Positions 1-64,000 of a DNA stretch of 64,000 bases are shown one piece after another. The stretch covers positions 1 through 64,000 of the forward strand of contig NZ_BMVF01000004.1 of the NCBI RefSeq assembly GCF_014650575.1. The letters are read 5' to 3'. The position numbers and the translations under genes are program-made. Numbering within the stretch: the stretch's first letter is position 1; the number at the start of each line of letters is the position of its first letter. This stretch comes from Streptomyces naganishii JCM 4654 (GTDB taxonomy: Bacteria; Actinomycetota; Actinomycetes; Streptomycetales; Streptomycetaceae). Below the pieces are notes generated by a model. The model ran no database searches, had not been told where the DNA came from, and saw nothing but the letters and a program-made list of their open reading frames with translations.

Positions 1-554
1 GGTCACCATCAGCTACACCCAGTCCTCCCGGACCGCCACCATTCTTAAGGGGTCACCATGCTGATCGTCACCCGTGAGGGCGACCGACGCGTCCCGGTGC
101 AGATACGCCGCCGCCCGGTACACCGCCGCCGCCGGCAATGGCCCCCGGCTCCGCCGCCGAATCCAGCAGCCCGGCCACCTCCTGCGGATCACCGTTCACC
201 AGCGGACCCGGATCCGCCCACCACACGTCGGCACCCGTACCCGCACTCACACCAGCCTCAAGTTCCTCTACTTCACCGGCAAGACAGTCCCGGCAGCGAA
301 CGGCCCCGAGCCGCTCGCCCTCGACCGCGTCCTGCCCGGCGCATGCGGTCCCTGGCCTCACAGGTTGGCCGGGGAAACGGGCCACGACCCCTACGGCTCG
401 ATCACCGCCCGGGTCTGGAGGCGGGTTCGCCCACCTGCCGCATCCCGGCGGGCATGGAAGTACGCCCGATGTCCCCGGTGCGGCCTGGTGAGTGTTCCGG
501 CGCGGTTCGATAATCGGGTTGAACCAATAACCAGTAAGGCACGAGACTTGCGCG
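1..554. other. No supported gene
   Basis: Open frames exist on both strands but overlap one another, are very rich in Arg and Pro and resemble no family I know. A short plus frame (VTISYTQSS...) stops near position 59 and may be the end of a gene that begins outside the window. Nothing else can be supported here. Confidence 0.5.
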
Positions 555-1919
555 GTGTTCGTAGAGCTCTCGCCCCGCATCCTGACATGGGACGAGGTGG
601 ACCCCGCCCGTCATCCGTTCGACAGCGAGGCGGCGGCACGGGTGGTCAGATCGCTCGGGCCGGCCCGGCGGGTACCCCGACGCCCCGACCTACCGCCGGG
701 TGACCGGGCCCTGTCCGACTGGGGCTGGGAGGAGGCCCGGCCCTGGGCCGATGCCATGACGCACGCTCTGGCCGAGCACTACGGCCGTTGGGTCGCCGGC
801 TGGCGCTGGGCGCACGACGAGGGGGACTTTGACGGAGGGCCGGTCGGCAGCTGGTCCCGGCCCCAAGACTCGGTCACCACCCCGGACGAAACCCTCGACC
901 GGGTCACCGCAGCACTGCGGGAGTGGCTGGAGGCCCTGGCCGCCCGGTTCGAGGCGTACCCGCTGGACCTGGCCGGCATCGACGACCAGCGGATCCTGTG
1001 GGACCGCACCGCCCGCAACCTCATCCTGCACGTCACCGACCGCACCGGCTGCGGCAGCGGCTGGTACGCGCACTGCCACCAGGTCCTGGTCTGGTTCCTC
1101 AGCCGCTGGGGCGTCCCTGCCGACGACGCCGAGTACCTAGTGGAGCAGGTGATCGGCGGCCGGTTCGAGAGCTGGACCGGCCCCGACCCGGTGCTGGTCG
1201 AGGACATCGCCGAACGCATCGCGGCCGGCGTACGGCGGGACGCGGCCGCCCGGGCCGGCGAGCCGACGTTGCCCGATCACCTGAAGCGCTGGCTCGCCGT
1301 GCGGGACGCGGTGCCATGGCATGAGGCCGCCGACAGCACCGGGGACACACCGGTGACACCCGTGCGCGACGGAATGGCGGAGGAGATCCGCACCTTCGAC
1401 GCCATCCTGGACCCCGGCCGCGGACAGGGCCTGCTCGCCGCCCTGGAGCTGATGCGGGCCGACGCCGCGCGCGGTGCCCGGCTGGACTTCGCCCTCATCC
1501 AGCGCTGGCAACAGCATGTCCTTGCCACGCCCGGGCTGCCACCGCTGCGCAGCCTGCCCGCCTTCGCCAAGGGCGGCCGTGAACGCTACGGCATCGCCCC
1601 GGACACCCGCGCCCGTCTCGATTCCTGCCTCGCCGAAAGCGCAAAGGACACACTCCGGCCCCTGCCGCTGACTGCCCGGGCCGCACGCGCCTTCCTCGAC
1701 GTGTGCTTCTTCCACCCCTTCGACGACGGCAACGCCCGCTCCGCCCTCCTCACCCTCCTCTTCGTCCTCGCCCGCGAAGACGTCGCACTCGACAGCGTGC
1801 AACTGCTACGCCGGGTCTCCTTCCACGCCGACGACCCACAAGACGCACTGACCCTCGCCCGGTACATCGACTTCCACCTGCGCGAAACCCGGCGACGAAG
1901 CTCCAACTCGGCCCCGTGA
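555..1919 (+). CDS. Fic family protein with long N-terminal extension
   Basis: A 454-residue protein with a GTG start. Near its C-terminus (residues about 387-395) it carries HPFDDGNAR, matching the Fic active-site motif HPFx(D/E)GNxR, followed by hydrophobic helices. Fic enzymes usually transfer AMP or another nucleotide part to a protein hydroxyl, using this His as base. The first 350 residues are rich in Trp, Asp and Arg and have no domain I recognise. I saw no inhibitory-helix motif in the protein and no adjacent antitoxin; the Doc-like pair 1.3 kb downstream is separate. The upstream region is gene-poor, so the promoter is unclear. The Fic call is firm; target and substrate are unknown. 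Confidence 0.75.
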   Translation: MFVELSPRILTWDEVDPARHPFDSEAAARVVRSLGPARRVPRRPDLPPGDRALSDWGWEEARPWADAMTHALAEHYGRWVAGWRWAHDEGDFDGGPVGSWSRPQDSVTTPDETLDRVTAALREWLEALAARFEAYPLDLAGIDDQRILWDRTARNLILHVTDRTGCGSGWYAHCHQVLVWFLSRWGVPADDAEYLVEQVIGGRFESWTGPDPVLVEDIAERIAAGVRRDAAARAGEPTLPDHLKRWLAVRDAVPWHEAADSTGDTPVTPVRDGMAEEIRTFDAILDPGRGQGLLAALELMRADAARGARLDFALIQRWQQHVLATPGLPPLRSLPAFAKGGRERYGIAPDTRARLDSCLAESAKDTLRPLPLTARAARAFLDVCFFHPFDDGNARSALLTLLFVLAREDVALDSVQLLRRVSFHADDPQDALTLARYIDFHLRETRRRSSNSAP

Positions 1920-2149
1920 ACGGACGGCAGCCTCGCTTTGGATCGCCTCGTCAGCGCGGCGGCGATCGGCAGCGCAGGACCGTGGAGATGTGGGTGATCC
2001 GGTCTTCCGGGTCCTTGCGCTCCTGCTCCTCGACGTGTTCGGCGAGCAGCTGGCGGACCGTCTCGTTCCGTGACGCCCCCCGCCGGGCCATGACGGCGGC
2101 CAGGCACCTACCTCCGCGACGCCCTCACCTGATGCCGGGGCCGTAGCGC

Positions 2150-2400
2150 GGCCGCCTCGACCACCCCGGCCCCGGCCGCTGACCCGGTACGGCGAGAGCC
2201 GGGCGCTTCCTCGTCGCGGACGTCGAAGCCGTCGGCGCGCGGCTGGGGGGACCGCGGCGTCCATGTAGCGGGTGTTGAACAGCGCGAGGGCCTTGAGGGC
2301 CAGGCTGAGCGCCCCCGATCCGGTCCTCCATGCCGTCCTGGTAGCGCGCTGGTACAGCTGCCAGGCCCGGCCGTATCGTAGGCGCGGACGGCCCCGGTGT
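2150..2400 (-). pseudogene. Tn3-family transposase C-terminal relic
   Basis: Read across three minus-strand frames, the segment restores the end of a Tn3-type transposase: LYQR, then YQDGMEDRIG, then ALSLALKALALFNTRYMDAAV, then RADGFDVRDEE, then ARLSPY. In Tn3 transposases this corresponds to the GQEDQLGALGLVLNAIVLWNTRYMDAA region and the VARLSP tail. At least three frameshifts separate these pieces and the rest of the gene is missing, so it is inactive. No terminal inverted repeat was identified. The call rests on remembered family consensus. Confidence 0.7.
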
Positions 2401-2599
2401 GCATGGCGCCGCATCTTCTGGTCGGGCAGGCGCGAGCTGCGCGGCGTACGCGAACCCGCCCGGGGTGAGCAGGCCGAAGGCGATGTCGCTGTGCATGTGG
2501 ACAATCCAAGTTGATCTTCCTTCGGCTTGCCGCTCGGGCCGTTGGCGGTGTTGATGCGGGCCGGAGAAGCCGCGCGCATAGAGTGAGATCTTCGATGGA

Positions 2600-3091
2600 G
2601 TGGCAGGGGTGCAGGCCGTGGAAATCACCGTCCAGTGGATATGGACGTCATGGACGAAAGAGGCCCGCGGAGGAGAGGCCGCCGCCCGTAGGAACGCGGC
2701 TCCGGCCGGCTTCACTGTCCCGTCCGTGCCGCCCTCGTTTGCCCACGTGGTCCGCATGCATGAACGCGACGGCTTCGAGCCCCGTGGCGTCGAGGAAGAC
2801 CTGCGCAAGATCGACGTCCAGCTTCGCGAAGTCGACGGCCGGCTGCGCGTCCTTCCCCGACTGCAGCCCCTGTTCGCCATCCCGCCTCGGCCGCGACGGC
2901 CCCCAGCCGTGCGTCTTGCTCCCGGCCAGTGGCTCCGCTGGCAGCTCAACTACCGTTTCAGCAGCGCGGCGGGTGTGCGTGACTGGTCGTACTGGCTGGA
3001 CACCTTCAACATCGCCTACGGCCCGGTGGATGCCGACGTGTTCCTGTCGGAGCCCACTGTCCACGTTGACGAGCAAGGACCGCTCCGGTAG
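2600..3091 (+). CDS. Hypothetical protein
   Basis: A 163-residue open frame with a GTG start, not recognised. The C-terminal half (LRWQLNYRFSSAAG, then WSYWLDTFNIAYG) has balanced, protein-like composition, unlike shadow frames in this DNA. The N-terminal part contains WTSWTKEARGGEA. There are no membrane segments or catalytic motifs. It lies just downstream of the Tn3 relic, so its 5 prime end may have been cut by an insertion and the start is uncertain. It ends at TAG, 105 bp before the convergent Doc-like toxin. Confidence 0.5.
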   Translation: MAGVQAVEITVQWIWTSWTKEARGGEAAARRNAAPAGFTVPSVPPSFAHVVRMHERDGFEPRGVEEDLRKIDVQLREVDGRLRVLPRLQPLFAIPPRPRRPPAVRLAPGQWLRWQLNYRFSSAAGVRDWSYWLDTFNIAYGPVDADVFLSEPTVHVDEQGPLR

Positions 3092-3196
3092 CTGTGCCAT
3101 GTGAAGGGGCCGTACGAGACCACCCGCGTACAGCTCGACCACCCCCTGCGCGCGTCTGCTCCCGGCGCCCGGAAGGTGGTGGTGGGCCTGCGGGCG

Positions 3197-3574
3197 TCAG
3201 GTGGCGGTGGGCCAGGTACGCAGCAGGGCTGCGATCTTCCCGGCGGTGCAGGCGGGGTCGAGGAGCAGGTCCTTGAGGGCGACGGCGTCCTCGCGGACTG
3301 GTTTGACGGTGATCCCGGCGGACTCGAGGTACATGACGCCGGACGCGGCGGCGACGGCCAGGTTGGAGCGCTCCAGCCAGCGGCACCGGCCCAGCGTGTG
3401 CACCAGAGCGGCGGCTTTGGCGTAGGGGCCGCCGTAGACGGGCTGCTCGAACAGCTCGGCCCGGTGGCGGGCGACCGCCGAGACGGGAACGCCGTAATCG
3501 TCAGGGGCCGGATCATTGGCCCCAGCGGCCTCGGCGACCTGCAGGATCCAGGGAACGTCGATGTGGAGATCCAT
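3197..3574 (-). CDS. Doc/Fic-type toxin component
   Basis: A 125-residue protein resembling the short Streptomyces Fic-family toxin-antitoxin toxins: MDLHIDVPWIL start, then DDYGVPVSAVARHR, YGGPYAKAAALVHTL and SNLAVAAASGVMYL. The canonical Doc loop HxFx(D/N)GNKR is not present; GRCRWLERSN occupies its place. The catalytic residues are therefore divergent and toxicity cannot be assumed. It begins at ATG overlapping the stop of the upstream antitoxin (TGATG, 1 bp shared), a standard toxin-antitoxin arrangement with translational coupling. It would act in the cytoplasm, by Doc analogy on translation, but the target is unknown. Confidence 0.7.
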   Translation of the reverse strand: MDLHIDVPWILQVAEAAGANDPAPDDYGVPVSAVARHRAELFEQPVYGGPYAKAAALVHTLGRCRWLERSNLAVAAASGVMYLESAGITVKPVREDAVALKDLLLDPACTAGKIAALLRTWPTAT

Positions 3575-3813
3575 CAGGCCCCGCGCGCTCCCCCAGGCGT
3601 CTGCTGGGCCTGTTCGGCCTCGTCGAAGACTGCCTGGTGTTCGGCCAGGAAGCGGGCGGCCGCGTCCACCGCACGGGCGCGCAGGCCGCTGGCATCGTCC
3701 TGTACGAGCCGGGCGAGGTAGTCCCCGATGCTCAGTCCCAGGTCGGCGGCGCGCTTCTTCGCGAGGTCCGCGACGTCCTCATCCACGCGCGCGCCCAACT
3801 GTGTCTTCGCCAT
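3574..3813 (-). CDS. Antitoxin of Doc-like pair, ribbon-helix-helix type
   Basis: A 79-residue protein starting MAKTQLGARVDEDVADLAKK, a typical short beta strand plus helix of an RHH-type DNA-binding antitoxin, followed by LGLSIGDYLARLVQDDA and an acidic tail that would neutralise the toxin. I chose the ATG at 3813 because the RHH fold begins there; an earlier in-frame start would add about 30 low-complexity residues. Its TGA shares a base with the toxin ATG. By analogy the pair autoregulates its own promoter, but no operator palindrome was identified upstream. Confidence 0.7.
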   Translation of the reverse strand: MAKTQLGARVDEDVADLAKKRAADLGLSIGDYLARLVQDDASGLRARAVDAAARFLAEHQAVFDEAEQAQQTPGGARGA

Positions 3814-4043
3814 ACCGGCATGGTAACAGCCGTTACCGCGACGTGGGGCGGCGGCACCAGGAGCGGCGGTCTCCCCCGTCCGGTCACCATCTCCCGACAT
3901 TCCGATGCCACCGTCTGGTGCCGGTCAGTGGACACCACCGCAACCGGTGTCGCCACCGGCAGCGCCGTACACACCGCCGCCCGTGCCGCCCACATCTCCG
4001 GCTGCGGGTGAAATGCCGGCGCCTCCGCATCCGGGGGTATGAG

Positions 4044-4460
4044 ATGTCCTCGATCCGCCCGAACCAGGGCGGCCCGTACGGTGCCGACCAGTCCGTGGGT
4101 GAGCTGCTGTCTCAGGTGACCTCCGACGTCCAGACCCTCTTCCATCAGGAGGCCGAGCTGGCCAAGACCGAGATCAGGCAGGAAGCGACCAAGGCCGGCA
4201 AGGCGGCGGGCATGTACGGCGGCGCCGGTTTCGCCGGCTACATGACCCTGCTGTTCCTGTCTCTGGCCGCCGTCCTGGGACTGGCCAACGTGATGAACGC
4301 CGGTTGGGCCGCGCTGATCGTCACCGCCGTGTGGGCTGTGGTGGCAGCCGTGCTCTATGCGCAGGGCCGCGCCCGGATGCGCACCGTCTCCACCAGGCCC
4401 GAACAGACCGTCGAAACGATGAAGGAGAACACCCGATGGGCACGTCACCCGACCAGCTGA
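4044..4460 (+). CDS. Phage-holin-family / Actinobacterial holin-like membrane protein
   Basis: A 138-residue protein of the PF07332 type: an N-terminal amphipathic region (SVGELLSQVTSDVQTLFHQEAELAKTEI), then two transmembrane helices (GAGFAGYMTLLFLSLAAVLGL and WAALIVTAVWAVVAAVLYA) and a short basic tail. Members are widespread in Streptomyces and are usually paired with DUF3618 proteins. The role is poorly defined, probably in envelope stress. The ATG at 4044 immediately precedes the conserved N-terminus. Its 3 prime end overlaps the next gene by 25 bp, so the two are very likely co-transcribed. Confidence 0.8.
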   Translation: MSSIRPNQGGPYGADQSVGELLSQVTSDVQTLFHQEAELAKTEIRQEATKAGKAAGMYGGAGFAGYMTLLFLSLAAVLGLANVMNAGWAALIVTAVWAVVAAVLYAQGRARMRTVSTRPEQTVETMKENTRWARHPTS

Positions 4461-5101
4461 GGGCGGACATAGACGCCACCCGCGACCGCCTTTCCGCCGA
4501 TGCGAACCGGCTCGCCGACCGGGCCAGGCCCCGCCAGATGGTCCGCCGCCGCACCGACCGGGTACGAGGCAAGGTCACCAGCCTCAGGGAGCGGGTCATG
4601 GGCTCCGCCTCCGACACCGCACAAAGCATCGCCGGCAACGCCCGGTCAGCGGCCGATTCCCTGCAGGAAGGCGCCGGACAAGCCACCGGCACCGCCCTTG
4701 ACGCGGCCCAGCAGGCCGGTGAAGCCGTCAGGCAGGCACCCGAACAGGCCATACGACAGACCCAGGGGCATCCGCTGGCCGCCGGCCTGATCGCCTTCGG
4801 CACCGGCGTGCTGGCCTCCTCCCTCCTGCCGGCCTCGCAGAGCGAACAGCAGGCCGCCGCTGGCCTGATGGAACAGGGCCAAGAGGCCCTCGAGCCGGTG
4901 AAGCAGGCCGCGATCGAGTCCGCGCAGAGCCTGAAGGAAGGCGCCCGAGAGGCAGCACAGAGCGCGGCGGAGGAAGTGAAGGACACCGCTGGCCAGGCCG
5001 CCCGCGCCACTCAGAACGAAGCCCGCGATCAGGCCGGCACCGTCGCCGACCAGGCCCGCGACTCCGACCAGCACATCGCCGACCGAAGCCGGCAACAGTA
5101 A
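4436..5101 (+). CDS. DUF3618 domain protein
   Basis: A 221-residue protein. The N-terminus carries the DUF3618 signature (SPDQLRADIDATRDRLSADANRLADR), followed by a long Ala/Gln/Glu-rich amphipathic helix resembling late-embryogenesis or apolipoprotein-like repeats. One short hydrophobic stretch (LAAGLIAFGTGVLASSLL) could span the membrane. It starts inside the preceding holin-like gene, so the two are coupled. Such pairs are common in stress-responsive loci of Streptomyces; a role in envelope or desiccation stress is plausible but unproven. Confidence 0.8.
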   Translation: MGTSPDQLRADIDATRDRLSADANRLADRARPRQMVRRRTDRVRGKVTSLRERVMGSASDTAQSIAGNARSAADSLQEGAGQATGTALDAAQQAGEAVRQAPEQAIRQTQGHPLAAGLIAFGTGVLASSLLPASQSEQQAAAGLMEQGQEALEPVKQAAIESAQSLKEGAREAAQSAAEEVKDTAGQAARATQNEARDQAGTVADQARDSDQHIADRSRQQ

Positions 5102-5599
5102 TGCTCGTGTCACCGGCCCAAGCGGCTGCAGCTCCCTCACCAGGAGTGCCGACGGCCGGGCGACTGCGGGACCCATCGGGCCCAGGTTCCACAGCACAAG
5201 GCCGATCACGGCGAGTGCCAGGGCGCCCCCTCGCCAGGTAAGTCCACGACCAGGACATCGCGCGCCAGGCGGAGCTGCCGATTTCCGATGGCTTGCAAGG
5301 CCGCGGCCACCGCGGCACCGGCGGAACCAGACACGGGCGCCTGTGACTCCGTCGATCTGTTCGCTCGCTGGACGACTCCGCCGCCTGTCCGAACAGGAAG
5401 CGGGCCATCTCCGGCCGTATGAGGTCGGCGAACTCCTGGTCCTCCATGCCGGGTTGCTCCCCGCCGTACAGCGGGGCCGACGCCGTCACCCGCAGGCTCC
5501 CGGCCGCGGCAGCCGGGAGCGGGCCCCGGCGTTAAGAGGTCATCTCGATCTCACGCTGTCGGGCGTGCGGTGAGCGCGCCCTGAGCCGGTCCGGGGGCC
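5102..5599. other. Gap without supported gene
   Basis: Some minus-strand frames, such as one with MEDQEFADLIRPEMARFLFGQ, look partly protein-like. They are short, break into low-complexity sequence and match no family I know. A decayed gene is possible but cannot be supported. Confidence 0.4.
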
Positions 5600-5870
5600 C
5601 GAATCTGGTCCATCACCTACTCGAACTGGGTGTGGCCAGGCGGAAGGCCAGAGCACCCGCTGCTACCTGTTCGCCTTCCGGCTGGCCCACCCCGCCAAGG
5701 CTGTGCACCGCATCCCCCGCCCCTGCGGTCAGCAGGCATCTTCGAAGGATGCGTGCACTCGCTGACCACACTGGGCGGGGCGCGGCCGGGCAGATCCGCT
5801 ACGGCAAACTCGCCTCCTCCCGCCGGGGGAAGCGGGTGGTCTTCCGCTCCGATCCGCGGAGGAGAACCGT
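5600..5870 (+). pseudogene. IS21-family IstA transposase relic
   Basis: Three plus-strand frames together recreate part of the IstA integrase core: RCYLFAFRLAHPAKAVHRI, then IFEGCVHSLTTLGGA, then GQIRYGKLASS and RVVFRSD. In IS21-type IstA these match the segment with LSYSGKAVH, FLEGHVHAFTELGGVP and IRYDNLK. Frameshifts separate the blocks, both gene ends and the partner ATPase IstB are absent, and no terminal repeats were found. It is a short inactive fragment. Confidence 0.6.
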
Positions 5871-5895
5871 GCGTCCCACCGCCCGAGAAGCCTTC

Positions 5896-7116
5896 TCAGA
5901 GGACGGAACCGGCTTTGATCACGTGCCGAAGGCGGCGCTCGGGGCGGGTGATGACGGTCAGGTCCGCGAGCGGGTCGCCGTCCACGACGAGGAGATCGGC
6001 GTGGGCTCCCGGTGCGAGGGTGCCGATCTCGCCCTCCATCCGCAGGAGGCGGGCCGCCGTGCTGGTGGCGGAGCGGATGACATCCGCGGCGGGCTGGACT
6101 TCGGCGCGCAGCGTGAACTCCTCAAGCTGCGCCGAGTGCAGCGGCCCGAGCAAGTCACTGCCGTACACCAGATTGACGCCCGCGCGGTGGGCTTTCTCCA
6201 GCGCGGCCAGCCCGTGGTCGCGGACCTCGGTGAGCTTGCGGTAGGACGACTCCGGCAGCCCGGACTGCCTGCTCAGTTTCGCCGTCTGCTCGTAAGCGAC
6301 CAGGGTCGGCACCAGGAAGGCGTCCCGCTCCAAGAGCAGTTGGATGGTCGTCTCGTCGATCAGGTTGCCGTGTTCGATGCAGCGCACACCGGCCCGAAGG
6401 GCCCGGTCGATGGCGCGCGGGTGATAGGCGTGCGCGGTGACGTACCGGTTGTGGTTCTCCGCCTCCTGCACGGCGGCGCGTATCTCCTCCTCGCTGTACT
6501 GAACGGCCGCGATCTCGTCGTGCGGCGAGGCCACCCCGCCGGAGAGGAGCACCTTCAGATGGGCGGCGCCCTTGCGGAACTCGTCCCGGGCCGCTGCGCG
6601 GACGGCGTCGACGCCGTCCGCGATCCGGGCGAAGTGGGGACGGCTCTCGCAGCAGGGAACCGAGTCGTCCCCGAGGGGGCGCAGGTCGCCGTGGCCGCCG
6701 GTCTGGGAGAGCGCCTTTCCCCCGTGGACCAGTCGCGGGCCCAGAGCCAGGCCTTCGGCCAGGGCCTGGGCCATGCCGTGGTCGGCACCACCGACGTCCC
6801 GGACGGTGGTGAAGCCACGGCGCAGCATCCGTTCCGCCTCCGCGAGGGCCCGCACGGTCAGGTAGCCGGGCGTCCACGAGGCGACGGCGGTCATGTCGAG
6901 GGAGGTCACCAGCAGGTGGACGTGGGCGTCGATCAGGCCGGGCAGCACGGTGGCGCCGGCTGCACTGAGCACGCGCACATCCTGCCCCGCGCCGGGCGGG
7001 CGACCGGTGCCGGTGGCGGCGATCCGACCGTCGGCGACCTCGATCCAGGCGGGGTCCGTGCGGATACCGGTCTCGGGATGGAGCAGGTGGGCGTCGGTGA
7101 TCAGCAGTCGGCTCAT
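5896..7116 (-). CDS. Amidohydrolase / Xaa-Pro dipeptidase-like metal hydrolase
   Basis: A 406-residue amidohydrolase-superfamily enzyme. It shows LPGLIDAHVHL (HxH metal ligands, residues 65 and 67), LKVLLSGG (candidate carbamylated Lys), VTAHAYHP, IEHGNLID and VYGSDLLG (the later His and Asp ligands), and the C-terminal GTLAPGAHADLLVVDGDPL strand of the composite beta sandwich. The pattern fits the binuclear zinc prolidase/imidazolonepropionase-like branch, which hydrolyses dipeptides or cyclic amides. The substrate is not predictable. It is divergent from the TetR gene, with a perfect palindrome between them, so that regulator probably controls it. Confidence 0.85.
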   Translation of the reverse strand: MSRLLITDAHLLHPETGIRTDPAWIEVADGRIAATGTGRPPGAGQDVRVLSAAGATVLPGLIDAHVHLLVTSLDMTAVASWTPGYLTVRALAEAERMLRRGFTTVRDVGGADHGMAQALAEGLALGPRLVHGGKALSQTGGHGDLRPLGDDSVPCCESRPHFARIADGVDAVRAAARDEFRKGAAHLKVLLSGGVASPHDEIAAVQYSEEEIRAAVQEAENHNRYVTAHAYHPRAIDRALRAGVRCIEHGNLIDETTIQLLLERDAFLVPTLVAYEQTAKLSRQSGLPESSYRKLTEVRDHGLAALEKAHRAGVNLVYGSDLLGPLHSAQLEEFTLRAEVQPAADVIRSATSTAARLLRMEGEIGTLAPGAHADLLVVDGDPLADLTVITRPERRLRHVIKAGSVL

Positions 7117-7136
7117 GGCGGTGGTCCTCTCCCCGT

Positions 7137-7157
7137 TTCAATACGACTCGTATTGAA
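7137..7157. promoter_or_regulatory. Perfect palindromic operator between amidohydrolase and TetR genes
   Basis: Inverted repeat with 10-bp arms TTCAATACGA and TCGTATTGAA around a single C. It sits 20 bp from the amidohydrolase ATG and just before the TetR start. A second, shorter repeat (ATACA/TGTAT, 7157-7169) overlaps the TetR ATG. Position and symmetry fit a TetR operator repressing both genes; the binding protein is inferred. Confidence 0.8.
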
Positions 7158-7163
7158 TACACT

Positions 7164-7799
7164 ATGTATCGTGTTGTTGTGAACTCCTCCTCAGCCGGAC
7201 CTTCCGCGCCCCGGCCCCCACGGCGCCGCGTCCACACCAGAGCCCGCATCCTCTCGGCGGCAGGCGAGTTGTTCCTGTCCGCGGGATACGCGCGGACGAG
7301 CATCGAAGACATCTGCACCGCCGCCGGCTACACCCGCGGAGCCTTCTACTCGAACTTCGCGACCAAGGAAGACCTGGTCCTGGCCCTGTTCGACGAGCAG
7401 GCGGCCGAGCGGATGAGCAAGCTGGAGCACCTGGCCGCCGCAGTCGGACCGTTGGGGCCTGAGGAACGGGCACGACGGCTGGTCGAGGCGCTGCTGCGCG
7501 TGGAGCCCGCGGAAACCGGGTGGATCCTCCTCTTCCTGGAGTTCCGCCTGCTGGCCGCCCGAACATCCGAACTCGCCCATCGGGTCGCCGCTCACGACCG
7601 CGCGGTGACGGCGGCGGTGGCGGTGCTACTGGAGCGGGTCCTGCCGGAGGTGCTACCGCGCGGGGCCTCCGCCGAGCAGGCCGCCGAGGTGATCCTGGCC
7701 GCCCGCGAGGGCCTGCTCGCCCGTACCGCCGCGGGCGGCCCCGCTGCTGAGGAGTTGCTGAGCGCGGCGACGGCGGTGCTGGCCGGGCTGCTGGGCTGA
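7164..7799 (+). CDS. TetR family transcriptional regulator
   Basis: A 211-residue protein. The N-terminal HTH has the classic TetR form: RRRVHTRARILSAAGELFLSAGYARTSIEDICTAAG, followed by YTRGAFYSNFATKEDLVLALFD (residues about 15-65). The rest is a helical ligand-binding domain without recognisable specificity. The ATG at 7164 lies inside the second palindrome and lacks a spaced ribosome binding site, so the mRNA may be leaderless or a downstream GTG (7179) may be used. It probably represses itself and the divergent amidohydrolase, released by a substrate-like ligand. Confidence 0.9.
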   Translation: MYRVVVNSSSAGPSAPRPPRRRVHTRARILSAAGELFLSAGYARTSIEDICTAAGYTRGAFYSNFATKEDLVLALFDEQAAERMSKLEHLAAAVGPLGPEERARRLVEALLRVEPAETGWILLFLEFRLLAARTSELAHRVAAHDRAVTAAVAVLLERVLPEVLPRGASAEQAAEVILAAREGLLARTAAGGPAAEELLSAATAVLAGLLG

Positions 7800-8063
7800 C
7801 ACGACGGAAGGGGCGGCCCCGTCACATGCCCGCCGTTCGCCGGTTCCGCATCCTCCTGGCTCTCACTGCGCGTCAGTGAAGGCCTGTCAGCTCCTGGGCC
7901 GCCAGGTTGCGCGGGATCCAAGGTTGTCGACCCAATACAACCTGCGCCCCGTCGGGGCGCGTGGAGGTCGGGTGCACGGGTGGCGAAGACGCCGGTGAGC
8001 GCTGGGCAGTTATTGAGCGGGGAGGCGGCCGCGCACGGCTGGTGCTGCGGGGCAACCCAGCGG
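7800..8063. other. Gap without supported gene
   Basis: Only overlapping short frames are present. One minus frame ends AQVVLGRQPWIPRNLAAQELTGLH and reads like the end of a coding sequence, but I cannot assign it to a family. Confidence 0.4.
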
Positions 8064-8441
8064 TCACGGGTGCAGGCCGCGTTCGTACCTGCCCGGGCGC
8101 CCTACACCGTTGGATGCTGGGGCGCCGGGCGGTGGCTCAGGCCGGGAAACGGGCGGTGAAGGCTGACGCGTCCCAGTGGCCGCCCAGCGCCGGTGCAGCC
8201 AGCCGGGCGCAGCGGAGCGGAAGCCCTCGGGCGGCTGTGTGACCGCCCCGTCCGGTACTGCGCCCAGCAGGGGTGCGCCCACGTCTTTGGGGAGGTCGGT
8301 CAGACTGCAGCGGTCCGCGAGGTCCGGCGCTGTCGGCCAGCGCCCGATGACCACGCCGGGGCACGTGAGTCCGCGGGCCCGCAGTGCTTCGGCGGTCAGC
8401 TGGGTGATGTTGAGGGTGCCGAGCCCTGGCTGGGTGACCAT
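8064..8441 (-). pseudogene. bioD: Truncated dethiobiotin synthetase (bioD) C-terminal part
   Basis: The frame starts VTQPGLGTLNITQLTAEALRARGL, then PGVVIGRWP, then DLADRCSLTDL and PLLGAVPDGA, closely following the C-terminal half of BioD (TAAGLGTLNHT...GVVIGSWP...DLA.RCN..DL). The N-terminal half with the P-loop and substrate-binding residues is missing. Directly upstream lies instead the start of an unrelated alpha/beta hydrolase, so a deletion joined two gene fragments. It cannot make dethiobiotin. Confidence 0.75.
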
Positions 8442-8731
8442 CAGAGACCTGAGACCGCCACGTGGAGGAGGCGGCGGTGCAGGCCGTGGGCGAAGGGGGT
8501 GTAGAACCGAGCCCGCGTGCCCATCGCCGGCACCACGAGCGCCACCGGGGCATCCGGCCGCTCCGCACGCAGCAGCCCGACCCTGAACTCAGCGCCTCCG
8601 GACGACCGCACCCGCAGGGACTCCGCGGCAGCCGCCTCCTGCTTCCGGCCCACCGCTGGTCCCGCGCTGTCCGTCCGCGCCTGCTCCGAGGGCGCCCCGT
8701 CCTGTGACGTCTGCCGGTCATGATCCGTCAT
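8441..8731 (-). pseudogene. N-terminal fragment of an alpha/beta hydrolase
   Basis: A 96-residue frame beginning MTDHDRQTSQDG. Its conserved part, GGAEFRVGLLRAERPDAPVA followed by LVVPAMGTRARFYTPFAHGL, matches the start of Streptomyces serine aminopeptidase/alpha-beta hydrolase proteins (VPAMGxxARxY oxyanion loop region). The protein stops after HVAVSGL, before any nucleophile elbow GxSxG, and the stop overlaps a start in the bioD relic (TGATG). It is the other half of the deletion joint and is unlikely to be active. Confidence 0.65.
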
Positions 8732-8786
8732 CTTCGTGCTCGTCCTCTCATCGATGTCGATTGGTCGCGGTCACCTGCTCGCGCTT

Positions 8787-8804
8787 CGCCGCCAGAAGGC
8801 GGCG
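8787..8804. terminator. Stem-loop downstream of the TauE-like gene
   Basis: CGCCGCC and GGCGGCG form a perfect 7-bp GC stem around AGAA, in the 150-bp space between the minus-strand TauE gene end (8883) and the hydrolase fragment start (8731). It could terminate the TauE operon. There is no U-tract, which is common for Streptomyces terminators. Confidence 0.5.
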
Positions 8805-8882
8805 TGACCCCAAGTGGCACAAGTGGCAAAGGAAGCGCCGCCGGCTGCCACCCATCCGGCCGGGTCGTTGAACGGTCCGGGA

Positions 8883-9611
8883 TCACAGCACTCCCAGCCC
8901 CTTGGCCAGGGACGACACCCCGCCGGCCAGCGCGAGCAGCAGGACGAGCTGCCGGGCCCGCCTCTCCGGGACGCGCTGGGCGAGCGCCTTGCCCAAGACC
9001 GCGCCCACCAGCATGGCCACCACGGCTGTCGCCCACCCTGTCGAACCCAGCTGTGGCACGCCGTTGGCCCCTATGGAAAAGGCGTTCACGACGACGCCGT
9101 AGAACTGGGCGTTCGGCACGAACTCGTGGACGGTCCAGTCGGCGTTCATCGCGTAGATGGAGAGCGGAGGGCCGCCCAGTCCGGCCGAGGCATTCATGAA
9201 CCCGCCCGCCGCCCCCGCGGCCACGGCCCCTTTGGAACCGGCCAAGGCGGACACACGCAGGCCGCGCATCACCAGCAGCACGGCCAGAGTCACCAGGAGA
9301 CCCATGCCGACGAGCAGAACGGCCTGAGGCAGTTGGGCGGCCACCCATCTCCCGGCCGGGACGGTGCACGCGGAAGCGACGACCAGCGGCACCATGGCCG
9401 TGAGCCGTACCCGCCGCCAGCCGCCGACGAGCCCGGCGGCGCTGATCGCACCGGCCGCGCAGTTGGCCAGGGCGACGCCCTGGAGCGGACCGAGCAGCAG
9501 CACGAGCGCGGGCACGGCGGCGAGCGCGAAGCCCATCCCCGTCAACCACTGCACACAGGCCCCCACCGTGACGATGCTCGCGAGGAGCAGCTGCGCCGTC
9601 CCGCCGGTCAT
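8883..9611 (-). CDS. TauE/SafE family sulfite/anion exporter-like membrane protein
   Basis: A 242-residue polytopic membrane protein with about eight hydrophobic segments and the two family-typical glycine-rich motifs (TGMGFALAAVPALVLLLGP near the N-terminus and GGFMNASAGLGGPPLSIY mid-protein). The family moves sulfite, sulfoacetate or other organic anions; the substrate here is unknown. The ATG at 9611 overlaps the stop of the MaoC-like gene by 4 bp (ATGA), so the genes are coupled. A longer open frame upstream is only the shadow of that gene. The pair may handle a CoA-linked acid and its export, but this is speculative. Confidence 0.85.
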   Translation of the reverse strand: MTGGTAQLLLASIVTVGACVQWLTGMGFALAAVPALVLLLGPLQGVALANCAAGAISAAGLVGGWRRVRLTAMVPLVVASACTVPAGRWVAAQLPQAVLLVGMGLLVTLAVLLVMRGLRVSALAGSKGAVAAGAAGGFMNASAGLGGPPLSIYAMNADWTVHEFVPNAQFYGVVVNAFSIGANGVPQLGSTGWATAVVAMLVGAVLGKALAQRVPERRARQLVLLLALAGGVSSLAKGLGVL

Positions 9612-10099
9612 GCGCCGTCGCGGGTGCGCAGCAGGTTGACGACCGTCACCCGCAGCACCGGCTCGTCGTCCTGGTCGAGGAGCTCGGCGCGTGTGCGCAC
9701 GACGCCCCGCCGCCGGTCCGAGCGAGAGAGGCGGGTGTCGAGGGTATGGAGACGCAGGCGGAGCCGGTCGCCGGGGCGCACGGGCTTGAGCCAGCGCAGT
9801 TCGTCCACTCCGGGGCTGCCGAGACTTGCGACCGTGGACAGGTAATGCTTGGCGAACAGCTGCATCATCAGGGCGGCGGTGTGCCATCCACTGGCGACCA
9901 GTCCGCCGAACGGCCCTTGCTTCGCCGCGACGGGATCGGCATGGAGGGACTGGGGGTCGTACTGAGACGCGAACCGGATGATCTCCTCCTCGGTGACCGT
10001 GACGCTGCCGTACTCGTAGGTCGCGCCCGCCCTGTAGTCCTCGAAGTACCGGTCCTCGATAGGAGCGGAGAATCCATCCGTGCACCGAGAGTCGTCCAT
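9608..10099 (-). CDS. MaoC family (R)-hydratase / dehydratase
   Basis: A 163-residue single hot-dog-fold protein. The MaoC hydratase signature ASQYDPQSLHADPVAA is present with the catalytic pair D48 and H53, followed by GPFGGLVASGWHTAALMMQL. Such enzymes reversibly hydrate enoyl-CoA thioesters in the cytoplasm. The ATG at 10099 follows a GGGAG-type ribosome binding site. It overlaps TauE by 4 bp and probably leads that two-gene operon. MaoC-like proteins also occur in mesaconyl- or itaconyl-CoA pathways, so the precise acyl group is open. Confidence 0.85.
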   Translation of the reverse strand: MDDSRCTDGFSAPIEDRYFEDYRAGATYEYGSVTVTEEEIIRFASQYDPQSLHADPVAAKQGPFGGLVASGWHTAALMMQLFAKHYLSTVASLGSPGVDELRWLKPVRPGDRLRLRLHTLDTRLSRSDRRRGVVRTRAELLDQDDEPVLRVTVVNLLRTRDGA

Positions 10100-10158
10100 A
10101 TCTCCCTTACCCCTTTCTCTCTTTCCCGGTTGAAGCGGCGCGAGGAGCAGCGCGGCCG

Positions 10159-10428
10159 TTACTGGCACCGGTGACGGCCCGGTCCACGGCTTGAACGGAG
10201 GCGCCGCATGGCGCTCATCCATCGCCAACGAGTCCACCAGCCGGCCACCAGGTGGAGAAACGACGGCCCCACCCGGCACGGATGCACCCCCACCTCGCGC
10301 CGGACACCGTCGACCACGTACGGCTCCACGCGCAGCCATGCGTCCAGATCCTCGCGGGAGTCAGCGGCCACGACCAGCATCGAACCGATCACCACCGGGT
10401 GATCGTAGGCGATGACCAGGCAGTGCAT
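10159..10428 (-). pseudogene. YciI-like protein with internal deletion
   Basis: The frame begins MHCLVIAYDH, the normal YciI start, and passes directly to VVIGSMLVVAADSREDLDAWL then VEPYVVDGV and VHPCRVG, the normal YciI C-terminal half. About 35 central residues, where YciI carries its His-Asp pair and the strands around it, appear to be deleted in frame. Beyond HPCRVGP the sequence becomes Arg/Trp-rich and unlike the family. A functional ferredoxin-like fold is doubtful, so I call it a pseudogene. It lies just upstream of the MaoC operon on the same strand. Confidence 0.55.
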
Positions 10429-10634
10429 TCCGTTCCTCCCCGGAGGGTGCCGCCACCCGACGTGCACAGCATGTGCCGCCGGGCTGGCGGTGACTTCCGA
10501 GCTGATCGGAGCCGTCCCGAACCCGCTGATGCGCCGTCAGCGACGCGCTTCCCGCCCCGCCGTACATGCCACAGCCCGATTCAAATCCGGCCTGGCCGAC
10601 ACCTGATCTCATACGAAGCAGCCTCTTGAGGGTG

Positions 10635-11273
10635 TCAGACGGCGCCGACGGCGAGGTCGCTCGCACGCAGGGCGGCGACGAGAGCGGCAGGGGCGGTGGC
10701 GACGGAACCTGCGTTGTACGGCGGCTGGGGGTCGTACTCGACGACGAGCTGAACAGCTCGAGCAATCTCGTCACCGGCCATGCGGCCGGTCAGGCTCAGG
10801 GCGAGATCGATTCCGGCCGAGACGCCGGCGGCGGTGGCGTACTTGCCGTCGACGACGACCCGTTCCCTTGCGGGAGAGGCGCCGAACGCCCAGAGGTGGT
10901 CGAGGCAGACCCAGTGCGAGGTCGCCCGGCGGCCGGTGAGCAGGCCGGCGGCCCCCAGTAACAGGGACCCGGAGCAGACCGAGGCGGTCCAGGTGCTGGT
11001 CTCATCGACACGACGGATCCAGTCAAGGGTGGGCTCGTCCGCAAGAAGGTCCGCGGTTCCGGGGCCGCCCGGCACGAGGAGGACATCGGGTGCGGTCACC
11101 TCCTGGAGTGCGGCATCGGCACTGAGGGCAAGACTCGTCATCTCCGTACGGACCGGGCCCGGCTGGGCTGCGGTGAAAACGACCTCCGCGCCGGGGATAC
11201 GGGAGAGGATCTCGTACGGTCCGACGGCGTCCAGTGCTGTGAAGCGGTCGTACAGCAGAACGGCGATCTGCAT
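10635..11273 (-). CDS. DJ-1/PfpI family protein
   Basis: A 212-residue class I glutamine-amidotransferase-like protein. It starts MQIAVLLYDRFTALDAVGPYEIL, contains DVLLVPGGPG and the nucleophile elbow TASVCSGSLLLGAAGLL (C100), and GRRATSHWVCLDHL. These are hallmarks of the isonitrile hydratase/ThiJ-like subgroup. It is encoded immediately after a GlxA-type regulator carrying the same domain; its ATG shares one base with that gene's TGA (TGATG). The two are probably co-expressed. The substrate is unknown; hydration of an isonitrile or handling of a reactive aldehyde is possible. Confidence 0.85.
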   Translation of the reverse strand: MQIAVLLYDRFTALDAVGPYEILSRIPGAEVVFTAAQPGPVRTEMTSLALSADAALQEVTAPDVLLVPGGPGTADLLADEPTLDWIRRVDETSTWTASVCSGSLLLGAAGLLTGRRATSHWVCLDHLWAFGASPARERVVVDGKYATAAGVSAGIDLALSLTGRMAGDEIARAVQLVVEYDPQPPYNAGSVATAPAALVAALRASDLAVGAV

Positions 11274-12244
11274 CAGTCTTCTCCGGTTCGGTAAGTACGA
11301 AAGCGGCGTCGGTACTCGGTGGGCGCTACGGCGAGAGCGCGGACGAAGGCGCGCCGCATCGACTCCGGGGTGCCGAAGCCGCAGGCCCGGGCGATCTCCT
11401 CGATGCCGTCCTCGGTGTCTTCCAGCCGTCGGCGGGCCGCCTCCAACCGAACGCCGTCAACGTACCGGCCCGGTGTCACCCCCACCTCGGCGGCGAAGGT
11501 GCGCGCGAAGTGGCGAGGCGACAGGGCGCAACGCTCGGCGAGTGCGGTCACCGAGAGGTCGCCGTCGGGATGTTCGGCGATCCAGTACTGGACGTCGCGC
11601 AGCGGATGCCGTTCGGCAAGCTGGGCGGCGAGTTGGGTACTGAACTGTGCCTGACCGCCCGGCCTGCGCAGGAACACCACCAGGTGCCTGGCCACCTGCA
11701 GCGCGGCATCCCGGCCGAGATCCTCCTCGACCAGCGCCAAGGCGAGGTCGATGCCTGCTGTGACGCCGGCCGAGCTGGCGATGTTCCCGTCCTTGACGTA
11801 GATCGGTCCGGGATCGACGTCGATGTCCGGAAAACGCCGCGCGAGCGAGTCGCAGTACGCCCAGTGCGTGGTGGCACGCCGTCCGGCCAGCAGCCCGGCC
11901 TCCGCGAGCAGGAAGGCCCCGGTGCACACCGACACCACGCGCTCGGCCCCGGCCGCCAGTTGCCCGACCCGGCGTACCACCGCCGGATCGGGGGCGCTCG
12001 TGCCCGCACCGCCTGGCACCAGGAGCGTGTGAGCCGGTCCGACGTGGTCGAGGTCATCATCGGCCAGCAGCCGCAGCCCGCTGGACGTGCGCACCGGGCC
12101 GCCACCGGGGCTGGCCGTCGTGATCCGGTACAGATGCGGCTGACCCACGGCGGCACCCGCCCCGACGAAAGCCTCCAGGGGGCCGGTCACGTCAAGGCTC
12201 TGCACGCCCTCGTAGAGGACGATGACTATGCGGATGGACCTCAT
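11273..12244 (-). CDS. GlxA-type transcriptional regulator (DJ-1 domain plus AraC HTH)
   Basis: A 323-residue protein with two domains. Residues 1-190 form a DJ-1/PfpI domain (IVIVLYEGVQSLDVTGPLEAF, LLVPGGAG, VVSVCTGAFLLAEAGLL with C107). Residues about 215-320 are an AraC/XylS double HTH (LAERCALSPRHFARTF, then PGRYVDGVRLEAARRRLEDT and EEIARACGFGTPESMRRAFVR). GlxA-like regulators sense small metabolites and activate adjacent genes. The ATG at 12244 starts the conserved strand; the longer frame lacks homology. It likely activates itself and the coupled DJ-1 gene. Confidence 0.9.
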   Translation of the reverse strand: MRSIRIVIVLYEGVQSLDVTGPLEAFVGAGAAVGQPHLYRITTASPGGGPVRTSSGLRLLADDDLDHVGPAHTLLVPGGAGTSAPDPAVVRRVGQLAAGAERVVSVCTGAFLLAEAGLLAGRRATTHWAYCDSLARRFPDIDVDPGPIYVKDGNIASSAGVTAGIDLALALVEEDLGRDAALQVARHLVVFLRRPGGQAQFSTQLAAQLAERHPLRDVQYWIAEHPDGDLSVTALAERCALSPRHFARTFAAEVGVTPGRYVDGVRLEAARRRLEDTEDGIEEIARACGFGTPESMRRAFVRALAVAPTEYRRRFRTYRTGED

Positions 12245-12309
12245 GCGGCTCAGCCTGACAGCGGGTCGGCACGGCAGCAATGACGCGTTTCCCACCTTTC
12301 CTGCCCTCA

Positions 12310-12630
12310 TCGAGACGACTGACGCCCAGTGGGCCCGCTTCGAGCCGTTGCTGCCGGACCGGACTACTCGGCGGGGTGGGCGGTGGCTTGATCACCGGCA
12401 GGTGGTCGTCACGATCGCGTTCAAGTACCGCACTGGCAAGCGTGGATGGACTTGCCCGAGCATTTCGGTAAAGTCCCGTGCCCCCGTCAACCGGGCGTCC
12501 TGCTGCTACGGAGGGCGGCAGTCGGCGACCGCGCCGCCTGGATCGTCCAGCAGGGCGTTGCGGCCAGTGATGCGTTTACCGACCGGTTCCCGCCGTGCTT
12601 CGAAGGCCTGGCCGAGCGGCTGGGGCTCGG
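12310..12630 (+). pseudogene. IS5-family transposase N-terminal relic
   Basis: The first frame gives TDAQWARFEPLLPDR, RRGGRWLDHRQVVVTIAFKYRTG, the canonical start of Streptomyces IS5 transposases. After KRGW the reading moves one frame to MDLPEHFGK, which should continue WRGVYNRLR but does not. Only loosely similar sequence follows and the DDE domain is absent. It begins 65 bp from the divergent GlxA regulator start and may have disturbed its promoter. Confidence 0.75.
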
Positions 12631-12740
12631 CGCAGTAAGGCACTGACGCATCTGCCGCATGCCGTTCGCCCATCACCGAGGCGGGTCAGGGCGCCCGGTG
12701 TCCCGGTCTGCTGCGAGGTGGTGCCCGTGTGTAGGGGCGG

Positions 12741-12868
12741 TCAGTCGGCGGGGGCCGGCAGCGGGACGGCCCACTCCAGAAGTGCGCCAGCGGGTTCGCA
12801 GGATGTGAGGGTGAGGGTGCCGCCGAGTTCCTCGGCTCGGGTACGGAAGTTGGCCGGTCCGTTGCGGC
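12741..12868 (-). pseudogene. Sensor histidine kinase C-terminal tail
   Basis: The minus frame ends GPANFRTRAEELGGTLTLTS, CEPAGALLEWAVPLPAPAD and stop. This matches the last 35-40 residues of NarL-type histidine kinases (G-box GxxNMRxRAxxLGGxLxxxS...GxxVxWxVPL). No other part of a kinase is adjacent; the upstream bases instead encode an ISL3 scrap on the other strand. An insertion evidently removed the rest. Confidence 0.6.
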
Positions 12869-12975
12869 GGCAACTCGACGACATCCTCTCCCGCTGCCCG
12901 CAGATGGCCGCGCTCCGAGGACACGTCGAGTCCTTCGCCCGCATGATCTGCGACCGCACCGGCACCGCTCTGCTG
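12865..12975 (+). pseudogene. ISL3-family transposase fragment
   Basis: The plus frame gives LDDILSRCPQMAALRGHVES then FARMICDRTGTAL, the helical segment near the C-terminus of ISL3-type transposases (CPEL..L..HV.SFA.MM..R.G..L..W). Both flanks are unrelated, so about 35 codons remain. It abuts the histidine-kinase tail and marks an insertion/deletion joint. Confidence 0.6.
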
Positions 12976-13235
12976 ACCGGATCCGCGCTGCATGTTGGTC
13001 GACCGTGGGGTGCACGAGCGGTGCGGCGCGCTGCTGAACGCGACACTGGGCGGTGCGGACAGCCCTGGCAGGTGACATCGATCGGCAGAGGCACGGCCGG
13101 CGAGGCGAGCATTCGTGGTCGGTCAGCTCGTAGACGGCCGTCTTTATCGCCGTCACCTTGAGCGCGTCGCGCAGGAGGTGGCCGGTGTCGCGGGGGACGC
13201 TGAAGGTCCAATGCGGAGGCAAGAAGGGGGGCGCG

Positions 13236-14087
13236 GTGCGGCGCAAGACGACACGGGATGCAGCCTGGGTGCTGCCCGTGCTCGGGGCGGTCAGCGTGCT
13301 GGTGGGAGCCGCGGTGCTGGGACTGCCAGGGCATGGGCATGGGCATGCGGGCGGCTCGACAGCAAGCCGATCGAACGGCCGGGGGCAGGCGACCGCCTCG
13401 TCTACGTCGTCGTTGCTCTACGACTCCGAGCGGCCGCCGGCGAATCAGAAGTCCGCACCCGATCCACACCTGCCCGCCCCGGTAGTGAGCATGGACATTG
13501 CCCACGCATCGGACAAGGGAACGCATGCCGTCAACATCACCATCGACGACGGCCCGGACCCGGTGTGGACGCCGCGCGTACTGCAGGTACTCAAGGACGA
13601 CGGTGTCAAAGCGGTCTTCTGCATGATCGGGGAGGAAGCGGCCGGCTATCCCGCCGTGGTGCGGCAGGTCGTCGCCGACGGGCACCGGTTGTGCGACCAC
13701 AGCCTTCATCACGACACGACGATGGGTCGTAAGCCACCTTCCTACCAGTACAGCGAAATCGTCAACGCGAAAGGGGAGATCGAGCGTGCCTCGGGAGGCG
13801 TGAAGCCGCTCTACTACCGCGCGCCGGGCGGCGCGTTCACCCCCTACAGTCGGCAGATCGCCGCGTCGATAGGCATGCGCCCGCTCGGCTGGAACATCGA
13901 CGCCCGGGACTACAAGCGATCCGGTGCGCTGACGATCGTGACTACCGTGGAGCATGAGCTGCCCAACGGCCCCACGATCCTTTTCCATGACGGCGGCGGG
14001 GATCGATCGCAGACGGTCGCCGCGCTCGCCGCGCTCCTGCCCCGTCTGCGGCAGCAGGGCTATGCTTTCGGTTTTCCCGTGCGGTGA
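13236..14087 (+). CDS. Secreted/membrane-anchored polysaccharide deacetylase
   Basis: A 283-residue NodB-homology protein. A basic N-terminus and one hydrophobic helix (AAWVLPVLGAVSVLVGAAVLGL, residues 9-30) act as signal or membrane anchor, so the domain is extracellular. Motifs: TIDDGPDP (D104/D105), DHSLHH (H155/H159 metal ligands), RAPGGAF, WNIDARDY and ILFHDGGGDR. The family removes N-acetyl groups from peptidoglycan, chitin or similar polymers. The GTG at 13236 follows an AAGAAGGGGG ribosome binding site; the upstream frame is not conserved. It stands alone among IS relics. Confidence 0.85.
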   Translation: MRRKTTRDAAWVLPVLGAVSVLVGAAVLGLPGHGHGHAGGSTASRSNGRGQATASSTSSLLYDSERPPANQKSAPDPHLPAPVVSMDIAHASDKGTHAVNITIDDGPDPVWTPRVLQVLKDDGVKAVFCMIGEEAAGYPAVVRQVVADGHRLCDHSLHHDTTMGRKPPSYQYSEIVNAKGEIERASGGVKPLYYRAPGGAFTPYSRQIAASIGMRPLGWNIDARDYKRSGALTIVTTVEHELPNGPTILFHDGGGDRSQTVAALAALLPRLRQQGYAFGFPVR

Positions 14088-14376
14088 AATACGCAGCGCC
14101 CAGGAGTTGTGTTCCGTCGGGACCAGATCATCGGCGAGGCTGTGGAACGCCGGCTCTGAGCAGGCGGGCACATTCTGGAACAACACAATCGCGTCCCTGT
14201 GAGCCGAACTGCTCATGACCCCTGGGCTGGCGGAGCGGACGATGGAGAGTGTGCTGTCGTCAGCCGTGCTCAGGAATCGGTGATCCCTCTGGGCAAGTTG
14301 GCCTTCGGACGGATCGCCGTGGAAACGGACGACTCCCCCGGCAGGGCGCGGGGCGGGGACACGAGCGGCCGAGCGC

Positions 14377-14751
14377 GGCGCTCTGCGGTGGCACCAGTTC
14401 GCCCACCGGGGTCACCTTGCCGTCTGCTTGGAAACCCCGGTCGAGAAGCTTGGCGGTCTCCTTGTAGACCTCCTTGTGCTCGCGTTTCGCCGGGTGCATC
14501 ACCGTGCCGATCAGCACCTTGCCGTTCCGCTGGGCGGCTCCGGTGAAGGTGGCGCCGGCGTTGGTGGTCTCGCCGTTCTTCACGCCTGCGATGCCCTGGT
14601 AGACGGGTACGTCGGTGTCGCCGCTCAGAAGCCGATTGGTGTAGGGGATCTGACGGGAGTCGAACGTGGCACTGACCGTCGAGCAGTAGTCGCGGAAGTC
14701 CTTCTTGTGCAGCCCGGAATAGCCGTCGGGCGTGACCACGTGCGTGTCCAG
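14377..14751 (-). pseudogene. D-Ala-D-Ala carboxypeptidase (S11) relic lacking N-terminus
   Basis: About 125 residues of a DacC-like penicillin-binding protein survive: THVVTPDGYSGLHKKDFRDY, IPYTNRLLSGDTDVPVYQGI, AGVKNGETTNAGATFTGAA and GTVMHPAKREHKEVYKE. The KNGxT stretch occupies the place of the K(T/S)G motif. The SxxK nucleophile and SxN motifs upstream are missing and replaced by Arg-rich sequence, and the C-terminal anchor is lost, so no active enzyme can form. Confidence 0.8.
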
Positions 14752-14969
14752 GGCATCCTGCGCGCCATCGCCCTGCTGGCCGCGGCGGCCGCACTCGGCC
14801 CGACGCCTGCGCCGCTGAATCAGGCGGCGCCATGTCCAACCGCCACCGCCACCGCTCGCGCGGAGGGGCATCGCCTTCTTCGATCCTTCCTCTCACTTTC
14901 TGCCGGGTTCGCAGCACGGGGCGGGGGAACCCCGCACAACACCACACCGACCAGGGCAGAAGGGACCGA

Positions 14970-16397
14970 ATGCGGATGACGGTGAAGCGCGACAACCGCG
15001 GCGAGAGCAGGGACCTGGAAGTCAACCCCATCTTCAGCCGGGAGCCCATCCGGGTACCCCGGTATGCGCTGCCGGACGGGGAGATGGAGCCGGACACCGC
15101 CTACCAGGTGGTCCACGACGAGTTGATGCTCGACGGCAACGCCCGGCAGAACCTGGCGACGTTCGTCTCGACCTGGGCTGAACCCGAGGCCCGGCGGCTG
15201 ATGGCCGAGTGCGCCGAGAAAAACATGATCGACAAGGACGAGTATCCGCAGACCGCGGAACTCGAGAACCGGTGCGTCCACATGCTCGCCCGGCTCTGGC
15301 ACGCCGAGGACCCACGCCACGCGATGGGCTGCTCGACCACCGGATCGAGCGAGGCGGCGATGCTGGGAGGCCTGGCGCTGAAGCGGCGCTGGCAGCACAA
15401 CCGCCGCGCCGAGGGCAAGCCGGCCGATAAGCCCAACCTCGTCATGGGCATCAACGTCCAGATCTGCTGGGAGAAGTTCGCCGACTACTTCGAGGTCGAG
15501 CCCCGCTACGTGCCCATGGAGGGCGACCGCTACCACCTCACCCCCGACAAGGCGGTGGAGCTGTGCGACGAGAACACCATCGGCGTGGTCGCCGTCCTCG
15601 GCTCAACCTTCGACGGCAGTTACGAGCCCGTCGCCGGCATCGCCGCGGCCCTGGACGACCTGCAGTCCCGTACAGGGCTGGACATCCCCATCCACGTCGA
15701 CGGGGCTTCCGGGGGAATGATCGCGCCGTTCCTCGACCCGGACCTGAAGTGGGACTTCAGGCTGCCTCGGGTCGCCTCGATCAACACCTCCGGGCACAAG
15801 TTCGGGCTGGTCCTGCCCGGGGTGGGCTGGGCGCTGTGGCGGGACAGGGACGCCCTGCCCGACGACCTGGTCTTCCACGTCAACTACCTCGGCGGGGACA
15901 TGCCGACGTTCGCGCTGAACTTCTCCCGGCCAGGCGCCCAGGTCGTCGCGCAGTACTACAACTTCCTGCGCCTGGGCTTCGACGGCTACCGGCGAGTCCA
16001 GCAGACCTGCCGTGACGTCGCCACCCGGCTCGCCGCCGAGATCGCCAAACTCGAGCCCTTCGAGCTGATCACCGACGGCAGCGACATCCCCGTGTTCGCC
16101 TTCCGGATCCGCGAGGACATCGACCACTTCAGCGTCTTCGACGTCTCCGCGGCACTGCGCGAACAGGGCTGGCTGGTGCCGGCCTACACCTTCCCCAAAG
16201 ACCGCACCGACCTGGCCGTCCTGCGCATCGTGGTCCGCAACGGTTTCAGTCACGACCTCGCCGACCTGCTTCTTGAGGATCTGCGCCGCGTCCTGCCCCG
16301 GCTGGACAAGCAGCACGAGCCGCACCGCGACGACGAGCCCGGCGGCTTCGCCCACGGCGCCGAGACCAAGAACCCCCGGACGCCCGGCCGCCACTGA
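14970..16397 (+). CDS. gadB: Glutamate decarboxylase
   Basis: A 475-residue PLP enzyme of decarboxylase group II. Visible are ENRCVHMLARLWHA, MGCSTTGSSEAAMLGGLALKRRW, HVDGASGGMIAPF (PLP-interacting Asp and Ala) and NTSGHKFGLVLPGVGW with the Schiff-base Lys at about residue 277, near the K276 of E. coli GadB. It converts glutamate to GABA with proton consumption, giving acid tolerance or feeding the GABA shunt. The ATG at 14970 follows AGAAGGGA. No GABA antiporter lies beside it; the next gene, 93 bp downstream, is a class II amidotransferase that may supply glutamate. Confidence 0.93.
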   Translation: MRMTVKRDNRGESRDLEVNPIFSREPIRVPRYALPDGEMEPDTAYQVVHDELMLDGNARQNLATFVSTWAEPEARRLMAECAEKNMIDKDEYPQTAELENRCVHMLARLWHAEDPRHAMGCSTTGSSEAAMLGGLALKRRWQHNRRAEGKPADKPNLVMGINVQICWEKFADYFEVEPRYVPMEGDRYHLTPDKAVELCDENTIGVVAVLGSTFDGSYEPVAGIAAALDDLQSRTGLDIPIHVDGASGGMIAPFLDPDLKWDFRLPRVASINTSGHKFGLVLPGVGWALWRDRDALPDDLVFHVNYLGGDMPTFALNFSRPGAQVVAQYYNFLRLGFDGYRRVQQTCRDVATRLAAEIAKLEPFELITDGSDIPVFAFRIREDIDHFSVFDVSAALREQGWLVPAYTFPKDRTDLAVLRIVVRNGFSHDLADLLLEDLRRVLPRLDKQHEPHRDDEPGGFAHGAETKNPRTPGRH

Positions 16398-16489
16398 CAC
16401 CGACCCCCACCCACCGCCGGACACCGGCCCGTGCGCGCACCCCTGCAAGCGCCGGGCTGGCTGCCCGGCGACCAAGAAGAAGGAGAACC

Positions 16490-17359
16490 ATGTGTCGCCT
16501 GTTCGGTCTCAGCAGCGCTCCGCAGCGCACCTCCGCGACGTTCTGGCTGCTGGACGCCCCCGACAGCCTCAGCCGGCAAAGCCACAAGGACCCCGACGGC
16601 ACCGGTCTGGGCTACTTCTCCGCTGACGGCACCCCGCACGTCGACAAGGCCCCGATCGCCGCCTACCAGGACCGCGCCTTCGCCGAAGAAGCCCGGCAGG
16701 TCGAGTCGGCCACCTTCGTCGCCCACGTGCGTTACGCCTCCACCGGCAGCCTGGACACGCGCAACACCCACCCCTTCAAACAGGAGGAACGGCTGTTCGC
16801 GCACAACGGCGTCATCGAGGGCCTCGACAAGCTCGACGACCACCTGGGCGAGGACCGCTCCCTGGTCAAGGGCGACACCGACTCCGAACGGTTCTTCGCC
16901 CTGATCACCCGGGAGACGAGGCAGAACGGCGGCGACGTCGCCGCAGGCATTGAGCACGCCGCCCGGTGGATCGCGCAAAACCTGCCTGTATACGCCCTCA
17001 ACCTCGTCCTCATCACCCCCGAGCATCTGTGGGCGCTGCGCTATCCGGACACCCACGAGCTATATGTCCTCGAGCGTCCGGCGGGCGGCCAGCACGGCAG
17101 CCGGCATCTCGATCACAGCGGCAGCCACGGGCGCATGCGCATCCACTCCGAGAACCTGACCGACCACCCGGCCGTCGTCGTCGCCAGCGAATGCCTGGAC
17201 GACAATCCCCACTGGCGTCAGATGGAGCCTGGGGAACTCCTCCATGTCGGTCCCGACCTGCACACCACCCACCGCGTAGTCCTGCCGGGGCCCCCGGCAC
17301 ACCGGCTCAGCCTCCAGGACCTCAACCCCGACGCCGCCGCCTCACAGAAAGCCGCCTAG
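16490..17359 (+). CDS. Class II glutamine amidotransferase
   Basis: A 289-residue protein starting MCRLFGLSS, so Cys2 becomes the N-terminal nucleophile once Met is removed. HVRYASTGSLDTRNTHPF and FAHNGVIEG are the glutaminase-domain motifs of the YafJ/EgtC-like group. It hydrolyses glutamine, or a gamma-glutamyl amide, to glutamate in the cytoplasm; no synthase domain is attached. A strong AGAAGGAGAA site precedes the ATG. It follows glutamate decarboxylase by 93 bp on the same strand, so a glutamine-to-glutamate-to-GABA acid-resistance route is an attractive inference. Confidence 0.85.
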   Translation: MCRLFGLSSAPQRTSATFWLLDAPDSLSRQSHKDPDGTGLGYFSADGTPHVDKAPIAAYQDRAFAEEARQVESATFVAHVRYASTGSLDTRNTHPFKQEERLFAHNGVIEGLDKLDDHLGEDRSLVKGDTDSERFFALITRETRQNGGDVAAGIEHAARWIAQNLPVYALNLVLITPEHLWALRYPDTHELYVLERPAGGQHGSRHLDHSGSHGRMRIHSENLTDHPAVVVASECLDDNPHWRQMEPGELLHVGPDLHTTHRVVLPGPPAHRLSLQDLNPDAAASQKAA

Positions 17360-17375
17360 GTTCTGTCGTCAAACA

Positions 17376-17570
17376 TCACGTCCACATCAGCAGGGCTGCG
17401 AGGGTGACGGCTGCTTGGTAGGACTCGGTGGTCTTGTCGTACCGGGTGGCGATGCCGCGCCACTGCTTCAACTTGTTGAAGCACCGTTCCACCACGTTGC
17501 GCCGCTTGTAGGTGTCGCGGTCGAAGGCCGGGGGCCGTCCGCCACGGCTGCCGCGGTTCAGCCGGTTATC
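17376..17570 (-). pseudogene. IS5-family transposase C-terminal relic
   Basis: The minus frame gives RGGRPPAFDRDTYKRRNVVE, RCFNKLKQWRGIATRYDKTT and SYQAAVTLAALLMW, the standard C-terminal end of Streptomyces IS5 transposases. The DDE catalytic part is absent, cut at about 17570 by unrelated plus-strand sequence. An N-terminal IS5 scrap of opposite orientation lies at 12310, so the two could come from one element split and inverted, or from two insertions. Confidence 0.8.
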
Positions 17571-17594
17571 GACGTCGCTGTCCCACGCGCAGAA

Positions 17595-17778
17595 ACAGAT
17601 CGCCATCGCCTGGCTCGCGGGCGAGAACCCCCGCCACTCCCCCGAGGTGCACGAGAGCCTCCACCAGTTGCCGAATGCTGCCTTCGACGCCGATTTAATC
17701 GGTACCTGGGAGAAGTGTCAGCGTCCCTACGAATTCGAAACCGTCGGCGGGCACTACCGGTTCGGCCTGCAGAGCTGA
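17595..17778 (+). pseudogene. C-terminal fragment of a hypothetical protein
   Basis: The frame QKQIAIAWLAGENPRHSPEV, then HESLHQLPNAAFDADLIGTW and EKCQRPYEFETVGGHYRFGLQ looks like genuine protein but is not recognised. Its 5 prime side runs into the IS5 relic, so the N-terminal part was probably removed. It contains a TTA leucine codon (DLI). No membrane or catalytic signature is visible. Confidence 0.45.
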
Positions 17779-17928
17779 GCCATAGCGCCTGGTGAGGCCG
17801 CGGCACGCTCTGCGGCGCCTCCGCCCGGTCGCCCCCCGTAGGGATCGAAACGCTGTCCAGCTCACCACGCAACGCCCCGGCCGGTGCGGATACGTGGTTC
17901 CCCATCGCCCCGAGAGGAGGCCCATCGT

Positions 17929-18630
17929 GCCGACCGTCGTGTCACTGCTCCTTGCCGTGCTCGCGGCAGCAGCAACGCCCTGGGAACCGTGATGCAACGT
18001 CGGGCAGCCCTGATCGTGCCGCAGTCCAACGGTTTTCCGGATCGGCCTGATGTGGGACCTGTTGCATACGCCCGTCTGGCTGCTGGGCATCGGAGGCGTC
18101 GTCCTCGCGGTGCTGTGCCAAGGCGCCGCGCTGGCTACCGGTCCGCTGGCCGTAGTGCAGCCGACCTGCATACTGGAGCTGCCGTTCGCGCTGCTCGTCG
18201 CAGGCGTCGCCTTCCGCCGCCCGATGTCCCAGGCGGCCTGGCTTGGTGTCGGCGGCATCGTCGTCGGACTTGCTCTGGCGCTGTTCGCGGCCGCACCGGG
18301 CGGCGGCACCCTCCAGGCCCCCGCCTCCCGGTGGCTAGCGGTGATGACCTGCTGCCTGGGAGCCATGGCGGTGCTGTGCGCCGTCGCGGTCCAGCGCCCC
18401 ATGGGCCGGAGCCGCGCCGCCTGCATGGGCCTGGCTGCCGCCGTCGGCTACGCACAGACCGCTGCCCTGATGAAGTCCTCCACCGACACCTTCAGCCGGC
18501 GAGGGCATCGCCGCCTGTTTCACCTCCTGGCAGACCTACGCCGTCGCCGCGCTGGGCGTGTGCGCTGTTCCTGCTGGAGAACGCCATGCAGCCCGGACCG
18601 CTGATCGCCTCCCAGCCGGCGCTGACCCCC
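17929..18630 (+). pseudogene. DMT-type membrane transporter, multiply frameshifted
   Basis: Four frames combine into one DMT-like permease: MPTVVSLLLAVLAAA, then NALGTVMQRRAALIVPQSNG, then FRIGLMWDLLHTPVWLLGIG through several membrane helices (VVQPTCILELPFALLVAGVA, AAWLGVGGIVVGLALALFAA), then LFLLENAMQPGPLIASQPAL. Breaks occur near 17970, 18037, 18495 and 18565. After SQPALT the frame runs into integrase sequence, so the last helices are lost. The protein probably once moved a small solute or drug. Confidence 0.75.
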
Positions 18631-19130
18631 GCAGGCGCGCTGGTGCTGCGGTGGCACAGGGACCTGGTTGCGCGCCGGGATGCCGCCCAGTCCCGGCCCA
18701 AGCGCCCGGGTCGGCTGCGGACCGTGCACTCCCTACGGGCCCTTGTACTCCGTCTCGCACGCGAGAATCCCCACCACCGGGGCCACTGGAGGATGAACGG
18801 CGAACTGCTTGTCCTGGGCATAAGGGTCGCCGCCTTTACGGTCGCGGTATTCATTCCTGAAGGGCCTGAACGAGGCCGGAATAGATCCAGCGCCCGAGCG
18901 TGGCTCCAGCACGTGGGCCGACTTCCTGCGCTGCCAGGCCGATGCCCTATGGGCCTGCGACTTCTTCGAGGCGGTCACCCTGACCGGCGCCCGTCTGCAC
19001 GTGCCGGCCGAACATCGAACACGCCAGCCGTCGGCCGGCGGATCCGCGTCCTGGGCGCCGCCGCGCACCCGGCCGCGGCCTGGGAAGTGCAGGCGGCGAA
19101 GAACTTCGCAGGGGACCTTGAGGACCGCCA
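18630..19130 (+). pseudogene. Integrase-core (IS3/IS481-like) recombinase relic
   Basis: Blocks in three frames: LVLRWHRDLVARRDAAQSRP, GRLRTVHSLRALVLRLAREN, MNGELLVLGIRVAAFTV, IDPAPERGSSTWADFLRCQA, DALWACDFFEAVTLTGARLH and RIRVLGAAAHPAAAWEVQAA. This is the common Streptomyces rve-type integrase with DFF as part of its catalytic core. Frameshifts and loss of the C-terminal third leave it inactive. It is joined directly to the broken DMT gene, which it presumably interrupted. Confidence 0.75.
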
Positions 19131-19139
19131 CGCCCCGGT

Positions 19140-19380
19140 TTCTCATGCGGCGCTGGTGAAGGCCGAGGCGGAGCTGGATGTGACGGTGATGTCGCCGGAG
19201 CACCGGGAGATCATCGCCTTGTTCGCAGCCTCGGGGGCGGCGACGCGCTGCAAAGAGGTCTGCCAGCACCTGGGACTGAGGACCGAGCCGCGGCATGTCG
19301 AGGGGGTGCGCTCGAAGCTGGAGCGGCTGGTGGAGCGCGGGATCCTGGCCGAGCCTTTGTCCGGGACGGCAAGCCTCATC
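19140..19380 (+). pseudogene. Winged-helix-like fragment linked to a lost transposase
   Basis: The frame reads MSPEHREIIALFAASGAATR, CKEVCQHLGLRTEPRHVEGV, RSKLERLVERGILAEP, a DNA-binding-like helical segment that I associate with the C-terminal end of a protein encoded beside Streptomyces transposases. It runs without a stop into sequence complementary to the DksA-like gene, so its own end is lost. A partial non-functional gene is likely. Confidence 0.4.
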
Positions 19381-19756
19381 CTGCGGCGCAGCGTACGCAG
19401 GTGCGCGCCGCCGGGCGCACCTCCAGGCGTTGGGTCGGGATCGGCTCTCCACAGCCCTCGCACCGTCCGTAGTCGCCCTCCTCCAACCGCCCCAGCGCCC
19501 GATCCACATCGGCCAGATGGTCGCGCGCCTGCGCCAGCATGGCGGCGACATGGGCCCGCTCGAAAGCGGTGCTCGACCCCTCAGGATCGTGCTCGTCATC
19601 GGTTGCGACCAAGGCGTTCGCCTCGACCATTCCATCGAAGTCACGGCTCAAGGCCGCGATCTGCACCGTCGTGCCGGCGCGTTCGGCCGCCAGCAGCTTA
19701 CGAAAGGACTCGTGCTGCAGCGAGGAAAATAGGGCATCTTTGGATGTTTCACTCAT
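19376..19756 (-). CDS. TraR/DksA family zinc-finger protein
   Basis: A 126-residue protein: MSETSKDALFSSLQHESFRK coiled-coil start, VEANALVATDDEHDPEGSST in the middle (acidic tip region), GRLEEGDYGRCEGCGEPIP and a second CxxC (TCVRCAAG), giving CxxC-x17-CxxC zinc ligands. DksA-like proteins bind the RNA polymerase secondary channel with ppGpp; TraR-like versions occur on mobile DNA. The ATG at 19756 starts the conserved region. It is intact, unlike its neighbours. Confidence 0.8.
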   Translation of the reverse strand: MSETSKDALFSSLQHESFRKLLAAERAGTTVQIAALSRDFDGMVEANALVATDDEHDPEGSSTAFERAHVAAMLAQARDHLADVDRALGRLEEGDYGRCEGCGEPIPTQRLEVRPAARTCVRCAAG

Positions 19757-19759
19757 AGA

Positions 19760-20086
19760 GTGGCTAACGTCGGCACCAAGGGCCCATATTTCGGATGCCC
19801 GTGCACCCACCAAGCCGAATGCCGCGGTGTCCGGGAGACGGGTTCGCACGGTCCGAACAAGGCGGACCGCTTCGACCCCGCCACCCGCCGCACCTGCTGG
19901 AGCCTGGCGCTCTCCCAGCTCGACTACGCCGCCCGCCGCTGGACCCGTTACGGCTGGGACGCCGGCCACGAGAAGGCCCTTGTCCTGCTCACCGACAGCT
20001 GGATGCTGCTGCGACTCGTCTGCCTGACCATGTCGAACGGGTTCGCCCTGCTGTGCCTGCTGCCATTGAGGCGGGCCAGCAGGTAG
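19760..20086 (+). CDS. Hypothetical protein, possibly truncated
   Basis: A 108-residue frame that includes PYFGCPCTHQAECRGVRETG, NKADRFDPATRRTCWSLALS and QLDYAARRWTRYGWDAGHEK. Composition is protein-like and there are clustered Cys/His residues near the N-terminus (CPCTHQAEC). I do not recognise the family. The last 20 residues overlap the antisense of an HTH gene relic, which suggests the true C-terminus is lost. It starts 3 bp from the divergent DksA-like gene, so the promoters would overlap. Confidence 0.4.
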   Translation: MANVGTKGPYFGCPCTHQAECRGVRETGSHGPNKADRFDPATRRTCWSLALSQLDYAARRWTRYGWDAGHEKALVLLTDSWMLLRLVCLTMSNGFALLCLLPLRRASR

Positions 20087-20410
20087 CGGGCGGCGTTCTC
20101 CCGTCGCACGGAGCGGTAGGCCTGCTCGATGCGCTCCAGGTTCGCCCTAGACGGTGACCGTCTGCCATCCAGCCAAGCCTTCAGGGTGCGGTCGGTGACG
20201 GTCGGGCCGGCCTCGCGCGCCCGGTGGCGGGCGTGGTGGGTGCAGGTGAGGTAGTGCAGGCGGACGAGCAGGCTGCGCCGGGCGGTGGCGGGGTTGTGGT
20301 CTTGTCCAGGGCCTGGCGGACGTAGTCGAGGTTTCCGGGGTTCTCCAGCCACACCACCTCTTGCTCGTGGATAGAGGTCTTGCGATCAACAGCGAGCTCA
20401 TGGCTGCAGC
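19990..20410 (-). pseudogene. Plasmid/ICE-type HTH protein, frameshifted
   Basis: The upstream frame ELAVDRKTSIHEQEVVWLEN, PGNLDYVRQALDKTTTPPP continues in another frame as RRSLLVRLHYLTCTHHARHR, then DRTLKAWLDGRRSPSRANLE and RIEQAYRSVRRENAARYLLARLN. The second block has the layout of HTH proteins of actinomycete plasmids and integrative elements (TLRGWxxGxRxPSxxNxxRI..AY...RR). A single frameshift near 20290 splits it. It hints that a conjugative element once inserted here. Confidence 0.55.
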
Positions 20411-20449
20411 CCCTCCTTCGTCGGCCGGCTCCCTGTGGGCGGCGCGGCC

Positions 20450-20600
20450 CTCGTCTGGGCACGAACGTCTGTGGGCCACCGTCTGGGACTGGAACACCGC
20501 TTCTCGCAGAGTGCTGGTCAAGGTCGGGTTCACCGAGACCGATCGGAAGGAAGTGGACGCGGTACGCGGGACCACCTTGTTCACCACGAGACGGCTCTGA
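20450..20600 (+). pseudogene. GNAT acetyltransferase C-terminal fragment
   Basis: The frame HERLWATVWDWNTASRRVLV, KVGFTETDRKEVDAVRG, TTLFTTRRL is the end of a GNAT N-acetyltransferase (motif B: WxxNxxSRRVLxKxGF). The acetyl-CoA-binding motif A (R/QxxGxG/A) is absent. It begins after low-complexity sequence antisense to the HTH relic. Non-functional remnant. Confidence 0.65.
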
Positions 20601-21445
20601 CACATCCAACGTTTGGCCTTGCGGACGGATCCATGCAGTGGCGTCGGCGACAGGTGTCCCCCTTCGTGTCGGCAGGCAGAAGCGGATGCGGCACTCACTC
20701 CACGCCAGTGCGCTGGGGACAGAACATCACGGTGCCCGGCCGGGCCGTTCTCATGGGTTTCGCCGAGCGCGGTGACCGGATGGCGGTCGACTGAAGACGG
20801 GCGGCTCGGAGGGCGTGGCCCTGGCGTGAACTCGTTGATCGTGCTCTCGATGCCGGGATCTGACCGAGGAGATCCGTCAGGGCATCCGCGCGGCGAGTTC
20901 ACGACAGTGGCTTCCTGTCACGCCGTGGTCCGCCGCACAGCGGACTGCGGCACGGCGGCCGCCGCGTCGGCCTGACGGGCGGCTCGTTCGGCCCGGGCCC
21001 GGCGCAGTACCAGGGCACGGGTGGCCTCGGACTCGCGACGGCGCGTAACACAGGTCGCCTCGATCGGGGTCGGCTGGTCGTCCGCAGGCACCTACGACTC
21101 CGGGCGGGGAGTTCCGGCCCCGGTGTCTTCACGATCACAGAGCGGACGCCGTCGGACGTCCCGCGCAGGAAGGCCGTGTGCGTAATCCTGGTGACCTACA
21201 AGCTCATCCGCTGCACTGCTCGGACCGCCGACCGTACTCGCCTCGGCGCAGCGGGAGTTACTTCCGCAGGCGGACGCCTCGGCCAGCCGGGCAGGAGAGC
21301 CTGGTCCGGTACCTGTGCCCGACGACCTGATGCCCCCCTCCGCCGGACAGCGGTGGCCGGTGACGACGCCCGTCGACGATGGCCGCGGCCGCTCTGGGTG
21401 TCACCGTTGGCCTCGGCCGTGCCCTCAGCCAGAAGGAGTGTCCTG
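20601..21445. other. Gap of 845 bp without supported gene
   Basis: Overlapping frames on both strands have Arg/Pro-rich composition. One minus frame near 20950-21060, rich in Ala and Arg, looks mildly coding but has no identifiable family. The 3 prime part, from about 21400, is the 5 prime leader of the methyltransferase gene. Confidence 0.4.
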
Positions 21446-22162
21446 GTGAACTCGATCACGCAACCGGACGGAGCAGAAGGCGAGCGGCTGGATCGAGTGG
21501 CCGCCGTACGCCGCGAGCTCGCCCAGCACGGGCCGCCTCGGAGTCCCGATGGGGGTCCGGACTTCGCCACCGTCACGCTTCCGGAGCGCGACTGTGATCA
21601 GGTACGTGACCTCCTGGTGGACGAGCGAGTCGGCACAGTCGTCGAGATCGGACTTGCCTATGCCAGTTCGGCGCTGGCGATCAGCGAGGCGCTGCTGCGC
21701 ACCGGTTCACGGAACCCGCGGCATGTGGTGATCGACCCGTTCCAGTTCACGGCGTACGACGGTGTCGGATGGGAGCTGCTGCGCAGCGCCGGCCTGGACG
21801 ACATCGTCGAGCTGGTGACCGAGCCATCGCAACGGTGCCTTGCCCGGTTGGCCGATGCGGGCTTCACCGCGGACGCGGCGTTCGTCGACGGCAGCCACCA
21901 CTTCCACAACGTGTTCGTCGACCTTCACTTCCTGGGCGACATCGTCCGACCCGGCGGCGTCGTGCTGCTCGACGATGTCTGGTGGCCGTCGGTCGGCGCT
22001 GCCGTGGCGTACTTCGAGACCAACCTGGGGTGGCGTCCGATACCGGGCGCTCTGGCCGACGGGACCACCGACCCGGCCGGCGGTCGGCCGCGGACCAGCG
22101 CCTACCGGCTGCCCGATCCGCGCCCTACGCCGGACTTCAGGGAGTTCCGACCGTTCTGCTGA
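21446..22162 (+). CDS. Class I SAM-dependent methyltransferase
   Basis: A 238-residue protein of the Methyltransf_24 (PF13578) type: GTVVEIGLAYASSALAISEAL (motif I, SAM loop), HVVIDPFQF, AAFVDGSHHFHNVFVDLHFL (motif with Asp and His) and GGVVLLDDVWWPSV. It carries no membrane segment. These enzymes often modify sugars or natural products. The GTG at 21446 follows AGAAGGAG with 7-nt spacing and begins the conserved part; the longer frame is not protein-like. It is monocistronic, closed by a stem-loop just downstream. Confidence 0.85.
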   Translation: MNSITQPDGAEGERLDRVAAVRRELAQHGPPRSPDGGPDFATVTLPERDCDQVRDLLVDERVGTVVEIGLAYASSALAISEALLRTGSRNPRHVVIDPFQFTAYDGVGWELLRSAGLDDIVELVTEPSQRCLARLADAGFTADAAFVDGSHHFHNVFVDLHFLGDIVRPGGVVLLDDVWWPSVGAAVAYFETNLGWRPIPGALADGTTDPAGGRPRTSAYRLPDPRPTPDFREFRPFC

Positions 22163-22165
22163 TCC

Positions 22166-22191
22166 GGGTGGGGCTCGCGAGGCCCCCACCC
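22166..22191. terminator. Bidirectional-type terminator hairpin
   Basis: GGGTGGGG and CCCCACCC form an 8-bp stem enclosing the self-complementary CTCGCGAG. It starts 4 bp after the methyltransferase stop and lies between this gene and the convergent MFS gene. Confidence 0.75.
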
Positions 22192-22456
22192 TGATCGGCG
22201 ACCGCGCGTCAGTCACAGCGATGGCGCCGCGTTGACCTCACCATCGTCGCCTTCGCCGCACACTGCACAGCCATCGTCTCGGCTGTCACATGACCGCTTC
22301 GGCGCAGGCCCAGACCCAACCCCCTCCTCGCGTGCTCAGCCACCCGAGGTTTGGGGGCAGGCATGATTCTTCGAGTTCCGGACCCGGCTACCCCGACGCG
22401 CTGCAACCCATCGTTGATCTGGCGAGAGCAATCGGCTCCGTTCCGACAGCGCCTCT

Positions 22457-23845
22457 TCACGTCTTCGACCGCGATGCGCGGGCCATGAGGACCAGGAGGA
22501 GTCCGCAGGCGGCGACCAGGATCCAGCCCGGGCGGGACGCGTGGGCCAGCCCTGCCGGGGTGCTGTTCGCCACCAGGCCGCCGGCGACGGCGATGCCGAG
22601 CGCGGAGCCGACCTGCCGCGCGGTGGAGGTGATCGCTCCGGCCACGCCGGCCCGGGCCGCGGGCAGCCCGCTGACCGCGGTGTTGGTGATCGGCGCATTG
22701 GCGAAGCCGAACCCGATGCCTGTGAGCAGGTAGGCGAGCAGGAGCTGCGGCAGGCTCGTGTGCCGGTCGAGCCCGACCAGGCAAAGGCCGCCTGCCATGG
22801 TGAAACCTCCGGCCAGCGTCAGTGGCAGCCGGGGTCCGAGGCGGCCGACAAGACGGCCGGACCAGGGGGCGCAGACGGTTGCGCCGACGGCCATGGGCAA
22901 CGTCGCTGCTCCGGCGGCCGGTGGCGTGAGTCCCCGGGTCTGCTGCAGGTAGAGGGTGTTGAGCAGCAGTGTCACGTTCAGGGCGACGAAGACCGCTACG
23001 GCACCCAGGACCGCGCTGCTGAACACCGGGCTGCGGAAGAGCCGCAGATCCATCAGCGGTTGGCGTCGGCGGCTCTCGGCCCATATGAATCCGACGGTCG
23101 CCATGGAGGCGAAGGCGTAGGCGGCCAACGCGGCAGGCGCCGTCCAGCCGATGCGCGGCCCTTCGATGAGGACGCCGACCCAGACCCCGATGACCACGGT
23201 CAGCAGGACCTGGCCTGGAACGTCGAGCCGCTGCGCCCGAGGTCCCCGGGACTCCGGCACGAACACGGCGCTGAGCACCAGGGCGGCCACGATGACGGGA
23301 GCGTTGATCCAGAACAGGGCCCGCCAGCCGAGCGCCGCGACGAGGGCGCCGCCCGTGACCGGACCGACGGCCATGCTGAGCCCGAAGACCGAGGCCCAGA
23401 TACCGATCGCCTGCGCTCGCTCCCGCGGGTCGGGCATCGCGTTGACCACGATCGCGAGAGCCACGGGACTGAGCATCGAGGCGCCGATGCCCTGAACGGC
23501 GCGGGCCGCGACAAGCGCGCCCACCGAAGGAGCCGTTGCACAGACCAGCGAAGCAACACCGAACACCATCAGGCCGGACTGGAACACCCTGCGGCGTCCG
23601 AAGCGGTCCGCCAGCGCACCGGAGGAGATCAGCAAACCGGCCAGGACGATGGTGTACGCGTCCACTGTCCACTCAAGACCGCGCGTCCCGACGCCCAGGC
23701 CGCGCCCGATGGCCGGCAGGCCCACGTTGACGATGGTGGTGTCCAGCCCCACCAGAAACATGCTCAGGCAGCAGACAGCCAGCACCGTCCAGCGTCTGCG
23801 CGCGCTCAGAGCGGGCGCAGCAGGATGAGTCGTCGTCGCAGTCAC
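22457..23845 (-). CDS. MFS drug exporter, DHA2 (14-TM) family
   Basis: A 462-residue transporter with many hydrophobic helices. It begins RWTVLAVCCLSMFLVGLDTTIVNVGLPAIG (motif D1 of EmrB/QacA-like proteins), then GALADRFGRRRVFQSGLMVF (motif A) and ARAVQGIGASMLSPVALAIV (motif B). Proton-coupled export of a toxic small molecule across the plasma membrane is expected. The GTG at 23845 follows GAGAGGC. It is divergent from an XRE-cupin regulator across 107 bp, the usual arrangement of an efflux pump with its own repressor. Confidence 0.9.
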   Translation of the reverse strand: MTATTTHPAAPALSARRRWTVLAVCCLSMFLVGLDTTIVNVGLPAIGRGLGVGTRGLEWTVDAYTIVLAGLLISSGALADRFGRRRVFQSGLMVFGVASLVCATAPSVGALVAARAVQGIGASMLSPVALAIVVNAMPDPRERAQAIGIWASVFGLSMAVGPVTGGALVAALGWRALFWINAPVIVAALVLSAVFVPESRGPRAQRLDVPGQVLLTVVIGVWVGVLIEGPRIGWTAPAALAAYAFASMATVGFIWAESRRRQPLMDLRLFRSPVFSSAVLGAVAVFVALNVTLLLNTLYLQQTRGLTPPAAGAATLPMAVGATVCAPWSGRLVGRLGPRLPLTLAGGFTMAGGLCLVGLDRHTSLPQLLLAYLLTGIGFGFANAPITNTAVSGLPAARAGVAGAITSTARQVGSALGIAVAGGLVANSTPAGLAHASRPGWILVAACGLLLVLMARASRSKT

Positions 23846-23916
23846 GGGTTGCCTCTCGCATCCGGGAGTACGTGCCCGGCAAGACTCAGTCAGGCTGACC
23901 AGCACCGACCAGCACT

Positions 23917-23933
23917 TTTGCGAGGACCGCAAA
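23917..23933. promoter_or_regulatory. Candidate operator between MFS and XRE genes
   Basis: Inverted repeat TTTGCG/CGCAAA separated by AGGAC, 20 bp upstream of the XRE start. A direct repeat GACCAGCAC (23898-23906 and 23908-23916) precedes it. This is a likely regulator site; short arms make it tentative. Confidence 0.4.
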
Positions 23934-23952
23934 GAACCGCACACTGAGCCAC

Positions 23953-24597
23953 ATGGACGCGGAACTGGAGCAGATCCTCGACGGCATCGGACCACGGCTG
24001 CGCACGCTGCGCCGGGACCGAGGACTCACCCTGGAGGCACTGGCGGCCACGACCGGCATCTCGGTGAGCACACTGTCCCGTCTCGAATCCGGCAGACGGC
24101 GCCCAACGCTCGACCTGCTCATCCCGCTCGCGCGGGCGCACCGCGTTGCGCTCGACCAACTGGTGGCCGCACCGGCCACCGGTGATCCCCGGGTGCATCT
24201 CACGCCCGTGCGCAAAGGCAACGGCAGCATCCTCGTGCCCCTGACCCAGTACCCGGGCCGGGTGCAGGTGTTCAAACACGTACTGGCTCCCCGCGAGCCG
24301 AAGTTGGTGACGCACGACGGCTACGAATGGCTATACGTCCTCGCCGGCCAACTACGCCTCATCCTCGGAGAACACGAATGCACGCTCCACGCGGGAGAAG
24401 TTGCCGAGTTCGACACCCGAGAGCCGCACTGGTTCGGTCCGGCGGACACGAGTGCCGTAGAGATCCTGCACCTGTTCGGGCCACGAGGCGACCAAGCCGT
24501 CGTCCGCACGAGACCCCCGGCCACCCATCCCACATCGACGACCACACCCCCACCGCCGGAACTCTCCGGATACGTCGACACCGACGCCGGACGCTGA
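23953..24597 (+). CDS. XRE family regulator with C-terminal cupin domain
   Basis: A 214-residue protein. The N-terminal HTH spans residues about 13-67 (LRTLRRDRGLTLEALAATTG, ISVSTLSRLESGRRRPTLDL). The C-terminal cupin barrel spans about 110-180 (HDGYEWLYVLAGQLRLILGE, HTLHAGEVAEFDTREPHW), a likely ligand-sensing part. It ends in a Thr/Pro-rich tail. By position it controls the divergent DHA2 exporter. It also sits 163 bp upstream of the LanB-like operon and might influence it, although nothing in the sequence shows this. Confidence 0.88.
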   Translation: MDAELEQILDGIGPRLRTLRRDRGLTLEALAATTGISVSTLSRLESGRRRPTLDLLIPLARAHRVALDQLVAAPATGDPRVHLTPVRKGNGSILVPLTQYPGRVQVFKHVLAPREPKLVTHDGYEWLYVLAGQLRLILGEHECTLHAGEVAEFDTREPHWFGPADTSAVEILHLFGPRGDQAVVRTRPPATHPTSTTTPPPPELSGYVDTDAGR

Positions 24598-24661
24598 GCC
24601 CGCACCGAACGCCACCGCGTCCTCTCTCCCTCTACGGCATCGAATGATCGCCATCTTTGGC

Positions 24662-24689
24662 TTGATGTCAGTGAACCCGCGCATATGCC
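24662..24689 (+). promoter_or_regulatory. Weak candidate promoter for the LanB-like operon
   Basis: TTGATG (24662-24667) and TATGCC (24684-24689) are separated by 16 bp and lie about 70 bp before the first operon gene. The match to the vegetative consensus is modest; Streptomyces promoters vary greatly. Confidence 0.25.
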
Positions 24690-24741
24690 ATTGAAGACGC
24701 CTCGTCGCATGACTAGCGTCACGCCGTGTTGCGGGCACTGA
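24685..24741 (+). CDS. Very short ORF upstream of LanB-like gene, candidate peptide
   Basis: An 18-codon frame, MPLKTPRRMTSVTPCCGH, ends 19 bp before the first LanB-like gene. It holds Ser, Thr and two Cys at the C-terminus, as a modified peptide might. There is no clear ribosome binding site, it is far shorter than usual leader-bearing precursors, and it overlaps a candidate promoter. I list it only because the operon otherwise lacks a precursor gene; chance is the more likely explanation. Confidence 0.12.
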   Translation: MPLKTPRRMTSVTPCCGH

Positions 24742-24760
24742 GCGGCCAACGGGGGCAGTC

Positions 24761-27358
24761 ATGGACGGGCGCGGACAGCATCAGGACGACACAGGGCTTG
24801 GGGGCGGCAGCACCCTGATCCACGCCCTGGCCGACCATTCCCATGGCCGTGACGAGTGGGCGCTCGCCCCGATCATGCTGCTGCGCCACGCCGGATTTCC
24901 GTGCTCTCTCCTGCAACAAGTTGCCGATTCGTCGACTCCGAAAGCCGCTGATGCCGTACTGACCTGCTGCGACAAGGCGCTTCAGATCGGGCAACAGTTG
25001 AAAGCAGTGCTGCGCGAGGAGCGCGTGGGCACGAAGGGGGACATCGCCTCCGGGGTGGGCATGCTGCGATTATTCCCGCCGCGGGACCTCACGCGCTTGG
25101 AGGCGGACCTCAGCCCGGCGTCCATGGAGATTGTCAGGCGCTACCAGGACGCGGTTCTGGCCCTGGACAGCGTGTGGACTGCCTTCGAGAAGGATCACGC
25201 TGCCGCGCTGGCTCGCGGTCGCGAGACTGTCGTACGCCTCTTTCGCGACCCCGCACTCCAGCAGGTTCTGCTCCTGTCGAACGACGCACGCTTCGAGGAG
25301 TTCGCCGGCTGGATCGACGGTGGCGGAGGGGGATCGGACGGCCACGTCAAGCGCATGACCGACCTGCTCACCATGTACCTCCAGCGGGTCACGACGAAGA
25401 ACGAGACACATTCGCACTTCGGTCCTCTCGCGGTGGCCCGGTTGGCACCCAACACCGCAGGGATCTCCTGGTCCACCGGTCCGCTCCGTCGCATCGCCTT
25501 CCTGAGCCACTGGGCAGGTGAGGCAATCGCCGAGGCGCTCAGCAGCCGCCCCGAGCACTTCGAGACCGTACGTCCGCGACGGCGGCCGCTCGCGTTCAGC
25601 CAGGACTCGCGTATCCGGTTGTACGCGTTCGAGACGCGGACTGGCATGCCGGACGACTGGCGCTTCGTCGAAGTGACGGCTGAGACGTTCGACGACGACC
25701 AGTCATGGCTGTGGGAACGGTGCGACGGCGAACGCACGGTGGCACAGTTGCGTGCCGCGTGGGCGCGACGCGACGGCACTCCACCCCGCCGTACCTTCGA
25801 CGAGGTATTGCATGAACTGGTGCGCAAGGACTGGCTGACAGCCTGCTGGGAGATTCCCGTCGGGGCCGCCGATCCCCTCCATGCGCTGACCGCGTACCTG
25901 GAGGACGGGGCAGCCGATCTCGCGGTCGTGCGGTGGTTCGCCGACACGCTGCGGCAGTTCGCCGACGGCCCGATCCAGGACCGTGCAGCTCTGCTGGGCC
26001 GCCTCAAGGAGAACTTCGAGGAGATCAGCGGGACCGCGGCCAACCGGTCCCAGGGACTGCACTACTCCGACCGGAGCGTCCTCTACGAGGAGGCGTACAG
26101 CCCAGTCAGGAGCATGGCCCTCGGCCAAGACGTCGAGAACGTCATCAGTCGCGAACTGTCGGTGGTCTACGACCTGACGCTCCTCGCTCCCCGGCTCCGT
26201 GTCCGCCGCGAGCAGGAGATCCTGCACGGCTGGATGAAGGAACGTTTTGGCCTGGGGAACCCCGTCGCACTCCAGCACTTCTACGCCGGCTTCTTCGAGG
26301 ACAAGCCGCGGCTCGCCCGAGAGTGCGAGGAAGTGGAACGGGACATCGCGGCGCTTGACCACGAGGTCACGAACGTACTGCTGACAGGGACCACCGGCGA
26401 TCAGCACGAGACGGTCGTCGACCGGGACCGGCTGGAGGAACTGCTCGCACGCCATCCGGCCACACCACCCGCGCTGTGCAATCCGGACGTCATGCTTGCC
26501 GCGCGGGACACCGACGCGCTCGCCAACGGCGACTTCCTCGCCGTCGTGGGCGACTGCCATGCCGTCCGCGAGGCGCTCACCCACTCCAGCTTCGCCCCGA
26601 TGATGCAGGCGGAGGCTCCGGACCTGCTGGACGAGGTCTACGCGCGGTACCAGAGCCTGCTGGACGAGGACGAGGTGCTGATCGACCTCTCCCGCGCGCA
26701 TCCGGACAAAACTGCCGCCCAACTGACCTATCCCTGCCCGGACCTGGAGGTCCACGGACTGTCCCCGAAGAGCCGGGACGCCGTGCTTCACCCCCATCAG
26801 TTGTACGTCGTGGCAACCGCCGAACGCCTGGAGCTCCGCGCGCGGGGAGTGGAGGGCCGGCTGAAGCTGCTCGCCCCGCTGGCCGGCGGACCCAGCATCC
26901 GTCAGGACCCGTTGTCCCCGTTCGCCTTCCCCCGGCACTTCGGAGGCGTCGGAATACGCAGCATCGGCCACGACCATCTGCCCCGCATCCGCTGCGGCCG
27001 CGTCGTCCTCCACCGGGAGCGCTGGCGCATACCCGCGAACGCCCTTCGCGGATGGAGCCCCGGGACGCGCCCGGCAAAGGGGGATGCGGCCGAGTTCGCC
27101 GCCGCCCGCAAGCTCCGCCGTGGCCTGAGCCTGCCCCGCCACGGCTTCATGAAGATCCCCGGCGAGCCGAAACCGGTGTACGTCGACTGGGAGTCACCTC
27201 TCATCGTCAGACAGATCTTCCGTCTCGCCCGGAGGTCGGATTCCCCCTTGGAATTCAGCGAAATGCTCCCGTCACCGGAACAACTCTGGCTCGAGATCGA
27301 CGGAGAACGCCACACGAGCGAACTGCGCTGTGCGGTCTTCTCCCGCGGTTCCAGCTGA
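24761..27358 (+). CDS. Short LanB-like protein 1 (lantibiotic dehydratase N-domain; PEARL-like)
   Basis: An 865-residue protein with the Lanti_dehyd_N architecture: PIMLLRHAGFPCSLL at the start; LQRVTTKNETHSHFGPLAVA near residue 215 (the KNETxxxFGP block of actinobacterial LanB-like proteins); GTAANRSQGLHYSDRSVLYE; AGGPSIRQDPLSPFAFPRHF; PRIRCGRVVLHRERW; GEPKPVYVDWESPLIVRQIF; and FSEMLPSPEQLWLE near the end. Full LanB proteins glutamylate Ser/Thr using Glu-tRNA and then eliminate through a separate SpaB_C domain; none is attached or encoded nearby. That fits split LanB enzymes or PEARLs, which attach amino acids from aminoacyl-tRNA to a peptide C-terminus. It carries an in-frame TTA codon at 25070, implying bldA dependence. 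The ATG follows GGGGGC. Confidence 0.82.
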   Translation: MDGRGQHQDDTGLGGGSTLIHALADHSHGRDEWALAPIMLLRHAGFPCSLLQQVADSSTPKAADAVLTCCDKALQIGQQLKAVLREERVGTKGDIASGVGMLRLFPPRDLTRLEADLSPASMEIVRRYQDAVLALDSVWTAFEKDHAAALARGRETVVRLFRDPALQQVLLLSNDARFEEFAGWIDGGGGGSDGHVKRMTDLLTMYLQRVTTKNETHSHFGPLAVARLAPNTAGISWSTGPLRRIAFLSHWAGEAIAEALSSRPEHFETVRPRRRPLAFSQDSRIRLYAFETRTGMPDDWRFVEVTAETFDDDQSWLWERCDGERTVAQLRAAWARRDGTPPRRTFDEVLHELVRKDWLTACWEIPVGAADPLHALTAYLEDGAADLAVVRWFADTLRQFADGPIQDRAALLGRLKENFEEISGTAANRSQGLHYSDRSVLYEEAYSPVRSMALGQDVENVISRELSVVYDLTLLAPRLRVRREQEILHGWMKERFGLGNPVALQHFYAGFFEDKPRLARECEEVERDIAALDHEVTNVLLTGTTGDQHETVVDRDRLEELLARHPATPPALCNPDVMLAARDTDALANGDFLAVVGDCHAVREALTHSSFAPMMQAEAPDLLDEVYARYQSLLDEDEVLIDLSRAHPDKTAAQLTYPCPDLEVHGLSPKSRDAVLHPHQLYVVATAERLELRARGVEGRLKLLAPLAGGPSIRQDPLSPFAFPRHFGGVGIRSIGHDHLPRIRCGRVVLHRERWRIPANALRGWSPGTRPAKGDAAEFAAARKLRRGLSLPRHGFMKIPGEPKPVYVDWESPLIVRQIFRLARRSDSPLEFSEMLPSPEQLWLEIDGERHTSELRCAVFSRGSS

Positions 27359-27406
27359 CCGCTCCACTTCGAGGATGCCCCATCATCATCGAGCAAAGGG
27401 ACGACC

Positions 27407-28747
27407 ATGCCCAAGAGCTGTATAGTCCAACTTCCTTTCCCCTCCAGTCATGACCCGGACCCCCACCTGTCGAGCTACTACGAGGACTACGACCGGAGGT
27501 TCCGGGCGTTACTCCCCGAATACTTCATCCCGACCGACGGCTTATGGGAAATGCCACTGTGGGTCGCTCATCTGACGGCCCTGCTGGACACCGCGGGCAT
27601 CGACTCCGTCTTCCGTGACCTGTCGAGGACGCCGCCGGAGCCGGACGCCTGCTCCGAACCGCTGCTGGAGGCGACAGCCGTCGGCGATCTGGTCCTCATG
27701 TCACCTCTCGCCCAGAACTTCCGCCTCGCTCTGGACGTGGCCAAGCACCTGGAGCACGCCGGACGCCGCGTCGTCCTCGGCGGGAACATGGCCCCGCTCG
27801 CCCCGGACGGCGCCGTCCACGCCGTGCACCGCGGCCAGCTCGACGCCACCCTCGTGCGCAGGCTCGTGGGGCTCGCCTCAGGAGCGGGCGGGGACCTGGA
27901 GAAGCCTCTTCTGCCCGGGTTGGCGGCCGAGCGGATCAACTGGGCACCGGACTACCGCCATCTGGACGGCTACGGGGGCCGAGTTCCCCTGCTGCGGCTC
28001 AACGCCAGCCACGGATGCCTGTACCAGTGCTCGTTCTGCGGCGACGCCTGGAGCAAGCAGCTCACCCTTGTCGAGAAGAGTGCCCTCGAGCAGGAAGTGG
28101 ACGAACTCACCGCCCGGTTCCCGGACACCCGGCTCTTCTACATCGGCGACAAGACGTTCGGCCAGTCACGCGAAGCAGTCGCCAACTTGCTGGACGTCTT
28201 CCGTGACCGGCCCGGATACCGGTTCATCGTGCAGACACATGTGATGCAGGTGAAGGACTGGATCGTCGATGCCATGCTGGAACTCGGCGTCGTCGCCGTG
28301 GAACTCGGCTTCGAGTCAGCCGACTCCCAGATGCTGAAACGGCTCAACAAGCTCTCGCGCGGCCTCGATGACTACACCACGAAAATCCACATGCTGAGCG
28401 ACACCGGTCTGAAGGTCGTGCTCAACATGATGGGTGGCCTCGACGAGGAGACGGAAGCCGCACACGGCCAGACCGTCGACTGGATGCGGCAGAACAGTTC
28501 GGCGCTGTGGCTCTTCAACCTCTACAACTTCGTTCCCTATCCGCTCACCCCGGACTTCCCGAGGCTGCGTGAGCGCATATTCAACTGGGACTTCGCCGAC
28601 TGGCGGGAGGACGTACCCGTCGTCTACCGGCCGCAGCACCTGTCCCCCGAAGCGAGCTGGGATCTGTTCCAGGACAAGATCGCCACCGCGCACGACATCA
28701 TCCGCACCCCGGTGACCGTTCCCACGTCCTTGGCGCAGGTGAAGTGA
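27407..28747 (+). CDS. Radical SAM protein with B12-binding-like N-domain
   Basis: A 446-residue protein. Residues 1-170 resemble a cobalamin-binding Rossmann domain (LVLMSPLAQNFRLALDVAKH, AGRRVVLGGNMAPL) but no DxHxxG was seen, so lower-axial His ligation is doubtful. Residues about 195-400 form the radical SAM barrel with the cluster motif C204xxxC208xxC211 (ASHGCLYQCSFCGD), VVAVELGFESAD and KVVLNMMGG. Class B-type enzymes catalyse C-methylation, ring formation or rearrangement on unactivated carbons. It starts 48 bp after LanB-like 1 with an AAAGGGA site and ends 1 bp before the arginase-like gene. TTA codons at 27509 and 27542 suggest bldA control. Confidence 0.85.
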   Translation: MPKSCIVQLPFPSSHDPDPHLSSYYEDYDRRFRALLPEYFIPTDGLWEMPLWVAHLTALLDTAGIDSVFRDLSRTPPEPDACSEPLLEATAVGDLVLMSPLAQNFRLALDVAKHLEHAGRRVVLGGNMAPLAPDGAVHAVHRGQLDATLVRRLVGLASGAGGDLEKPLLPGLAAERINWAPDYRHLDGYGGRVPLLRLNASHGCLYQCSFCGDAWSKQLTLVEKSALEQEVDELTARFPDTRLFYIGDKTFGQSREAVANLLDVFRDRPGYRFIVQTHVMQVKDWIVDAMLELGVVAVELGFESADSQMLKRLNKLSRGLDDYTTKIHMLSDTGLKVVLNMMGGLDEETEAAHGQTVDWMRQNSSALWLFNLYNFVPYPLTPDFPRLRERIFNWDFADWREDVPVVYRPQHLSPEASWDLFQDKIATAHDIIRTPVTVPTSLAQVK

Positions 28748-28748
28748 C

Positions 28749-29843
28749 ATGACCGAGCTCCCCGACTTCGAAGCACTGCAGAACAGCGTCAAGGCCGAGG
28801 ACTTCGAGGCGGACCCGCTGCCGGGGTGGGCCGGCGTCGCGACGCTCTTCGGTACCCCCACCACCAGCGCCGACCGGGTGGACGTGGGAGAGGACGGCTG
28901 GGTGGTGTCCGGTGTTCCCTTCGACGCCACCGCCAGCTCCCGGCCGGGAGCCGCGGAAGGGCCCCGGGCCATCCGCCAGGCAAGCCTGGTCTTCTCCAGC
29001 TATCTGACCAGTCTGGGCCAGTGGCGGATGCTGGACACCCGCACCGGCCAGGTCTTCCGCTACCGTGCCCCCCAAGTCGCGGACGCCGGTGACCTGCACG
29101 TCTACCCGACGGACACCGTGCGCACCTTCCAGGCCGTGGCGGCGGAGAGCCGCCGGCTGAGCCAGTCGGCGCCGCGCCTGATCTTCCTCAACGGTGACCA
29201 TTCGTGCACCTTCCCCTCGTTCGCCGGCTTCCGTGCCGGGCGGCTCGACCGCGGCGCGGGGCGTGTGGGGTTCATCAACATCGACCACCACTTCGACTTC
29301 GGCAACTGGAGCACGCTGCACGGGCCCCTGTACCACGGCTCCAACTCCCGCAGGATCAGCGAGATCCCTCAGATGCGCCCGGAGGACATGGCCTTCGTCG
29401 GTGTCGGCGACGTGACCAAGTACGACCAGTACCGAGGGCTGATCGACAGTGGCTTCCACATCGTGCCGGGCTCCCAGATCGTCAGGGACGGCGCCGCCGC
29501 CGCGCTGCGCCCCCTCATCGAGGAACTCGGCTCGCGGTGCGACACGGTCTACGTCTCGCTCGACATCGATGTGCTCGACAGCGCCTCGGCGACCGGCACC
29601 GGCCATGTGACCATGGGGGGCATCAGCACCGGAGACCTCCTCGACGTCTACGAGGAACTCCGCGCGCTTCCCGTCGGCGCCGTCGACGTGGCGGAGGTGG
29701 CACCCCGCTACGACCCGTCCGGCGGCACCGCCCAGATCGCGGCACGCCTGCTCTTCGAGTTCCTGTTCCGCACCGAGTGCACACCGTCCACGTTCGCGCC
29801 CTGGTCCGACAGCGCCTCCGACGAACCCCTGGAGCAGCAGTGA
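28749..29843 (+). CDS. Arginase/agmatinase-fold enzyme, possible peptide arginase
   Basis: A 364-residue ureohydrolase-superfamily protein. All manganese ligand positions are recognisable: H151 in NGDHS, D179/H181/D183 in NIDHHFDFGN, and D272/D274 in SLDIDVLDSA, with E316 in DVAEVAPRYDP. Family members hydrolyse arginine, agmatine, guanidinobutyrate or formiminoglutamate. In RiPP loci, peptide arginases of this fold convert arginine side chains to ornithine. Its place between a radical SAM enzyme and an oxygenase in a LanB-like operon favours a biosynthetic rather than catabolic role, acting on a guanidino group or amidine of the intermediate. The stop overlaps the next GTG by 4 bp. Confidence 0.82.
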   Translation: MTELPDFEALQNSVKAEDFEADPLPGWAGVATLFGTPTTSADRVDVGEDGWVVSGVPFDATASSRPGAAEGPRAIRQASLVFSSYLTSLGQWRMLDTRTGQVFRYRAPQVADAGDLHVYPTDTVRTFQAVAAESRRLSQSAPRLIFLNGDHSCTFPSFAGFRAGRLDRGAGRVGFINIDHHFDFGNWSTLHGPLYHGSNSRRISEIPQMRPEDMAFVGVGDVTKYDQYRGLIDSGFHIVPGSQIVRDGAAAALRPLIEELGSRCDTVYVSLDIDVLDSASATGTGHVTMGGISTGDLLDVYEELRALPVGAVDVAEVAPRYDPSGGTAQIAARLLFEFLFRTECTPSTFAPWSDSASDEPLEQQ

Positions 29844-30892
29844 TATTCACGCCCACCGAGGCTCAGTTCGACTGCGCCGGTCTCGTCTCCGGGCCGCGGG
29901 ACCGGCGCGAGCAGGCGATGGACGACCTGGCCGGCGCGTCCGTCGACGTCATCCACCGGGTCGGCTTCGCGGTGTTCCGCATCGGCCGCCTGCGGCTGGG
30001 CGTCGAGGAGAGCCGCCGGCTGTCGACGGCCCTGGCCGAACGGATCCGCGCGGCGCTGATCGCCCGTGGCGCCCCCGCGAAGATGCGGTTGGAGATCGAC
30101 CGGCCGCAGCAGACCTACGTGCCTGAGGGGTTCTCCACCCGGACCCTGCTGCCCCACCACGACGGGCAGCACTGCTCGTACCTGACGCCCAGTCTTCAGG
30201 ACGCGCCCGACTGGGATCCCGCCTGGCGGGAGTTCGGCAGCTCCGGCTACACCACCACTCCCGCGCACAAGATGTACCAGGGCATCTTCCTGCCCGACGT
30301 GGGAGAAGGACTGAGCGTCACCACGTACTACGACTGGCTCGGCGTCATCGACGACGTGCTCGACCGGCGCGGAATCGACGCGGGGGACGATCGGTCGGCC
30401 ACGGCGGCACGCTGGATCGGTGACAACCTGCGCCGGGGGCTGGAGCGTCAGCCGGAGCACGGCTGCGCCTATCCGTCGTTCGGGGCCATGCTCGGGCTGG
30501 AGGAACCCCTGTGGCACGGCCTGTCCTTCCACCACAGCGAGGCCGTGCTGACGAAGGAGGAACGCATCCGCTACCCCGCCGCCGTACCGCTGGTCCAGCG
30601 CTGTGCCTGCGGGGAGTGCGAGGGCGAGGCGGCACGTCTCTTCTGCCACCAGGTGCTCATGGCCACCGGCCTGACCTGGACGCAGTTCCGGCGCCGTTGG
30701 GAAGTACTGGCACCGGGTGAGCAGTGCGACCTGCTGTTCGGCCACAACCTCACCATGCTCCACGGCGGCCTGGCCGGCGGCCCGGGGCGCGTCATCGAGC
30801 CACTGTGCCTGGTCATGGACACCCCGGCCGGCCCCGAGTACGAGCGATGGCTGGCCGCGTCCTGGCGGCGTTCCCTGCCCGGAGCGCAGTGA
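29840..30892 (+). CDS. Putative Fe(II)/2-oxoglutarate oxygenase-like protein
   Basis: A 350-residue cytosolic protein with a GTG start overlapping the arginase-like stop (GTGA). LLPHHDGQHCSYLTPS provides a possible HxD pair (H106/D108) and HNLTMLHGGLAGGPGRVIEP provides H308 and R317, in the order and spacing expected for a clavaminate-synthase/TauD-like 2-His-1-carboxylate site with an oxoglutarate-binding Arg. A Cys-rich loop (RCACGEC) lies near residue 255 and could bind a metal. I know no close homologue, so the oxygenase call is inference from motifs. It would hydroxylate or desaturate the pathway intermediate. Its TGA shares a base with the next ATG. Confidence 0.5.
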   Translation: MIFTPTEAQFDCAGLVSGPRDRREQAMDDLAGASVDVIHRVGFAVFRIGRLRLGVEESRRLSTALAERIRAALIARGAPAKMRLEIDRPQQTYVPEGFSTRTLLPHHDGQHCSYLTPSLQDAPDWDPAWREFGSSGYTTTPAHKMYQGIFLPDVGEGLSVTTYYDWLGVIDDVLDRRGIDAGDDRSATAARWIGDNLRRGLERQPEHGCAYPSFGAMLGLEEPLWHGLSFHHSEAVLTKEERIRYPAAVPLVQRCACGECEGEAARLFCHQVLMATGLTWTQFRRRWEVLAPGEQCDLLFGHNLTMLHGGLAGGPGRVIEPLCLVMDTPAGPEYERWLAASWRRSLPGAQ

Positions 30893-31827
30893 TGCGGGGG
30901 GTGTCCGCCACTCTCGCCGGCCCAGTCGACCTGCACCTGCACACCCGGCACTCCGACGGGGACGACGCCCCGGCCGAGCTGGCACGGCGCTGTGTCGACG
31001 CGGCGCTGCGCGTGGCCGCCGTGACCGACCACAACACCGTGGCCGGCATCGCCGCGTTCGAGCAGGCCATCGGCGGACGCCTCACCGTGGTGCCGGCTTG
31101 CGAGGTCACCGCCACCTGGCGTGGCGAGGAAGCCCACTGCCTGGCCTACTTCGTCGACCCCCATGACCTGCGGTTCCAGAAACGGATCGGTGGCATCCAC
31201 GACGCCGAACTGGCGTGGTGGCGCGCCTGGACCAACCGCGCGCAGGCCATAGAAGTGCCACTCACCTGGGACGATGTGGTGCGACGCCTCGGCGGCCACC
31301 GTGTGGCCTACGTCGGCGACTATCTCGCCCTGCTGCTGGAGGCGGCACACGGCGACCCGAGGTTCGCCGGCTACACGGCAGAGGCGTACGGCCCACTCGT
31401 GGCTGACTGGTGCCGTCCCGGCCGGCCGCTCCATGTGGAGCATCCTGAGAATCCCGACGTGGTCGACGTCCTGTCATGGATCGAGGAGGCGGGCGGGGTC
31501 GCCGTCCTGGCCCACCCGGGTCAGTTCGTGAGGGCCCTGGACGTTTCCGAGTGCGTGGCGCTGCTGGAGCCCTTGCGGGAAGCCGGACTGGCCGGGCTCG
31601 AAGTGTGGACGAGCTGGCACACGCCGGCTGACAGCCGCCACCTCGCCGATGTGTGCGACCGGCTCGGCCTCGTCGCGACCGCCGGGTCCGACTACCACGG
31701 GGTGCGGGTCAAACCCTGGGCGTCGCGGCCCGGCCTGCTACCCGAGCTCCCCGCGGATCCCCTGGCCGTCATCGACGCGCTGCACGACCGTCGTCCCGTC
31801 CGCACGAGCACCGAGGCAGGGCTGTGA
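30892..31827 (+). CDS. PHP-domain phosphoesterase
   Basis: A 311-residue protein of the polymerase-and-histidinol-phosphatase superfamily: PVDLHLHTRHSDG (H15/H17), VAAVTDHNTV (D46/H47), VVPACEVTATW (Glu ligand), VAVLAHPGQF and ATAGSDYHGV (late His and Asp ligands) complete a trinuclear metal site. Related free-standing PHP proteins hydrolyse nucleoside 3',5'-bisphosphates or phosphate monoesters. It lies in the LanB-like operon together with an APH-type kinase, so a phosphorylation/dephosphorylation self-protection cycle is conceivable. It is coupled at both ends: TGATG upstream and GTGA with LanB-like 2 downstream. Confidence 0.85.
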   Translation: MRGVSATLAGPVDLHLHTRHSDGDDAPAELARRCVDAALRVAAVTDHNTVAGIAAFEQAIGGRLTVVPACEVTATWRGEEAHCLAYFVDPHDLRFQKRIGGIHDAELAWWRAWTNRAQAIEVPLTWDDVVRRLGGHRVAYVGDYLALLLEAAHGDPRFAGYTAEAYGPLVADWCRPGRPLHVEHPENPDVVDVLSWIEEAGGVAVLAHPGQFVRALDVSECVALLEPLREAGLAGLEVWTSWHTPADSRHLADVCDRLGLVATAGSDYHGVRVKPWASRPGLLPELPADPLAVIDALHDRRPVRTSTEAGL

Positions 31828-34409
31828 CCAGCGTCAACGACTCCCAGACCACCACGAGCACCGTCCCGGGCGGAGCGTGGAGACTTGTACCGATCGTCGT
31901 GCTCCGGCAGGCCGGCTTTCCGATGGAGGCGCTCGACCCCCTCGTGGACACCGCCGCCGTCGATGAGGCCCACGCTCTCCTGGAGAGCAGGAGCCGGCTG
32001 ACTTCGCTGGCGAGGGACCTCAAGCCGGTGCTGCGGCAGCACCAGCTCCCCGGTTGCCCGCAGTCGGCGTCGCGGGTAGGCCAGCTACGGCCGCTACCCG
32101 GCCGTGAACTGCGGCGTGCCACCGCAGCACTGCCCGACGAGGCGGCGCGCACCCTGCACACCTACCAAGTGTCCGCACAGGAGTTCGCCAGGGAACAGGA
32201 GGCCTTCACCGCCCGGCACCGCACCCGGCTGGAGCACGCGAGAACCGCCGTGGCCGAGGCGTTCGGCGACGAGCGCCTGCGGCAAGTGCTGCTGCTGTCG
32301 AACGACGCCGCGTATCCGGAGTTCGCCGCATGGCTCGACACCTTCCAGGGGGACATGGGCCGGCACACCCGGAGGATGACCGACCTGCTCACGATGTACC
32401 TCCAGCGGGTGACGACGAAGAACGAGACCCACTCCCACTTCGGACCGTTCACCGTGGGCCGGGTCGGTGCCGTGCCGGGCATCACATGGACCTCGGAGCG
32501 GGAGATGGAGCGCCGGACGCTCTTCAGCCACTGGGCCGCGGAGAAGGTCGCCCAGAGCGCCGCGGCGGTCCCCGGCCTGTTCGACTTCGTACGTCCTCGC
32601 AGGCGCCCGCTGTCCTTCCTGCGCGACGGCCGTATCGACCTCTACGCGTTCACCACTCGGGACGGGCTGGACACCGACTGGAACTTCCAGCACCTCGGAG
32701 GCAAGGAGGTGGCAGCGCACGAGGAATGGCTGTGGCAGCGCTGCGACGGCGAGCGAACGCTGCGGGAGTTGCGCTCGGAGTGGGACACCGAGTTCGGTTC
32801 CCACTCCCCCGTCCCCTTCGACCAGGTGCTGAAGGAGCTGGTCGCGCGTGAATGGGTGGTCGCCGAGTTCGAGATCCCCGTGGGGGACCACGAGCCCCTG
32901 GCCGCCCTGCGCCGCCAACTGGACTCCGCTCCACCGGAGCAGGCCGGGCCGATTCTCTCGGCCATCGGTCACTTCGAGGAGGACCTGGCCCGCTTCGCGA
33001 AGCTGCCCCCTGCCGAGCGCCCGGCCGCGCTGGCCGCCACCAAGTCCAGGTTCGAGAAGCTGACGGGAACCGCCGCGAACCGCAACAGCGGCCTGCACTA
33101 CGCCGACCGGAGCATCCTGTTCGAGGAGGCCCACGGCGAGCCGGCCGGCCTGACCATCGGCCCGGACATCGCCCGCTTCATCACGGACGAACTGTCGATC
33201 GTGTACGAGACCGTGCTCGCGCGTCCTCGGCTGCGCATGCGGCGTGAGCTCGCCATTCTCACGCGGTGGGTGGCGGAGCGCTTCGGCGCCGATGTCGAGG
33301 TCCCCCTGGACCGCCTCTACTCGGAGTTCTTCCGGGACCGGCACGCCCTCGAGGAGCAGTGCGCCGCCGTCGAGGCCGAGCTGGCGGCGCTCGACCGGGT
33401 GATCACCGACGCCCTGCTGGGAGAGGGGGATGTGGACCGGCCGGAGGTCGTCGTGGAGCGGAACCGGATGGAGGCGATCCTCGCCGCCCATCCCCGTACG
33501 CCTGCGGCTGTCGTCGATCCGGACGTGCTGTTCGCTGCCACGAGCCGTCAGGACCTGCGCGAGGGCCGGTTCACCGCGGTGATCGGAGACTGCCACGCCG
33601 TCCGGGAGGTCATCACCCACACCAGCTTCGGCCCCTTGGTCCAGGAACGCGTCCCGGAGCTGCTGCCGGAGGTCTACGAGGGCTACCTGTCCTTGCTGGA
33701 CGACGGCGAGGTCCTCGCCGACCTGTCGCGGGGCCACCCGGACAAGTCGTCGACGCAGCTCGTCTACCCCTGCTACGACCTGGAGGTCTACGGCCGTTCC
33801 GGGCAGTCGCGCGACCGAGTGGTGCAGCCCTCCCGTCTGTACGTCGTGCTGCGTGACGGACGGCTGGAGCTGCGTGCCCACGGTGTCGTGGGAAGGCTGC
33901 GCCTCATGGCACCCCCGGCCGGCGGACCGAGCATCCGCCAGGACCCTCTCTCTCCGTTCGCCTTCCCGCGTCACTTCGGCGGGGCGGGGCTGGACGCCCC
34001 CGCCCTGGCGCACATTCCCCGTATCCGCTGCGGCCGTGTCGTCCTGCAACGGGAGACCTGGCGGGTCCCCGCCGCTCGCCTGCGTGGTGCGGCCGCCTTC
34101 GACGGCCCCACGGGACATACGGGCGGGGAGGAGGCCGCCGAGTTCGTCGCGGCCTGTCGGTTGCGCTCCGAGCTCGGCCTGCCCCGGCACGTCTTCGTCA
34201 AGGTTCCCAGCGAGCCGAAGCCGATCTACGTCGACTGGCACGCTCCGCTCCTGGTACGGCAGTTGTGCCGACTGACCGCACGAAAGGACGGCACCCTGGA
34301 GATCTCCGAAATGCTGCCCACGCCTGACCAACGCTGGTTGAGCGTGAACGGTCATCGCTACACCAGCGAGCTGCGGTGCGCCGTGTTCTCCTCGGGGGCC
34401 CCGAGGTGA
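31824..34409 (+). CDS. Short LanB-like protein 2 (PEARL-like paralogue)
   Basis: An 861-residue paralogue of the first gene: PIVVLRQAGFPMEAL start, MTDLLTMYLQRVTTKNETHS then HFGPFTVGRV, GTAANRNSGLHYADRSILFE, AGGPSIRQDPLSPFAFPRHF, PRIRCGRVVLQRETW, SEPKPIYVDWHAPLLVRQL and EISEMLPTPDQRW. The shared blocks indicate ancient duplication and parallel function. It also lacks an elimination domain. PEARL clusters such as those for ammosamide-type compounds carry several such paralogues, each adding a different amino acid; that precedent is the basis of my inference. The GTG at 31824 overlaps the PHP stop by 4 bp and its TGA overlaps the MFS GTG. Confidence 0.82.
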   Translation: MTSVNDSQTTTSTVPGGAWRLVPIVVLRQAGFPMEALDPLVDTAAVDEAHALLESRSRLTSLARDLKPVLRQHQLPGCPQSASRVGQLRPLPGRELRRATAALPDEAARTLHTYQVSAQEFAREQEAFTARHRTRLEHARTAVAEAFGDERLRQVLLLSNDAAYPEFAAWLDTFQGDMGRHTRRMTDLLTMYLQRVTTKNETHSHFGPFTVGRVGAVPGITWTSEREMERRTLFSHWAAEKVAQSAAAVPGLFDFVRPRRRPLSFLRDGRIDLYAFTTRDGLDTDWNFQHLGGKEVAAHEEWLWQRCDGERTLRELRSEWDTEFGSHSPVPFDQVLKELVAREWVVAEFEIPVGDHEPLAALRRQLDSAPPEQAGPILSAIGHFEEDLARFAKLPPAERPAALAATKSRFEKLTGTAANRNSGLHYADRSILFEEAHGEPAGLTIGPDIARFITDELSIVYETVLARPRLRMRRELAILTRWVAERFGADVEVPLDRLYSEFFRDRHALEEQCAAVEAELAALDRVITDALLGEGDVDRPEVVVERNRMEAILAAHPRTPAAVVDPDVLFAATSRQDLREGRFTAVIGDCHAVREVITHTSFGPLVQERVPELLPEVYEGYLSLLDDGEVLADLSRGHPDKSSTQLVYPCYDLEVYGRSGQSRDRVVQPSRLYVVLRDGRLELRAHGVVGRLRLMAPPAGGPSIRQDPLSPFAFPRHFGGAGLDAPALAHIPRIRCGRVVLQRETWRVPAARLRGAAAFDGPTGHTGGEEAAEFVAACRLRSELGLPRHVFVKVPSEPKPIYVDWHAPLLVRQLCRLTARKDGTLEISEMLPTPDQRWLSVNGHRYTSELRCAVFSSGAPR

Positions 34410-35650
34410 GCGCACGCACCGCCTTTCGCTTCAGTTCCGGCTATCACCACGTGATCGGTGCCGCGAGCGCGTCGGCGGTCGGCGACGGCATGCGTTTCGC
34501 CGCCCTTCCGCTGCTGTCCGCCGCGCTGCTGCACGACGCGTTCCAGGTGTCCGCGGTCACCGCGGCCACGACCGTGCCCTGGCTGCTGTTCGGTCTGCCG
34601 GCGGGAGCGTACGCCGACCGGTTCGAGCGCGGTCGCCTGATGGTCATCGCCGACCTGCTGCGCGCCCTGACGCTGATCGTCACCGTGGTGCTGCTCGCCT
34701 GCGACCGGCTGACGTTCTGGCCCCTGCTGATCGCGGCGTTCCTGCTGGGTGTCGGGGAGGTGCTGTTCGACTGCGCCTCCTTCGCGCTGCTGCCGAGCAT
34801 CGTTGCCAAGGAGAAGCTGGAGGCGGCGAACGGCCGGCTCTTCGCGGCCCAGACCGTGGGCCGCGATCTGCTGGGACATGTGCTCGGCGGTGTGCTCTTC
34901 GTGGCAGGCAGGGCGATTCCCCTCCTGCTCGACGCATTCTCCTTCCTGATGTCCGCAGCGTTGCTGACCGGCGTGCGCGGGCCGCAGCCCGAGCGGTCCA
35001 CGGCCAGGCCGCGGCTCCTGACCGACATCCGCGAGGGCCTGGTCCACGTGCTGCGTGACCCTCTGCTGCGCGCGCTGACTCTCTCCGCGGGCGTCATCAA
35101 CGCTGTCTACCTCGGACAGATCGCCGTCTTCGTCATCCTGGTGCGCGACGTGCTCGAGCTCCCGGACGCCGCATACGGGGCGCTTCTGGCCGCCGGAGCT
35201 GCTGGGGGCGTGGCCGGCAGCATGGCCGCAAGCCGTATGACCGGAGCGATGGGCCGGGTCCCTACCTTGATCGGAAACCTGGCCCTGATGGGTGTGGGAG
35301 GTCTGGCGGTAGCGGCGACCGACAGCGTGTACGTGGTCACCGTCGGCTACTGCGCCGCCGGGTTCGGCCTCATGGTCTGGAACGTCGTGGCCGTGTCCCT
35401 GCGGCAAGAGCTCATCCCGGATCGCCTTCTCGGCCGGGCGACCGGCGTGTACCGGTTGTTCGCCTGGGGGACGATGCCCCTCGGCGCGCTGATCTTCGGC
35501 TGGCTGAGCACGTCGGCGGGACCGCAGACGGCCTTCGCGGTCGGCGGCGCGGTCACACTGGTGATGTGCCTGCCCATCGCTTTCACCCTGCTGAAGGACA
35601 GCAGAATCACCGATGACCGCAAGACCCCCGAAGGTGTACATGATGAGTGA
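34406..35650 (+). CDS. MFS exporter (enterobactin-exporter-like, MFS_3)
   Basis: A 414-residue 12-helix permease. Visible are GAYADRFERGRLMVIADLLR (motif A between helices 2 and 3), FDCASFALLPSIVAKEKLEA ANGRL (split here; typical of MFS_3 proteins), VGRDLLGHVLGGVLF and AASRMTGAMGRVPTLIGNLA. The group exports siderophores and natural products. It starts GTG inside the end of LanB-like 2 (GTGA) and overlaps the APH-like gene, so it is the dedicated exporter of this operon. The C-terminus is polar (DRKTPEGVHDE). Confidence 0.87.
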   Translation: MSARTAFRFSSGYHHVIGAASASAVGDGMRFAALPLLSAALLHDAFQVSAVTAATTVPWLLFGLPAGAYADRFERGRLMVIADLLRALTLIVTVVLLACDRLTFWPLLIAAFLLGVGEVLFDCASFALLPSIVAKEKLEAANGRLFAAQTVGRDLLGHVLGGVLFVAGRAIPLLLDAFSFLMSAALLTGVRGPQPERSTARPRLLTDIREGLVHVLRDPLLRALTLSAGVINAVYLGQIAVFVILVRDVLELPDAAYGALLAAGAAGGVAGSMAASRMTGAMGRVPTLIGNLALMGVGGLAVAATDSVYVVTVGYCAAGFGLMVWNVVAVSLRQELIPDRLLGRATGVYRLFAWGTMPLGALIFGWLSTSAGPQTAFAVGGAVTLVMCLPIAFTLLKDSRITDDRKTPEGVHDE

Positions 35651-36551
35651 GCGATTCGCCGAATTGGACAGCCTGGCCGAACGGTGGGGCCTGAGCGACC
35701 TTGAACTGGTCGGTAAGGGCCTGGAGTTCTCCGTCTACAGGGCGCAGGGGCGCGACGGGCAGCCCGTCGCGGTACGGCTCGCCCATCGGCGGTTCGACTC
35801 GAACGCCAATGACCCCCATGTCGACACTCGGGCCCTGCTCCTGCAGGAGTACGAGATCGCGAGGCACCTGGCCGCCCATGGCCTGCCCGTCCCCGAGGCG
35901 AAGGAACTCGTCCTGGCGGACGAGCCGGCGTCCCCCGACGTACTGCTGTCCGCATATGTCCCCGACGACGGATCGCAACTCGACTCCTTCGCGCTCGGGC
36001 AGCTCCTCGCGCGGCTCCATCAGGTGCCGCCGCCGCGTCTGACGCCCGTCGCGTCGGAGGGAGTGCCCACGGCGAGTGCGATCGCCGCACGTATCGGGCG
36101 CCGTTGGGCCGAGATCGGCCACCTTGTCGAAGACTGGCCCGAACCGCCGGACGCGTCCCTCGTCACCGGACATCTCACCGGCCTTACCGAGGACAGCCTC
36201 CTGCACCTCGATGTCCGCAGCGACAACATCCGACGGCGGCGGGGGCAGACCGTCGCCCTGCTGGATTGGTCGAACGCCCTGCTCGGGTCCCCCTCGGCGG
36301 AGTTCGGGCGCTTGGTCGAGTACGCCCGGTATCCGGAGAACCAGCTCGACGTGGAAGCGATCCGCAGCGGATACGCGAGGACGGCAACGGTTCCGCCCGA
36401 CAGCGATCCGTGCTTGTTGGTGTGCCGACTGGACGCCGCACTGATGCTGGCGCTCGTCTTCCTTTCCGAGGCGCCCGACCCGAGCCGCGGGCCGGCGACA
36501 GCCGACCACGCACGAGAACTCGCGCTCAGGGTGACCGCACGTCACGCGTAA
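35640..36551 (+). CDS. APH-type phosphotransferase (aminoglycoside/choline kinase fold)
   Basis: A 303-residue kinase-fold protein. The N-lobe includes LVGKGLEFSVYRAQGRDGQP and VAVRLAHRR (ATP-binding Lys replaced by Arg in AVRL). The catalytic loop LLHLDVRSDNI gives the Brenner motif (H189, D191, N196), and LLDWSNALLG gives the Mg-binding Asp (D209). It phosphorylates a small hydroxylated molecule. As the last gene of the operon, overlapping the exporter by 11 bp, it could provide self-resistance or a biosynthetic phosphate. I chose the ATG at 35640 because a GAAGG site precedes it by 5 nt; an ATG at 35613 is possible. Confidence 0.8.
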   Translation: MMSERFAELDSLAERWGLSDLELVGKGLEFSVYRAQGRDGQPVAVRLAHRRFDSNANDPHVDTRALLLQEYEIARHLAAHGLPVPEAKELVLADEPASPDVLLSAYVPDDGSQLDSFALGQLLARLHQVPPPRLTPVASEGVPTASAIAARIGRRWAEIGHLVEDWPEPPDASLVTGHLTGLTEDSLLHLDVRSDNIRRRRGQTVALLDWSNALLGSPSAEFGRLVEYARYPENQLDVEAIRSGYARTATVPPDSDPCLLVCRLDAALMLALVFLSEAPDPSRGPATADHARELALRVTARHA

Positions 36552-36586
36552 CCGTTCATTTCACTTCGGACCTCTTCGGAGTAGCC

Positions 36587-36775
36587 ATGGTGAATCTCAC
36601 CCGTATCTGCACGAAGACGGGAGACGACGGCACGACCGCCCTTGGTGACGTGAGCAGAACGAGCAAGCTGGGCACGAGGCTTGCGGTCTACGCCGACGTG
36701 GACGAAGCGAACTGGGCCGCTCCCTGGAACCGTTACGAGCGAGCGACCTCTCGACGATCCAGCGGCAGGGCCTAG
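36587..36775 (+). pseudogene. Cobalamin adenosyltransferase (PduO-type) N-terminal stub
   Basis: The frame starts MVNLTRICTKTGDDGTTALG, then DVSRTSKLGTRLAVYADVDEAN, the near-invariant beginning of ATP:cob(I)alamin adenosyltransferases (TRxGDxGTT ATP site). After DEANWAA it diverges into Arg/Ser-rich sequence and stops at about 60 residues of a normal 190. The catalytic helices are missing. Being next to an operon with a B12-like radical SAM protein is suggestive but may be coincidental, since radical SAM methylases use methylcobalamin rather than adenosylcobalamin. Confidence 0.75.
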
Positions 36776-37482
36776 CCATGAAGCCAGACCCGCAGCGGAC
36801 CGATCGCCTCGAAGCCATGGCGGACGGCGGCATCCAGGTCCGCGCCGTGCTCATAGCCGACCACGGGCAGAGTCGGGAACAGGCGGTGCACTGCGTCCAG
36901 CACCACCGACCAGGCCCGGTCAGCGCCGCTCTCCACCGCGAAGACATTGGAGATTCCGACCACATGGTCGTTGCGGCTCGCCACCGCCCCAGCGGCCACC
37001 AGGCCGTCAGCGGAGTGTCCGACGAGCACGGACGTGGCTGGGTCATCGAGCAATTCAGGCCGGAAGAGGTCCGCGTTGCCGTCCCCGTCGTCCCAGGCAA
37101 GGGCCCAGGCCCGCAGCATGTCCGGGCTGCTGACCACATCCCAGGCGAGATCCGGTGAGCTGGTCGGCGCGCTCGCCGGGCGGTGGATCCACTGCGCGTC
37201 GAACAGCACCTTGAAGCCGGCCCCCGTCAGATCGAGGTCGGCGAAGCTGTCCTTGACGCAGGCGCCGGGAGCGGCGGTATCGATCCGGTCCACCAGCGCG
37301 GCGGCATCGGTCCCCGGCACCAGCGTCACCGCGTCGGGGTAGTACCGCGGCGGCCGGGACGGGAGGGCCCAAGCCTGCATCCCGAACTCGCCCGCCAAAC
37401 CGTGCGATCGGCACATCGACGCGCACCACTCGGCGTTGTTGCGGGCCGCGGCCCGGATCATGAACTGCTTCTTCTCGGTCAC
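36772..37482 (-). CDS. GNAT-like hypothetical protein
   Basis: A 236-residue protein with a GTG start. Its N-terminal half holds RAAARNNAEWCASMCRSHGL, RYYPDAVTLVPGTDAAALVD and KDSFADLDLTGAGFKVLFDA; its C-terminal half has VLVGHSADGLVAAGAVASRN, HVVGISNVFAVESGADRAWS and VVGYEHGADLDAAVRHGFEA, a pattern like a GNAT-fold protein (strand, central beta bulge, final GFEAIGPLRVW). It may be an acetyltransferase-like protein lacking a clear acetyl-CoA loop. It is convergent with the adenosyltransferase stub, overlapping it by 4 bp. Function unknown. Confidence 0.6.
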   Translation of the reverse strand: MTEKKQFMIRAAARNNAEWCASMCRSHGLAGEFGMQAWALPSRPPRYYPDAVTLVPGTDAAALVDRIDTAAPGACVKDSFADLDLTGAGFKVLFDAQWIHRPASAPTSSPDLAWDVVSSPDMLRAWALAWDDGDGNADLFRPELLDDPATSVLVGHSADGLVAAGAVASRNDHVVGISNVFAVESGADRAWSVVLDAVHRLFPTLPVVGYEHGADLDAAVRHGFEAIGPLRVWLHG

Positions 37483-37577
37483 GAGTGCGCATCATGGTCT
37501 GGACCGACCCGGTTCGTCGAACAGTTTCCGTCAGCCACAGGACGGAGGCCCCGGACACCCCGTCCAGCTCCTGGGCT

Positions 37578-37612
37578 ATTACGTGACCGCAGCCCTGGGA
37601 ATTACGTGACCG
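37578..37612. repeat. 12-bp direct repeat
   Basis: ATTACGTGACCG occurs at 37578-37589 and again at 37601-37612, 23 bp apart from start to start. It sits amid IS fragments and may be a duplicated target or a regulator site; no function is evident. Confidence 0.6.
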
Positions 37613-37639
37613 TCCACAGGCGGGGCGGACCCGGCGCAG

Positions 37640-37750
37640 GAGCTGGTCGGTGAAGTAGATCAGGGAGCGGTGAGCGAGGGCGGCCGCGTGCTGATGCAGC
37701 CGGTTCACCAGCGTCCCGTACCTGTGAAGGACGGACGCCGGGCCCACCGG
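37640..37750 (-). pseudogene. Possible transposase N-terminal scrap (IS5/IS1031-like)
   Basis: The minus frame gives LHRYGTLVNRLHQHAAALAH, RSLIYFTDQLLRRVRPACG, resembling the first helices of a transposase group with VYxxAxxLxxRTLxYLAxxIRRHR. Only about 35 codons remain and the match is loose. The element, if real, is dead. Confidence 0.35.
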
Positions 37751-37799
37751 TGTCCGTCACACGGCAGCGGTGGGCGCCGCGGCGGTCGCCTCGTTTCAA

Positions 37800-38130
37800 G
37801 GCCGGCAGCGGAGACCAAAGCGCGGGCCTGGCGTGCGGGACGGATGCGGTTCATGCCGACCGCGGCACGGACCCGGCCTTGCGCGCCGTACGGAGCGACT
37901 CGATACGGCTGACTGCCTCAGCGGGCGCGGCAGTGGGCCGGCGATTCGGTGCACTGGATCGGTCTTCGAGACCGAACTCACCAAACTGCCGATACCGGTT
38001 GACCCACTTGCTGGCACGTGTACGGGAGTTGCCATCTCGGCGGCGATGTGAACGATCGGGCGGTGTTGGCAGCGCTGGACGAGCCGTCGGCGTCCCTCCA
38101 AGGACAGTGGAGCGTTGCGATGGGTCACGG
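37800..38130 (-). pseudogene. IS481-family transposase relic
   Basis: The frame starts VTHRNAPLSLEGRRRLVQRC, QHRPIVHIAAEMA, the standard IS481 N-terminal HTH (MTHRNAPLTxxGRLRLxxRC...PxxxVAxEMGIS). After a frameshift it continues as SKWVNRYRQFGEFGLEDRSS. The rve catalytic domain is missing and the remainder degrades into Arg-rich sequence. No terminal repeats were detected. Confidence 0.8.
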
Positions 38131-38598
38131 GAGTCTTTCTCGTGGGCGGGCGTGATGCGGTGTGGCGGTCATGACTGCTCAGTGGCGCGAGCCGGCTCGG
38201 TGGGATGCGAGCGCGTGCTCGGTCTCGCGGGCATGGCCCGCGGCGTGGGCCGAGCGACCATTGATCAGCTTCTCGTTGCCCGTAGCGCGTCCTGCTGCCC
38301 GGGCTCCTTACCCGACGGACTGCTCGGCCTTGGCCCTGGCCTTCTCGCTGGCGGACGTGCTGCTCGTTCTCCTCGGTCCGACTCGAGGTGCCGGCTGTGC
38401 GCATGACCCCTCATCGCGCCGACCCAAGCCATGACCAGACATTGAGTGATCGTCAGCGCGTGGCTGCGGCGCATCGGATGCCGGCGACGGGGAAGCATGA
38501 ACGGCACACACCTACCCTCCACGCCCTCGAAGAAACTTCTCTTTTATGGGCTTGTAGGGAGAATGTAAGGGCATCCGGTGGTCAGGAGGTTGATAACG
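38131..38598. other. Gap without supported gene
   Basis: No coherent protein is visible. The last 80 bp, with an AT-richer stretch near 38530-38575, should contain the promoter of the small hydrophobic protein gene. Confidence 0.4.
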
Positions 38599-38769
38599 AT
38601 GGTTCCCCTGCTTCTGGTTCTTCTTCTGGCTCTGATCCTCTTCGGTGCGGGCTTCGCGCTGAAGGCGCTGTGGTGGATCGCGGTGGTCGTGCTGATCGTG
38701 TGGCTACTGGGCTTCGTCGTCCGGTCCGCGGACGGCGCAGGTGGCAAGGGCCGCTGGTACCGCTGGTAG
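38599..38769 (+). CDS. Small hydrophobic membrane protein
   Basis: A 56-residue protein, MVPLLLVLLLALILFGAGFA, then KALWWIAVVVLIVWLLGFVV and a polar GKGRWYRW end: two transmembrane helices joined by a tight turn. A perfect AGGAGG (38584-38589) with 9-nt spacing supports the ATG at 38599 over the upstream GTG at 38578. Very similar hydrophobic proteins are common in Streptomyces, often in osmotic or sigma-B-type stress regulons. A strong terminator follows 45 bp downstream, so it is monocistronic. Confidence 0.85.
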   Translation: MVPLLLVLLLALILFGAGFALKALWWIAVVVLIVWLLGFVVRSADGAGGKGRWYRW

Positions 38770-38812
38770 ACACAGATCCTCAGCGTGAGGAACGCTACCT
38801 GTAGCGGAGATT

Positions 38813-38848
38813 GACGTGGGGCCCGGCCGGTAGGCCGGGCCCCACGTC
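38813..38848 (+). terminator. Strong terminator hairpin
   Basis: ACGTGGGGCCCGGCC (38814-38828) and GGCCGGGCCCCACGT (38833-38847) form a perfect 15-bp stem with a GGTA loop, and G38813/C48 extends it to 16. It lies just downstream of the small membrane protein gene. Confidence 0.9.
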
Positions 38849-39342
38849 GTGCAAGAGGCTCATCCCGCCCAGGCGGAGGGGAGAGATCAGGCATACCGGG
38901 CGTGTCAGGGGGTACGTGTACTGCGCATCGGCCCCGCAGAAGCAGCAGTGGAACTCTGCGCCTCCTGAATTCTGCGGGGCTGCTGCACGCTCCCGGCCTT
39001 TGAGCACCCGGCACGCGGCGCACACAAACCTATCCATCGCCATGAGCGCCCGACGCAGTCACCTGATGCAGTGCGAGGCCACCGCGGCCACCGCGGGCTT
39101 TTTGTGGTGCGTCCAGCCGCACACCCCGGTGGCGTGGTGTACACAGTAGCTCTTCGGTCCGCTGCCTGTCGTAGCCGGTGCTGACCCCGGCATCGCCAAG
39201 CTCCGTTCAAAGGTCAGCTCGAAGCGCGCTGCCGGTATTCACTGTCCGATTCAGGATGCGATGATGTCGTGAAGGTCAAGTACGGGGAATGCACGGGTTT
39301 CTAATGTGACATCAGTACTTGCGAGCTGGGGGGCGTCCGTTC
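38849..39342. other. Gap of about 490 bp without supported gene
   Basis: A minus frame starting near 39043 has several Cys residues (FVCAACRVLKG, HCCFCGAD) but runs into the terminator hairpin, so I do not annotate it. The sequence from 39200 onward is lower in GC and probably carries the promoter for the adenylation-domain gene. Confidence 0.45.
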
Positions 39343-41502
39343 ATGGCAGATCGACTGGATCGCGTGTCGACGTGGGCGGGCGAGGGCGTGCACGCGCTCG
39401 TCGAAGGGCACGCCAGGACAAGGCCGGACGCGGCGGCCGTCATCTGCGGCCACCGCACCGTCACTTACCGGGCGTTGAACGAGGAGGCCGACAAGGTCGC
39501 GGCCCGGCTGACCCGCGTCGGCCTCCCGCCAGAGGCAGTTGTCGCCGTGCTCCTGGACCGGGGGACCTCCGTTCCCGCAGCCGTCCTCGGCGTACTGAAA
39601 GCGGGAGCCGCGTACCTGGCCCTGGAGCCGACCGCGCCCGCGGCCACGCTGCGCCGCCTTCTCGCGGACGCGGACCCCATCGCCGTGGTGACCTCCGAGC
39701 GCCACCTCGTCACGCTGGAGGGGGCGGGCGCCCACGCCAGGACGGTCCTGCTCGACGAGCCCGGCGAAGAGCGTCCCGAGCCCGGTGTCGGCGGCCCCGA
39801 GGACCTGGCCGCCACCGCACCACGCGCCGTCAGCGCCACCACCCCTGCCTGCCTCCTCTACACCGCGGCCAGCGGCGGCGACGCCGCCCCACGCCGCGGC
39901 GTGGTCGTCGACCACGCCGCACTCCTGGACGCCTACCACGACTGGCAGTGGCTGTACGAGCTGACCCCGCAGGACCGCCACCTGCAAAGCGCCGCCGTGG
40001 ACTTCGCCGGGTTCACCGCCGACTGGATCCGGGCGCTGGGCTCCGGCGGCACGCTGGTCATGGCGGAGCACGCGGACGCCCAGGATCCCCGGAACGCGAG
40101 CCGGCTTCACCGGCTGATCACGCAGGAGCGGATCACCGTCCTGCAGTGCGACACCGGGACGGCCCGGGACCTGACCGAGCACCTGCGCGCCGAGGAAGTG
40201 GATCTAGCCGCTGTGCGCCTGATGTCCATCGCTGGCGACGTCTGGTACCTCGACGAGCAGTACGACCTGCGTCTGCTCGCCGGCCCGCACGTGCGGCTGC
40301 TCAACACCTACGGCCTCACCGAGGCGATCGGCGACGGCGCCAACCACGAGGTGCCCGCCCGGCCCACACCGGCGCGCGAGGCGTGGTTCACCGCGCCGAT
40401 CGGCGCGCCCCTGCCGGGCGTCAGTCTCGCCGTCACCGGGGCCGGGGGCGCGTCGCTTCCGCCCGGGCTGGTGGGTGAGATCACCGTCGGCGGGCGGAAC
40501 ACCGCGTCCCGCCGCCTGCACGGCGAACCGCTCGGCTCCCGGCAGGGCACGGACGACCTGGGGATGCTCCGGGCGGACGGCTCACTGGTGTTCGTCGGTC
40601 GCCGGGGCGCATACAGCGAGGTCGAGGCGGTGCTGCGGGGCCACGCTCAGGTCCGGCACTGCCTGGTGAGCGAGGTGGCCGAGGACGACGGTCGGTGGGG
40701 GGAACTGGTCGCCTACGTGGTGCCCGTGGGCGACACGCAGGTCGAAACCACTGAGGTGCAGGCCTACCTGCAAGGACTCGTTGCGCCGGAGCAGATCCCG
40801 CACCGCGTGGTGTGCGTCCCGGCTCTGCCGCGTACCCGTTCGGGACGGACGGACCGCGGGGCGACGCCGCGCCCCGCCCGGCCCGGCACCGGCCGTCCCC
40901 GCAGCAGCAAGATCCCCCGCCCTCGCGCGGGGCAGGTGCGGCGCTTCCCGGCCACGCGCTCATCCGGTGGCTGGTTCCTGCTGGCCGCGTTTGTCGGGTC
41001 CCTGTTTGCGCTGACCACCACCCAGGCGCTGTGGCCGGGGTCGACCGACCTGTCCGGGGTGCCCGGTCCCTGGTCGCTGTTCTTCGCCGTGCTGTATCTC
41101 TTCGAGGACGTGGCCTTCGGCCTGGGCCTCGGCTTCCTCGTCATCGGACGCCGGGCGCTGCGACGACGAGGACTTGAGGGGCCGTCCGCGTGGATCCTTC
41201 AGCTGTCGGTCGTCTGGCTGCTGGCCTCCTGGTGGCCGCAGGACAACCTCTACCGGCTGGCGGCGAAGAACGACTGGCCCCGGCAGGCCGCGCTGGTGTA
41301 CCTGTTCAACGTCCCGCTGATGATCGCGGGTGCCGTCGTGATCGTCTTCATCGCCTCACTGCCGGCCCGCACGCGCCGGGCGCGCGCTCAGCTCGCTCAA
41401 CCCGAGAACGCGTCGGCCAGTGCCGAGCTGGAGCGCACCAGCAGCGCCTCGGCCGCGTCGAGCGCGTCGCCGGAGCGGGCGGCCAGGGCCACCCCGAGGT
41501 AG
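39343..41502 (+). CDS. NRPS-like adenylation domain fused to a C-terminal membrane domain
   Basis: A 719-residue protein. Residues 10-500 follow an amino-acid adenylation domain (VHALVEGHARTRPDAAAVIC, LKAGAAYLALEPTAP, NTYGLTEAIGD, DDLGMLRADGSLVFVGRRG). Core motifs are degenerate: A3 reads YTAASGGDAAPRRG with no Lys, A8 is shortened, and A10 reads RTRSGRTDRG where NGKVDR would supply the catalytic Lys. No carrier domain follows. Instead residues about 540-680 hold four transmembrane helices (WFLLAAFVGSLFALTTTQAL, PWSLFFAVLYLFEDVAFGLG, WILQLSVVWLLASWW, LVYLFNVPLMIAGAVVIVFI). The ATG at 39343 precedes the conserved part. Adenylating activity is uncertain; a membrane-tethered ligase or sensor is possible. 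Confidence 0.75.
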   Translation: MADRLDRVSTWAGEGVHALVEGHARTRPDAAAVICGHRTVTYRALNEEADKVAARLTRVGLPPEAVVAVLLDRGTSVPAAVLGVLKAGAAYLALEPTAPAATLRRLLADADPIAVVTSERHLVTLEGAGAHARTVLLDEPGEERPEPGVGGPEDLAATAPRAVSATTPACLLYTAASGGDAAPRRGVVVDHAALLDAYHDWQWLYELTPQDRHLQSAAVDFAGFTADWIRALGSGGTLVMAEHADAQDPRNASRLHRLITQERITVLQCDTGTARDLTEHLRAEEVDLAAVRLMSIAGDVWYLDEQYDLRLLAGPHVRLLNTYGLTEAIGDGANHEVPARPTPAREAWFTAPIGAPLPGVSLAVTGAGGASLPPGLVGEITVGGRNTASRRLHGEPLGSRQGTDDLGMLRADGSLVFVGRRGAYSEVEAVLRGHAQVRHCLVSEVAEDDGRWGELVAYVVPVGDTQVETTEVQAYLQGLVAPEQIPHRVVCVPALPRTRSGRTDRGATPRPARPGTGRPRSSKIPRPRAGQVRRFPATRSSGGWFLLAAFVGSLFALTTTQALWPGSTDLSGVPGPWSLFFAVLYLFEDVAFGLGLGFLVIGRRALRRRGLEGPSAWILQLSVVWLLASWWPQDNLYRLAAKNDWPRQAALVYLFNVPLMIAGAVVIVFIASLPARTRRARAQLAQPENASASAELERTSSASAASSASPERAARATPR

Positions 41503-43202
41503 GGCCGGTCGTTTCCGGCGGCGGTGGGGATGGTCGGAAGCAGGGTCACGCCCAGGTCTTCGCAGGTTTGCTCCAGACGGTCCAGGTGCGTGCGCAGCGC
41601 CGCCTCGGGCAGCCGGGCTCCGAGCGGTACGCAGTCCAGTGTGCGGACCAGGTGACGACCGCCGTGCAGCCGGTCCATCCGGGCCTGCACCGTGAACGCC
41701 ACCGCCGGGCCGGTCAGTCGGAGATTGATCTCGGTCGGGGCCACGCGGCCGTCCGGGCCGGCGACGAAGTCCACGTCGTACCAGCCCCGGTAACCCTCCG
41801 CCGCCAGAGCCCGGCCGACCGCCGCGCCGAACGCGGTAACCGGCTGCGCCAAGCCGTCCGGCACCGCGCCGGGGCCAACGGTGACGCCTTGATAGCCCGT
41901 CCCCACGATCTCCATCGCGCCCACGCCGACGGGGTGCACGCTGCCGTCGTCGGCCACGACGGCGTCAAAGGTGGGGGCGCGGAACGGCCCGCTGTTGGCC
42001 ACGTGGTCCTCCAGCAGCCTCGCCTGCGGCGGCAGTCCGCGCACCATCCGGCGGGCCGCGCCCGGCCGCCGCAGCTGTCGAGGCGTCAGGATCCAGGTGG
42101 TGGAGCCCCCCACGCCGTGCTCCGCCTTGACCACGGATATCAAGCCCGCCGAGGCTCGCGCGGACAGCGCCCGCACAAGCTCGCGGCCGGAGCCGAAGCG
42201 TCGCTGCGCGGGCACCACCACGTCCGGGTGCCCGTCCGCGGCAAGCCGCAGGAACAACGCGTGCGCCGTCGCCTTCGACTCGTAGGCGCGGGCCACCCGC
42301 AGAGCCCGCCCTCCAGCGCCACCGCCCGCGCCTGGGCCTGGGCCTGGGCCTGGGCCTACGCCGGCCATTATCTGCTCGGCCTGCGCGGTGCGGCCCCAGG
42401 CGAGCACGGGGAGGCCGCTCGCGCGGATGCGCTCCAGCAGCGCCTCGCGGGCCGAGACGGCCTCGCACAGGCCGCCCGGGCCCGGCTCGACCGCGTGGAC
42501 CTCGACCTGCCCCCAGGCGAGCCGCTCCGCCAGACCGCGCACCCACCAGTGCCCGACCCGCTGCGGCAGCACCACCATGGCCGGTCGCGGCCCAGCGAAG
42601 ACCGCCATGCACGCGTAATGGTCGGCCTCTGCGCGGACAGGCGCCGCCACGGCGTCGAACTGCCTGTGGAACTCGGCCACATTGCCCAGGTGCACCGCGC
42701 GCCCGCCGTCCCTGCCGCCGGTCCATGCCGCCACCCAGCCCGGCTCCGGCCTGCGCGGAAACGCCATCATCGGCACCAGGCCCGGCTCGGATGACGCGCC
42801 GCCGCGCTGCGCCCCCATCCGCCGGTAGAAGCCCTCGGCGTGCGGGTCCGCGTCGATCAGCACCCGCTCGAAGCCCAACCGGGCTGCCTCCTCCAGCACA
42901 TGGCGGTAGAGGCGGGTTCCGTGCCCGCGCCCGATCGCCGACGGTTCGACGAAGAGCAGTCCGAGGCGGCCGTGCGGACCGCTTCCCTCCAGGGTGGCGA
43001 ACCCGAGCAGCCGTCCGTCCTGCTCGGCGACGGTCACGCGTCGCTGTCCCATCTCGTCGGCGGTGACCTCCAGTTGCGTGCGACCAGCGGCCAGAGCGGA
43101 ATCGGGGTAGCCCCAGTGCGCCTTGGACCGCAGCGCAAGCGCGTTCAACTCGCCCGCCTCGTCCGGTCGTCCGGCCCGCAGCCGCGCTCCCGCCGTCATC
43201 AT
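41397..43202 (-). CDS. GNAT N-acetyltransferase fused to an ATP-grasp ligase domain
   Basis: A 601-residue fusion. Residues 5-150 are a GNAT domain (LGLLFVEPSAIGRGHGTRLY with the RGxGT acetyl-CoA loop, then GFERVLIDADPHAEGFYRRM). Residues about 155-280 resemble the pre-ATP-grasp part, followed by a GPGPGPG-type linker encoded by a hexamer repeat. Residues 300-590 are ATP-grasp (AGLISVVKAEHGVGGSTTWI for the first ATP Lys and Gly loop, YDVDFVAGPDGRVAPTEINL RLTGP for the Mg ligands; split here). PGM1-type peptide ligases have this layout and join amino-acid-like units with ATP. It is convergent with the adenylation-membrane gene, overlapping by 106 bp. Confidence 0.78.
   Translation of the reverse strand: MMTAGARLRAGRPDEAGELNALALRSKAHWGYPDSALAAGRTQLEVTADEMGQRRVTVAEQDGRLLGFATLEGSGPHGRLGLLFVEPSAIGRGHGTRLYRHVLEEAARLGFERVLIDADPHAEGFYRRMGAQRGGASSEPGLVPMMAFPRRPEPGWVAAWTGGRDGGRAVHLGNVAEFHRQFDAVAAPVRAEADHYACMAVFAGPRPAMVVLPQRVGHWWVRGLAERLAWGQVEVHAVEPGPGGLCEAVSAREALLERIRASGLPVLAWGRTAQAEQIMAGVGPGPGPGPGAGGGAGGRALRVARAYESKATAHALFLRLAADGHPDVVVPAQRRFGSGRELVRALSARASAGLISVVKAEHGVGGSTTWILTPRQLRRPGAARRMVRGLPPQARLLEDHVANSGPFRAPTFDAVVADDGSVHPVGVGAMEIVGTGYQGVTVGPGAVPDGLAQPVTAFGAAVGRALAAEGYRGWYDVDFVAGPDGRVAPTEINLRLTGPAVAFTVQARMDRLHGGRHLVRTLDCVPLGARLPEAALRTHLDRLEQTCEDLGVTLLPTIPTAAGNDRPYLGVALAARSGDALDAAEALLVRSSSALADAFSG
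42331..42357. repeat. Hexamer tandem repeat in coding sequence
   Basis: CCTGGG is repeated four times followed by CCT. On the minus strand it encodes the Gly-Pro linker between the two halves of the GNAT/ATP-grasp protein. Each unit is six bases, so length changes would stay in frame and vary the linker. Confidence 0.9.
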
Positions 43203-43398
43203 GCCCCCTCAGCCCACGATCACCGCCCGCTGTTCGACCCTACGGCCGGCCAGGTGACCACCACCAACGCGGCGACGCGGTGGCCAGCCCGTAGCCGCGC
43301 TTGCCGGGTACGGGGGTTGCGCGGGTTCTGGGGAGGGTTTGTAAAGTGCTCAACTGCCCCGAGGCGTGCGTCCGGGTGTCCGTCGTAGGGGATATCGC

Positions 43399-43893
43399 GT
43401 GAGCCAGTACCAGCCCGGGCCGTGGGCCGTCCGTCCGCCTGAGCCTGTCCGCATGCCTGATATCCGTCCGCTGCACAAGCGCAAGCGCGTGTGGGTCGGG
43501 GGTTTTGCGCTGCTCGCGGTCGGTGCCGCGTTCGGTGGTGGCAATTCCAGTGCGGCCAGTCCTGCTCCGCGCCCCGCTGTCACCGTCACCGCGACCGCCA
43601 CGAAGACAGCCACGCCGGCCCCAACGGTCACCGTGACGAACTCGGCAGCTCCGGCACCGGCGGTCACCGTGACCAAGACGGCCAGGCCCGCGTCGGCGGC
43701 CACCCACGAGTCAAGTTCCGGTTCCTCGGGGAGCAGCGGCGGTGGTTCGTCGTCGGGCGGCTCGTCGAGCTCCGGCGGCACGTCTGACGCGGCCGGGGCC
43801 ACCGCCTTGTGCAATGACGGCACCTACAGCTACGCCGCTCATCACCAGGGAGCCTGTTCCCATCACGGCGGTGTCGCCGTCTTCTACAGGTAG
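43399..43893 (+). CDS. DUF3761 domain protein, single-pass secreted or anchored
   Basis: A 164-residue protein. A cytoplasmic start (VSQYQPGPWAVRPPEPVRMP) leads into one hydrophobic helix (KRVWVGGFALLAVGAAFGGG), then a long Thr/Val/Ala- and Ser/Gly-rich linker and a C-terminal DUF3761 module (ATALCNDGTYSYAAHHQGAC, SHHGGVAVFYR) with two Cys that may pair outside the cell. The GTG at 43399 follows AGGGGA; a longer frame adds basic residues without support. The domain is found in envelope-associated proteins; the function is unknown. Confidence 0.82.
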   Translation: MSQYQPGPWAVRPPEPVRMPDIRPLHKRKRVWVGGFALLAVGAAFGGGNSSAASPAPRPAVTVTATATKTATPAPTVTVTNSAAPAPAVTVTKTARPASAATHESSSGSSGSSGGGSSSGGSSSSGGTSDAAGATALCNDGTYSYAAHHQGACSHHGGVAVFYR

Positions 43894-44122
43894 CAGGCTC
43901 CGCGGCCCGGCCGTCGAGCCGCAGCGCTGCGATTGCGGCTGCGGTTGCGGTCGGGGGAGATGGGGCAGCACCGGGGCAAGCGCGTCGGCTCGCCAGTTCT
44001 CACGGGTGGTTCGGACCAGAGCGCGGCCAGGTCGTGCTCTGCGGCCGGAGTGCGAGGTGGCCGCGGAGCAGTCGTCGTCGAGAACAACGGGCCTGCGTGT
44101 AGAGGGAGAACGGAGAGGAACC

Positions 44123-45991
44123 ATGGCTTTCGGCTTTCGTGTGGGTGTGCCGGGGATGAGCGTGCGGGTCTCGACCCGGGGTGTGCGCACTTCCTTGGGG
44201 CCCCGCGCGGCGCGCATCAGCATGGGCAGCGGCGGCACGCGGATCTCTTCCGGAGTGGGTCCGTTGTACGCCTCCAGTTCCCTGGGCGGAGGACGCCGCC
44301 GTACCAGCACGAGCCGTGCGACCCGGTCGCGGGCCGTCGCCCCATCAGCAGCGCAGCTGGAGCGTGCTCGACGGCAGGCCGCGCGGGCCCAGCAAGAGGC
44401 GGAACGTGATGCGGCGATCGCCCAGTTGACGGAGCTGCGGCGGCAGACGACCAGTGTCCACCTGCAGTCCTTCACTCCGGCCCGGCCGCCGGTGGTGCCA
44501 GGACCCCAGCAGTTGAGCCTGGCCTGGGCCCTGGCGGAGGCCCAGGCCCACCACCTGGCGGGGCTGGGGGTCTTCGCCCGCGCCGCGCGGGCGGCGGCCA
44601 AGCGGAGGGCCGAGGAGGACGCTCCCGCCTACCTGACCGCCGAGCAGACCCGTCTGCAGGCCGTCCACAGCCGGCTGACCACCGAGGCCGGTCAGTGGTG
44701 GCAGGCGCTGCTCGCCAACGACGAGGAGGCTGTGTGCGAGGCGGTGAATTACGCCTTCTCCGACAACCCCGCCGCAGGCTGCGCGGTGGGAGTCGACGGG
44801 CCGGTGCTGTCCGTGGTGATGCGGCAGCAGGACATCGACTCGCTGCCCGATCAGACGCCTGGAGTCACCCCCAGCGGGCGCCCCACTCTCAAGACCCTGA
44901 GCAAGCGGGACCGCACCTTGTGGTGGTTCACGTCCATGGGGTCGAACGTCGTTGCCACGCTCAAAGAGGCGTTCGCCGTCGCGCCCGGGATCAGCGCCAT
45001 CGACCTGGCAGTGCTCACGCGCCTGCCGGACACCCAGCGTCTGGGGTGCGTGGCCTACGGCCGCTGGACGCGCCAGGCCATCGAAGCGGGTCCGTGGCGG
45101 GAGACGACCGACGCGCTGCGGTTCCTCGACATCGGCCAGGATGTCGCCTGCTCGGTCACCACCACCGCTTCCGGGAACCTCTCCAGCGCCATCAAGCCCC
45201 TGGACATCAGCCGGCTGCCCGGCTTGCGAAGCCTCCTCGACCACGCCCAGGACGACACCGGATCCGGCGATGGGACCCTGGCCGGCCTCGACGGGGACCT
45301 GCGCGCCAACACCCCTGACGCCCCCTCCGCTCCCCTGCCGGATCCCTACCGGATCCGCCCCTTCGCTGAGTGGAAGACCCAGACCGCTCCTCCGACGCCG
45401 CCTGCTCCCGCGGCACCGGCCCCCACTCCCACGCTGCCGAGCCACTCCCCTGCGACCGCACTCATGCCGGGACAGAACCTGGTGCTGCCCGAGGCTGCCT
45501 GGCAAGAGCTGCGCATCGCCTTCAGCTTCGCCGGTGCCGACGCCGACCTGACCCTCTTCCTGACGGACACCAGCGGCCAGGTCACTTGCGACAAGGACTT
45601 CGTCTTCTACAACCAGCCCTTCGCCGCCCACGGCGCGGCCCGCCTGCTGGGCAAGCAGGCCGATGGCCCGCACACCGTCGAACGCGCAGCCCTCCACCTC
45701 GCCGCCCTGCCCGCCCACATCCAGCGCGTCACGATCGCCATCAACATGGACGTCGACACCGACCTGACTTGTGGCGCCCTCACGCACGCAGCCCTGTACA
45801 TGGACTGCGTCACCGGAGCCGCCTGGACCTTCCAGCCACCCGCCGACCCCGACATCCGCGCCATGGTCATCGCCGAGTTGTACCGGCACGCCACCAACGG
45901 CCAGTTGGTCTGGAAACTCCGCGCCATCGGCCAAGGCTGGGCCGACGGCCTCGACGCACTCGCCCGCGCCCACGGCGTCAACATCACATAG
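44123..45991 (+). CDS. DUF4236 protein with C-terminal TerD-like domain
   Basis: A 622-residue protein. The N-terminus MAFGFRVGVPGMSVRVSTRG, VRTSLGPRAARISMGSGGTR is DUF4236 (residues 1-55). A coiled coil follows (about 75-110), a middle domain with no known relatives (WWFTSMGSNVVATLKEAFAV), a Pro-rich hinge, then a TerD-like beta-sandwich (residues about 445-622: TALMPGQNLVLPEAAWQELR, DADLTLFLTDTSGQVTCDKD, FVFYNQP, HIQRVTIAINMD, ELYRHATNGQLVWKLRAIGQ GWADGL, split here). TerD domains bind calcium and belong to stress-response systems. The ATG follows GAGAGGAA. Confidence 0.85.
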   Translation: MAFGFRVGVPGMSVRVSTRGVRTSLGPRAARISMGSGGTRISSGVGPLYASSSLGGGRRRTSTSRATRSRAVAPSAAQLERARRQAARAQQEAERDAAIAQLTELRRQTTSVHLQSFTPARPPVVPGPQQLSLAWALAEAQAHHLAGLGVFARAARAAAKRRAEEDAPAYLTAEQTRLQAVHSRLTTEAGQWWQALLANDEEAVCEAVNYAFSDNPAAGCAVGVDGPVLSVVMRQQDIDSLPDQTPGVTPSGRPTLKTLSKRDRTLWWFTSMGSNVVATLKEAFAVAPGISAIDLAVLTRLPDTQRLGCVAYGRWTRQAIEAGPWRETTDALRFLDIGQDVACSVTTTASGNLSSAIKPLDISRLPGLRSLLDHAQDDTGSGDGTLAGLDGDLRANTPDAPSAPLPDPYRIRPFAEWKTQTAPPTPPAPAAPAPTPTLPSHSPATALMPGQNLVLPEAAWQELRIAFSFAGADADLTLFLTDTSGQVTCDKDFVFYNQPFAAHGAARLLGKQADGPHTVERAALHLAALPAHIQRVTIAINMDVDTDLTCGALTHAALYMDCVTGAAWTFQPPADPDIRAMVIAELYRHATNGQLVWKLRAIGQGWADGLDALARAHGVNIT

Positions 45992-46190
45992 CCAGACGAC
46001 ACGCTGGGCCGCCGCCCTGGCGACTCTGCCGCGCAATTCGGCTGGGTGAGCGTCGCGGTACGGCATGATCGCCTCGCGGTGTCCTCGTCCCGGGCTGCGG
46101 CAGGCGGCGGATCAGCCGCAGCAGCGTCGACCTGCTCACCGCGGTCGTCAGGGTGTGGGACAAGCGGGCGCCGACCCGGCCGGCTGGTTA

Positions 46191-46646
46191 CTACAGGGTC
46201 GGCGACGGCGGGCGTTCGAAGAAGGTCTCCAGGGAAACGGTCGCCTGCGTGCCGCTCACGCCCTCGATCGCGTACAAGCGCTTCAGCACATCCTGTAGAT
46301 GTTCGGTGGTGGCGGTGCGCACCTTCACCAGTACCGAGGCGTTCCCCGCGATGACATGGGCCTCCTCGATCTCCGGGATGGCGGCGAAGGCCGGAGCCGA
46401 ATCCCCCATCCAGGCCGAGGACTCGACCATCACGAAAGCGAGGACGCCGAGCCCCAGCGCCCTGGGGTCCACCTCGACGGTCGTACGCCGGATGATGCCA
46501 CGCTCACGTAGTTTCCGGACCCGTTCGTGCGTCGCTCCGGGTGACAGTCCGACCGCCCTGCCCAAGGCGGCGTACGGCTGTCCGGCGTCCTGCTGCAGCA
46601 GCGCGACCAGCGCGCGGTCGATCCCGTCGAGATGATCCAATGCCAT
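46191..46646 (-). CDS. Lrp/AsnC family transcriptional regulator
   Basis: A 151-residue protein: HTH at residues 4-50 (LDGIDRALVALLQQDAGQPY, AALGRAVGLSPGATHERVRK LRERGII, split here), then an RAM/ligand domain (residues 65-145: LGVLAFVMVESSA, IPEIEEAHVIAGNASVLVKV). I chose the ATG at 46646 because the HTH starts there. It is divergent from an SMP-30 lactonase gene with a perfect 9-bp-arm palindrome between them, so it probably controls that gene and itself in response to an amino acid or sugar acid. Confidence 0.9.
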   Translation of the reverse strand: MALDHLDGIDRALVALLQQDAGQPYAALGRAVGLSPGATHERVRKLRERGIIRRTTVEVDPRALGLGVLAFVMVESSAWMGDSAPAFAAIPEIEEAHVIAGNASVLVKVRTATTEHLQDVLKRLYAIEGVSGTQATVSLETFFERPPSPTL

Positions 46647-46681
46647 GACACAACCATATCGCTTCCTGTCATACTTAGCCC

Positions 46682-46702
46682 ATGCCGAATTGTATTCGGC
46701 AT
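46682..46702. promoter_or_regulatory. Perfect palindrome between Lrp and SMP-30 genes
   Basis: ATGCCGAAT and ATTCGGCAT separated by TGT, 35 bp upstream of the Lrp ATG and 20 bp upstream of the SMP-30 ATG. Size and symmetry suit an Lrp/AsnC dimer site; assignment to this regulator is by position. Confidence 0.8.
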
Positions 46703-46722
46703 ACGATCCGAACGGGAGATCG

Positions 46723-47652
46723 ATGTCCATCGACAAGACAGTGAAGCTGTATGACATTCTGGACGAGCGCTTCCGCACAGGCAGGTGCGCCAATGGTGAT
46801 CAGCGTCTGGAGAAGCTGCCCGCCGACTGCCGGTGGGCGGAGGGGCCGCTCTACCTGCCTGCCTGGCGTCAGTTGATCTGGAGTGACATACCCAACGACC
46901 GCATGCTGCGGTGGGACGAGGTCACCGGCACAGTGGGCGTCTTCCGCTCTCCAGCGGGCCACAGCAACGGCAACACACTGGACCGGGAGGGCCGCCTCAT
47001 CAGCTGCGAGCAGGGCAATCGCCGGGTGATCCGCACCGAGCACGACGGCTCGATCACCGTTCTGGCCGACCGCTACCAGGGCAAGCGGCTCAACTCCCCC
47101 AACGACGCGGTGGTCCACTCCGACGGATCGGTATGGTTCTCCGACCCGGACTTCGGCATCACCAGCGACCACGAGGGCCTCCGCGCCGAGAGTGAGATCG
47201 GCGCCTGCGACGTCTACCGCGTCGACCAGAGCAGTGGCGAAGTACGACGTGTCGCGGACGGCTTCAGCGGCCCCAACGGAGTCGTGTTCTCACTCGACGA
47301 GCGGCAGCTCTTCGTATCGGACACCCGGGCCCGGCACATCCGCGTCTTCGATGTACGCGAAGGAGGCTTTCTCTCGGAAGGCAGGGTCTTCGCGGAGGCC
47401 CCGAGAAGCGGCTTCGACAACATCCGCTTCGATGACCAAGGGCGCCTGTGGGCAGCCGCCCTCGGCGACGGGGTGCATTGCTACGACCCGGACGGCACGC
47501 TGATCGGGCGACTACTCGTCCCCGAACCCGTCTCCAACCTCACCTTCGGCGGCCCGAAGAACAACCGCCTCTTCATCACGGCGACGACCACGGTGTACTC
47601 CCTGCTCATGTCCGTCACGGGAACTCACCGGGTGGGCCGGGCCCGCTCCTGA
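46723..47652 (+). CDS. SMP-30/gluconolactonase family lactonase
   Basis: A 309-residue six-bladed beta-propeller. Metal ligands are recognisable: E40 in RWAEGPLY, Asn in LNSPNDAVVHSDG, Asn in FSGPNGVVFS and Asp in LFVSDTRARHI. FGGPKNNRLFITATTTVYS is the typical last blade. It hydrolyses aldonolactones or related sugar lactones, using Ca or Zn. The ATG at 46723 has a GGGAGAT site; the earlier start would run through the operator. Probably under the adjacent Lrp-type regulator. The substrate is unknown. Confidence 0.88.
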   Translation: MSIDKTVKLYDILDERFRTGRCANGDQRLEKLPADCRWAEGPLYLPAWRQLIWSDIPNDRMLRWDEVTGTVGVFRSPAGHSNGNTLDREGRLISCEQGNRRVIRTEHDGSITVLADRYQGKRLNSPNDAVVHSDGSVWFSDPDFGITSDHEGLRAESEIGACDVYRVDQSSGEVRRVADGFSGPNGVVFSLDERQLFVSDTRARHIRVFDVREGGFLSEGRVFAEAPRSGFDNIRFDDQGRLWAAALGDGVHCYDPDGTLIGRLLVPEPVSNLTFGGPKNNRLFITATTTVYSLLMSVTGTHRVGRARS

Positions 47653-47905
47653 GTCACGAAGGGAATCGGGATCGCAGAGAGGGAGCGCCGGTCCGACGGC
47701 ACCGCGCCCGAACAGGCCTCCACGTGGCTCGACTTCCGCTGCCCGGCGACTGACCTGCGCCGGCCCACGCGCCACAGAGGGCGTGTCGCCGGCGCAGCCG
47801 TCCCCGAGAGAGGTCTGGTGACCTCTGCTTGCGCTTTCCGCTGCGTCAACTTCTACGGTCAGCGGTGTGGCCGGAGAGACCGGCCCGGCGATGAAAGGCA
47901 GGGTC

Positions 47906-48664
47906 ATGACCTGGCCCATCACGGACGTGGCCCGGATGTCCGGAGTGACGTCCCGGACGCTGCGGCACTATGACGACATAGGGTTGCTGCTTCCCTCCCA
48001 CACCGGCAGCAACGGCCACCGCCACTACGACGAGGCCGGCCTGCTGCGGCTGCAGCAGATTCTGCTGATGCGGGAACTCGGCCTGGGACTACGTGAGATC
48101 GCAGCGGTCCTGGAGCGCCAGGTCGACCAGGTGGCCGCACTGCGAGAACACCACCGAAGACTGCTGGCGGAGCGGGACCGGCTCGACGTCCTGGCCGCCA
48201 CAGTCGGCCGTACCATCGCCGAACTGGAGAAGAACGAGGACAGCGACATGACGGAGATCAGCAGGCCGGAGAACCTGTTCCAGGGCTTCGACACGGCCCG
48301 GTACGAGGCGGCCGCCCACGAGCGGTGGCCCCAGGAGGCAGAGCAGGCCAGGCAGTTCGCCGACACGCTCACCGAGGCCGACGTGACGCGACTGCGGCAG
48401 GAGGCCACTGCGGCGATGATACGCATGGCCGAGGCGATGGCAGCCGGCACACCGGTGACCGACCCGGCGGTGCAGAACGAGATCGACGCCCATTATCGCG
48501 CCATCTGCCGGATGTGGACCCCGACTGCGGCCGCTTACAAGGCGCTCGGGCAGACCTACGTGGATGATGCGCAGTGGCGCGAGACCTACGACCGGGTCGC
48601 CGTCGGGCTCGCCGCGTATCAGCGGGACGCTATGGCCGCTTACGCGGACGCCCGCCTGAGCTGA
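47906..48664 (+). CDS. MerR family regulator with TipAS domain (TipAL-like)
   Basis: A 252-residue protein. The MerR winged helix is at residues 1-70 (WPITDVARMSGVTSRTLRHY, DDIGLLLPSHTGSNGHRHYD EAGLLRLQQIL, split here), a dimerisation coil at 75-115, and a TipAS-type globin-like domain from about 130 (ARYEAAAHERWPQEAEQARQ through QTYVDDAQWRETYDRVAVGL). TipAL-type regulators bind thiopeptide antibiotics or other drugs and activate efflux or their own promoter. The ATG at 47906 has AAAGGCAGGG upstream. No efflux gene is adjacent, so autoregulation is likeliest. Confidence 0.87.
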   Translation: MTWPITDVARMSGVTSRTLRHYDDIGLLLPSHTGSNGHRHYDEAGLLRLQQILLMRELGLGLREIAAVLERQVDQVAALREHHRRLLAERDRLDVLAATVGRTIAELEKNEDSDMTEISRPENLFQGFDTARYEAAAHERWPQEAEQARQFADTLTEADVTRLRQEATAAMIRMAEAMAAGTPVTDPAVQNEIDAHYRAICRMWTPTAAAYKALGQTYVDDAQWRETYDRVAVGLAAYQRDAMAAYADARLS

Positions 48665-48861
48665 CCGGCCGCCAGGGGTCGTCCGCGCCTACGATCAGCA
48701 CCGATACTTTCCTCGTCGGGCCAGGTGTCCCAGAAGTCGCCCTGGCCGATGGTGGCGAGGCAGAGGGTGGGATCGTCGGCTCGCAGACTCAGCTCCTCCG
48801 CGGGTTCCCATCCGGTGCCGGCTTGTGGAGCCGGGGGGCTGTCGTGGACCTGGATGGTCAT
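48640..48861 (-). pseudogene. Fragment of a conserved hypothetical protein
   Basis: The frame begins MTIQVHDSPPAPQAGTGWEP, AEELSLRADDPTLCLATIGQ, GDFWDTWPDEE, whose composition and Trp/Asp pattern are protein-like and resemble a Streptomyces hypothetical family involving a VHDSxPP strand. The C-terminus decays into Arg-rich sequence antisense to the MerR gene end. It is probably truncated on both sides. Confidence 0.4.
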
Positions 48862-48884
48862 GTGCAGCGGGCCGGGCCGGCGCG

Positions 48885-49075
48885 GAGATGGGTGCCGCCT
48901 TCGCAGGTGGAGGCGAAGGGGTACTCGCTGCACGAGGTGCGGCCGGCGCGCTGCATGTCCGGCGGCGCGGTGCGCGGGCACACCGCCTTGCGGCTCGCGT
49001 CCGCCTGCTTCTCGTCGATCATCCAGTGCAGCGGCTCGCCGGCTCCAGACGGTGCACTGATGGATATCGGCGTGC
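48885..49075 (-). pseudogene. NucA/NucB-type deoxyribonuclease relic
   Basis: The minus frame gives LHWMIDEKQADASRKAVC then GRTSCSEYPFASTCEG, matching the NucA/NucB domain core (HR..D...A..NR..AC...........CDEYPFAST.EG, with the catalytic Asp-Glu pair replaced by Ser-Glu). The upstream secretion signal and the downstream third of the domain are missing. No start or ribosome binding site is identifiable. Confidence 0.65.
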
Positions 49076-49236
49076 CCGCACCCTTGTGCCTTGTTACCGA
49101 ATGCGGACAGACCCGGGTGAACAACGCCCGCCCGGGCGTCATCTCACGGGGTGCAGTGAAACAGCCGATGCGGCCGGCCGCCCTGCGGGAGCAGGGCAAG
49201 GTGCCGCGTCCGACAGACCATGGGGGAACTTTCATC

Positions 49237-49944
49237 ATGACCACGCATCGCGCCCGCCGTACCGCCCGTTCCGCCGCCCTGGCCGCCGTCACCGCCGCGC
49301 TGGCGCTGGGCCTGACCGCCTGCGGCACCGGCGAGAGCCCGAAGGCGGCGGGCGGCGACCACGCCGCCGGTACCGCGCAGAGCCGGTCCGGGTCCGACAA
49401 GAACGGCAAGGGCAGCGCGGAGCAGGCCGACAGCGGCGCCACGACCACGCAGGGGGCTCACCCGACGACCCTCTCCGGCGGGACGGACCAGGTCGCGAGC
49501 AAGGGCACAACGGCCGGCGTCCCGCAGTGCCGCGGAGACGAGATGCTGGTCACCGCGGTGCACCGGTTCGCCGGTCAACAGGGCGACCACCTGCTGATCA
49601 CCGCAGTGAACGAGGGCACCAAGCCCTGCTGGGTCACCTCGTACCCGGCCGTGGTGCTCGACTGGAACGGCCACAACGTCGCACTGCCGCACTCCAAGAA
49701 GGACAACCCGGGCGGCGACAAGCACATCACGCTCCGGCCCGGCAACAAGGCATACAGCGCGGTGAACCTCTTCGACTACGGCTCGAAGAACCACACCGCG
49801 AACTCGCTCGCCATCGCACTGCGCGATGCCAACGGCCACCACGGCCCCTTCTACTCCGTCGTCATGAAGGGACAGAAGCCGCAGTTCAGCTGGAACGAGG
49901 CCGACGTGCTGAACTGGAACACCAAGAAGCCGTACGACTTCTGA
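49237..49944 (+). CDS. DUF4232 lipoprotein
   Basis: A 235-residue lipoprotein: basic start MTTHRARRTARS, hydrophobic core AALAAVTAALALG and lipobox LTACG, then a Ser/Gly/Lys linker and a DUF4232 domain (VPQCRGDEMLVTAVHR, LITAVNEGTKPCWVTSYPAV VLDWNG, split here, and HITLRPGNKAYSAVNLFDYG). It should be anchored to the outside of the membrane. The two domain Cys may form a disulfide. The ATG at 49237 has a weak GGGGGA site. The function of the family is unknown. It is followed by a 13-bp stem-loop terminator at 50075. Confidence 0.87.
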   Translation: MTTHRARRTARSAALAAVTAALALGLTACGTGESPKAAGGDHAAGTAQSRSGSDKNGKGSAEQADSGATTTQGAHPTTLSGGTDQVASKGTTAGVPQCRGDEMLVTAVHRFAGQQGDHLLITAVNEGTKPCWVTSYPAVVLDWNGHNVALPHSKKDNPGGDKHITLRPGNKAYSAVNLFDYGSKNHTANSLAIALRDANGHHGPFYSVVMKGQKPQFSWNEADVLNWNTKKPYDF

Positions 49945-50074
49945 GGACCCGTCGGCCAGGCCCATCGCCCGCTCGCACAAGAGCGGCGGACAGCGACTCG
50001 AGTCCGCACCACCTCAGCCTCCAGGAATGCCGGATCTTCGGTACGGATGGCACAAGGGCGCCGGTGTCAACCAT

Positions 50075-50106
50075 CGTGCTTCGGCTCGTTGTTGAGCCGA
50101 AGCACG
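50075..50106. terminator. 13-bp perfect stem-loop
   Basis: CGTGCTTCGGCTC and GAGCCGAAGCACG pair perfectly around GTTGTT, 130 bp after the lipoprotein stop. It is most likely its terminator; a mobile-element end is an alternative because a TniQ-like scrap follows. Confidence 0.7.
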
Positions 50107-50149
50107 GTAGTCGTCACTAGCGACGGGACGGGTGGGGAAGCTGTTGTCG

Positions 50150-50460
50150 GCCTCGGGTGCCTTTCGGGTGGCTCCCCTGCAGGGTGGAATGACGCTGCCG
50201 TTCCTGCGGCGGATCGCGAATAGGTACGGCCTGACGGTGCGGAGTGTGCCGTCGTCGGATACCGACGTGGCCGGCCGGTAACGCGCCGCCGGCGCTCCCC
50301 AGGGCGACAGGGAGGTGTTCTTGCACGCCGCGACCCGGGACTGGGTCGCGGCGCTGTGCCGTGTGCCGCAGGCGGGCTCCCGCCGCGCGTTGCCGACCTG
50401 GATGCGCGAGGAGCCGCCTCAGGCCGTCGGGGTGGACGGCCTTTACGCACTTTCGGGTGA
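50150..50460 (+). pseudogene. TniQ-like N-terminal scrap
   Basis: One frame gives GGMTLPFLRRIANRYGLTVR, then after a stop another gives VFLHAATRDWVAALCRVPQA, GSRRALPTWMREEP. The opening with LPFLxRIAxRYxL and the later ALCRVP...RALPxW pattern resembles TniQ proteins of Streptomyces transposition modules. The rest is missing and the reading is broken, so the call is tentative. Confidence 0.35.
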
Positions 50461-50543
50461 CCGGCCCTGTCGCTGTAGGGGGGCGCAGTCTGGCGAGCGG
50501 GTGTCAGGGGCCGGTTCCTGCCCTTTCGGGCCCGCGTGCGCCC

Positions 50544-52534
<1,991 letters not shown>

Positions 52535-53275
52535 TCAGCGTGATGCGTACTCGATGTACAGGGGCGTCGCCAGAATGCTGCGGGAGTCGTTCACGGCAAG
52601 GATCCGTGCGACTCCGGCAAGCCGTACTGGTGGTGTCCATCCTTCGGTATGCGGTGCCTCGAGTTCGCACAGCAGTGTCACGGCTGAGAGGGCGCGGTCA
52701 GTGGCGCCAAGCGCCGGGAGGTGTCCGACCCCTGCGTGTCCCGGGATCTCCTGCAGGGCACGAGCGTAGGCACGGATGGCTTCGACGTAGAAGTGACCGA
52801 CCTGCTGGCCGTCCGGGGGCCCGTCGCCAGTCGGCCGTCGACGGTCCAGAAGGTGGGCCGACGATCCGACGAGAACGAACGGCGGCTGCTCCGGGTACTG
52901 TGCGGCAGCGAAATAGACGAGCCCCTCCACCACTGGATGGCCACGCGCTCCGTCACCGCCGGGCCACGCACTGCCGAATCTGAATTCCTCGTCGAACTCG
53001 ATCCAGTGGCCGACCGCCAAGCCCGGTTCAGTCCGGCGTCGATGTCCGTACTTCCGCTCGATCATCTTCACTACGGCGTCCAGCGCACCGATGAGCGACG
53101 TCCGGCTGTCGCTGGCCATCGAAGCCTTCAGAGACAGCACGCCGGCATTGAGGCCCGCTTCGAGGCCGAGTCGGTCACGGACCCGCCCGGGAAGCTGAGG
53201 TACCAAGACCCCCATCTTCGACTCGGACAGGTACAGCAGATCCCGCATCGCAGGGCGTGCGCGGCGTAAGGGCAT
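52535..53275 (-). CDS. Conserved hypothetical protein
   Basis: A 246-residue cytosolic protein, possibly of a DUF7019-like family, though I am not sure. It begins RPAMRDLLYLSESKMGVLVP, QLPGRVRDRLGLEAGLNAGV, then KMIERKYGHRR, GHWIEFDEEFRFGSAWPGGD, VEGLVYFAA and FVLVGSSAHLLDRR. The strand-rich pattern with repeated small hydrophobic blocks suggests a nucleotide- or ligand-binding fold, but no catalytic motif is evident. The ATG at 53275 has an AAGGAGGAAG site, so the start is well supported. Its neighbours do not hint at a role. Confidence 0.7.
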   Translation of the reverse strand: MPLRRARPAMRDLLYLSESKMGVLVPQLPGRVRDRLGLEAGLNAGVLSLKASMASDSRTSLIGALDAVVKMIERKYGHRRRTEPGLAVGHWIEFDEEFRFGSAWPGGDGARGHPVVEGLVYFAAAQYPEQPPFVLVGSSAHLLDRRRPTGDGPPDGQQVGHFYVEAIRAYARALQEIPGHAGVGHLPALGATDRALSAVTLLCELEAPHTEGWTPPVRLAGVARILAVNDSRSILATPLYIEYASR

Positions 53276-53636
53276 TCGTGCTTCCTCCTTCAAGGGACAG
53301 CGCCAGCAGCAGCTACACCTCAGGATGGCCAACGTACTCGGGCAGCAGGTGCCAACCTGGCACCTGCCCGGACTACAGCCGATCCTGTCCGGTGGATCAT
53401 GTGACCGTCTGTCTCCCGAATCATTATTCTGTTCTGGCGAAGCCTGGCCGCCGGGTCGGACGGTGAGCGATCACCGGATGTGGCATGCGAGACCCTGCCG
53501 CCCCGGTGCGGGAGTCTTCGCCGTCGTCGCCGGGGACCGCGTTGGGCTGGATATCGATCCGTCCGTTGGTGCTGCCAACGCGACGCCGACGGGCGCCCAG
53601 CATGGCGATCCCTGGACTGGATCGAACCACGCAAGG
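53276..53636. other. Gap of about 360 bp without supported gene
   Basis: No family-like frame. It must contain the promoter of the minus-strand hypothetical gene, near 53300-53340, and the 3 prime flank of the nuclease gene. No stem-loop stood out. Confidence 0.4.
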
Positions 53637-54467
53637 TCAGCAGGTGAACTCCTCGGCGGTGACCTCCGCGACGGTCCAGGGCGCTGGCCCGGTGCCGTCG
53701 CTCCACGCCTGCAGGGCGGCCCGGTCCAGGCACAGGATGCCGCACTGGGCGGCGTACTCGACGGCCGGCGCGGTGAAGTCGCTGGTGGTGACAAGGGCCG
53801 CGACGTCGGCCTCGTGCACCGTGTAGCAGGTGCCGCCGAAGCGCTGCAGGTCCTGGGAGCCGACCCGGTGCCCCTCCGCGTAGCGCTTGCACTGGATGAC
53901 GACGCGCCGTCCGTCCGGCGCCACCGCGAGCACGTCCGCACCGAGGTCACCGGCGCCGCCCACCACCTCGACGCCGGCGCACCCGTCCCGTTCGCACAGC
54001 ACGGCCACGGCCTGCTCGAACTCGTCGGGGTCCAGTGCGTCGTAGTCGATGGGTGCGTCGTAGTCGACGGGCTGTACGAGCGTGGCCTCCTCGCCCGTGG
54101 CGGGGGACGCAGCGGCGTCACGCGGGCCGGGCTGGTGAGGGACGGGCGGGGACGCGACCGGCACACCGGGGGCCGTCAGTTCTTCCAGTGCCGTGCCGGT
54201 GCCCGCTTCCAGCGCCGCGGCGGCCCGTCGTGCGGCGCGCGCCGCCGAGACGTGCCGCCGTTCCCGCCGCAGCACCCGCACGCAGGCCGCGGCGAGCAGG
54301 CACAGGATCACCATCCAGACGGGGCGCCGCTCTGCCGCGGCGGCCGCGGTCCGCAGGGCGAACCCGAGAATGCACACGGCGAGGGCGATCAGGCCGCAGT
54401 CAAGTGCGGTGGCACGCAGGCTGAACCGCCGGCGGCCGCCCTCGGTGCGGCGTACGGGCATGGTCAC
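53637..54467 (-). CDS. Membrane-anchored Mrr-type restriction endonuclease-like protein
   Basis: A 276-residue protein. Two N-terminal transmembrane helices (ALDCGLIALAVCILGFAL and PVWMVILCLLAAACVRVL) lead to a long helical linker and then an Mrr_cat nuclease domain (residues about 140-270): LDPDEFEQAVAVLCERDGCA, GGAGDLGADVLAVAPDGRRV and VIQCKRYAEGHRVGSQDLQR, giving the D-x(n)-QxK active site. Such proteins in Streptomyces are often annotated restriction endonucleases. Membrane tethering suggests DNA surveillance or processing at the membrane, not classical restriction. The start may be ATG 54467 or 54461. Confidence 0.85.
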   Translation of the reverse strand: MTMPVRRTEGGRRRFSLRATALDCGLIALAVCILGFALRTAAAAAERRPVWMVILCLLAAACVRVLRRERRHVSAARAARRAAAALEAGTGTALEELTAPGVPVASPPVPHQPGPRDAAASPATGEEATLVQPVDYDAPIDYDALDPDEFEQAVAVLCERDGCAGVEVVGGAGDLGADVLAVAPDGRRVVIQCKRYAEGHRVGSQDLQRFGGTCYTVHEADVAALVTTSDFTAPAVEYAAQCGILCLDRAALQAWSDGTGPAPWTVAEVTAEEFTC

Positions 54468-54719
54468 GGTGACGTTCCCCTCCCTCTCCTGGCCGGTCTG
54501 CCGACCGGAACGAAGATCACGTTCGCCGTCTGCCCGCCATCCGGCGGTTCAGTGACGTCCGTCCCCGCCGACGCGGCGTCCGCCCTGGGCAGGACCAAGT
54601 GGCGCCGACCCTGCGGACTACCTGATCAACCACGACGCCGAGCGAGCAGTTGCCGTCGCAGCCCTGGTGGACGCATAGCACCCTGACGGCGAGCCCGCGT
54701 GCTGGCCGCACCGGACTCC
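54468..54719. other. Gap without supported gene
   Basis: Only short, low-complexity frames. It contains the promoter region of the minus-strand nuclease gene; no operator-like repeat was noticed. Confidence 0.4.
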
Positions 54720-54774
54720 AATGACCCGCAGAAGTTCCGGTAGTTCTCCACCACCGGCCAGTATCGGGCCCGGG

Positions 54775-54905
54775 TCAGGAGTACGCCGACGAGGCGGCCA
54801 AGTCCGCCAAGGACGCCCAGACCTCCGCCGGCCAGGCCGCCAGCGACGCGGCTACCTCCGCCGTCGGCGCAGCCCACTCCGCCCAGTGGACCCCCAGGCC
54901 TCCGC
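54775..54905 (+). pseudogene. Ala-rich coiled-coil fragment
   Basis: The frame QEYADEAAKSAKDAQTSAGQ, AASDAATSAVGAAHSAQWT has the regular AxxAxxA/SxxSA pattern of the long Ala-rich helices in secreted Streptomyces ALF-repeat or polymorphic-toxin-like proteins. Unrelated sequence surrounds it and no start or end can be found, so it is a remnant at most. Confidence 0.4.
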
Positions 54906-55100
54906 CGCTGCCGCCTACACCGCCGGCGAGCAGGCCCGCGTCTTCCACTGGCGTGCGGCTACGGCCGGTCACCAGGTCATCGCATCTGAACGCGGCTTCG
55001 TAGGTGAACACTGGGTTCTGGCAACAGACCCTGAGGACCGTCGCGGAGGGCAGACCGGCCCGTCAGCAAGCCCCGGAGGGCATGGACACGAGGCTGCCGG

Positions 55101-55778
55101 TCATGCCGGGTCCCCGGAGTCGACGGGCAGTTCGGCCAGGCGCCACTCCAGCATCCCGTCGTCGAGGCGGATCGCCCGCCGTCCGCGGTCGGTCAGCAGC
55201 CGCACCGCGTCGTAGGCGAGCACGCAGTACTCACCCCGGCAGTACACGACGATCTCCATCTCTTCGGGCAACTCGTTGATACGGTCGGCCAGTTCGTCGA
55301 CCGGGATGGAGAGCGCACCGGGGATGTGTCCAGCCCGGTACTCGTCCGCCGGCCGCACGTCCAGCACCATCACCTCGCCTGCCGCCACCCGCACACGCAG
55401 TTCCTCGCGGCCGACCTCCGCGGCCCCGTCCTCACCGAGGTACGCGTCCCGTGCCACGGGCACGGCCGTCTGGTGGCGCTCGGCGACCTTGCGCAGCAGC
55501 GCCAGCAGCTGGGCGACGTCGTCACCGGCGAGCCGGTAGTGGATGCGCACGCCCTCACGGCGAGTGGCGACGAACCCGGCCTGCTTGAGCGTCTGCAGGT
55601 GCGCCGAGGCCGTCGTCAGGTTCAGGCCCGCCGCCTTGGCGAGGGCGTCCACCGTCCGCTCGCCCTGGGCCAGCAGATCGAGCAGTTCGAGGCGCTTTCC
55701 GCTGGCCAGCGCCTTGCCGCTGGACGCGAACGCGTCGTACAGCCGTGCCTTCGCACCGGCCGTGGTGCTTCCCGCCAT
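55101..55778 (-). CDS. ArsR-type regulator fused to a rhodanese domain
   Basis: A 225-residue protein. The ArsR winged helix is at residues 10-100 (ASGKRLELLDLLAQGERTVD, ALAKAAGLNLTTASAHLQTL KQAGFVATRR, split here), the rhodanese domain at 120-220 (VMVLDVRPADEYRAGHIPGA, LSIPVDELADRINELP, VVYCRGEYCVLAYDAVRLL, with Cys in the CRGEYC loop). Such fusions sense persulfide or other sulfur stress. The ATG at 55778 has GGAGG upstream. It is divergent from a rhodanese stub and MFS gene, which it presumably represses; a palindromic TCCATGGA lies between. Confidence 0.9.
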   Translation of the reverse strand: MAGSTTAGAKARLYDAFASSGKALASGKRLELLDLLAQGERTVDALAKAAGLNLTTASAHLQTLKQAGFVATRREGVRIHYRLAGDDVAQLLALLRKVAERHQTAVPVARDAYLGEDGAAEVGREELRVRVAAGEVMVLDVRPADEYRAGHIPGALSIPVDELADRINELPEEMEIVVYCRGEYCVLAYDAVRLLTDRGRRAIRLDDGMLEWRLAELPVDSGDPA

Positions 55779-55787
55779 GGCATCCTC

Positions 55788-55806
55788 CATAAATCCATGG
55801 AATATT
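55788..55806. promoter_or_regulatory. Candidate ArsR operator
   Basis: AT-rich imperfect dyad centred on the palindrome TCCATGGA (55794-55801), flanked by ATAAA and ATATT, just upstream of the ArsR start and in the divergent promoter region. ArsR sites are typically such AT-rich dyads. Confidence 0.5.
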
Positions 55807-55866
55807 GTAAGTGAAAGGGAGGGCCGTGACCACACGCCCTCTCGCACCCGATCCGTGGAGGACCCG

Positions 55867-56085
55867 ATGGGTATCGCCGACGACCACCCGATACCGCTGG
55901 CCGACGCCGGGCTGGGCAACAGGGCCTCCCTCTCGGGCGCCGTCGTGCACCGCGGCCACGGCGGACGCGCGATGACCGCCGCCGACCTCCTCCAGCACGT
56001 CGGCCACCAGGACCTCGCCGTCCTCCAAGGCGGCCCTGCGAACAGGGCCGAAGCCGCCGGCCGCGCACTTCAGGAGGGCGAGTGA
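55867..56085 (+). CDS. Short rhodanese-like protein, N-terminal half missing
   Basis: A 72-residue frame: MGIADDHPIPLADAGLGNRA, SLSGAVVHRGHGGRAMTAAD, LLQHVGHQDLAVLQGGPANR, which matches only the second half of a rhodanese domain (..GGRAMTAADLLQHAGHxxLAVLQGGPADW). The active-site Cys loop reads VVHRGHGGR without Cys and the N-terminal strands are absent. It overlaps the MFS start by 4 bp (GTGA), so it could survive as a leader for coupling. Probably a decayed gene. Confidence 0.5.
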   Translation: MGIADDHPIPLADAGLGNRASLSGAVVHRGHGGRAMTAADLLQHVGHQDLAVLQGGPANRAEAAGRALQEGE

Positions 56086-57329
56086 CCACCACGATCTCCC
56101 CTGGCGGGATACGCCTCGGACTGCGCGCCAACCTCCCCCAGTTCCTCCTGCTCGTCCTCGTCAACGCCCTGGTCGGCGGCATGCTCGGCCAGGAACGCAC
56201 CGTTCTGCCCCTGCTCGCCAACGACGTCTTCCACCTCTCCGCCTACACCGCCGCCCTCACCTACATCCTGGCCTTCGGCGCCACCAAGGCGGTCACCAAC
56301 TTCTTCGCCGGCACCTGGTCGGACCGGTACGGCCGCAAGCCGGTATTGATCACCGGATGGCTGATCGCCATACCGGTGCCCGCGATGCTGGCCTGGGGTC
56401 CGTCCTGGGGCTGGATCATCGCCGCCAACGTCCTGCTCGGCGTCAACCAGGGCCTGACCTGGTCCACCACCGTCATCATGAAGATCGACCTGGTCGGCCC
56501 CGAACGCCGCGGACTGGCCATGGGCTTCAACGAGGCCGCCGGCTACGGGGCCCTCGCCCTCACCGCCATGGCCACCGGCGCCATCGCCGAACACGCCGGT
56601 CTGCGCCCCGAGCCCTTCCTGCTCGGCGCCGCCTACCTCGTGCTGGCCCTGGGCCTGTCGGCCTTCGCCGTCCGCGAGACCCGCGACCACGCCCGCGCGG
56701 AAGCCGCCCTCCACCCCGTACAGACCGGCACCGACCTGTCCACGGCGCAGATCGCGCGCCTCACCAGCCTCACCGACAAGGCCCTGTCCGCCGCGAGCCA
56801 GGCGGGCATGGTCAACAACCTCAACGACGCCCTGGCCTGGGGCATCTTCCCGTTGCTGTTCGCTGCGCACGGACTGTCCGTCGCCCGGATCGGCGTCCTG
56901 GCCGCCCTCTACCCGGCCGTGTGGGGTGCGGGCCAGATGCTCACCGGCTGGTGGTCCGACCACGTCGGCCGCAAGCACCTCGTCACCGCGGGCATGCTGC
57001 TCCAGGCCGGCGCCATCGCGCTCGTCGCCGCTTCGACCACCTTCCCCGCCTGGGCCGTCGCCCAAATCCTGCTCGGCATCGGCACCGCGCTCGTCTACCC
57101 GACCCTGCTCGCGGTAATCGGCGACGTCGCCCACCCCGCCTGGCGCGCCCGCGCCGTCGGCGTCTACCGCCTCTGGCGCGACGGCGGCTTCGCAGTCGGT
57201 GCCGTCTTCGCAGGAATCCTCGCCGACGCCTACGGCATCACCACCGCGATCTGGGCCGTCGCCGCCCTCACCGCCGCCTCCGGCCTGATCGTCGCGCTCC
57301 GCATGTACGAAACGCACCCCCGCTCATGA
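56082..57329 (+). CDS. MFS transporter
   Basis: A 415-residue 12-TM permease: RANLPQFLLLVLVNALVGGM start, FFAGTWSDRYGRKPVLITGW (motif A), WSTTVIMKIDLVGPERRGLA, and in the second half MLTGWWSDHVGRKHLVTAGM (second motif A) and WRARAVGVYRLWRDGGFAVG. The GTG at 56082 has CAGGAGGG upstream. It follows a rhodanese stub in an operon divergent from ArsR-rhodanese, a common arrangement in actinomycetes where the transporter may move a sulfur- or thiol-related compound or drug. The substrate is unknown. Confidence 0.87.
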   Translation: MTTTISPGGIRLGLRANLPQFLLLVLVNALVGGMLGQERTVLPLLANDVFHLSAYTAALTYILAFGATKAVTNFFAGTWSDRYGRKPVLITGWLIAIPVPAMLAWGPSWGWIIAANVLLGVNQGLTWSTTVIMKIDLVGPERRGLAMGFNEAAGYGALALTAMATGAIAEHAGLRPEPFLLGAAYLVLALGLSAFAVRETRDHARAEAALHPVQTGTDLSTAQIARLTSLTDKALSAASQAGMVNNLNDALAWGIFPLLFAAHGLSVARIGVLAALYPAVWGAGQMLTGWWSDHVGRKHLVTAGMLLQAGAIALVAASTTFPAWAVAQILLGIGTALVYPTLLAVIGDVAHPAWRARAVGVYRLWRDGGFAVGAVFAGILADAYGITTAIWAVAALTAASGLIVALRMYETHPRS

Positions 57330-57334
57330 CGGGC

Positions 57335-57362
57335 TGCCGTGTCCTTCCTGACGGCCACGGCA
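57335..57362 (+). terminator. Weak stem-loop after MFS gene
   Basis: TGCCGTG and CACGGCA form a 7-bp stem with a 14-nt loop just after the MFS stop (57329). It may be the terminator; the loop is long. Confidence 0.35.
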
Positions 57363-57788
57363 TGAAACGGACAAGGGACAGGCGCCAACCCTGCCCATGC
57401 CTGCGGCTCGGCTGCGTGTCCTGCCGGGGCACACCAGGGCTGGAATCGGGCTCGGCAGGCTTCGGTTGTCTGCAGCGGACACACTAAAGGTCCCTCACCT
57501 GGGCATTGCACAACATCGAGTCCTGGCAGAGACCACCAAACGGCTCTTGCGGTTCAGTCGCCGAATACCGCAGGTGCCCCACCGTCCCGCCCGGACGGGA
57601 ACGCAGGCACGCGCACCCCCGCCGCCCGCGCCACTCCCCACTGTCCACTTTGTTGCGCCATTCACTAATATGGGCGAATCCACCCCGGGTGTTATTCAAT
57701 GAGGTGTGCGGTCAGGGGTCTCGGGGCCCGGGTCGCACGGGGCCGAGTACGCTCCCGGCGCCGCGTCGGTAATCGCTGAGAGAGCCGC
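57363..57788. other. Gap of about 430 bp without supported gene
   Basis: No coherent protein. The AT-richer stretch near 57655-57700, immediately before the phosphatase gene at 57789, probably holds its promoter. Confidence 0.4.
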
Positions 57789-59957
57789 ATGCACTCCACA
57801 CCCTCCTCTTCGTCCCCCTCGCCGTCGCCGTTCGAGATGGTCAGCGGCGCCCTGGAACGCCACATCCCGGGCGGCGGGGCGGCAGCCTCCGGCGATCCCG
57901 GCGACACGCAGGGCAACCACCTCACCAGCCGGCGTGTGCCCGACGACGCGGCAGCCGGCCGTCAGGACCAGATTCTCGGCGCGATCAACCTCGACCGGGA
58001 GCTGAGGGTCACCCGCTGCAATCTGCAGGCCCCCGTCTTCGCGGGGCTGGACGCCGTGGCGGGGAGCCCCTTCGTCGATCTCCTGCCTCCCGGGGACGTG
58101 CCGACGGTCACCCGGAGGCTGCGGCAGGTCCTGGAAACCGGTGAGGCGCACGTCGCCCGGATTCAGCGCCTGCGACGCGAGGACGGTTCGGAACTGGTGG
58201 TGTCGCTGAGCATCCTGCCCGCCGTGGCAACCCACGAGGGCCTGACGGTCTCCGTGATCGCCATGGCCACCAGACTTCACCTGTACGCCGCCGAGACCGC
58301 GATCGGCACCTCCCTCGACATCGGCCAGACCGCGCAGGCGCTGGCAGAATCCCTGCTGGCCTGGGGAGACGTGGCCGCCGTCGACCTCGACTACGCCGTA
58401 TGGACGGGTGAGAAAACCGCCCGGCATGGGCAGGGGCGCATCCGGCTGCGGCGTGCGGCCCTGGTGCCCGACCGGGCGTGGCCCGAGGGCTACGCGACCC
58501 CGGGCGACGATCTTCCCGGTGACGCCAGCCGCCTGCTCGCCCAGGCTGTCCGGCCCGACGACGCCCCGCAGGCCATCGTCATACCCGACCGCGAGGCGAT
58601 CGAACGGGTCCTCGGCAATCCCCGAGTCATACGTGCCCTGCTGCCCGTGGACCAGTCCGCGGGCGTGGCATGCATACCGCTGGTCCTGGACGGCACGCCG
58701 CCCCTCGTCCTGGGGGTGGCGGAGGTCTGGCGACGGGCGGATCAACCATTCCGCGACAGTGAGCTATTGGACCTGCAGGAACTGGTCGCCAGGACCGCCC
58801 ACCACGTCGACCTGGCCCGTCAGCACCAGCGCGAGCACACACAGGTGCTGGCGCTGCAGCGCCGGCTGCTGCCCCGGACCGGCGGCGACACCATCGAGAT
58901 CGCCAGCGTCTACCAGCCCGCGACCCCGGACAGCGCAGGCGTCGGCGGCGACTGGGTGAACAGCTTCCCGCTGCCGGACGGCCGTACCGCACTGGTGGTC
59001 GGTGACGTCGTCGGGCACGGCCTGGGGGCCGCGGCGACGATGGGCCAGCTCTGCATGGAGGCCCGCGCACTTCTCTGCGCCGGGCTGGCGCCCGACGAAG
59101 TGCTGGAGCACCTGGACGAGACGGTGTCCCTGCTCGACGAACCCGACTCCGGGCTCGCGGCCGGCTACAGCGCCCTCGGCTCGACCTGCTGCATCGCACT
59201 CTACGATCCGGTCAGCCACCACCTGGCGCTGTCCAGCGCCGGCCACCTCCCTCCGGTCCTGGTCCCCGCGAACGGGCACGCGGGTCCGCTCCCGGTCCGC
59301 CCCCATCCCGGGCTGGGCACCGAATTCGCCCTGCGCGAGCCCTTCCACGTCCACACCTTCGACACTCCCCCCGGCTCCCTCCTCGCTCTCTACACCGACG
59401 GCCTGCTGGAAGATCCGGCCGTGTCGATCGACGAAGGCATCAGCAGACTCACGGACACGATGTCCACCGTGCACCCCTGGGACCCGCTACAGCAGACCGC
59501 ACGACACGTCGTCACCGCACTGGCGCCCGTGCCCCAGCGCGACGACGTCACCCTGCTGCTCGCCCGCATGATCGGCTACCGCAGAGAGGACACCGCCACC
59601 TGGCGGCTGGCCGCCCGCGACGACACGCCCGCGCGGGCCCGCGCGCACGCGTCCGCCGTGCTGCAGCGCTGGCAGACCCGGGACGACACCCGCGCCAACG
59701 TACTGCTGGTGATCAGCGAACTGGTCACCAACGCCGTCCGCTTCGCCACCGGACCCATCACCGTACGGCTGACCAGAAGGAGCCACAGCCTGCTGTGCGA
59801 GGTCGGCGACACCGGCAACGGCAGACCGCACCTGCACAGCGACCGCCTCCTCGCAAGCGGCGGGCGTGGCCTCAACGTCGTACACAAACTCACCACCCGA
59901 TGGGGAGTGCGATGGACCGACACCGGCAAAGTGGTGTGGGCCGAAATCCCCAGATGA
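57789..59957 (+). CDS. PAS-GAF-PP2C (SpoIIE) phosphatase with C-terminal anti-sigma-type ATPase
   Basis: A 722-residue cytosolic sensor protein. Order: Ser-rich start, PAS domain (about 60-165: AINLDRELRVTRCNLQAPVF and LRREDGSELVVSLSILPA), GAF (about 170-350), SpoIIE/PP2C phosphatase (370-590: GGDWVNSFPLPDGRTALVVG, DVVGHGLGAAATMGQL, LALYTDGLLEDP, QRDDVTLLLARM, with the metal Asp residues) and an HATPase_c anti-sigma kinase (about 600-722: LLVISELVTNAVRFATG, GRGLNVVHKLTTRWGVRW). It likely balances dephosphorylation of an anti-anti-sigma factor against kinase activity, controlling a sigma-B-like factor. The ATG has a GAGAG site. Confidence 0.9.
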   Translation: MHSTPSSSSPSPSPFEMVSGALERHIPGGGAAASGDPGDTQGNHLTSRRVPDDAAAGRQDQILGAINLDRELRVTRCNLQAPVFAGLDAVAGSPFVDLLPPGDVPTVTRRLRQVLETGEAHVARIQRLRREDGSELVVSLSILPAVATHEGLTVSVIAMATRLHLYAAETAIGTSLDIGQTAQALAESLLAWGDVAAVDLDYAVWTGEKTARHGQGRIRLRRAALVPDRAWPEGYATPGDDLPGDASRLLAQAVRPDDAPQAIVIPDREAIERVLGNPRVIRALLPVDQSAGVACIPLVLDGTPPLVLGVAEVWRRADQPFRDSELLDLQELVARTAHHVDLARQHQREHTQVLALQRRLLPRTGGDTIEIASVYQPATPDSAGVGGDWVNSFPLPDGRTALVVGDVVGHGLGAAATMGQLCMEARALLCAGLAPDEVLEHLDETVSLLDEPDSGLAAGYSALGSTCCIALYDPVSHHLALSSAGHLPPVLVPANGHAGPLPVRPHPGLGTEFALREPFHVHTFDTPPGSLLALYTDGLLEDPAVSIDEGISRLTDTMSTVHPWDPLQQTARHVVTALAPVPQRDDVTLLLARMIGYRREDTATWRLAARDDTPARARAHASAVLQRWQTRDDTRANVLLVISELVTNAVRFATGPITVRLTRRSHSLLCEVGDTGNGRPHLHSDRLLASGGRGLNVVHKLTTRWGVRWTDTGKVVWAEIPR

Positions 59958-60330
59958 CACGGACGCGTACACCGCACGGCCGACGAACACCGGCGAAGGG
60001 GCACACCTTTGGTCCGGCGACGCGGCAGACACGTGAGCCCGGACGTGGACCACGCCGGTGCCGGGGTCCCCTGCGTCCCTGGTGTGGACCCACACCGAGC
60101 CTGCGATCCCCCGCGCTCCGACCCCGCCGCCCAAACGCCTGCATGTTCGGCGTTTCGGCCACCAGCGCTCCATCCCCCGGCCCAGGGGCCGCAAGGGTCG
60201 ATGCAATCCGCAAGCTCCGGCGCGCGCTCAATCCCAGGGTTACCAACACGACTGAAACACACGTGTTCGAAACTCCGGCGGGCTCGTTGAGCCAAGGGAG
60301 CAGCCACACATCCCATCAAGGGGGACCACG
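59958..60330. other. Gap without supported gene
   Basis: No coherent protein. Near 60318-60326 is AAGGGGGA followed by TTG at 60331, which opens 47 residues in frame with the next methyltransferase. Confidence 0.5.
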
Positions 60331-60471
60331 TTGGAGCGGATAGCCGCCAGCCGGTACCTGGCCACCGCCACTTCGGTCGAGCTGGAGGCCATCGAGGACC
60401 CGGAGTTCCGGCGGCTCATCGACCCCGCCAAGTACGGCGCCGGATCCGCCCGCCAGTCTCAAAGGAGCCGT

Positions 60472-61044
60472 ATGGCGACAACCACAGCCACCGCCGATTA
60501 CTGGGAGCCGCTCTGGGCCGGCGGACGCCGGTACCGGGAGGTCACCAGCACCGAGGCCACGCTGTTCATCGACCATGTCGGAGCGGGCCGCGGTCGCCCG
60601 GCTCTCGACATCGGTACCGGCGAGGGCTCCCTCGCCCGGCGCCTCCACCAGTTCGGCTACCGCACCACCGGCATCGACTTCGCCCCCAGTGCCATCACCG
60701 CAGCCCGGAGTGCCCAGCACGGCGAGGGGCCCACCTGGCACCTGATGGACTTCACCGCCGACGACCTCAGTGCCCTGCCGGACCCCGCGTATGCGGTCGT
60801 CACCTGCCGTCTGGTCTACCGCTGGACCGACGACAAGGCAGCCTTCCTCGGCCGCGTCCGGCAGGTCCTAGCACCCGGCGGGACCTTCTGGGTCGTCACC
60901 GAACTCGCCGGCCGTCGCGAGGCCGGTGATCCCTACTGCCACCTTGGGATGAGCCCCGCGGAAGCCGAGATCCTCACCGCGGGCTGGTCCGTCGCACGCA
61001 CCGCCGATCTCGACGTACTGCGCTGCTACGCACTCCGCCCCTGA
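60472..61044 (+). CDS. Class I SAM-dependent methyltransferase
   Basis: A 190-residue enzyme: ADYWEPLWAGGRRYREVTS, then motif I GRPALDIGTGEGSLARRLHQ, motif II YRTTGIDFAPSAITAARS, motif IV YAVVTCRLVYRWTDDKAAFL and GRVRQVLAPGGTFWVVTELA. It belongs to the Methyltransf_11/25 group; the substrate is unknown. I chose the ATG at 60472 with AAAGGAG upstream. The frame is open back to a TTG at 60331 that also has a good ribosome binding site, so a 237-residue form with an N-terminal ERIAASRYLATATSVELEAI segment is possible. A second methyltransferase follows 22 bp downstream. Confidence 0.8.
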   Translation: MATTTATADYWEPLWAGGRRYREVTSTEATLFIDHVGAGRGRPALDIGTGEGSLARRLHQFGYRTTGIDFAPSAITAARSAQHGEGPTWHLMDFTADDLSALPDPAYAVVTCRLVYRWTDDKAAFLGRVRQVLAPGGTFWVVTELAGRREAGDPYCHLGMSPAEAEILTAGWSVARTADLDVLRCYALRP

Positions 61045-61066
61045 ACTCGTCACGGGAGCCGACGTT

Positions 61067-61744
61067 TTGGACATCGAGCATCAGACGCGCCTCGCCTGGG
61101 ACGCCTACGGAACACACCACCTGTGGCGCGGTACGCCCCTGACCGAGGTGGACCAGATCACCTGGGGCCCTGCCGCGAACGCGCCGGGGGACGCCATTCT
61201 CGGCGACATCAGGGGCCTGCGGGTCCTGGACATCGGCTGCGGCCCTGCCCGGCACGCCGCGCACCTGGCTCGTACCTACGGTGCACAGGTGGACGGAGTC
61301 GACGCTTCCCTCAGCCAGATCGAGAGAGCGCGCGGCCGCTACCCCGATGTACCGGGCCTGCGGCTGGTCCACGCCGACGCTGTCGAGTACCTGCGCAGGA
61401 CAGCGCCGTACGACGTGATCTACTCCCTCAGTACCTTCCACTTCCTCAACCCGCACCGACTCCTGCCCGCGCTGGCCGTCGCCCTCAGACCGGGCGGACG
61501 GCTGTACTTCACCGTGTTGCACACCAACTCCGCCGGCCACGGCCCCACCTCCGCCGTCACCCCACGCCCGGAGATCCTGCGACTGGCCGACGGCGACGAT
61601 CTCACCGTGCACATGTGGGTACTCACAGCCGAGCTGTGGGAAGACCTGCTCGTCCACTACGGCTTCCGCGTGCAGGGCATCACCGTCCTCGACACGCCGG
61701 AGGAGAACAACCGCGCCTCCTACCGGCTGTTCCAGGTCCACTGA
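61067..61744 (+). CDS. Class I SAM-dependent methyltransferase
   Basis: A 225-residue protein with a TTG start preceded by CACGGGAG. Visible motifs: QTRLAWDAYGTHHLWRGTPL, GLRVLDIGCGPARHAAHLAR (motif I), AQVDGVDASLSQIERARG, YDVIYSLSTFHFLNPHRLLP and ALRPGGRLYFTVLHTNSAGH. The type is Methyltransf_11/25; it may methylate a small-molecule substrate. It is encoded 22 bp after another class I methyltransferase, so the two are co-transcribed; similar pairs occur near tRNA- or natural-product-modifying genes. No other biosynthetic gene is close. Confidence 0.85.
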   Translation: MDIEHQTRLAWDAYGTHHLWRGTPLTEVDQITWGPAANAPGDAILGDIRGLRVLDIGCGPARHAAHLARTYGAQVDGVDASLSQIERARGRYPDVPGLRLVHADAVEYLRRTAPYDVIYSLSTFHFLNPHRLLPALAVALRPGGRLYFTVLHTNSAGHGPTSAVTPRPEILRLADGDDLTVHMWVLTAELWEDLLVHYGFRVQGITVLDTPEENNRASYRLFQVH

Positions 61745-62146
61745 CCGGCCCGGATCACCACCGTGCTGCTCCCTGGCCTCCTCCTCGGTCGGAATCGGCC
61801 GGGCACGCGGGAGCTGCCCGGGGTGGCCGTGGAGCCGGGCGAGTCCTTGAAGGAGGCAGCGTGCGGAACTCGCCGACGAGACTGGCCATCGCAACAGCGC
61901 ATGCTGTGAGGGCGTGATGGACCATGTCATCGACGGGTCCCGGGCGCCGACAAGACCTGCCTGCTGCGGGCGGTTGGAAGCACCGCCCGCAGCGGGCGAT
62001 CGAGGCTCGCCCGCACATGCCGGTGCGTCGGTCAGGGGTCCACGTCTCCGGCGCTGGTCTCATGCGGTCCGGCTCGGGGCGGCGTTCATCGGCGCGGTCT
62101 CCGGGTGGACGTCCCGTGTGCCCCGGCACACGGGACGCCGTAGAGG
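61745..62146. other. Gap of about 400 bp without supported gene
   Basis: Overlapping short frames on both strands lack family features. It lies between the convergent ends of the methyltransferase pair and the rhodanese gene, so no promoters are expected. Confidence 0.5.
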
Positions 62147-62722
62147 TCAGGAGTTACGCAGGCGGGCGAGCGTGGCGTCCAGGTCGGCGGTGCGGGGCCG
62201 GTTGTGGGGAAGCTTGCCGAGCATGGCCGCCATGCCACAGGTGTTGGTCACGGCGGAGAACACCAGGCCGCCGGCCACACCGGCGGACAGCAGCCGGAAA
62301 GCCGGGTGCACGAACTCGCCGAGGGCCAGGCCCAGCAGGACCAGGGATCCGGCGGTGAGACGGACCTGGCGGTCCATGCTCCAGGCCGACTTGACGTCGC
62401 AGGCCGACGCGCGGTCCAGTTCGTGGCCGTGGGCGGCCCAGGCCCCGGTGCCGCCCGAGAGCGTCGCCGTGCGGATGCCCTCCGAGGCGAGTCGCACGCA
62501 CGCCTTCTCGGAACGGGCGCCCGAGGCGCAGACCACGAGCACCTCACCGCGCTCGGCGGCGTCGCGGATGTCGGGCAGCGCGCGGTCGATCTGGTCCAGC
62601 GGGATGTTCAGGGCACCGGGGACGTGACCGCCCGCGTACTCGCCCGGGGTGCGGACGTCGATGACGACGAGTTCGTGCAGACGGGTCTTGGCCTGGCGAG
62701 GGTCGATGGCAGTGATGGTCAT
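62147..62722 (-). CDS. Rhodanese-like protein with C-terminal DUF2892 membrane region
   Basis: A 191-residue protein. The rhodanese domain spans residues 1-105 (TAIDPRQAKTRLHELVVIDV, RTPGEYAGGHVPGALNIPLD, LVVCASGARSEKACVRLASE, with the persulfide Cys in VVCASGARS). Residues about 115-175 are DUF2892-like (SMDRQVRLTAGSLVLLGLAL, PAFRLLSAGVAGGLVFSAVT NTCGM, split here), two membrane helices with a conserved NTC. It handles sulfane sulfur at the membrane. The ATG at 62722 is supported by the conserved start. It is part of a minus-strand sulfur module with TauE and a second rhodanese. Confidence 0.88.
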   Translation of the reverse strand: MTITAIDPRQAKTRLHELVVIDVRTPGEYAGGHVPGALNIPLDQIDRALPDIRDAAERGEVLVVCASGARSEKACVRLASEGIRTATLSGGTGAWAAHGHELDRASACDVKSAWSMDRQVRLTAGSLVLLGLALGEFVHPAFRLLSAGVAGGLVFSAVTNTCGMAAMLGKLPHNRPRTADLDATLARLRNS

Positions 62723-62819
62723 TGCAGTTGGATTCCTTGCGTGTTGATGTAGCCGCGGAGCGGAAGTGCCCACCTCCCCTATGGGACGGTGAGGGCGGTC
62801 CCGGGCCGCGGCGGGTCGG

Positions 62820-63569
62820 TCAGAAGATGGCGTCGAGGAGCATGAACGCGGCGACCGCGAGCAGGACGTACGCGAAGACACGCTGCAGCGTGCCGCCGTT
62901 GAGCTTCTTGGACAGGCGTTTGCCGTCCCAGGCGCCCAGAACGGCCGCGGCGGTGAACGGCGCGATGACGGCCCAGTCCAGGTGCATCCCGGTGCCGGCG
63001 CGGGCGCCGAGCGCGGCCAGCGAGTTGATCGTGATGACCAGCAGGCTGGTGCCGACCGCCCGGCGCATGGGCAGCCGGAGGACGTTCACCAGCGCCGGTA
63101 CGGCGAGAAAGCCGCCACCCACGCCCAGGAAGCCGGTCACCGCGCCGAGGCCGGCCCCTGCGGCGCCGGCCTTGCCGGCGTTCACCTGGGCGCCGGACGA
63201 GGCGACGGCGGAGGCGGGTCGCAGCATCCGCACCGCGGCGAGTGCCGCGATGACCGAGAAGGCGACAGTCAGCAGAGCCTGGGACAGGTGGCCGGCGGCG
63301 GCCCCGGCGACCATCGCGGGCACGATGCCCGCCGCGGCGAACAGCAGTCCGGTGCGCCAGGTCACGTTGCCGTCCCGGGCATGCCCGGTGAGCGCGGTGA
63401 CCGAGGTGATGGTGACGATGACCAGGCTGGCCGTCGTCGCCTCCGCCGGGGTGAAGCCCAGAAGGTAGATGAGGGCCGGCACGGCGAGGACGCTGCCGCC
63501 CCCGCCGAGACCGCCCAGGGCCAGGCCGACGAGGGCACCGGCGACGAGCGCGAGGATCAGAGCCGTCAT
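62820..63569 (-). CDS. TauE/SafE family sulfite exporter-like protein
   Basis: A 249-residue membrane protein with about eight helices and both family glycine motifs: LVGLALGGLGGGGSVLAVPA near the start and GAVTGFLGVGGGFLAVPALV in the middle. Next to rhodaneses it most likely exports sulfite or thiosulfate produced during persulfide detoxification. The ATG at 63569 overlaps the stop of the upstream rhodanese by 4 bp (ATGA). A second family member lies at 8883, with a different neighbourhood. Confidence 0.88.
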   Translation of the reverse strand: MTALILALVAGALVGLALGGLGGGGSVLAVPALIYLLGFTPAEATTASLVIVTITSVTALTGHARDGNVTWRTGLLFAAAGIVPAMVAGAAAGHLSQALLTVAFSVIAALAAVRMLRPASAVASSGAQVNAGKAGAAGAGLGAVTGFLGVGGGFLAVPALVNVLRLPMRRAVGTSLLVITINSLAALGARAGTGMHLDWAVIAPFTAAAVLGAWDGKRLSKKLNGGTLQRVFAYVLLAVAAFMLLDAIF

Positions 63570-63931
63570 GCTATCGAGCCGCTGTTCCCGGAGTCGTCCA
63601 CGACCGGGTACCCGGCCTGGGCCCACGCCCTCATACCGCCCTCGACGTCCACCACCCGCGCACCCCGCGCGGCCAGCAGTTGGGCGGCCTGCTGGGAGCG
63701 CTGCCCGCTGCGGCAGATCACGACCAGCGGCCGGGCCCGAGCGGCTTCCGGCAGTTCCACCCCCGCCGTGAGTGCGGACAGCGGCGCGTACACGGCGCCG
63801 GGGGCGTGGCCGGCGTCCCATTCGCGCTGCTCACGCACATCCAGGAGAACGGCCGGAGCATCGCCGTCCCGGGTGCGCCGGACGGCCTCGTCGACGGTGA
63901 CACGGTGCTCGCCGGTGGGGAAGAGGGACAT
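63566..63931 (-). CDS. Rhodanese-like sulfurtransferase
   Basis: A 121-residue single-domain rhodanese: VTVDEAVRRTRDGDAPAVLL, DVREQREWDAGHAPGAVYAP, LVVICRSGQRSQQAAQLLAA (active Cys in CRSGQRS) and DVEGGMRAWAQAGYPV. It transfers or carries sulfane sulfur. It precedes and overlaps the TauE gene, forming an operon with the DUF2892-rhodanese 100 bp further on. The first ATG (63931) starts the protein; a GTG just before is possible. Confidence 0.9.
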   Translation of the reverse strand: MSLFPTGEHRVTVDEAVRRTRDGDAPAVLLDVREQREWDAGHAPGAVYAPLSALTAGVELPEAARARPLVVICRSGQRSQQAAQLLAARGARVVDVEGGMRAWAQAGYPVVDDSGNSGSIA

Positions 63932-63976
63932 CACACAACCTCTCGGAATGGGGAGGGGCGAAGCGGGAGGGGTGTT

Positions 63977-64000
63977 CAGCCGGTGGGGGCCGTCAGCGCC
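63977..64000 (-). CDS. 3 prime end of a further minus-strand gene (partial)
   Basis: Reading the minus strand from the window edge gives ALTAPTG and a TGA at 63977-63979, 45 bp before the rhodanese start. Rhodanese-TauE operons in actinomycetes are often led by a persulfide dioxygenase-like metallo-hydrolase, which could be the missing gene; only seven codons are visible. Confidence 0.3.

Follow-up and report, generated by a model that had tools for sequence, protein, structure and literature searches.

The eight genes on the + strand at positions 24761-36551 of the window (the whole stretch of 64,000 nucleotides analysed here) form one operon, which may plausibly convert arginine into a SAM analogue of the sinefungin type, likely extended with amino acids taken from aminoacyl-tRNA. 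The first gene codes for LanB1, a PEARL-type LanB-like protein of 865 aa (24761..27358; PF04738, E 2.4e-41), and is separated by a 48-bp gap from that of a radical SAM enzyme of 446 aa (rSAM, 27407..28747; PF04055, E 2.8e-12) with a possible N-terminal B12-binding-like domain. These are followed by an arginase-fold (ureohydrolase) enzyme of 364 aa (28749..29843; PF00491, E 4.1e-57), an Fe(II)/2-oxoglutarate oxygenase-like enzyme of 350 aa matching no Pfam family (29840..30892), a PHP-family phosphatase of 311 aa (30892..31827; PF02811, E 8.7e-8), the second PEARL-type LanB-like protein, LanB2, of 861 aa (31824..34409; PF04738, E 9.9e-34), an MFS exporter (about 34406..35650, the start being set at a GTG that overlaps the LanB2 stop; PF07690, E 3.8e-32) and an APH-type kinase of 312 aa (35613..36551; PF01636, E 8.3e-17), whose start is possibly slightly downstream of 35613. 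The six junctions from rSAM to the kinase are overlaps or a 1-bp gap, which bears out the sequence-only reading of eight co-directional genes, seven of them joined in this way. The ninth neighbour is a PduO-type cobalamin adenosyltransferase gene, a fragment on the + strand in the window (36587..36775; PF01923, E 4.8e-7, profile positions 1-36), where similarity stops after about 42 residues and a stop falls at 36775; PduO is found at four loci, the window fragment counted, and in the Bacillus cluster, and is intact in L033, L034 and L040. A search with Pfam found no protease gene within the operon, which also holds no NRPS-PKS gene, and an Rfam scan of 22000-40000 matched zero families, so there is no cobalamin riboswitch there.

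Sinefungin, or A9145, is a fifty-year-old antibiotic that inhibits SAM-dependent enzymes, and arginine and ATP are incorporated into it, the delta carbon of arginine being the one joined in the proposed route; additions of the 5'-deoxyadenosyl radical have precedents in HpnH and MqnE. In the operon, rSAM, probably with cobalamin, would join 5'-deoxyadenosyl to the delta carbon of arginine, and the arginase-fold enzyme would then hydrolyse the guanidine to give urea and adenosyl-ornithine, which would be sinefungin itself or a close relative. An arginine-derived product with a modified guanidine had been suggested earlier; arginine stands as the likely starting material, while a nucleoside (a SAM analogue) becomes the likelier product, since hydrolysis by the arginase-fold enzyme would take away the guanidine carbon. 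The oxygenase might oxidise adenosyl-ornithine or an arginine intermediate, and appears dispensable in some strains, as one genome lacks it but has the seven remaining genes. LanB1 and LanB2, which have the PEARL ATP-site residues, would use ATP to phosphorylate a carboxylate, which they would then couple to aminoacyl-tRNA. The sinefungin so far described lacks added amino acids, so the two LanBs are accounted for only if the real product is an extended derivative. The kinase could phosphorylate the product and so keep it harmless within the cell, the PHP phosphatase could undo this phosphorylation, and the MFS protein would export the product.

Streptomyces griseolus is the other producer of sinefungin, and was not seen among the matches listed, which proves little because they give one name per 90% cluster. 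Entries named Streptomyces incarnatus, which makes sinefungin (PMC4498112), were among the matches listed, as a LanB2 relative (93%) and a LanB1 relative (65%), and these unlike identities possibly point to two strains. This link covers relatives of the two LanBs; rSAM and the arginase-fold enzyme were not seen in this species among the matches listed. It consists of a single species, spotted in hindsight among the matches that bore a name. Sinefungin is composed of ornithine and adenosine (available passages of PMC2216065). A sinefungin gene cluster was not found in the open-licence literature searched. Where PMC10491745 and PMC13034444 treat sinefungin, they give no biosynthetic genes, and none were found in the available part of PMC12276006.

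The conservation of the gene neighbourhood was examined in 18 other loci, seven of which (L033, L034, L037, L038, L039, L040 and L056) have the full eight-gene order, which occurs in Streptomyces, Actinacidiphila and Micromonospora, while L061 has the operon order minus the oxygenase only. This recurrence of the gene set exceeds chance. Like L061 with its missing oxygenase, three further loci depart from the modular pattern: L060 has rSAM and the arginase only, L045 has only a relative of the oxygenase, and neither kinase nor ligase was seen in L041. Two loci with an rSAM 89% identical (L097 and L098) lie outside this comparison, and the decayed copies L047 and L006 were excluded from the counts. 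An arginase is present in all 15 places with rSAM, adjoining it in 14, and in 6 of the 15 no LanB was seen beside the pair. Within the genus, rSAM was found in 3 of 305 genomes and the operon-type arginase in 3 of 392, these being the same three genomes. In a tree of the joined rSAM and arginase alignments from 15 loci, every inner node except one has a support between 14 and 80 and the Bacillus branch is very long, so it yields no conclusion.

The motif CxxxCxxC is found at position 204 of rSAM and in 14 of 14 relatives. The match of rSAM to the B12-binding family PF02310 (E 0.0035) is under the cut-off, as is every one of the matches found in 4 of the 5 relatives scanned. The metal-ligand motifs of the arginase-fold enzyme (GDHS, DHHFD and SLDID) are present in the window and in 13 of the 14 relatives scanned, the Bacillus arginase (L046) having DNHFD and SIDID only. 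The oxygenase carries an HxD...H facial triad and a 2-oxoglutarate-binding Arg, as in clavaminate-synthase-like enzymes. When it was used as a query, only the window's own copy was found in 396 genomes of the phylum, with no match among the plasmids searched; it is absent from the G077 and G465 genomes, and thus is not needed there to prepare arginine. Part of these data would also suit a non-nucleoside product, a possible but less probable alternative in which rSAM, as a B12-type enzyme, alters arginine by methylation or in another way, the altered arginine becomes an ornithine analogue by the action of the arginase-fold enzyme, and a small peptide antibiotic is built from this by the PEARL-like enzymes. 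In its favour, the best NCBIfam matches of rSAM are the PhpK P-methyltransferase, ApyD and AprD4, all far under cut-off, the nearest structures to the arginase-fold enzyme are those of enzymes using guanidino acids (3-guanidinopropionase and guanidinobutyrase), and the oxygenase fold is nearest to enzymes acting on amino acids or their derivatives, including the arginine hydroxylase VioC. The nearest solved relative of rSAM is an apramycin-pathway enzyme, which speaks against the sinefungin reading. Such a product leaves unexplained the occurrence in a sinefungin species, the nucleotide-type PHP phosphatase, and a CmoA-like gene in the slot of rSAM and the arginase. The PHP protein has conserved motifs, its best NCBIfam match being 3',5'-nucleoside bisphosphate phosphatase (E 9.7e-37; 126.6 bits, cut-off 400). 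The CmoA-like gene lies directly before the oxygenase in each of L042, L043 and L044, where rSAM and the arginase are missing, and in none of the 15 rSAM places. Its product best matches the carboxy-SAM synthase CmoA in NCBIfam (E 3.5e-42; 144.7 bits, cut-off 193.3). The carboxy-SAM arginine, at what we take to be its position in CmoA, appears one residue off in the HMMER alignment of the CmoA-like protein, so carboxy-SAM synthesis is not claimed for it.

The LanBs are exchanged in a similar manner: LanB, PHP and LanB are swapped in relatives against FemAB-like transferases and another phosphatase. FemAB-like or GNAT transferases are found where the LanBs are missing, in L035, L036, L042, L043, L046 and L101, some of their matches falling under the Pfam cut-offs. 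All four combinations of the two exchanges (rSAM and arginase or CmoA-like; LanB, PHP and LanB or FemAB-like) occur. As FemAB-type enzymes acylate an amine and PEARLs extend a carboxylate, the exchanged enzymes may form different bonds in the product. A more far-reaching form of the sinefungin reading, which we regard as improbable, takes rSAM for a radical adenosylase that, with the PEARLs, gives peptidyl-sinefungins, SAM mimics built from exchangeable head and cap modules. PduO would here load the adenosyl group of ATP onto cobalamin, and an arginine radical would capture the complete 5'-deoxyadenosyl group of adenosylcobalamin, much as methyl is captured by methylases; rSAM and the arginase would constitute a two-enzyme route to sinefungin, which the two PEARLs would turn into a tRNA-made peptidyl-sinefungin family. 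The kinase has the motifs HLDVRSDN and DWS, and a PDB sequence search with it gave no match.

The predicted role of LanB1 and LanB2 raises the question of which residues distinguish PEARLs from dehydratases. The two proteins are about 50% identical and contain, according to Pfam, Lant_dehydr_N without an elimination domain, in line with the pair of paralogs recognised earlier. The ATP-site Asp and Arg (Asp542 and Arg803 of TglB), which are substituted in split LanBs, were taken as the PEARL criterion, equivalence being assigned by motif and spacing with TglB itself outside the alignment. Residues D576, H600, K804, E854 and R856 of LanB1 are invariant in all 35 family sequences, among which are both LanBs of the window; LanB2 carries the same set, and the K804-E854 spacing of 50 equals that of Lys763-Glu813 in BhaB7 (available passages of PMC12945691). 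None of 22 canonical LanBs of the genus have the PEARL Asp, His, Lys or Arg, while all 22 keep the Glu; these come from 24 of 30 loci (L067-L096), read only to the flank ends, minus L086 and L094, which have no alignable LanB N-domain. PEARL residues are also present outside the operon, in 12 of 25 other LanB-like frames of the genus, taken as the longest open frame per locus (13 were misread or incomplete, and dropped). On these residues LanB1 and LanB2 are predicted to be short LanBs that act as aminoacyl-tRNA ligases, in keeping with the earlier reading. The PEARL residues would also suit a classical pearlin pathway, in which one of the two LanBs attaches arginine to the C-terminal end of a scaffold peptide encoded elsewhere, where it is modified by the other enzymes before release by a protease, and a PqqD-like (RRE) match inside LanB1 (E 0.062, under the cut-off) also speaks for it. 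No conserved scaffold-type short gene was found in the 1.8 to 5 kb flanks of 9 loci, compared for frames of at least 20 residues; four of these loci had less than 2.2 kb of 3' flank. The comparison yielded only PduO, frames antisense to it, a short frame that crosses the LanB1 start on the antisense strand, and the upstream regulator's helix-turn-helix part. A scaffold-peptide pathway was set aside on this ground and is an unlikely reading, against which the lack of a protease gene in the operon and the rSAM-arginase pairs with no LanB seen beside them also argue. A scaffold peptide could be encoded elsewhere or be below the search length. Split or classical dehydratases glutamylating Ser/Thr of a lanthipeptide or thiopeptide precursor were rejected as very improbable: although the LanB1 AlphaFold model (pLDDT 88.8) has as its best PDB match the split glutamylation enzyme TbtB (6ec8), and many database entries of LanB relatives bear the name lantibiotic dehydratase, all 35 sequences have the PEARL-type Asp and Arg, the elimination domain PF14028 has no match anywhere in the genome and no precursor peptide was found in the flanks, which together make lanthipeptide dehydration unlikely. 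Neither of the two outcomes that the sequence-only reading had named as fatal to it, a grouping with dehydratases beside an elimination gene or a gene set lacking conservation, is borne out by the residues, the genome search or the compared loci. A PDB sequence search with LanB1 alone returned one chance-level row.

If the sinefungin reading is true, a fifty-year-old antibiotic gains candidate genes, which makes the gene question directly testable, and LanB-fold aminoacyl-tRNA ligases would need no scaffold peptide when acting on a nucleoside amino acid. The cluster family, spread over actinomycetes and a Bacillus, would moreover pair two routes to a SAM-like head with two routes for adding amino acids. 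As anticipated by the sequence-only reading, no described pathway with this gene set was found in the literature searched on LanB, radical SAM and arginase. In the clavulanic acid pathway, proclavaminate amidinohydrolase removes the guanidine from an arginine-derived intermediate, beside clavaminate synthase. The operon resembles it in having an arginase-fold enzyme beside a clavaminate-synthase-like oxygenase, but has no beta-lactam enzymes, and radical SAM and PEARL-type genes instead. Sinefungin, in the available descriptions, is made up of linked adenosine and ornithine units, which is what the genes of the operon would give, but carries no added amino acids to match the two PEARL-type LanBs. 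According to the available passages of PMC12945691, the FemAB/GNAT fold includes aminoacyl-tRNA-dependent antibiotic enzymes, and PacB, DhpH-C, DhpK and Orf11 transfer amino acids from aminoacyl-tRNA onto small antibiotics, one of them the nucleoside pacidamycin; these transferases are unlike LanBs in fold and chemistry and are absent from the window operon. The PEARLs TglB, AmmB and BhaB7 (3-thiaglutamate and ammosamide pathways) have, as here, a LanB N-domain without an elimination domain, and share with the operon LanBs the ATP-site Asp, the Glu-x-Arg motif and the Lys-50-Glu spacing. The operon differs from their pathways in that no scaffold peptide gene was found, in the setting of rSAM, arginase, oxygenase and kinase, and in the FemAB-like enzymes that replace the LanBs in its relatives. 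SnaE from Stackebrandtia nassauensis (threopeptin), which adds threonine to a small molecule, is LanB-like and has no precursor peptide gene, like the operon LanBs, according to the available passages of PMC10769383 and PMC11212132; there it acts beside an NRPS-PKS, whereas the operon has none but carries two LanBs.

The eight co-directional genes described in the sequence-only reading are present on the plus strand at 24761-36551, with corrected starts at 30892 for the PHP gene, 31824 for LanB2 and 34406 for the MFS exporter. Its two paralogous LanB-like proteins, LanB1 and LanB2, are ~50% identical, match the LanB N-domain (PF04738) and no elimination domain, and account for the only two PF04738 matches in the whole genome, where the elimination domain PF14028 has 0 matches. 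Directly upstream lies an XRE-family regulator gene (23953-24597) with, by eye, a cupin-like C-terminal part; ~70 residues of the regulator are similar to the upstream genes in loci L034 and L056 of other genomes. Just downstream is the 5' part only of a PduO-type cobalamin adenosyltransferase gene (36587-36775), similarity stopping after ~42 residues, while a second, intact PduO homologue is found unlinked on contig C8 of this genome. Apart from the operon, the window carries at 39319-43202 what look, by eye, like an NRPS-type adenylation-domain gene and, adjoining it on the opposite strand, a GNAT plus ATP-grasp-like gene.

An alignment of the oxygenase was used for a pattern scan of an 84,980-species genome collection, which returned 15 loci. 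Together with the radical SAM (rSAM) and LanB searches, this gave a comparison set of 18 distinct loci besides the window (L033-L046, L056, L060, L061 and L101), with L057, L058 and L059 merged into L034, L038 and L037, whose positions they duplicate, and with L097, L098 and the decayed L047 and L006 outside the count. The genome-neighbourhood search proposed earlier found all eight genes, in the same order, in 7 of the 18 loci (L033, L034, L037, L038, L039, L040 and L056), from Streptomyces, Actinacidiphila and Micromonospora; the set is real and conserved and, as had been anticipated, is not described in the literature searched. Locus L061 carries the other seven genes but no oxygenase, which is missing from its whole genome too; by eye, an amine-oxidase-like gene lies upstream. 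A PduO gene follows the operon in L033, L034 and L040; in L046, a cluster of Bacillus fonticola, it precedes the arginase. The gene cluster is rare: within the genus the rSAM, at E 1e-80 or below, is carried by 3 of 305 genomes, and across the family by 6 of 394. The operon-type arginase is carried by 3 of 392 genomes of the genus, which are the three rSAM genomes, and the close LanB pair was seen in 2 of 295. The decayed copies, L047 (S. thermodiastaticus JCM 4840) and L006, retain adjoining short pieces of the oxygenase, LanB2 and MFS genes. A 1241-aa protein of Streptomyces roseifaciens (P0141), listed with PHP and Lant_dehydr_N domains, suggests either that PHP and LanB2 are fused or that two genes were joined in annotation.

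Which genes stay together was counted at the 15 rSAM places (the window, L033-L041, L046, L056, L060, L061 and L101) from the content of the fetched stretches. The arginase accompanies the rSAM in all 15 and is adjacent to it in 14. The oxygenase is present at 13, but 10 of the 15 were located through it; among the four found without an oxygenase query (L056, L060, L061 and L101) it occurs in two, and is absent from the entire genomes of the other two. The APH kinase was seen at 13 places, L041 and L060 excepted. The LanB pair occurs at nine, each time with PHP, which was not seen at the remaining six; FemAB-like or GNAT transferases occur at four (L035, L036, L046 and L101), and neither ligase type was seen within the fetched stretches of L041 and L060.

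Comparison of the complete loci with L101, L042/L043 and L044 shows that two modules are exchanged. In L101, the rSAM, arginase and oxygenase genes precede a kinase gene, two FemAB-like genes with an MFS gene between them, and a HAD phosphatase gene. Relatives of these last four lie on the opposite strand beside the oxygenase and kinase in L042 and L043 (Acrocarpospora); there, both rSAM and arginase are missing, and the position immediately preceding the oxygenase is taken by a CmoA-like gene. L044 (Actinacidiphila bryophytorum) also lacks rSAM and arginase, and combines LanB1, PHP, LanB2, MFS, the CmoA-like gene, oxygenase and kinase; a 574-aa frame overlapping its kinase end (L044:11670-13394) resembles an ATP-grasp-like ligase by eye and has zero Pfam matches. 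The head (rSAM and arginase, or CmoA-like) and the cap (LanB, PHP and LanB, or a FemAB-like pair with HAD) are thus found in all four combinations, each with oxygenase, kinase and exporter. Some loci depart from this pattern: L035 and L036 show a single FemAB-like gene and lack a phosphatase, L046 has a single GNAT-like gene together with an ATP-grasp ligase and a histidine phosphatase, and parts are absent from L041, L045, L060 and L061. The CmoA-like protein is best matched by the carboxy-SAM synthase CmoA (E 3.5e-42, under the curated cut-off; PDB CmoA, E 1.3e-32). CmoA acts on SAM, and a SAM-derived head predicted for the alternative clusters suggests, by analogy, a SAM-like head in the operon product.

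Relatives of LanB2 (93% identity) and LanB1 (65%) are found among Streptomyces incarnatus entries, which may come from different strains since the LanB1 relative resembles the L061 form. S. incarnatus produces sinefungin (PMC4498112), and passages of PMC2216065 again name it as producer and describe sinefungin as comprising ornithine and adenosine. In the scheme we propose, the rSAM would generate a 5'-deoxyadenosyl radical that is joined to arginine, and the arginase would convert the resulting adenosyl-arginine to adenosyl-ornithine, a predicted short chemical path to a sinefungin-type ornithine-adenosine compound; the carbon joined, the cobalamin role, the oxygenase step and the site of amino acid addition are those we infer. 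Searches of the open-licence literature yielded no sinefungin gene cluster. The main rival is a non-nucleoside arginine-derived product. Of the guanidine-modified, arginine-derived product put forward earlier, arginine is retained as the likely starting material; the CmoA-like gene exchange and the LanB relatives in a sinefungin-producing species favour a SAM-like product over a non-nucleoside one. In the oxygenase family (P0004 and relatives), four nearly invariant cysteines at residues 255-269 (CxCx2C...C), missing in a few distant members, could form an extra metal site.

The proposal that short LanBs may be peptide aminoacyl-tRNA ligases (PEARLs) is well supported for both proteins as a residue-based prediction. 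With equivalence to PEARL residues set by motif and spacing, D576, H600, K804, E854 and R856 of LanB1 are invariant in 35 of 35 aligned family sequences, including the window's two. Among 22 canonical LanBs of the genus, picked for carrying the elimination domain, the Asp, His, Lys and Arg occur in none and the Glu in all 22. Of another 25 LanB-like frames from this genus, 12 likewise show the PEARL residues and the other 13 were unusable, which makes the class a common one in the genus. The structure prediction called for earlier gave a LanB1 AlphaFold model (pLDDT 88.8) that matches TbtB (E 1.6e-31). A comparison of nine loci revealed no conserved short gene in their flanks beyond PduO and a portion of a regulator. 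Among known systems, SnaE is described in PMC10769383 and PMC11212132 as a LanB-like enzyme that has no accompanying gene for a precursor peptide and extends a small molecule, tRNA use being its authors' inference; Y206 and R209 are spaced like Tyr205 and Arg208, which bind tRNA in the PEARL BhaB7.
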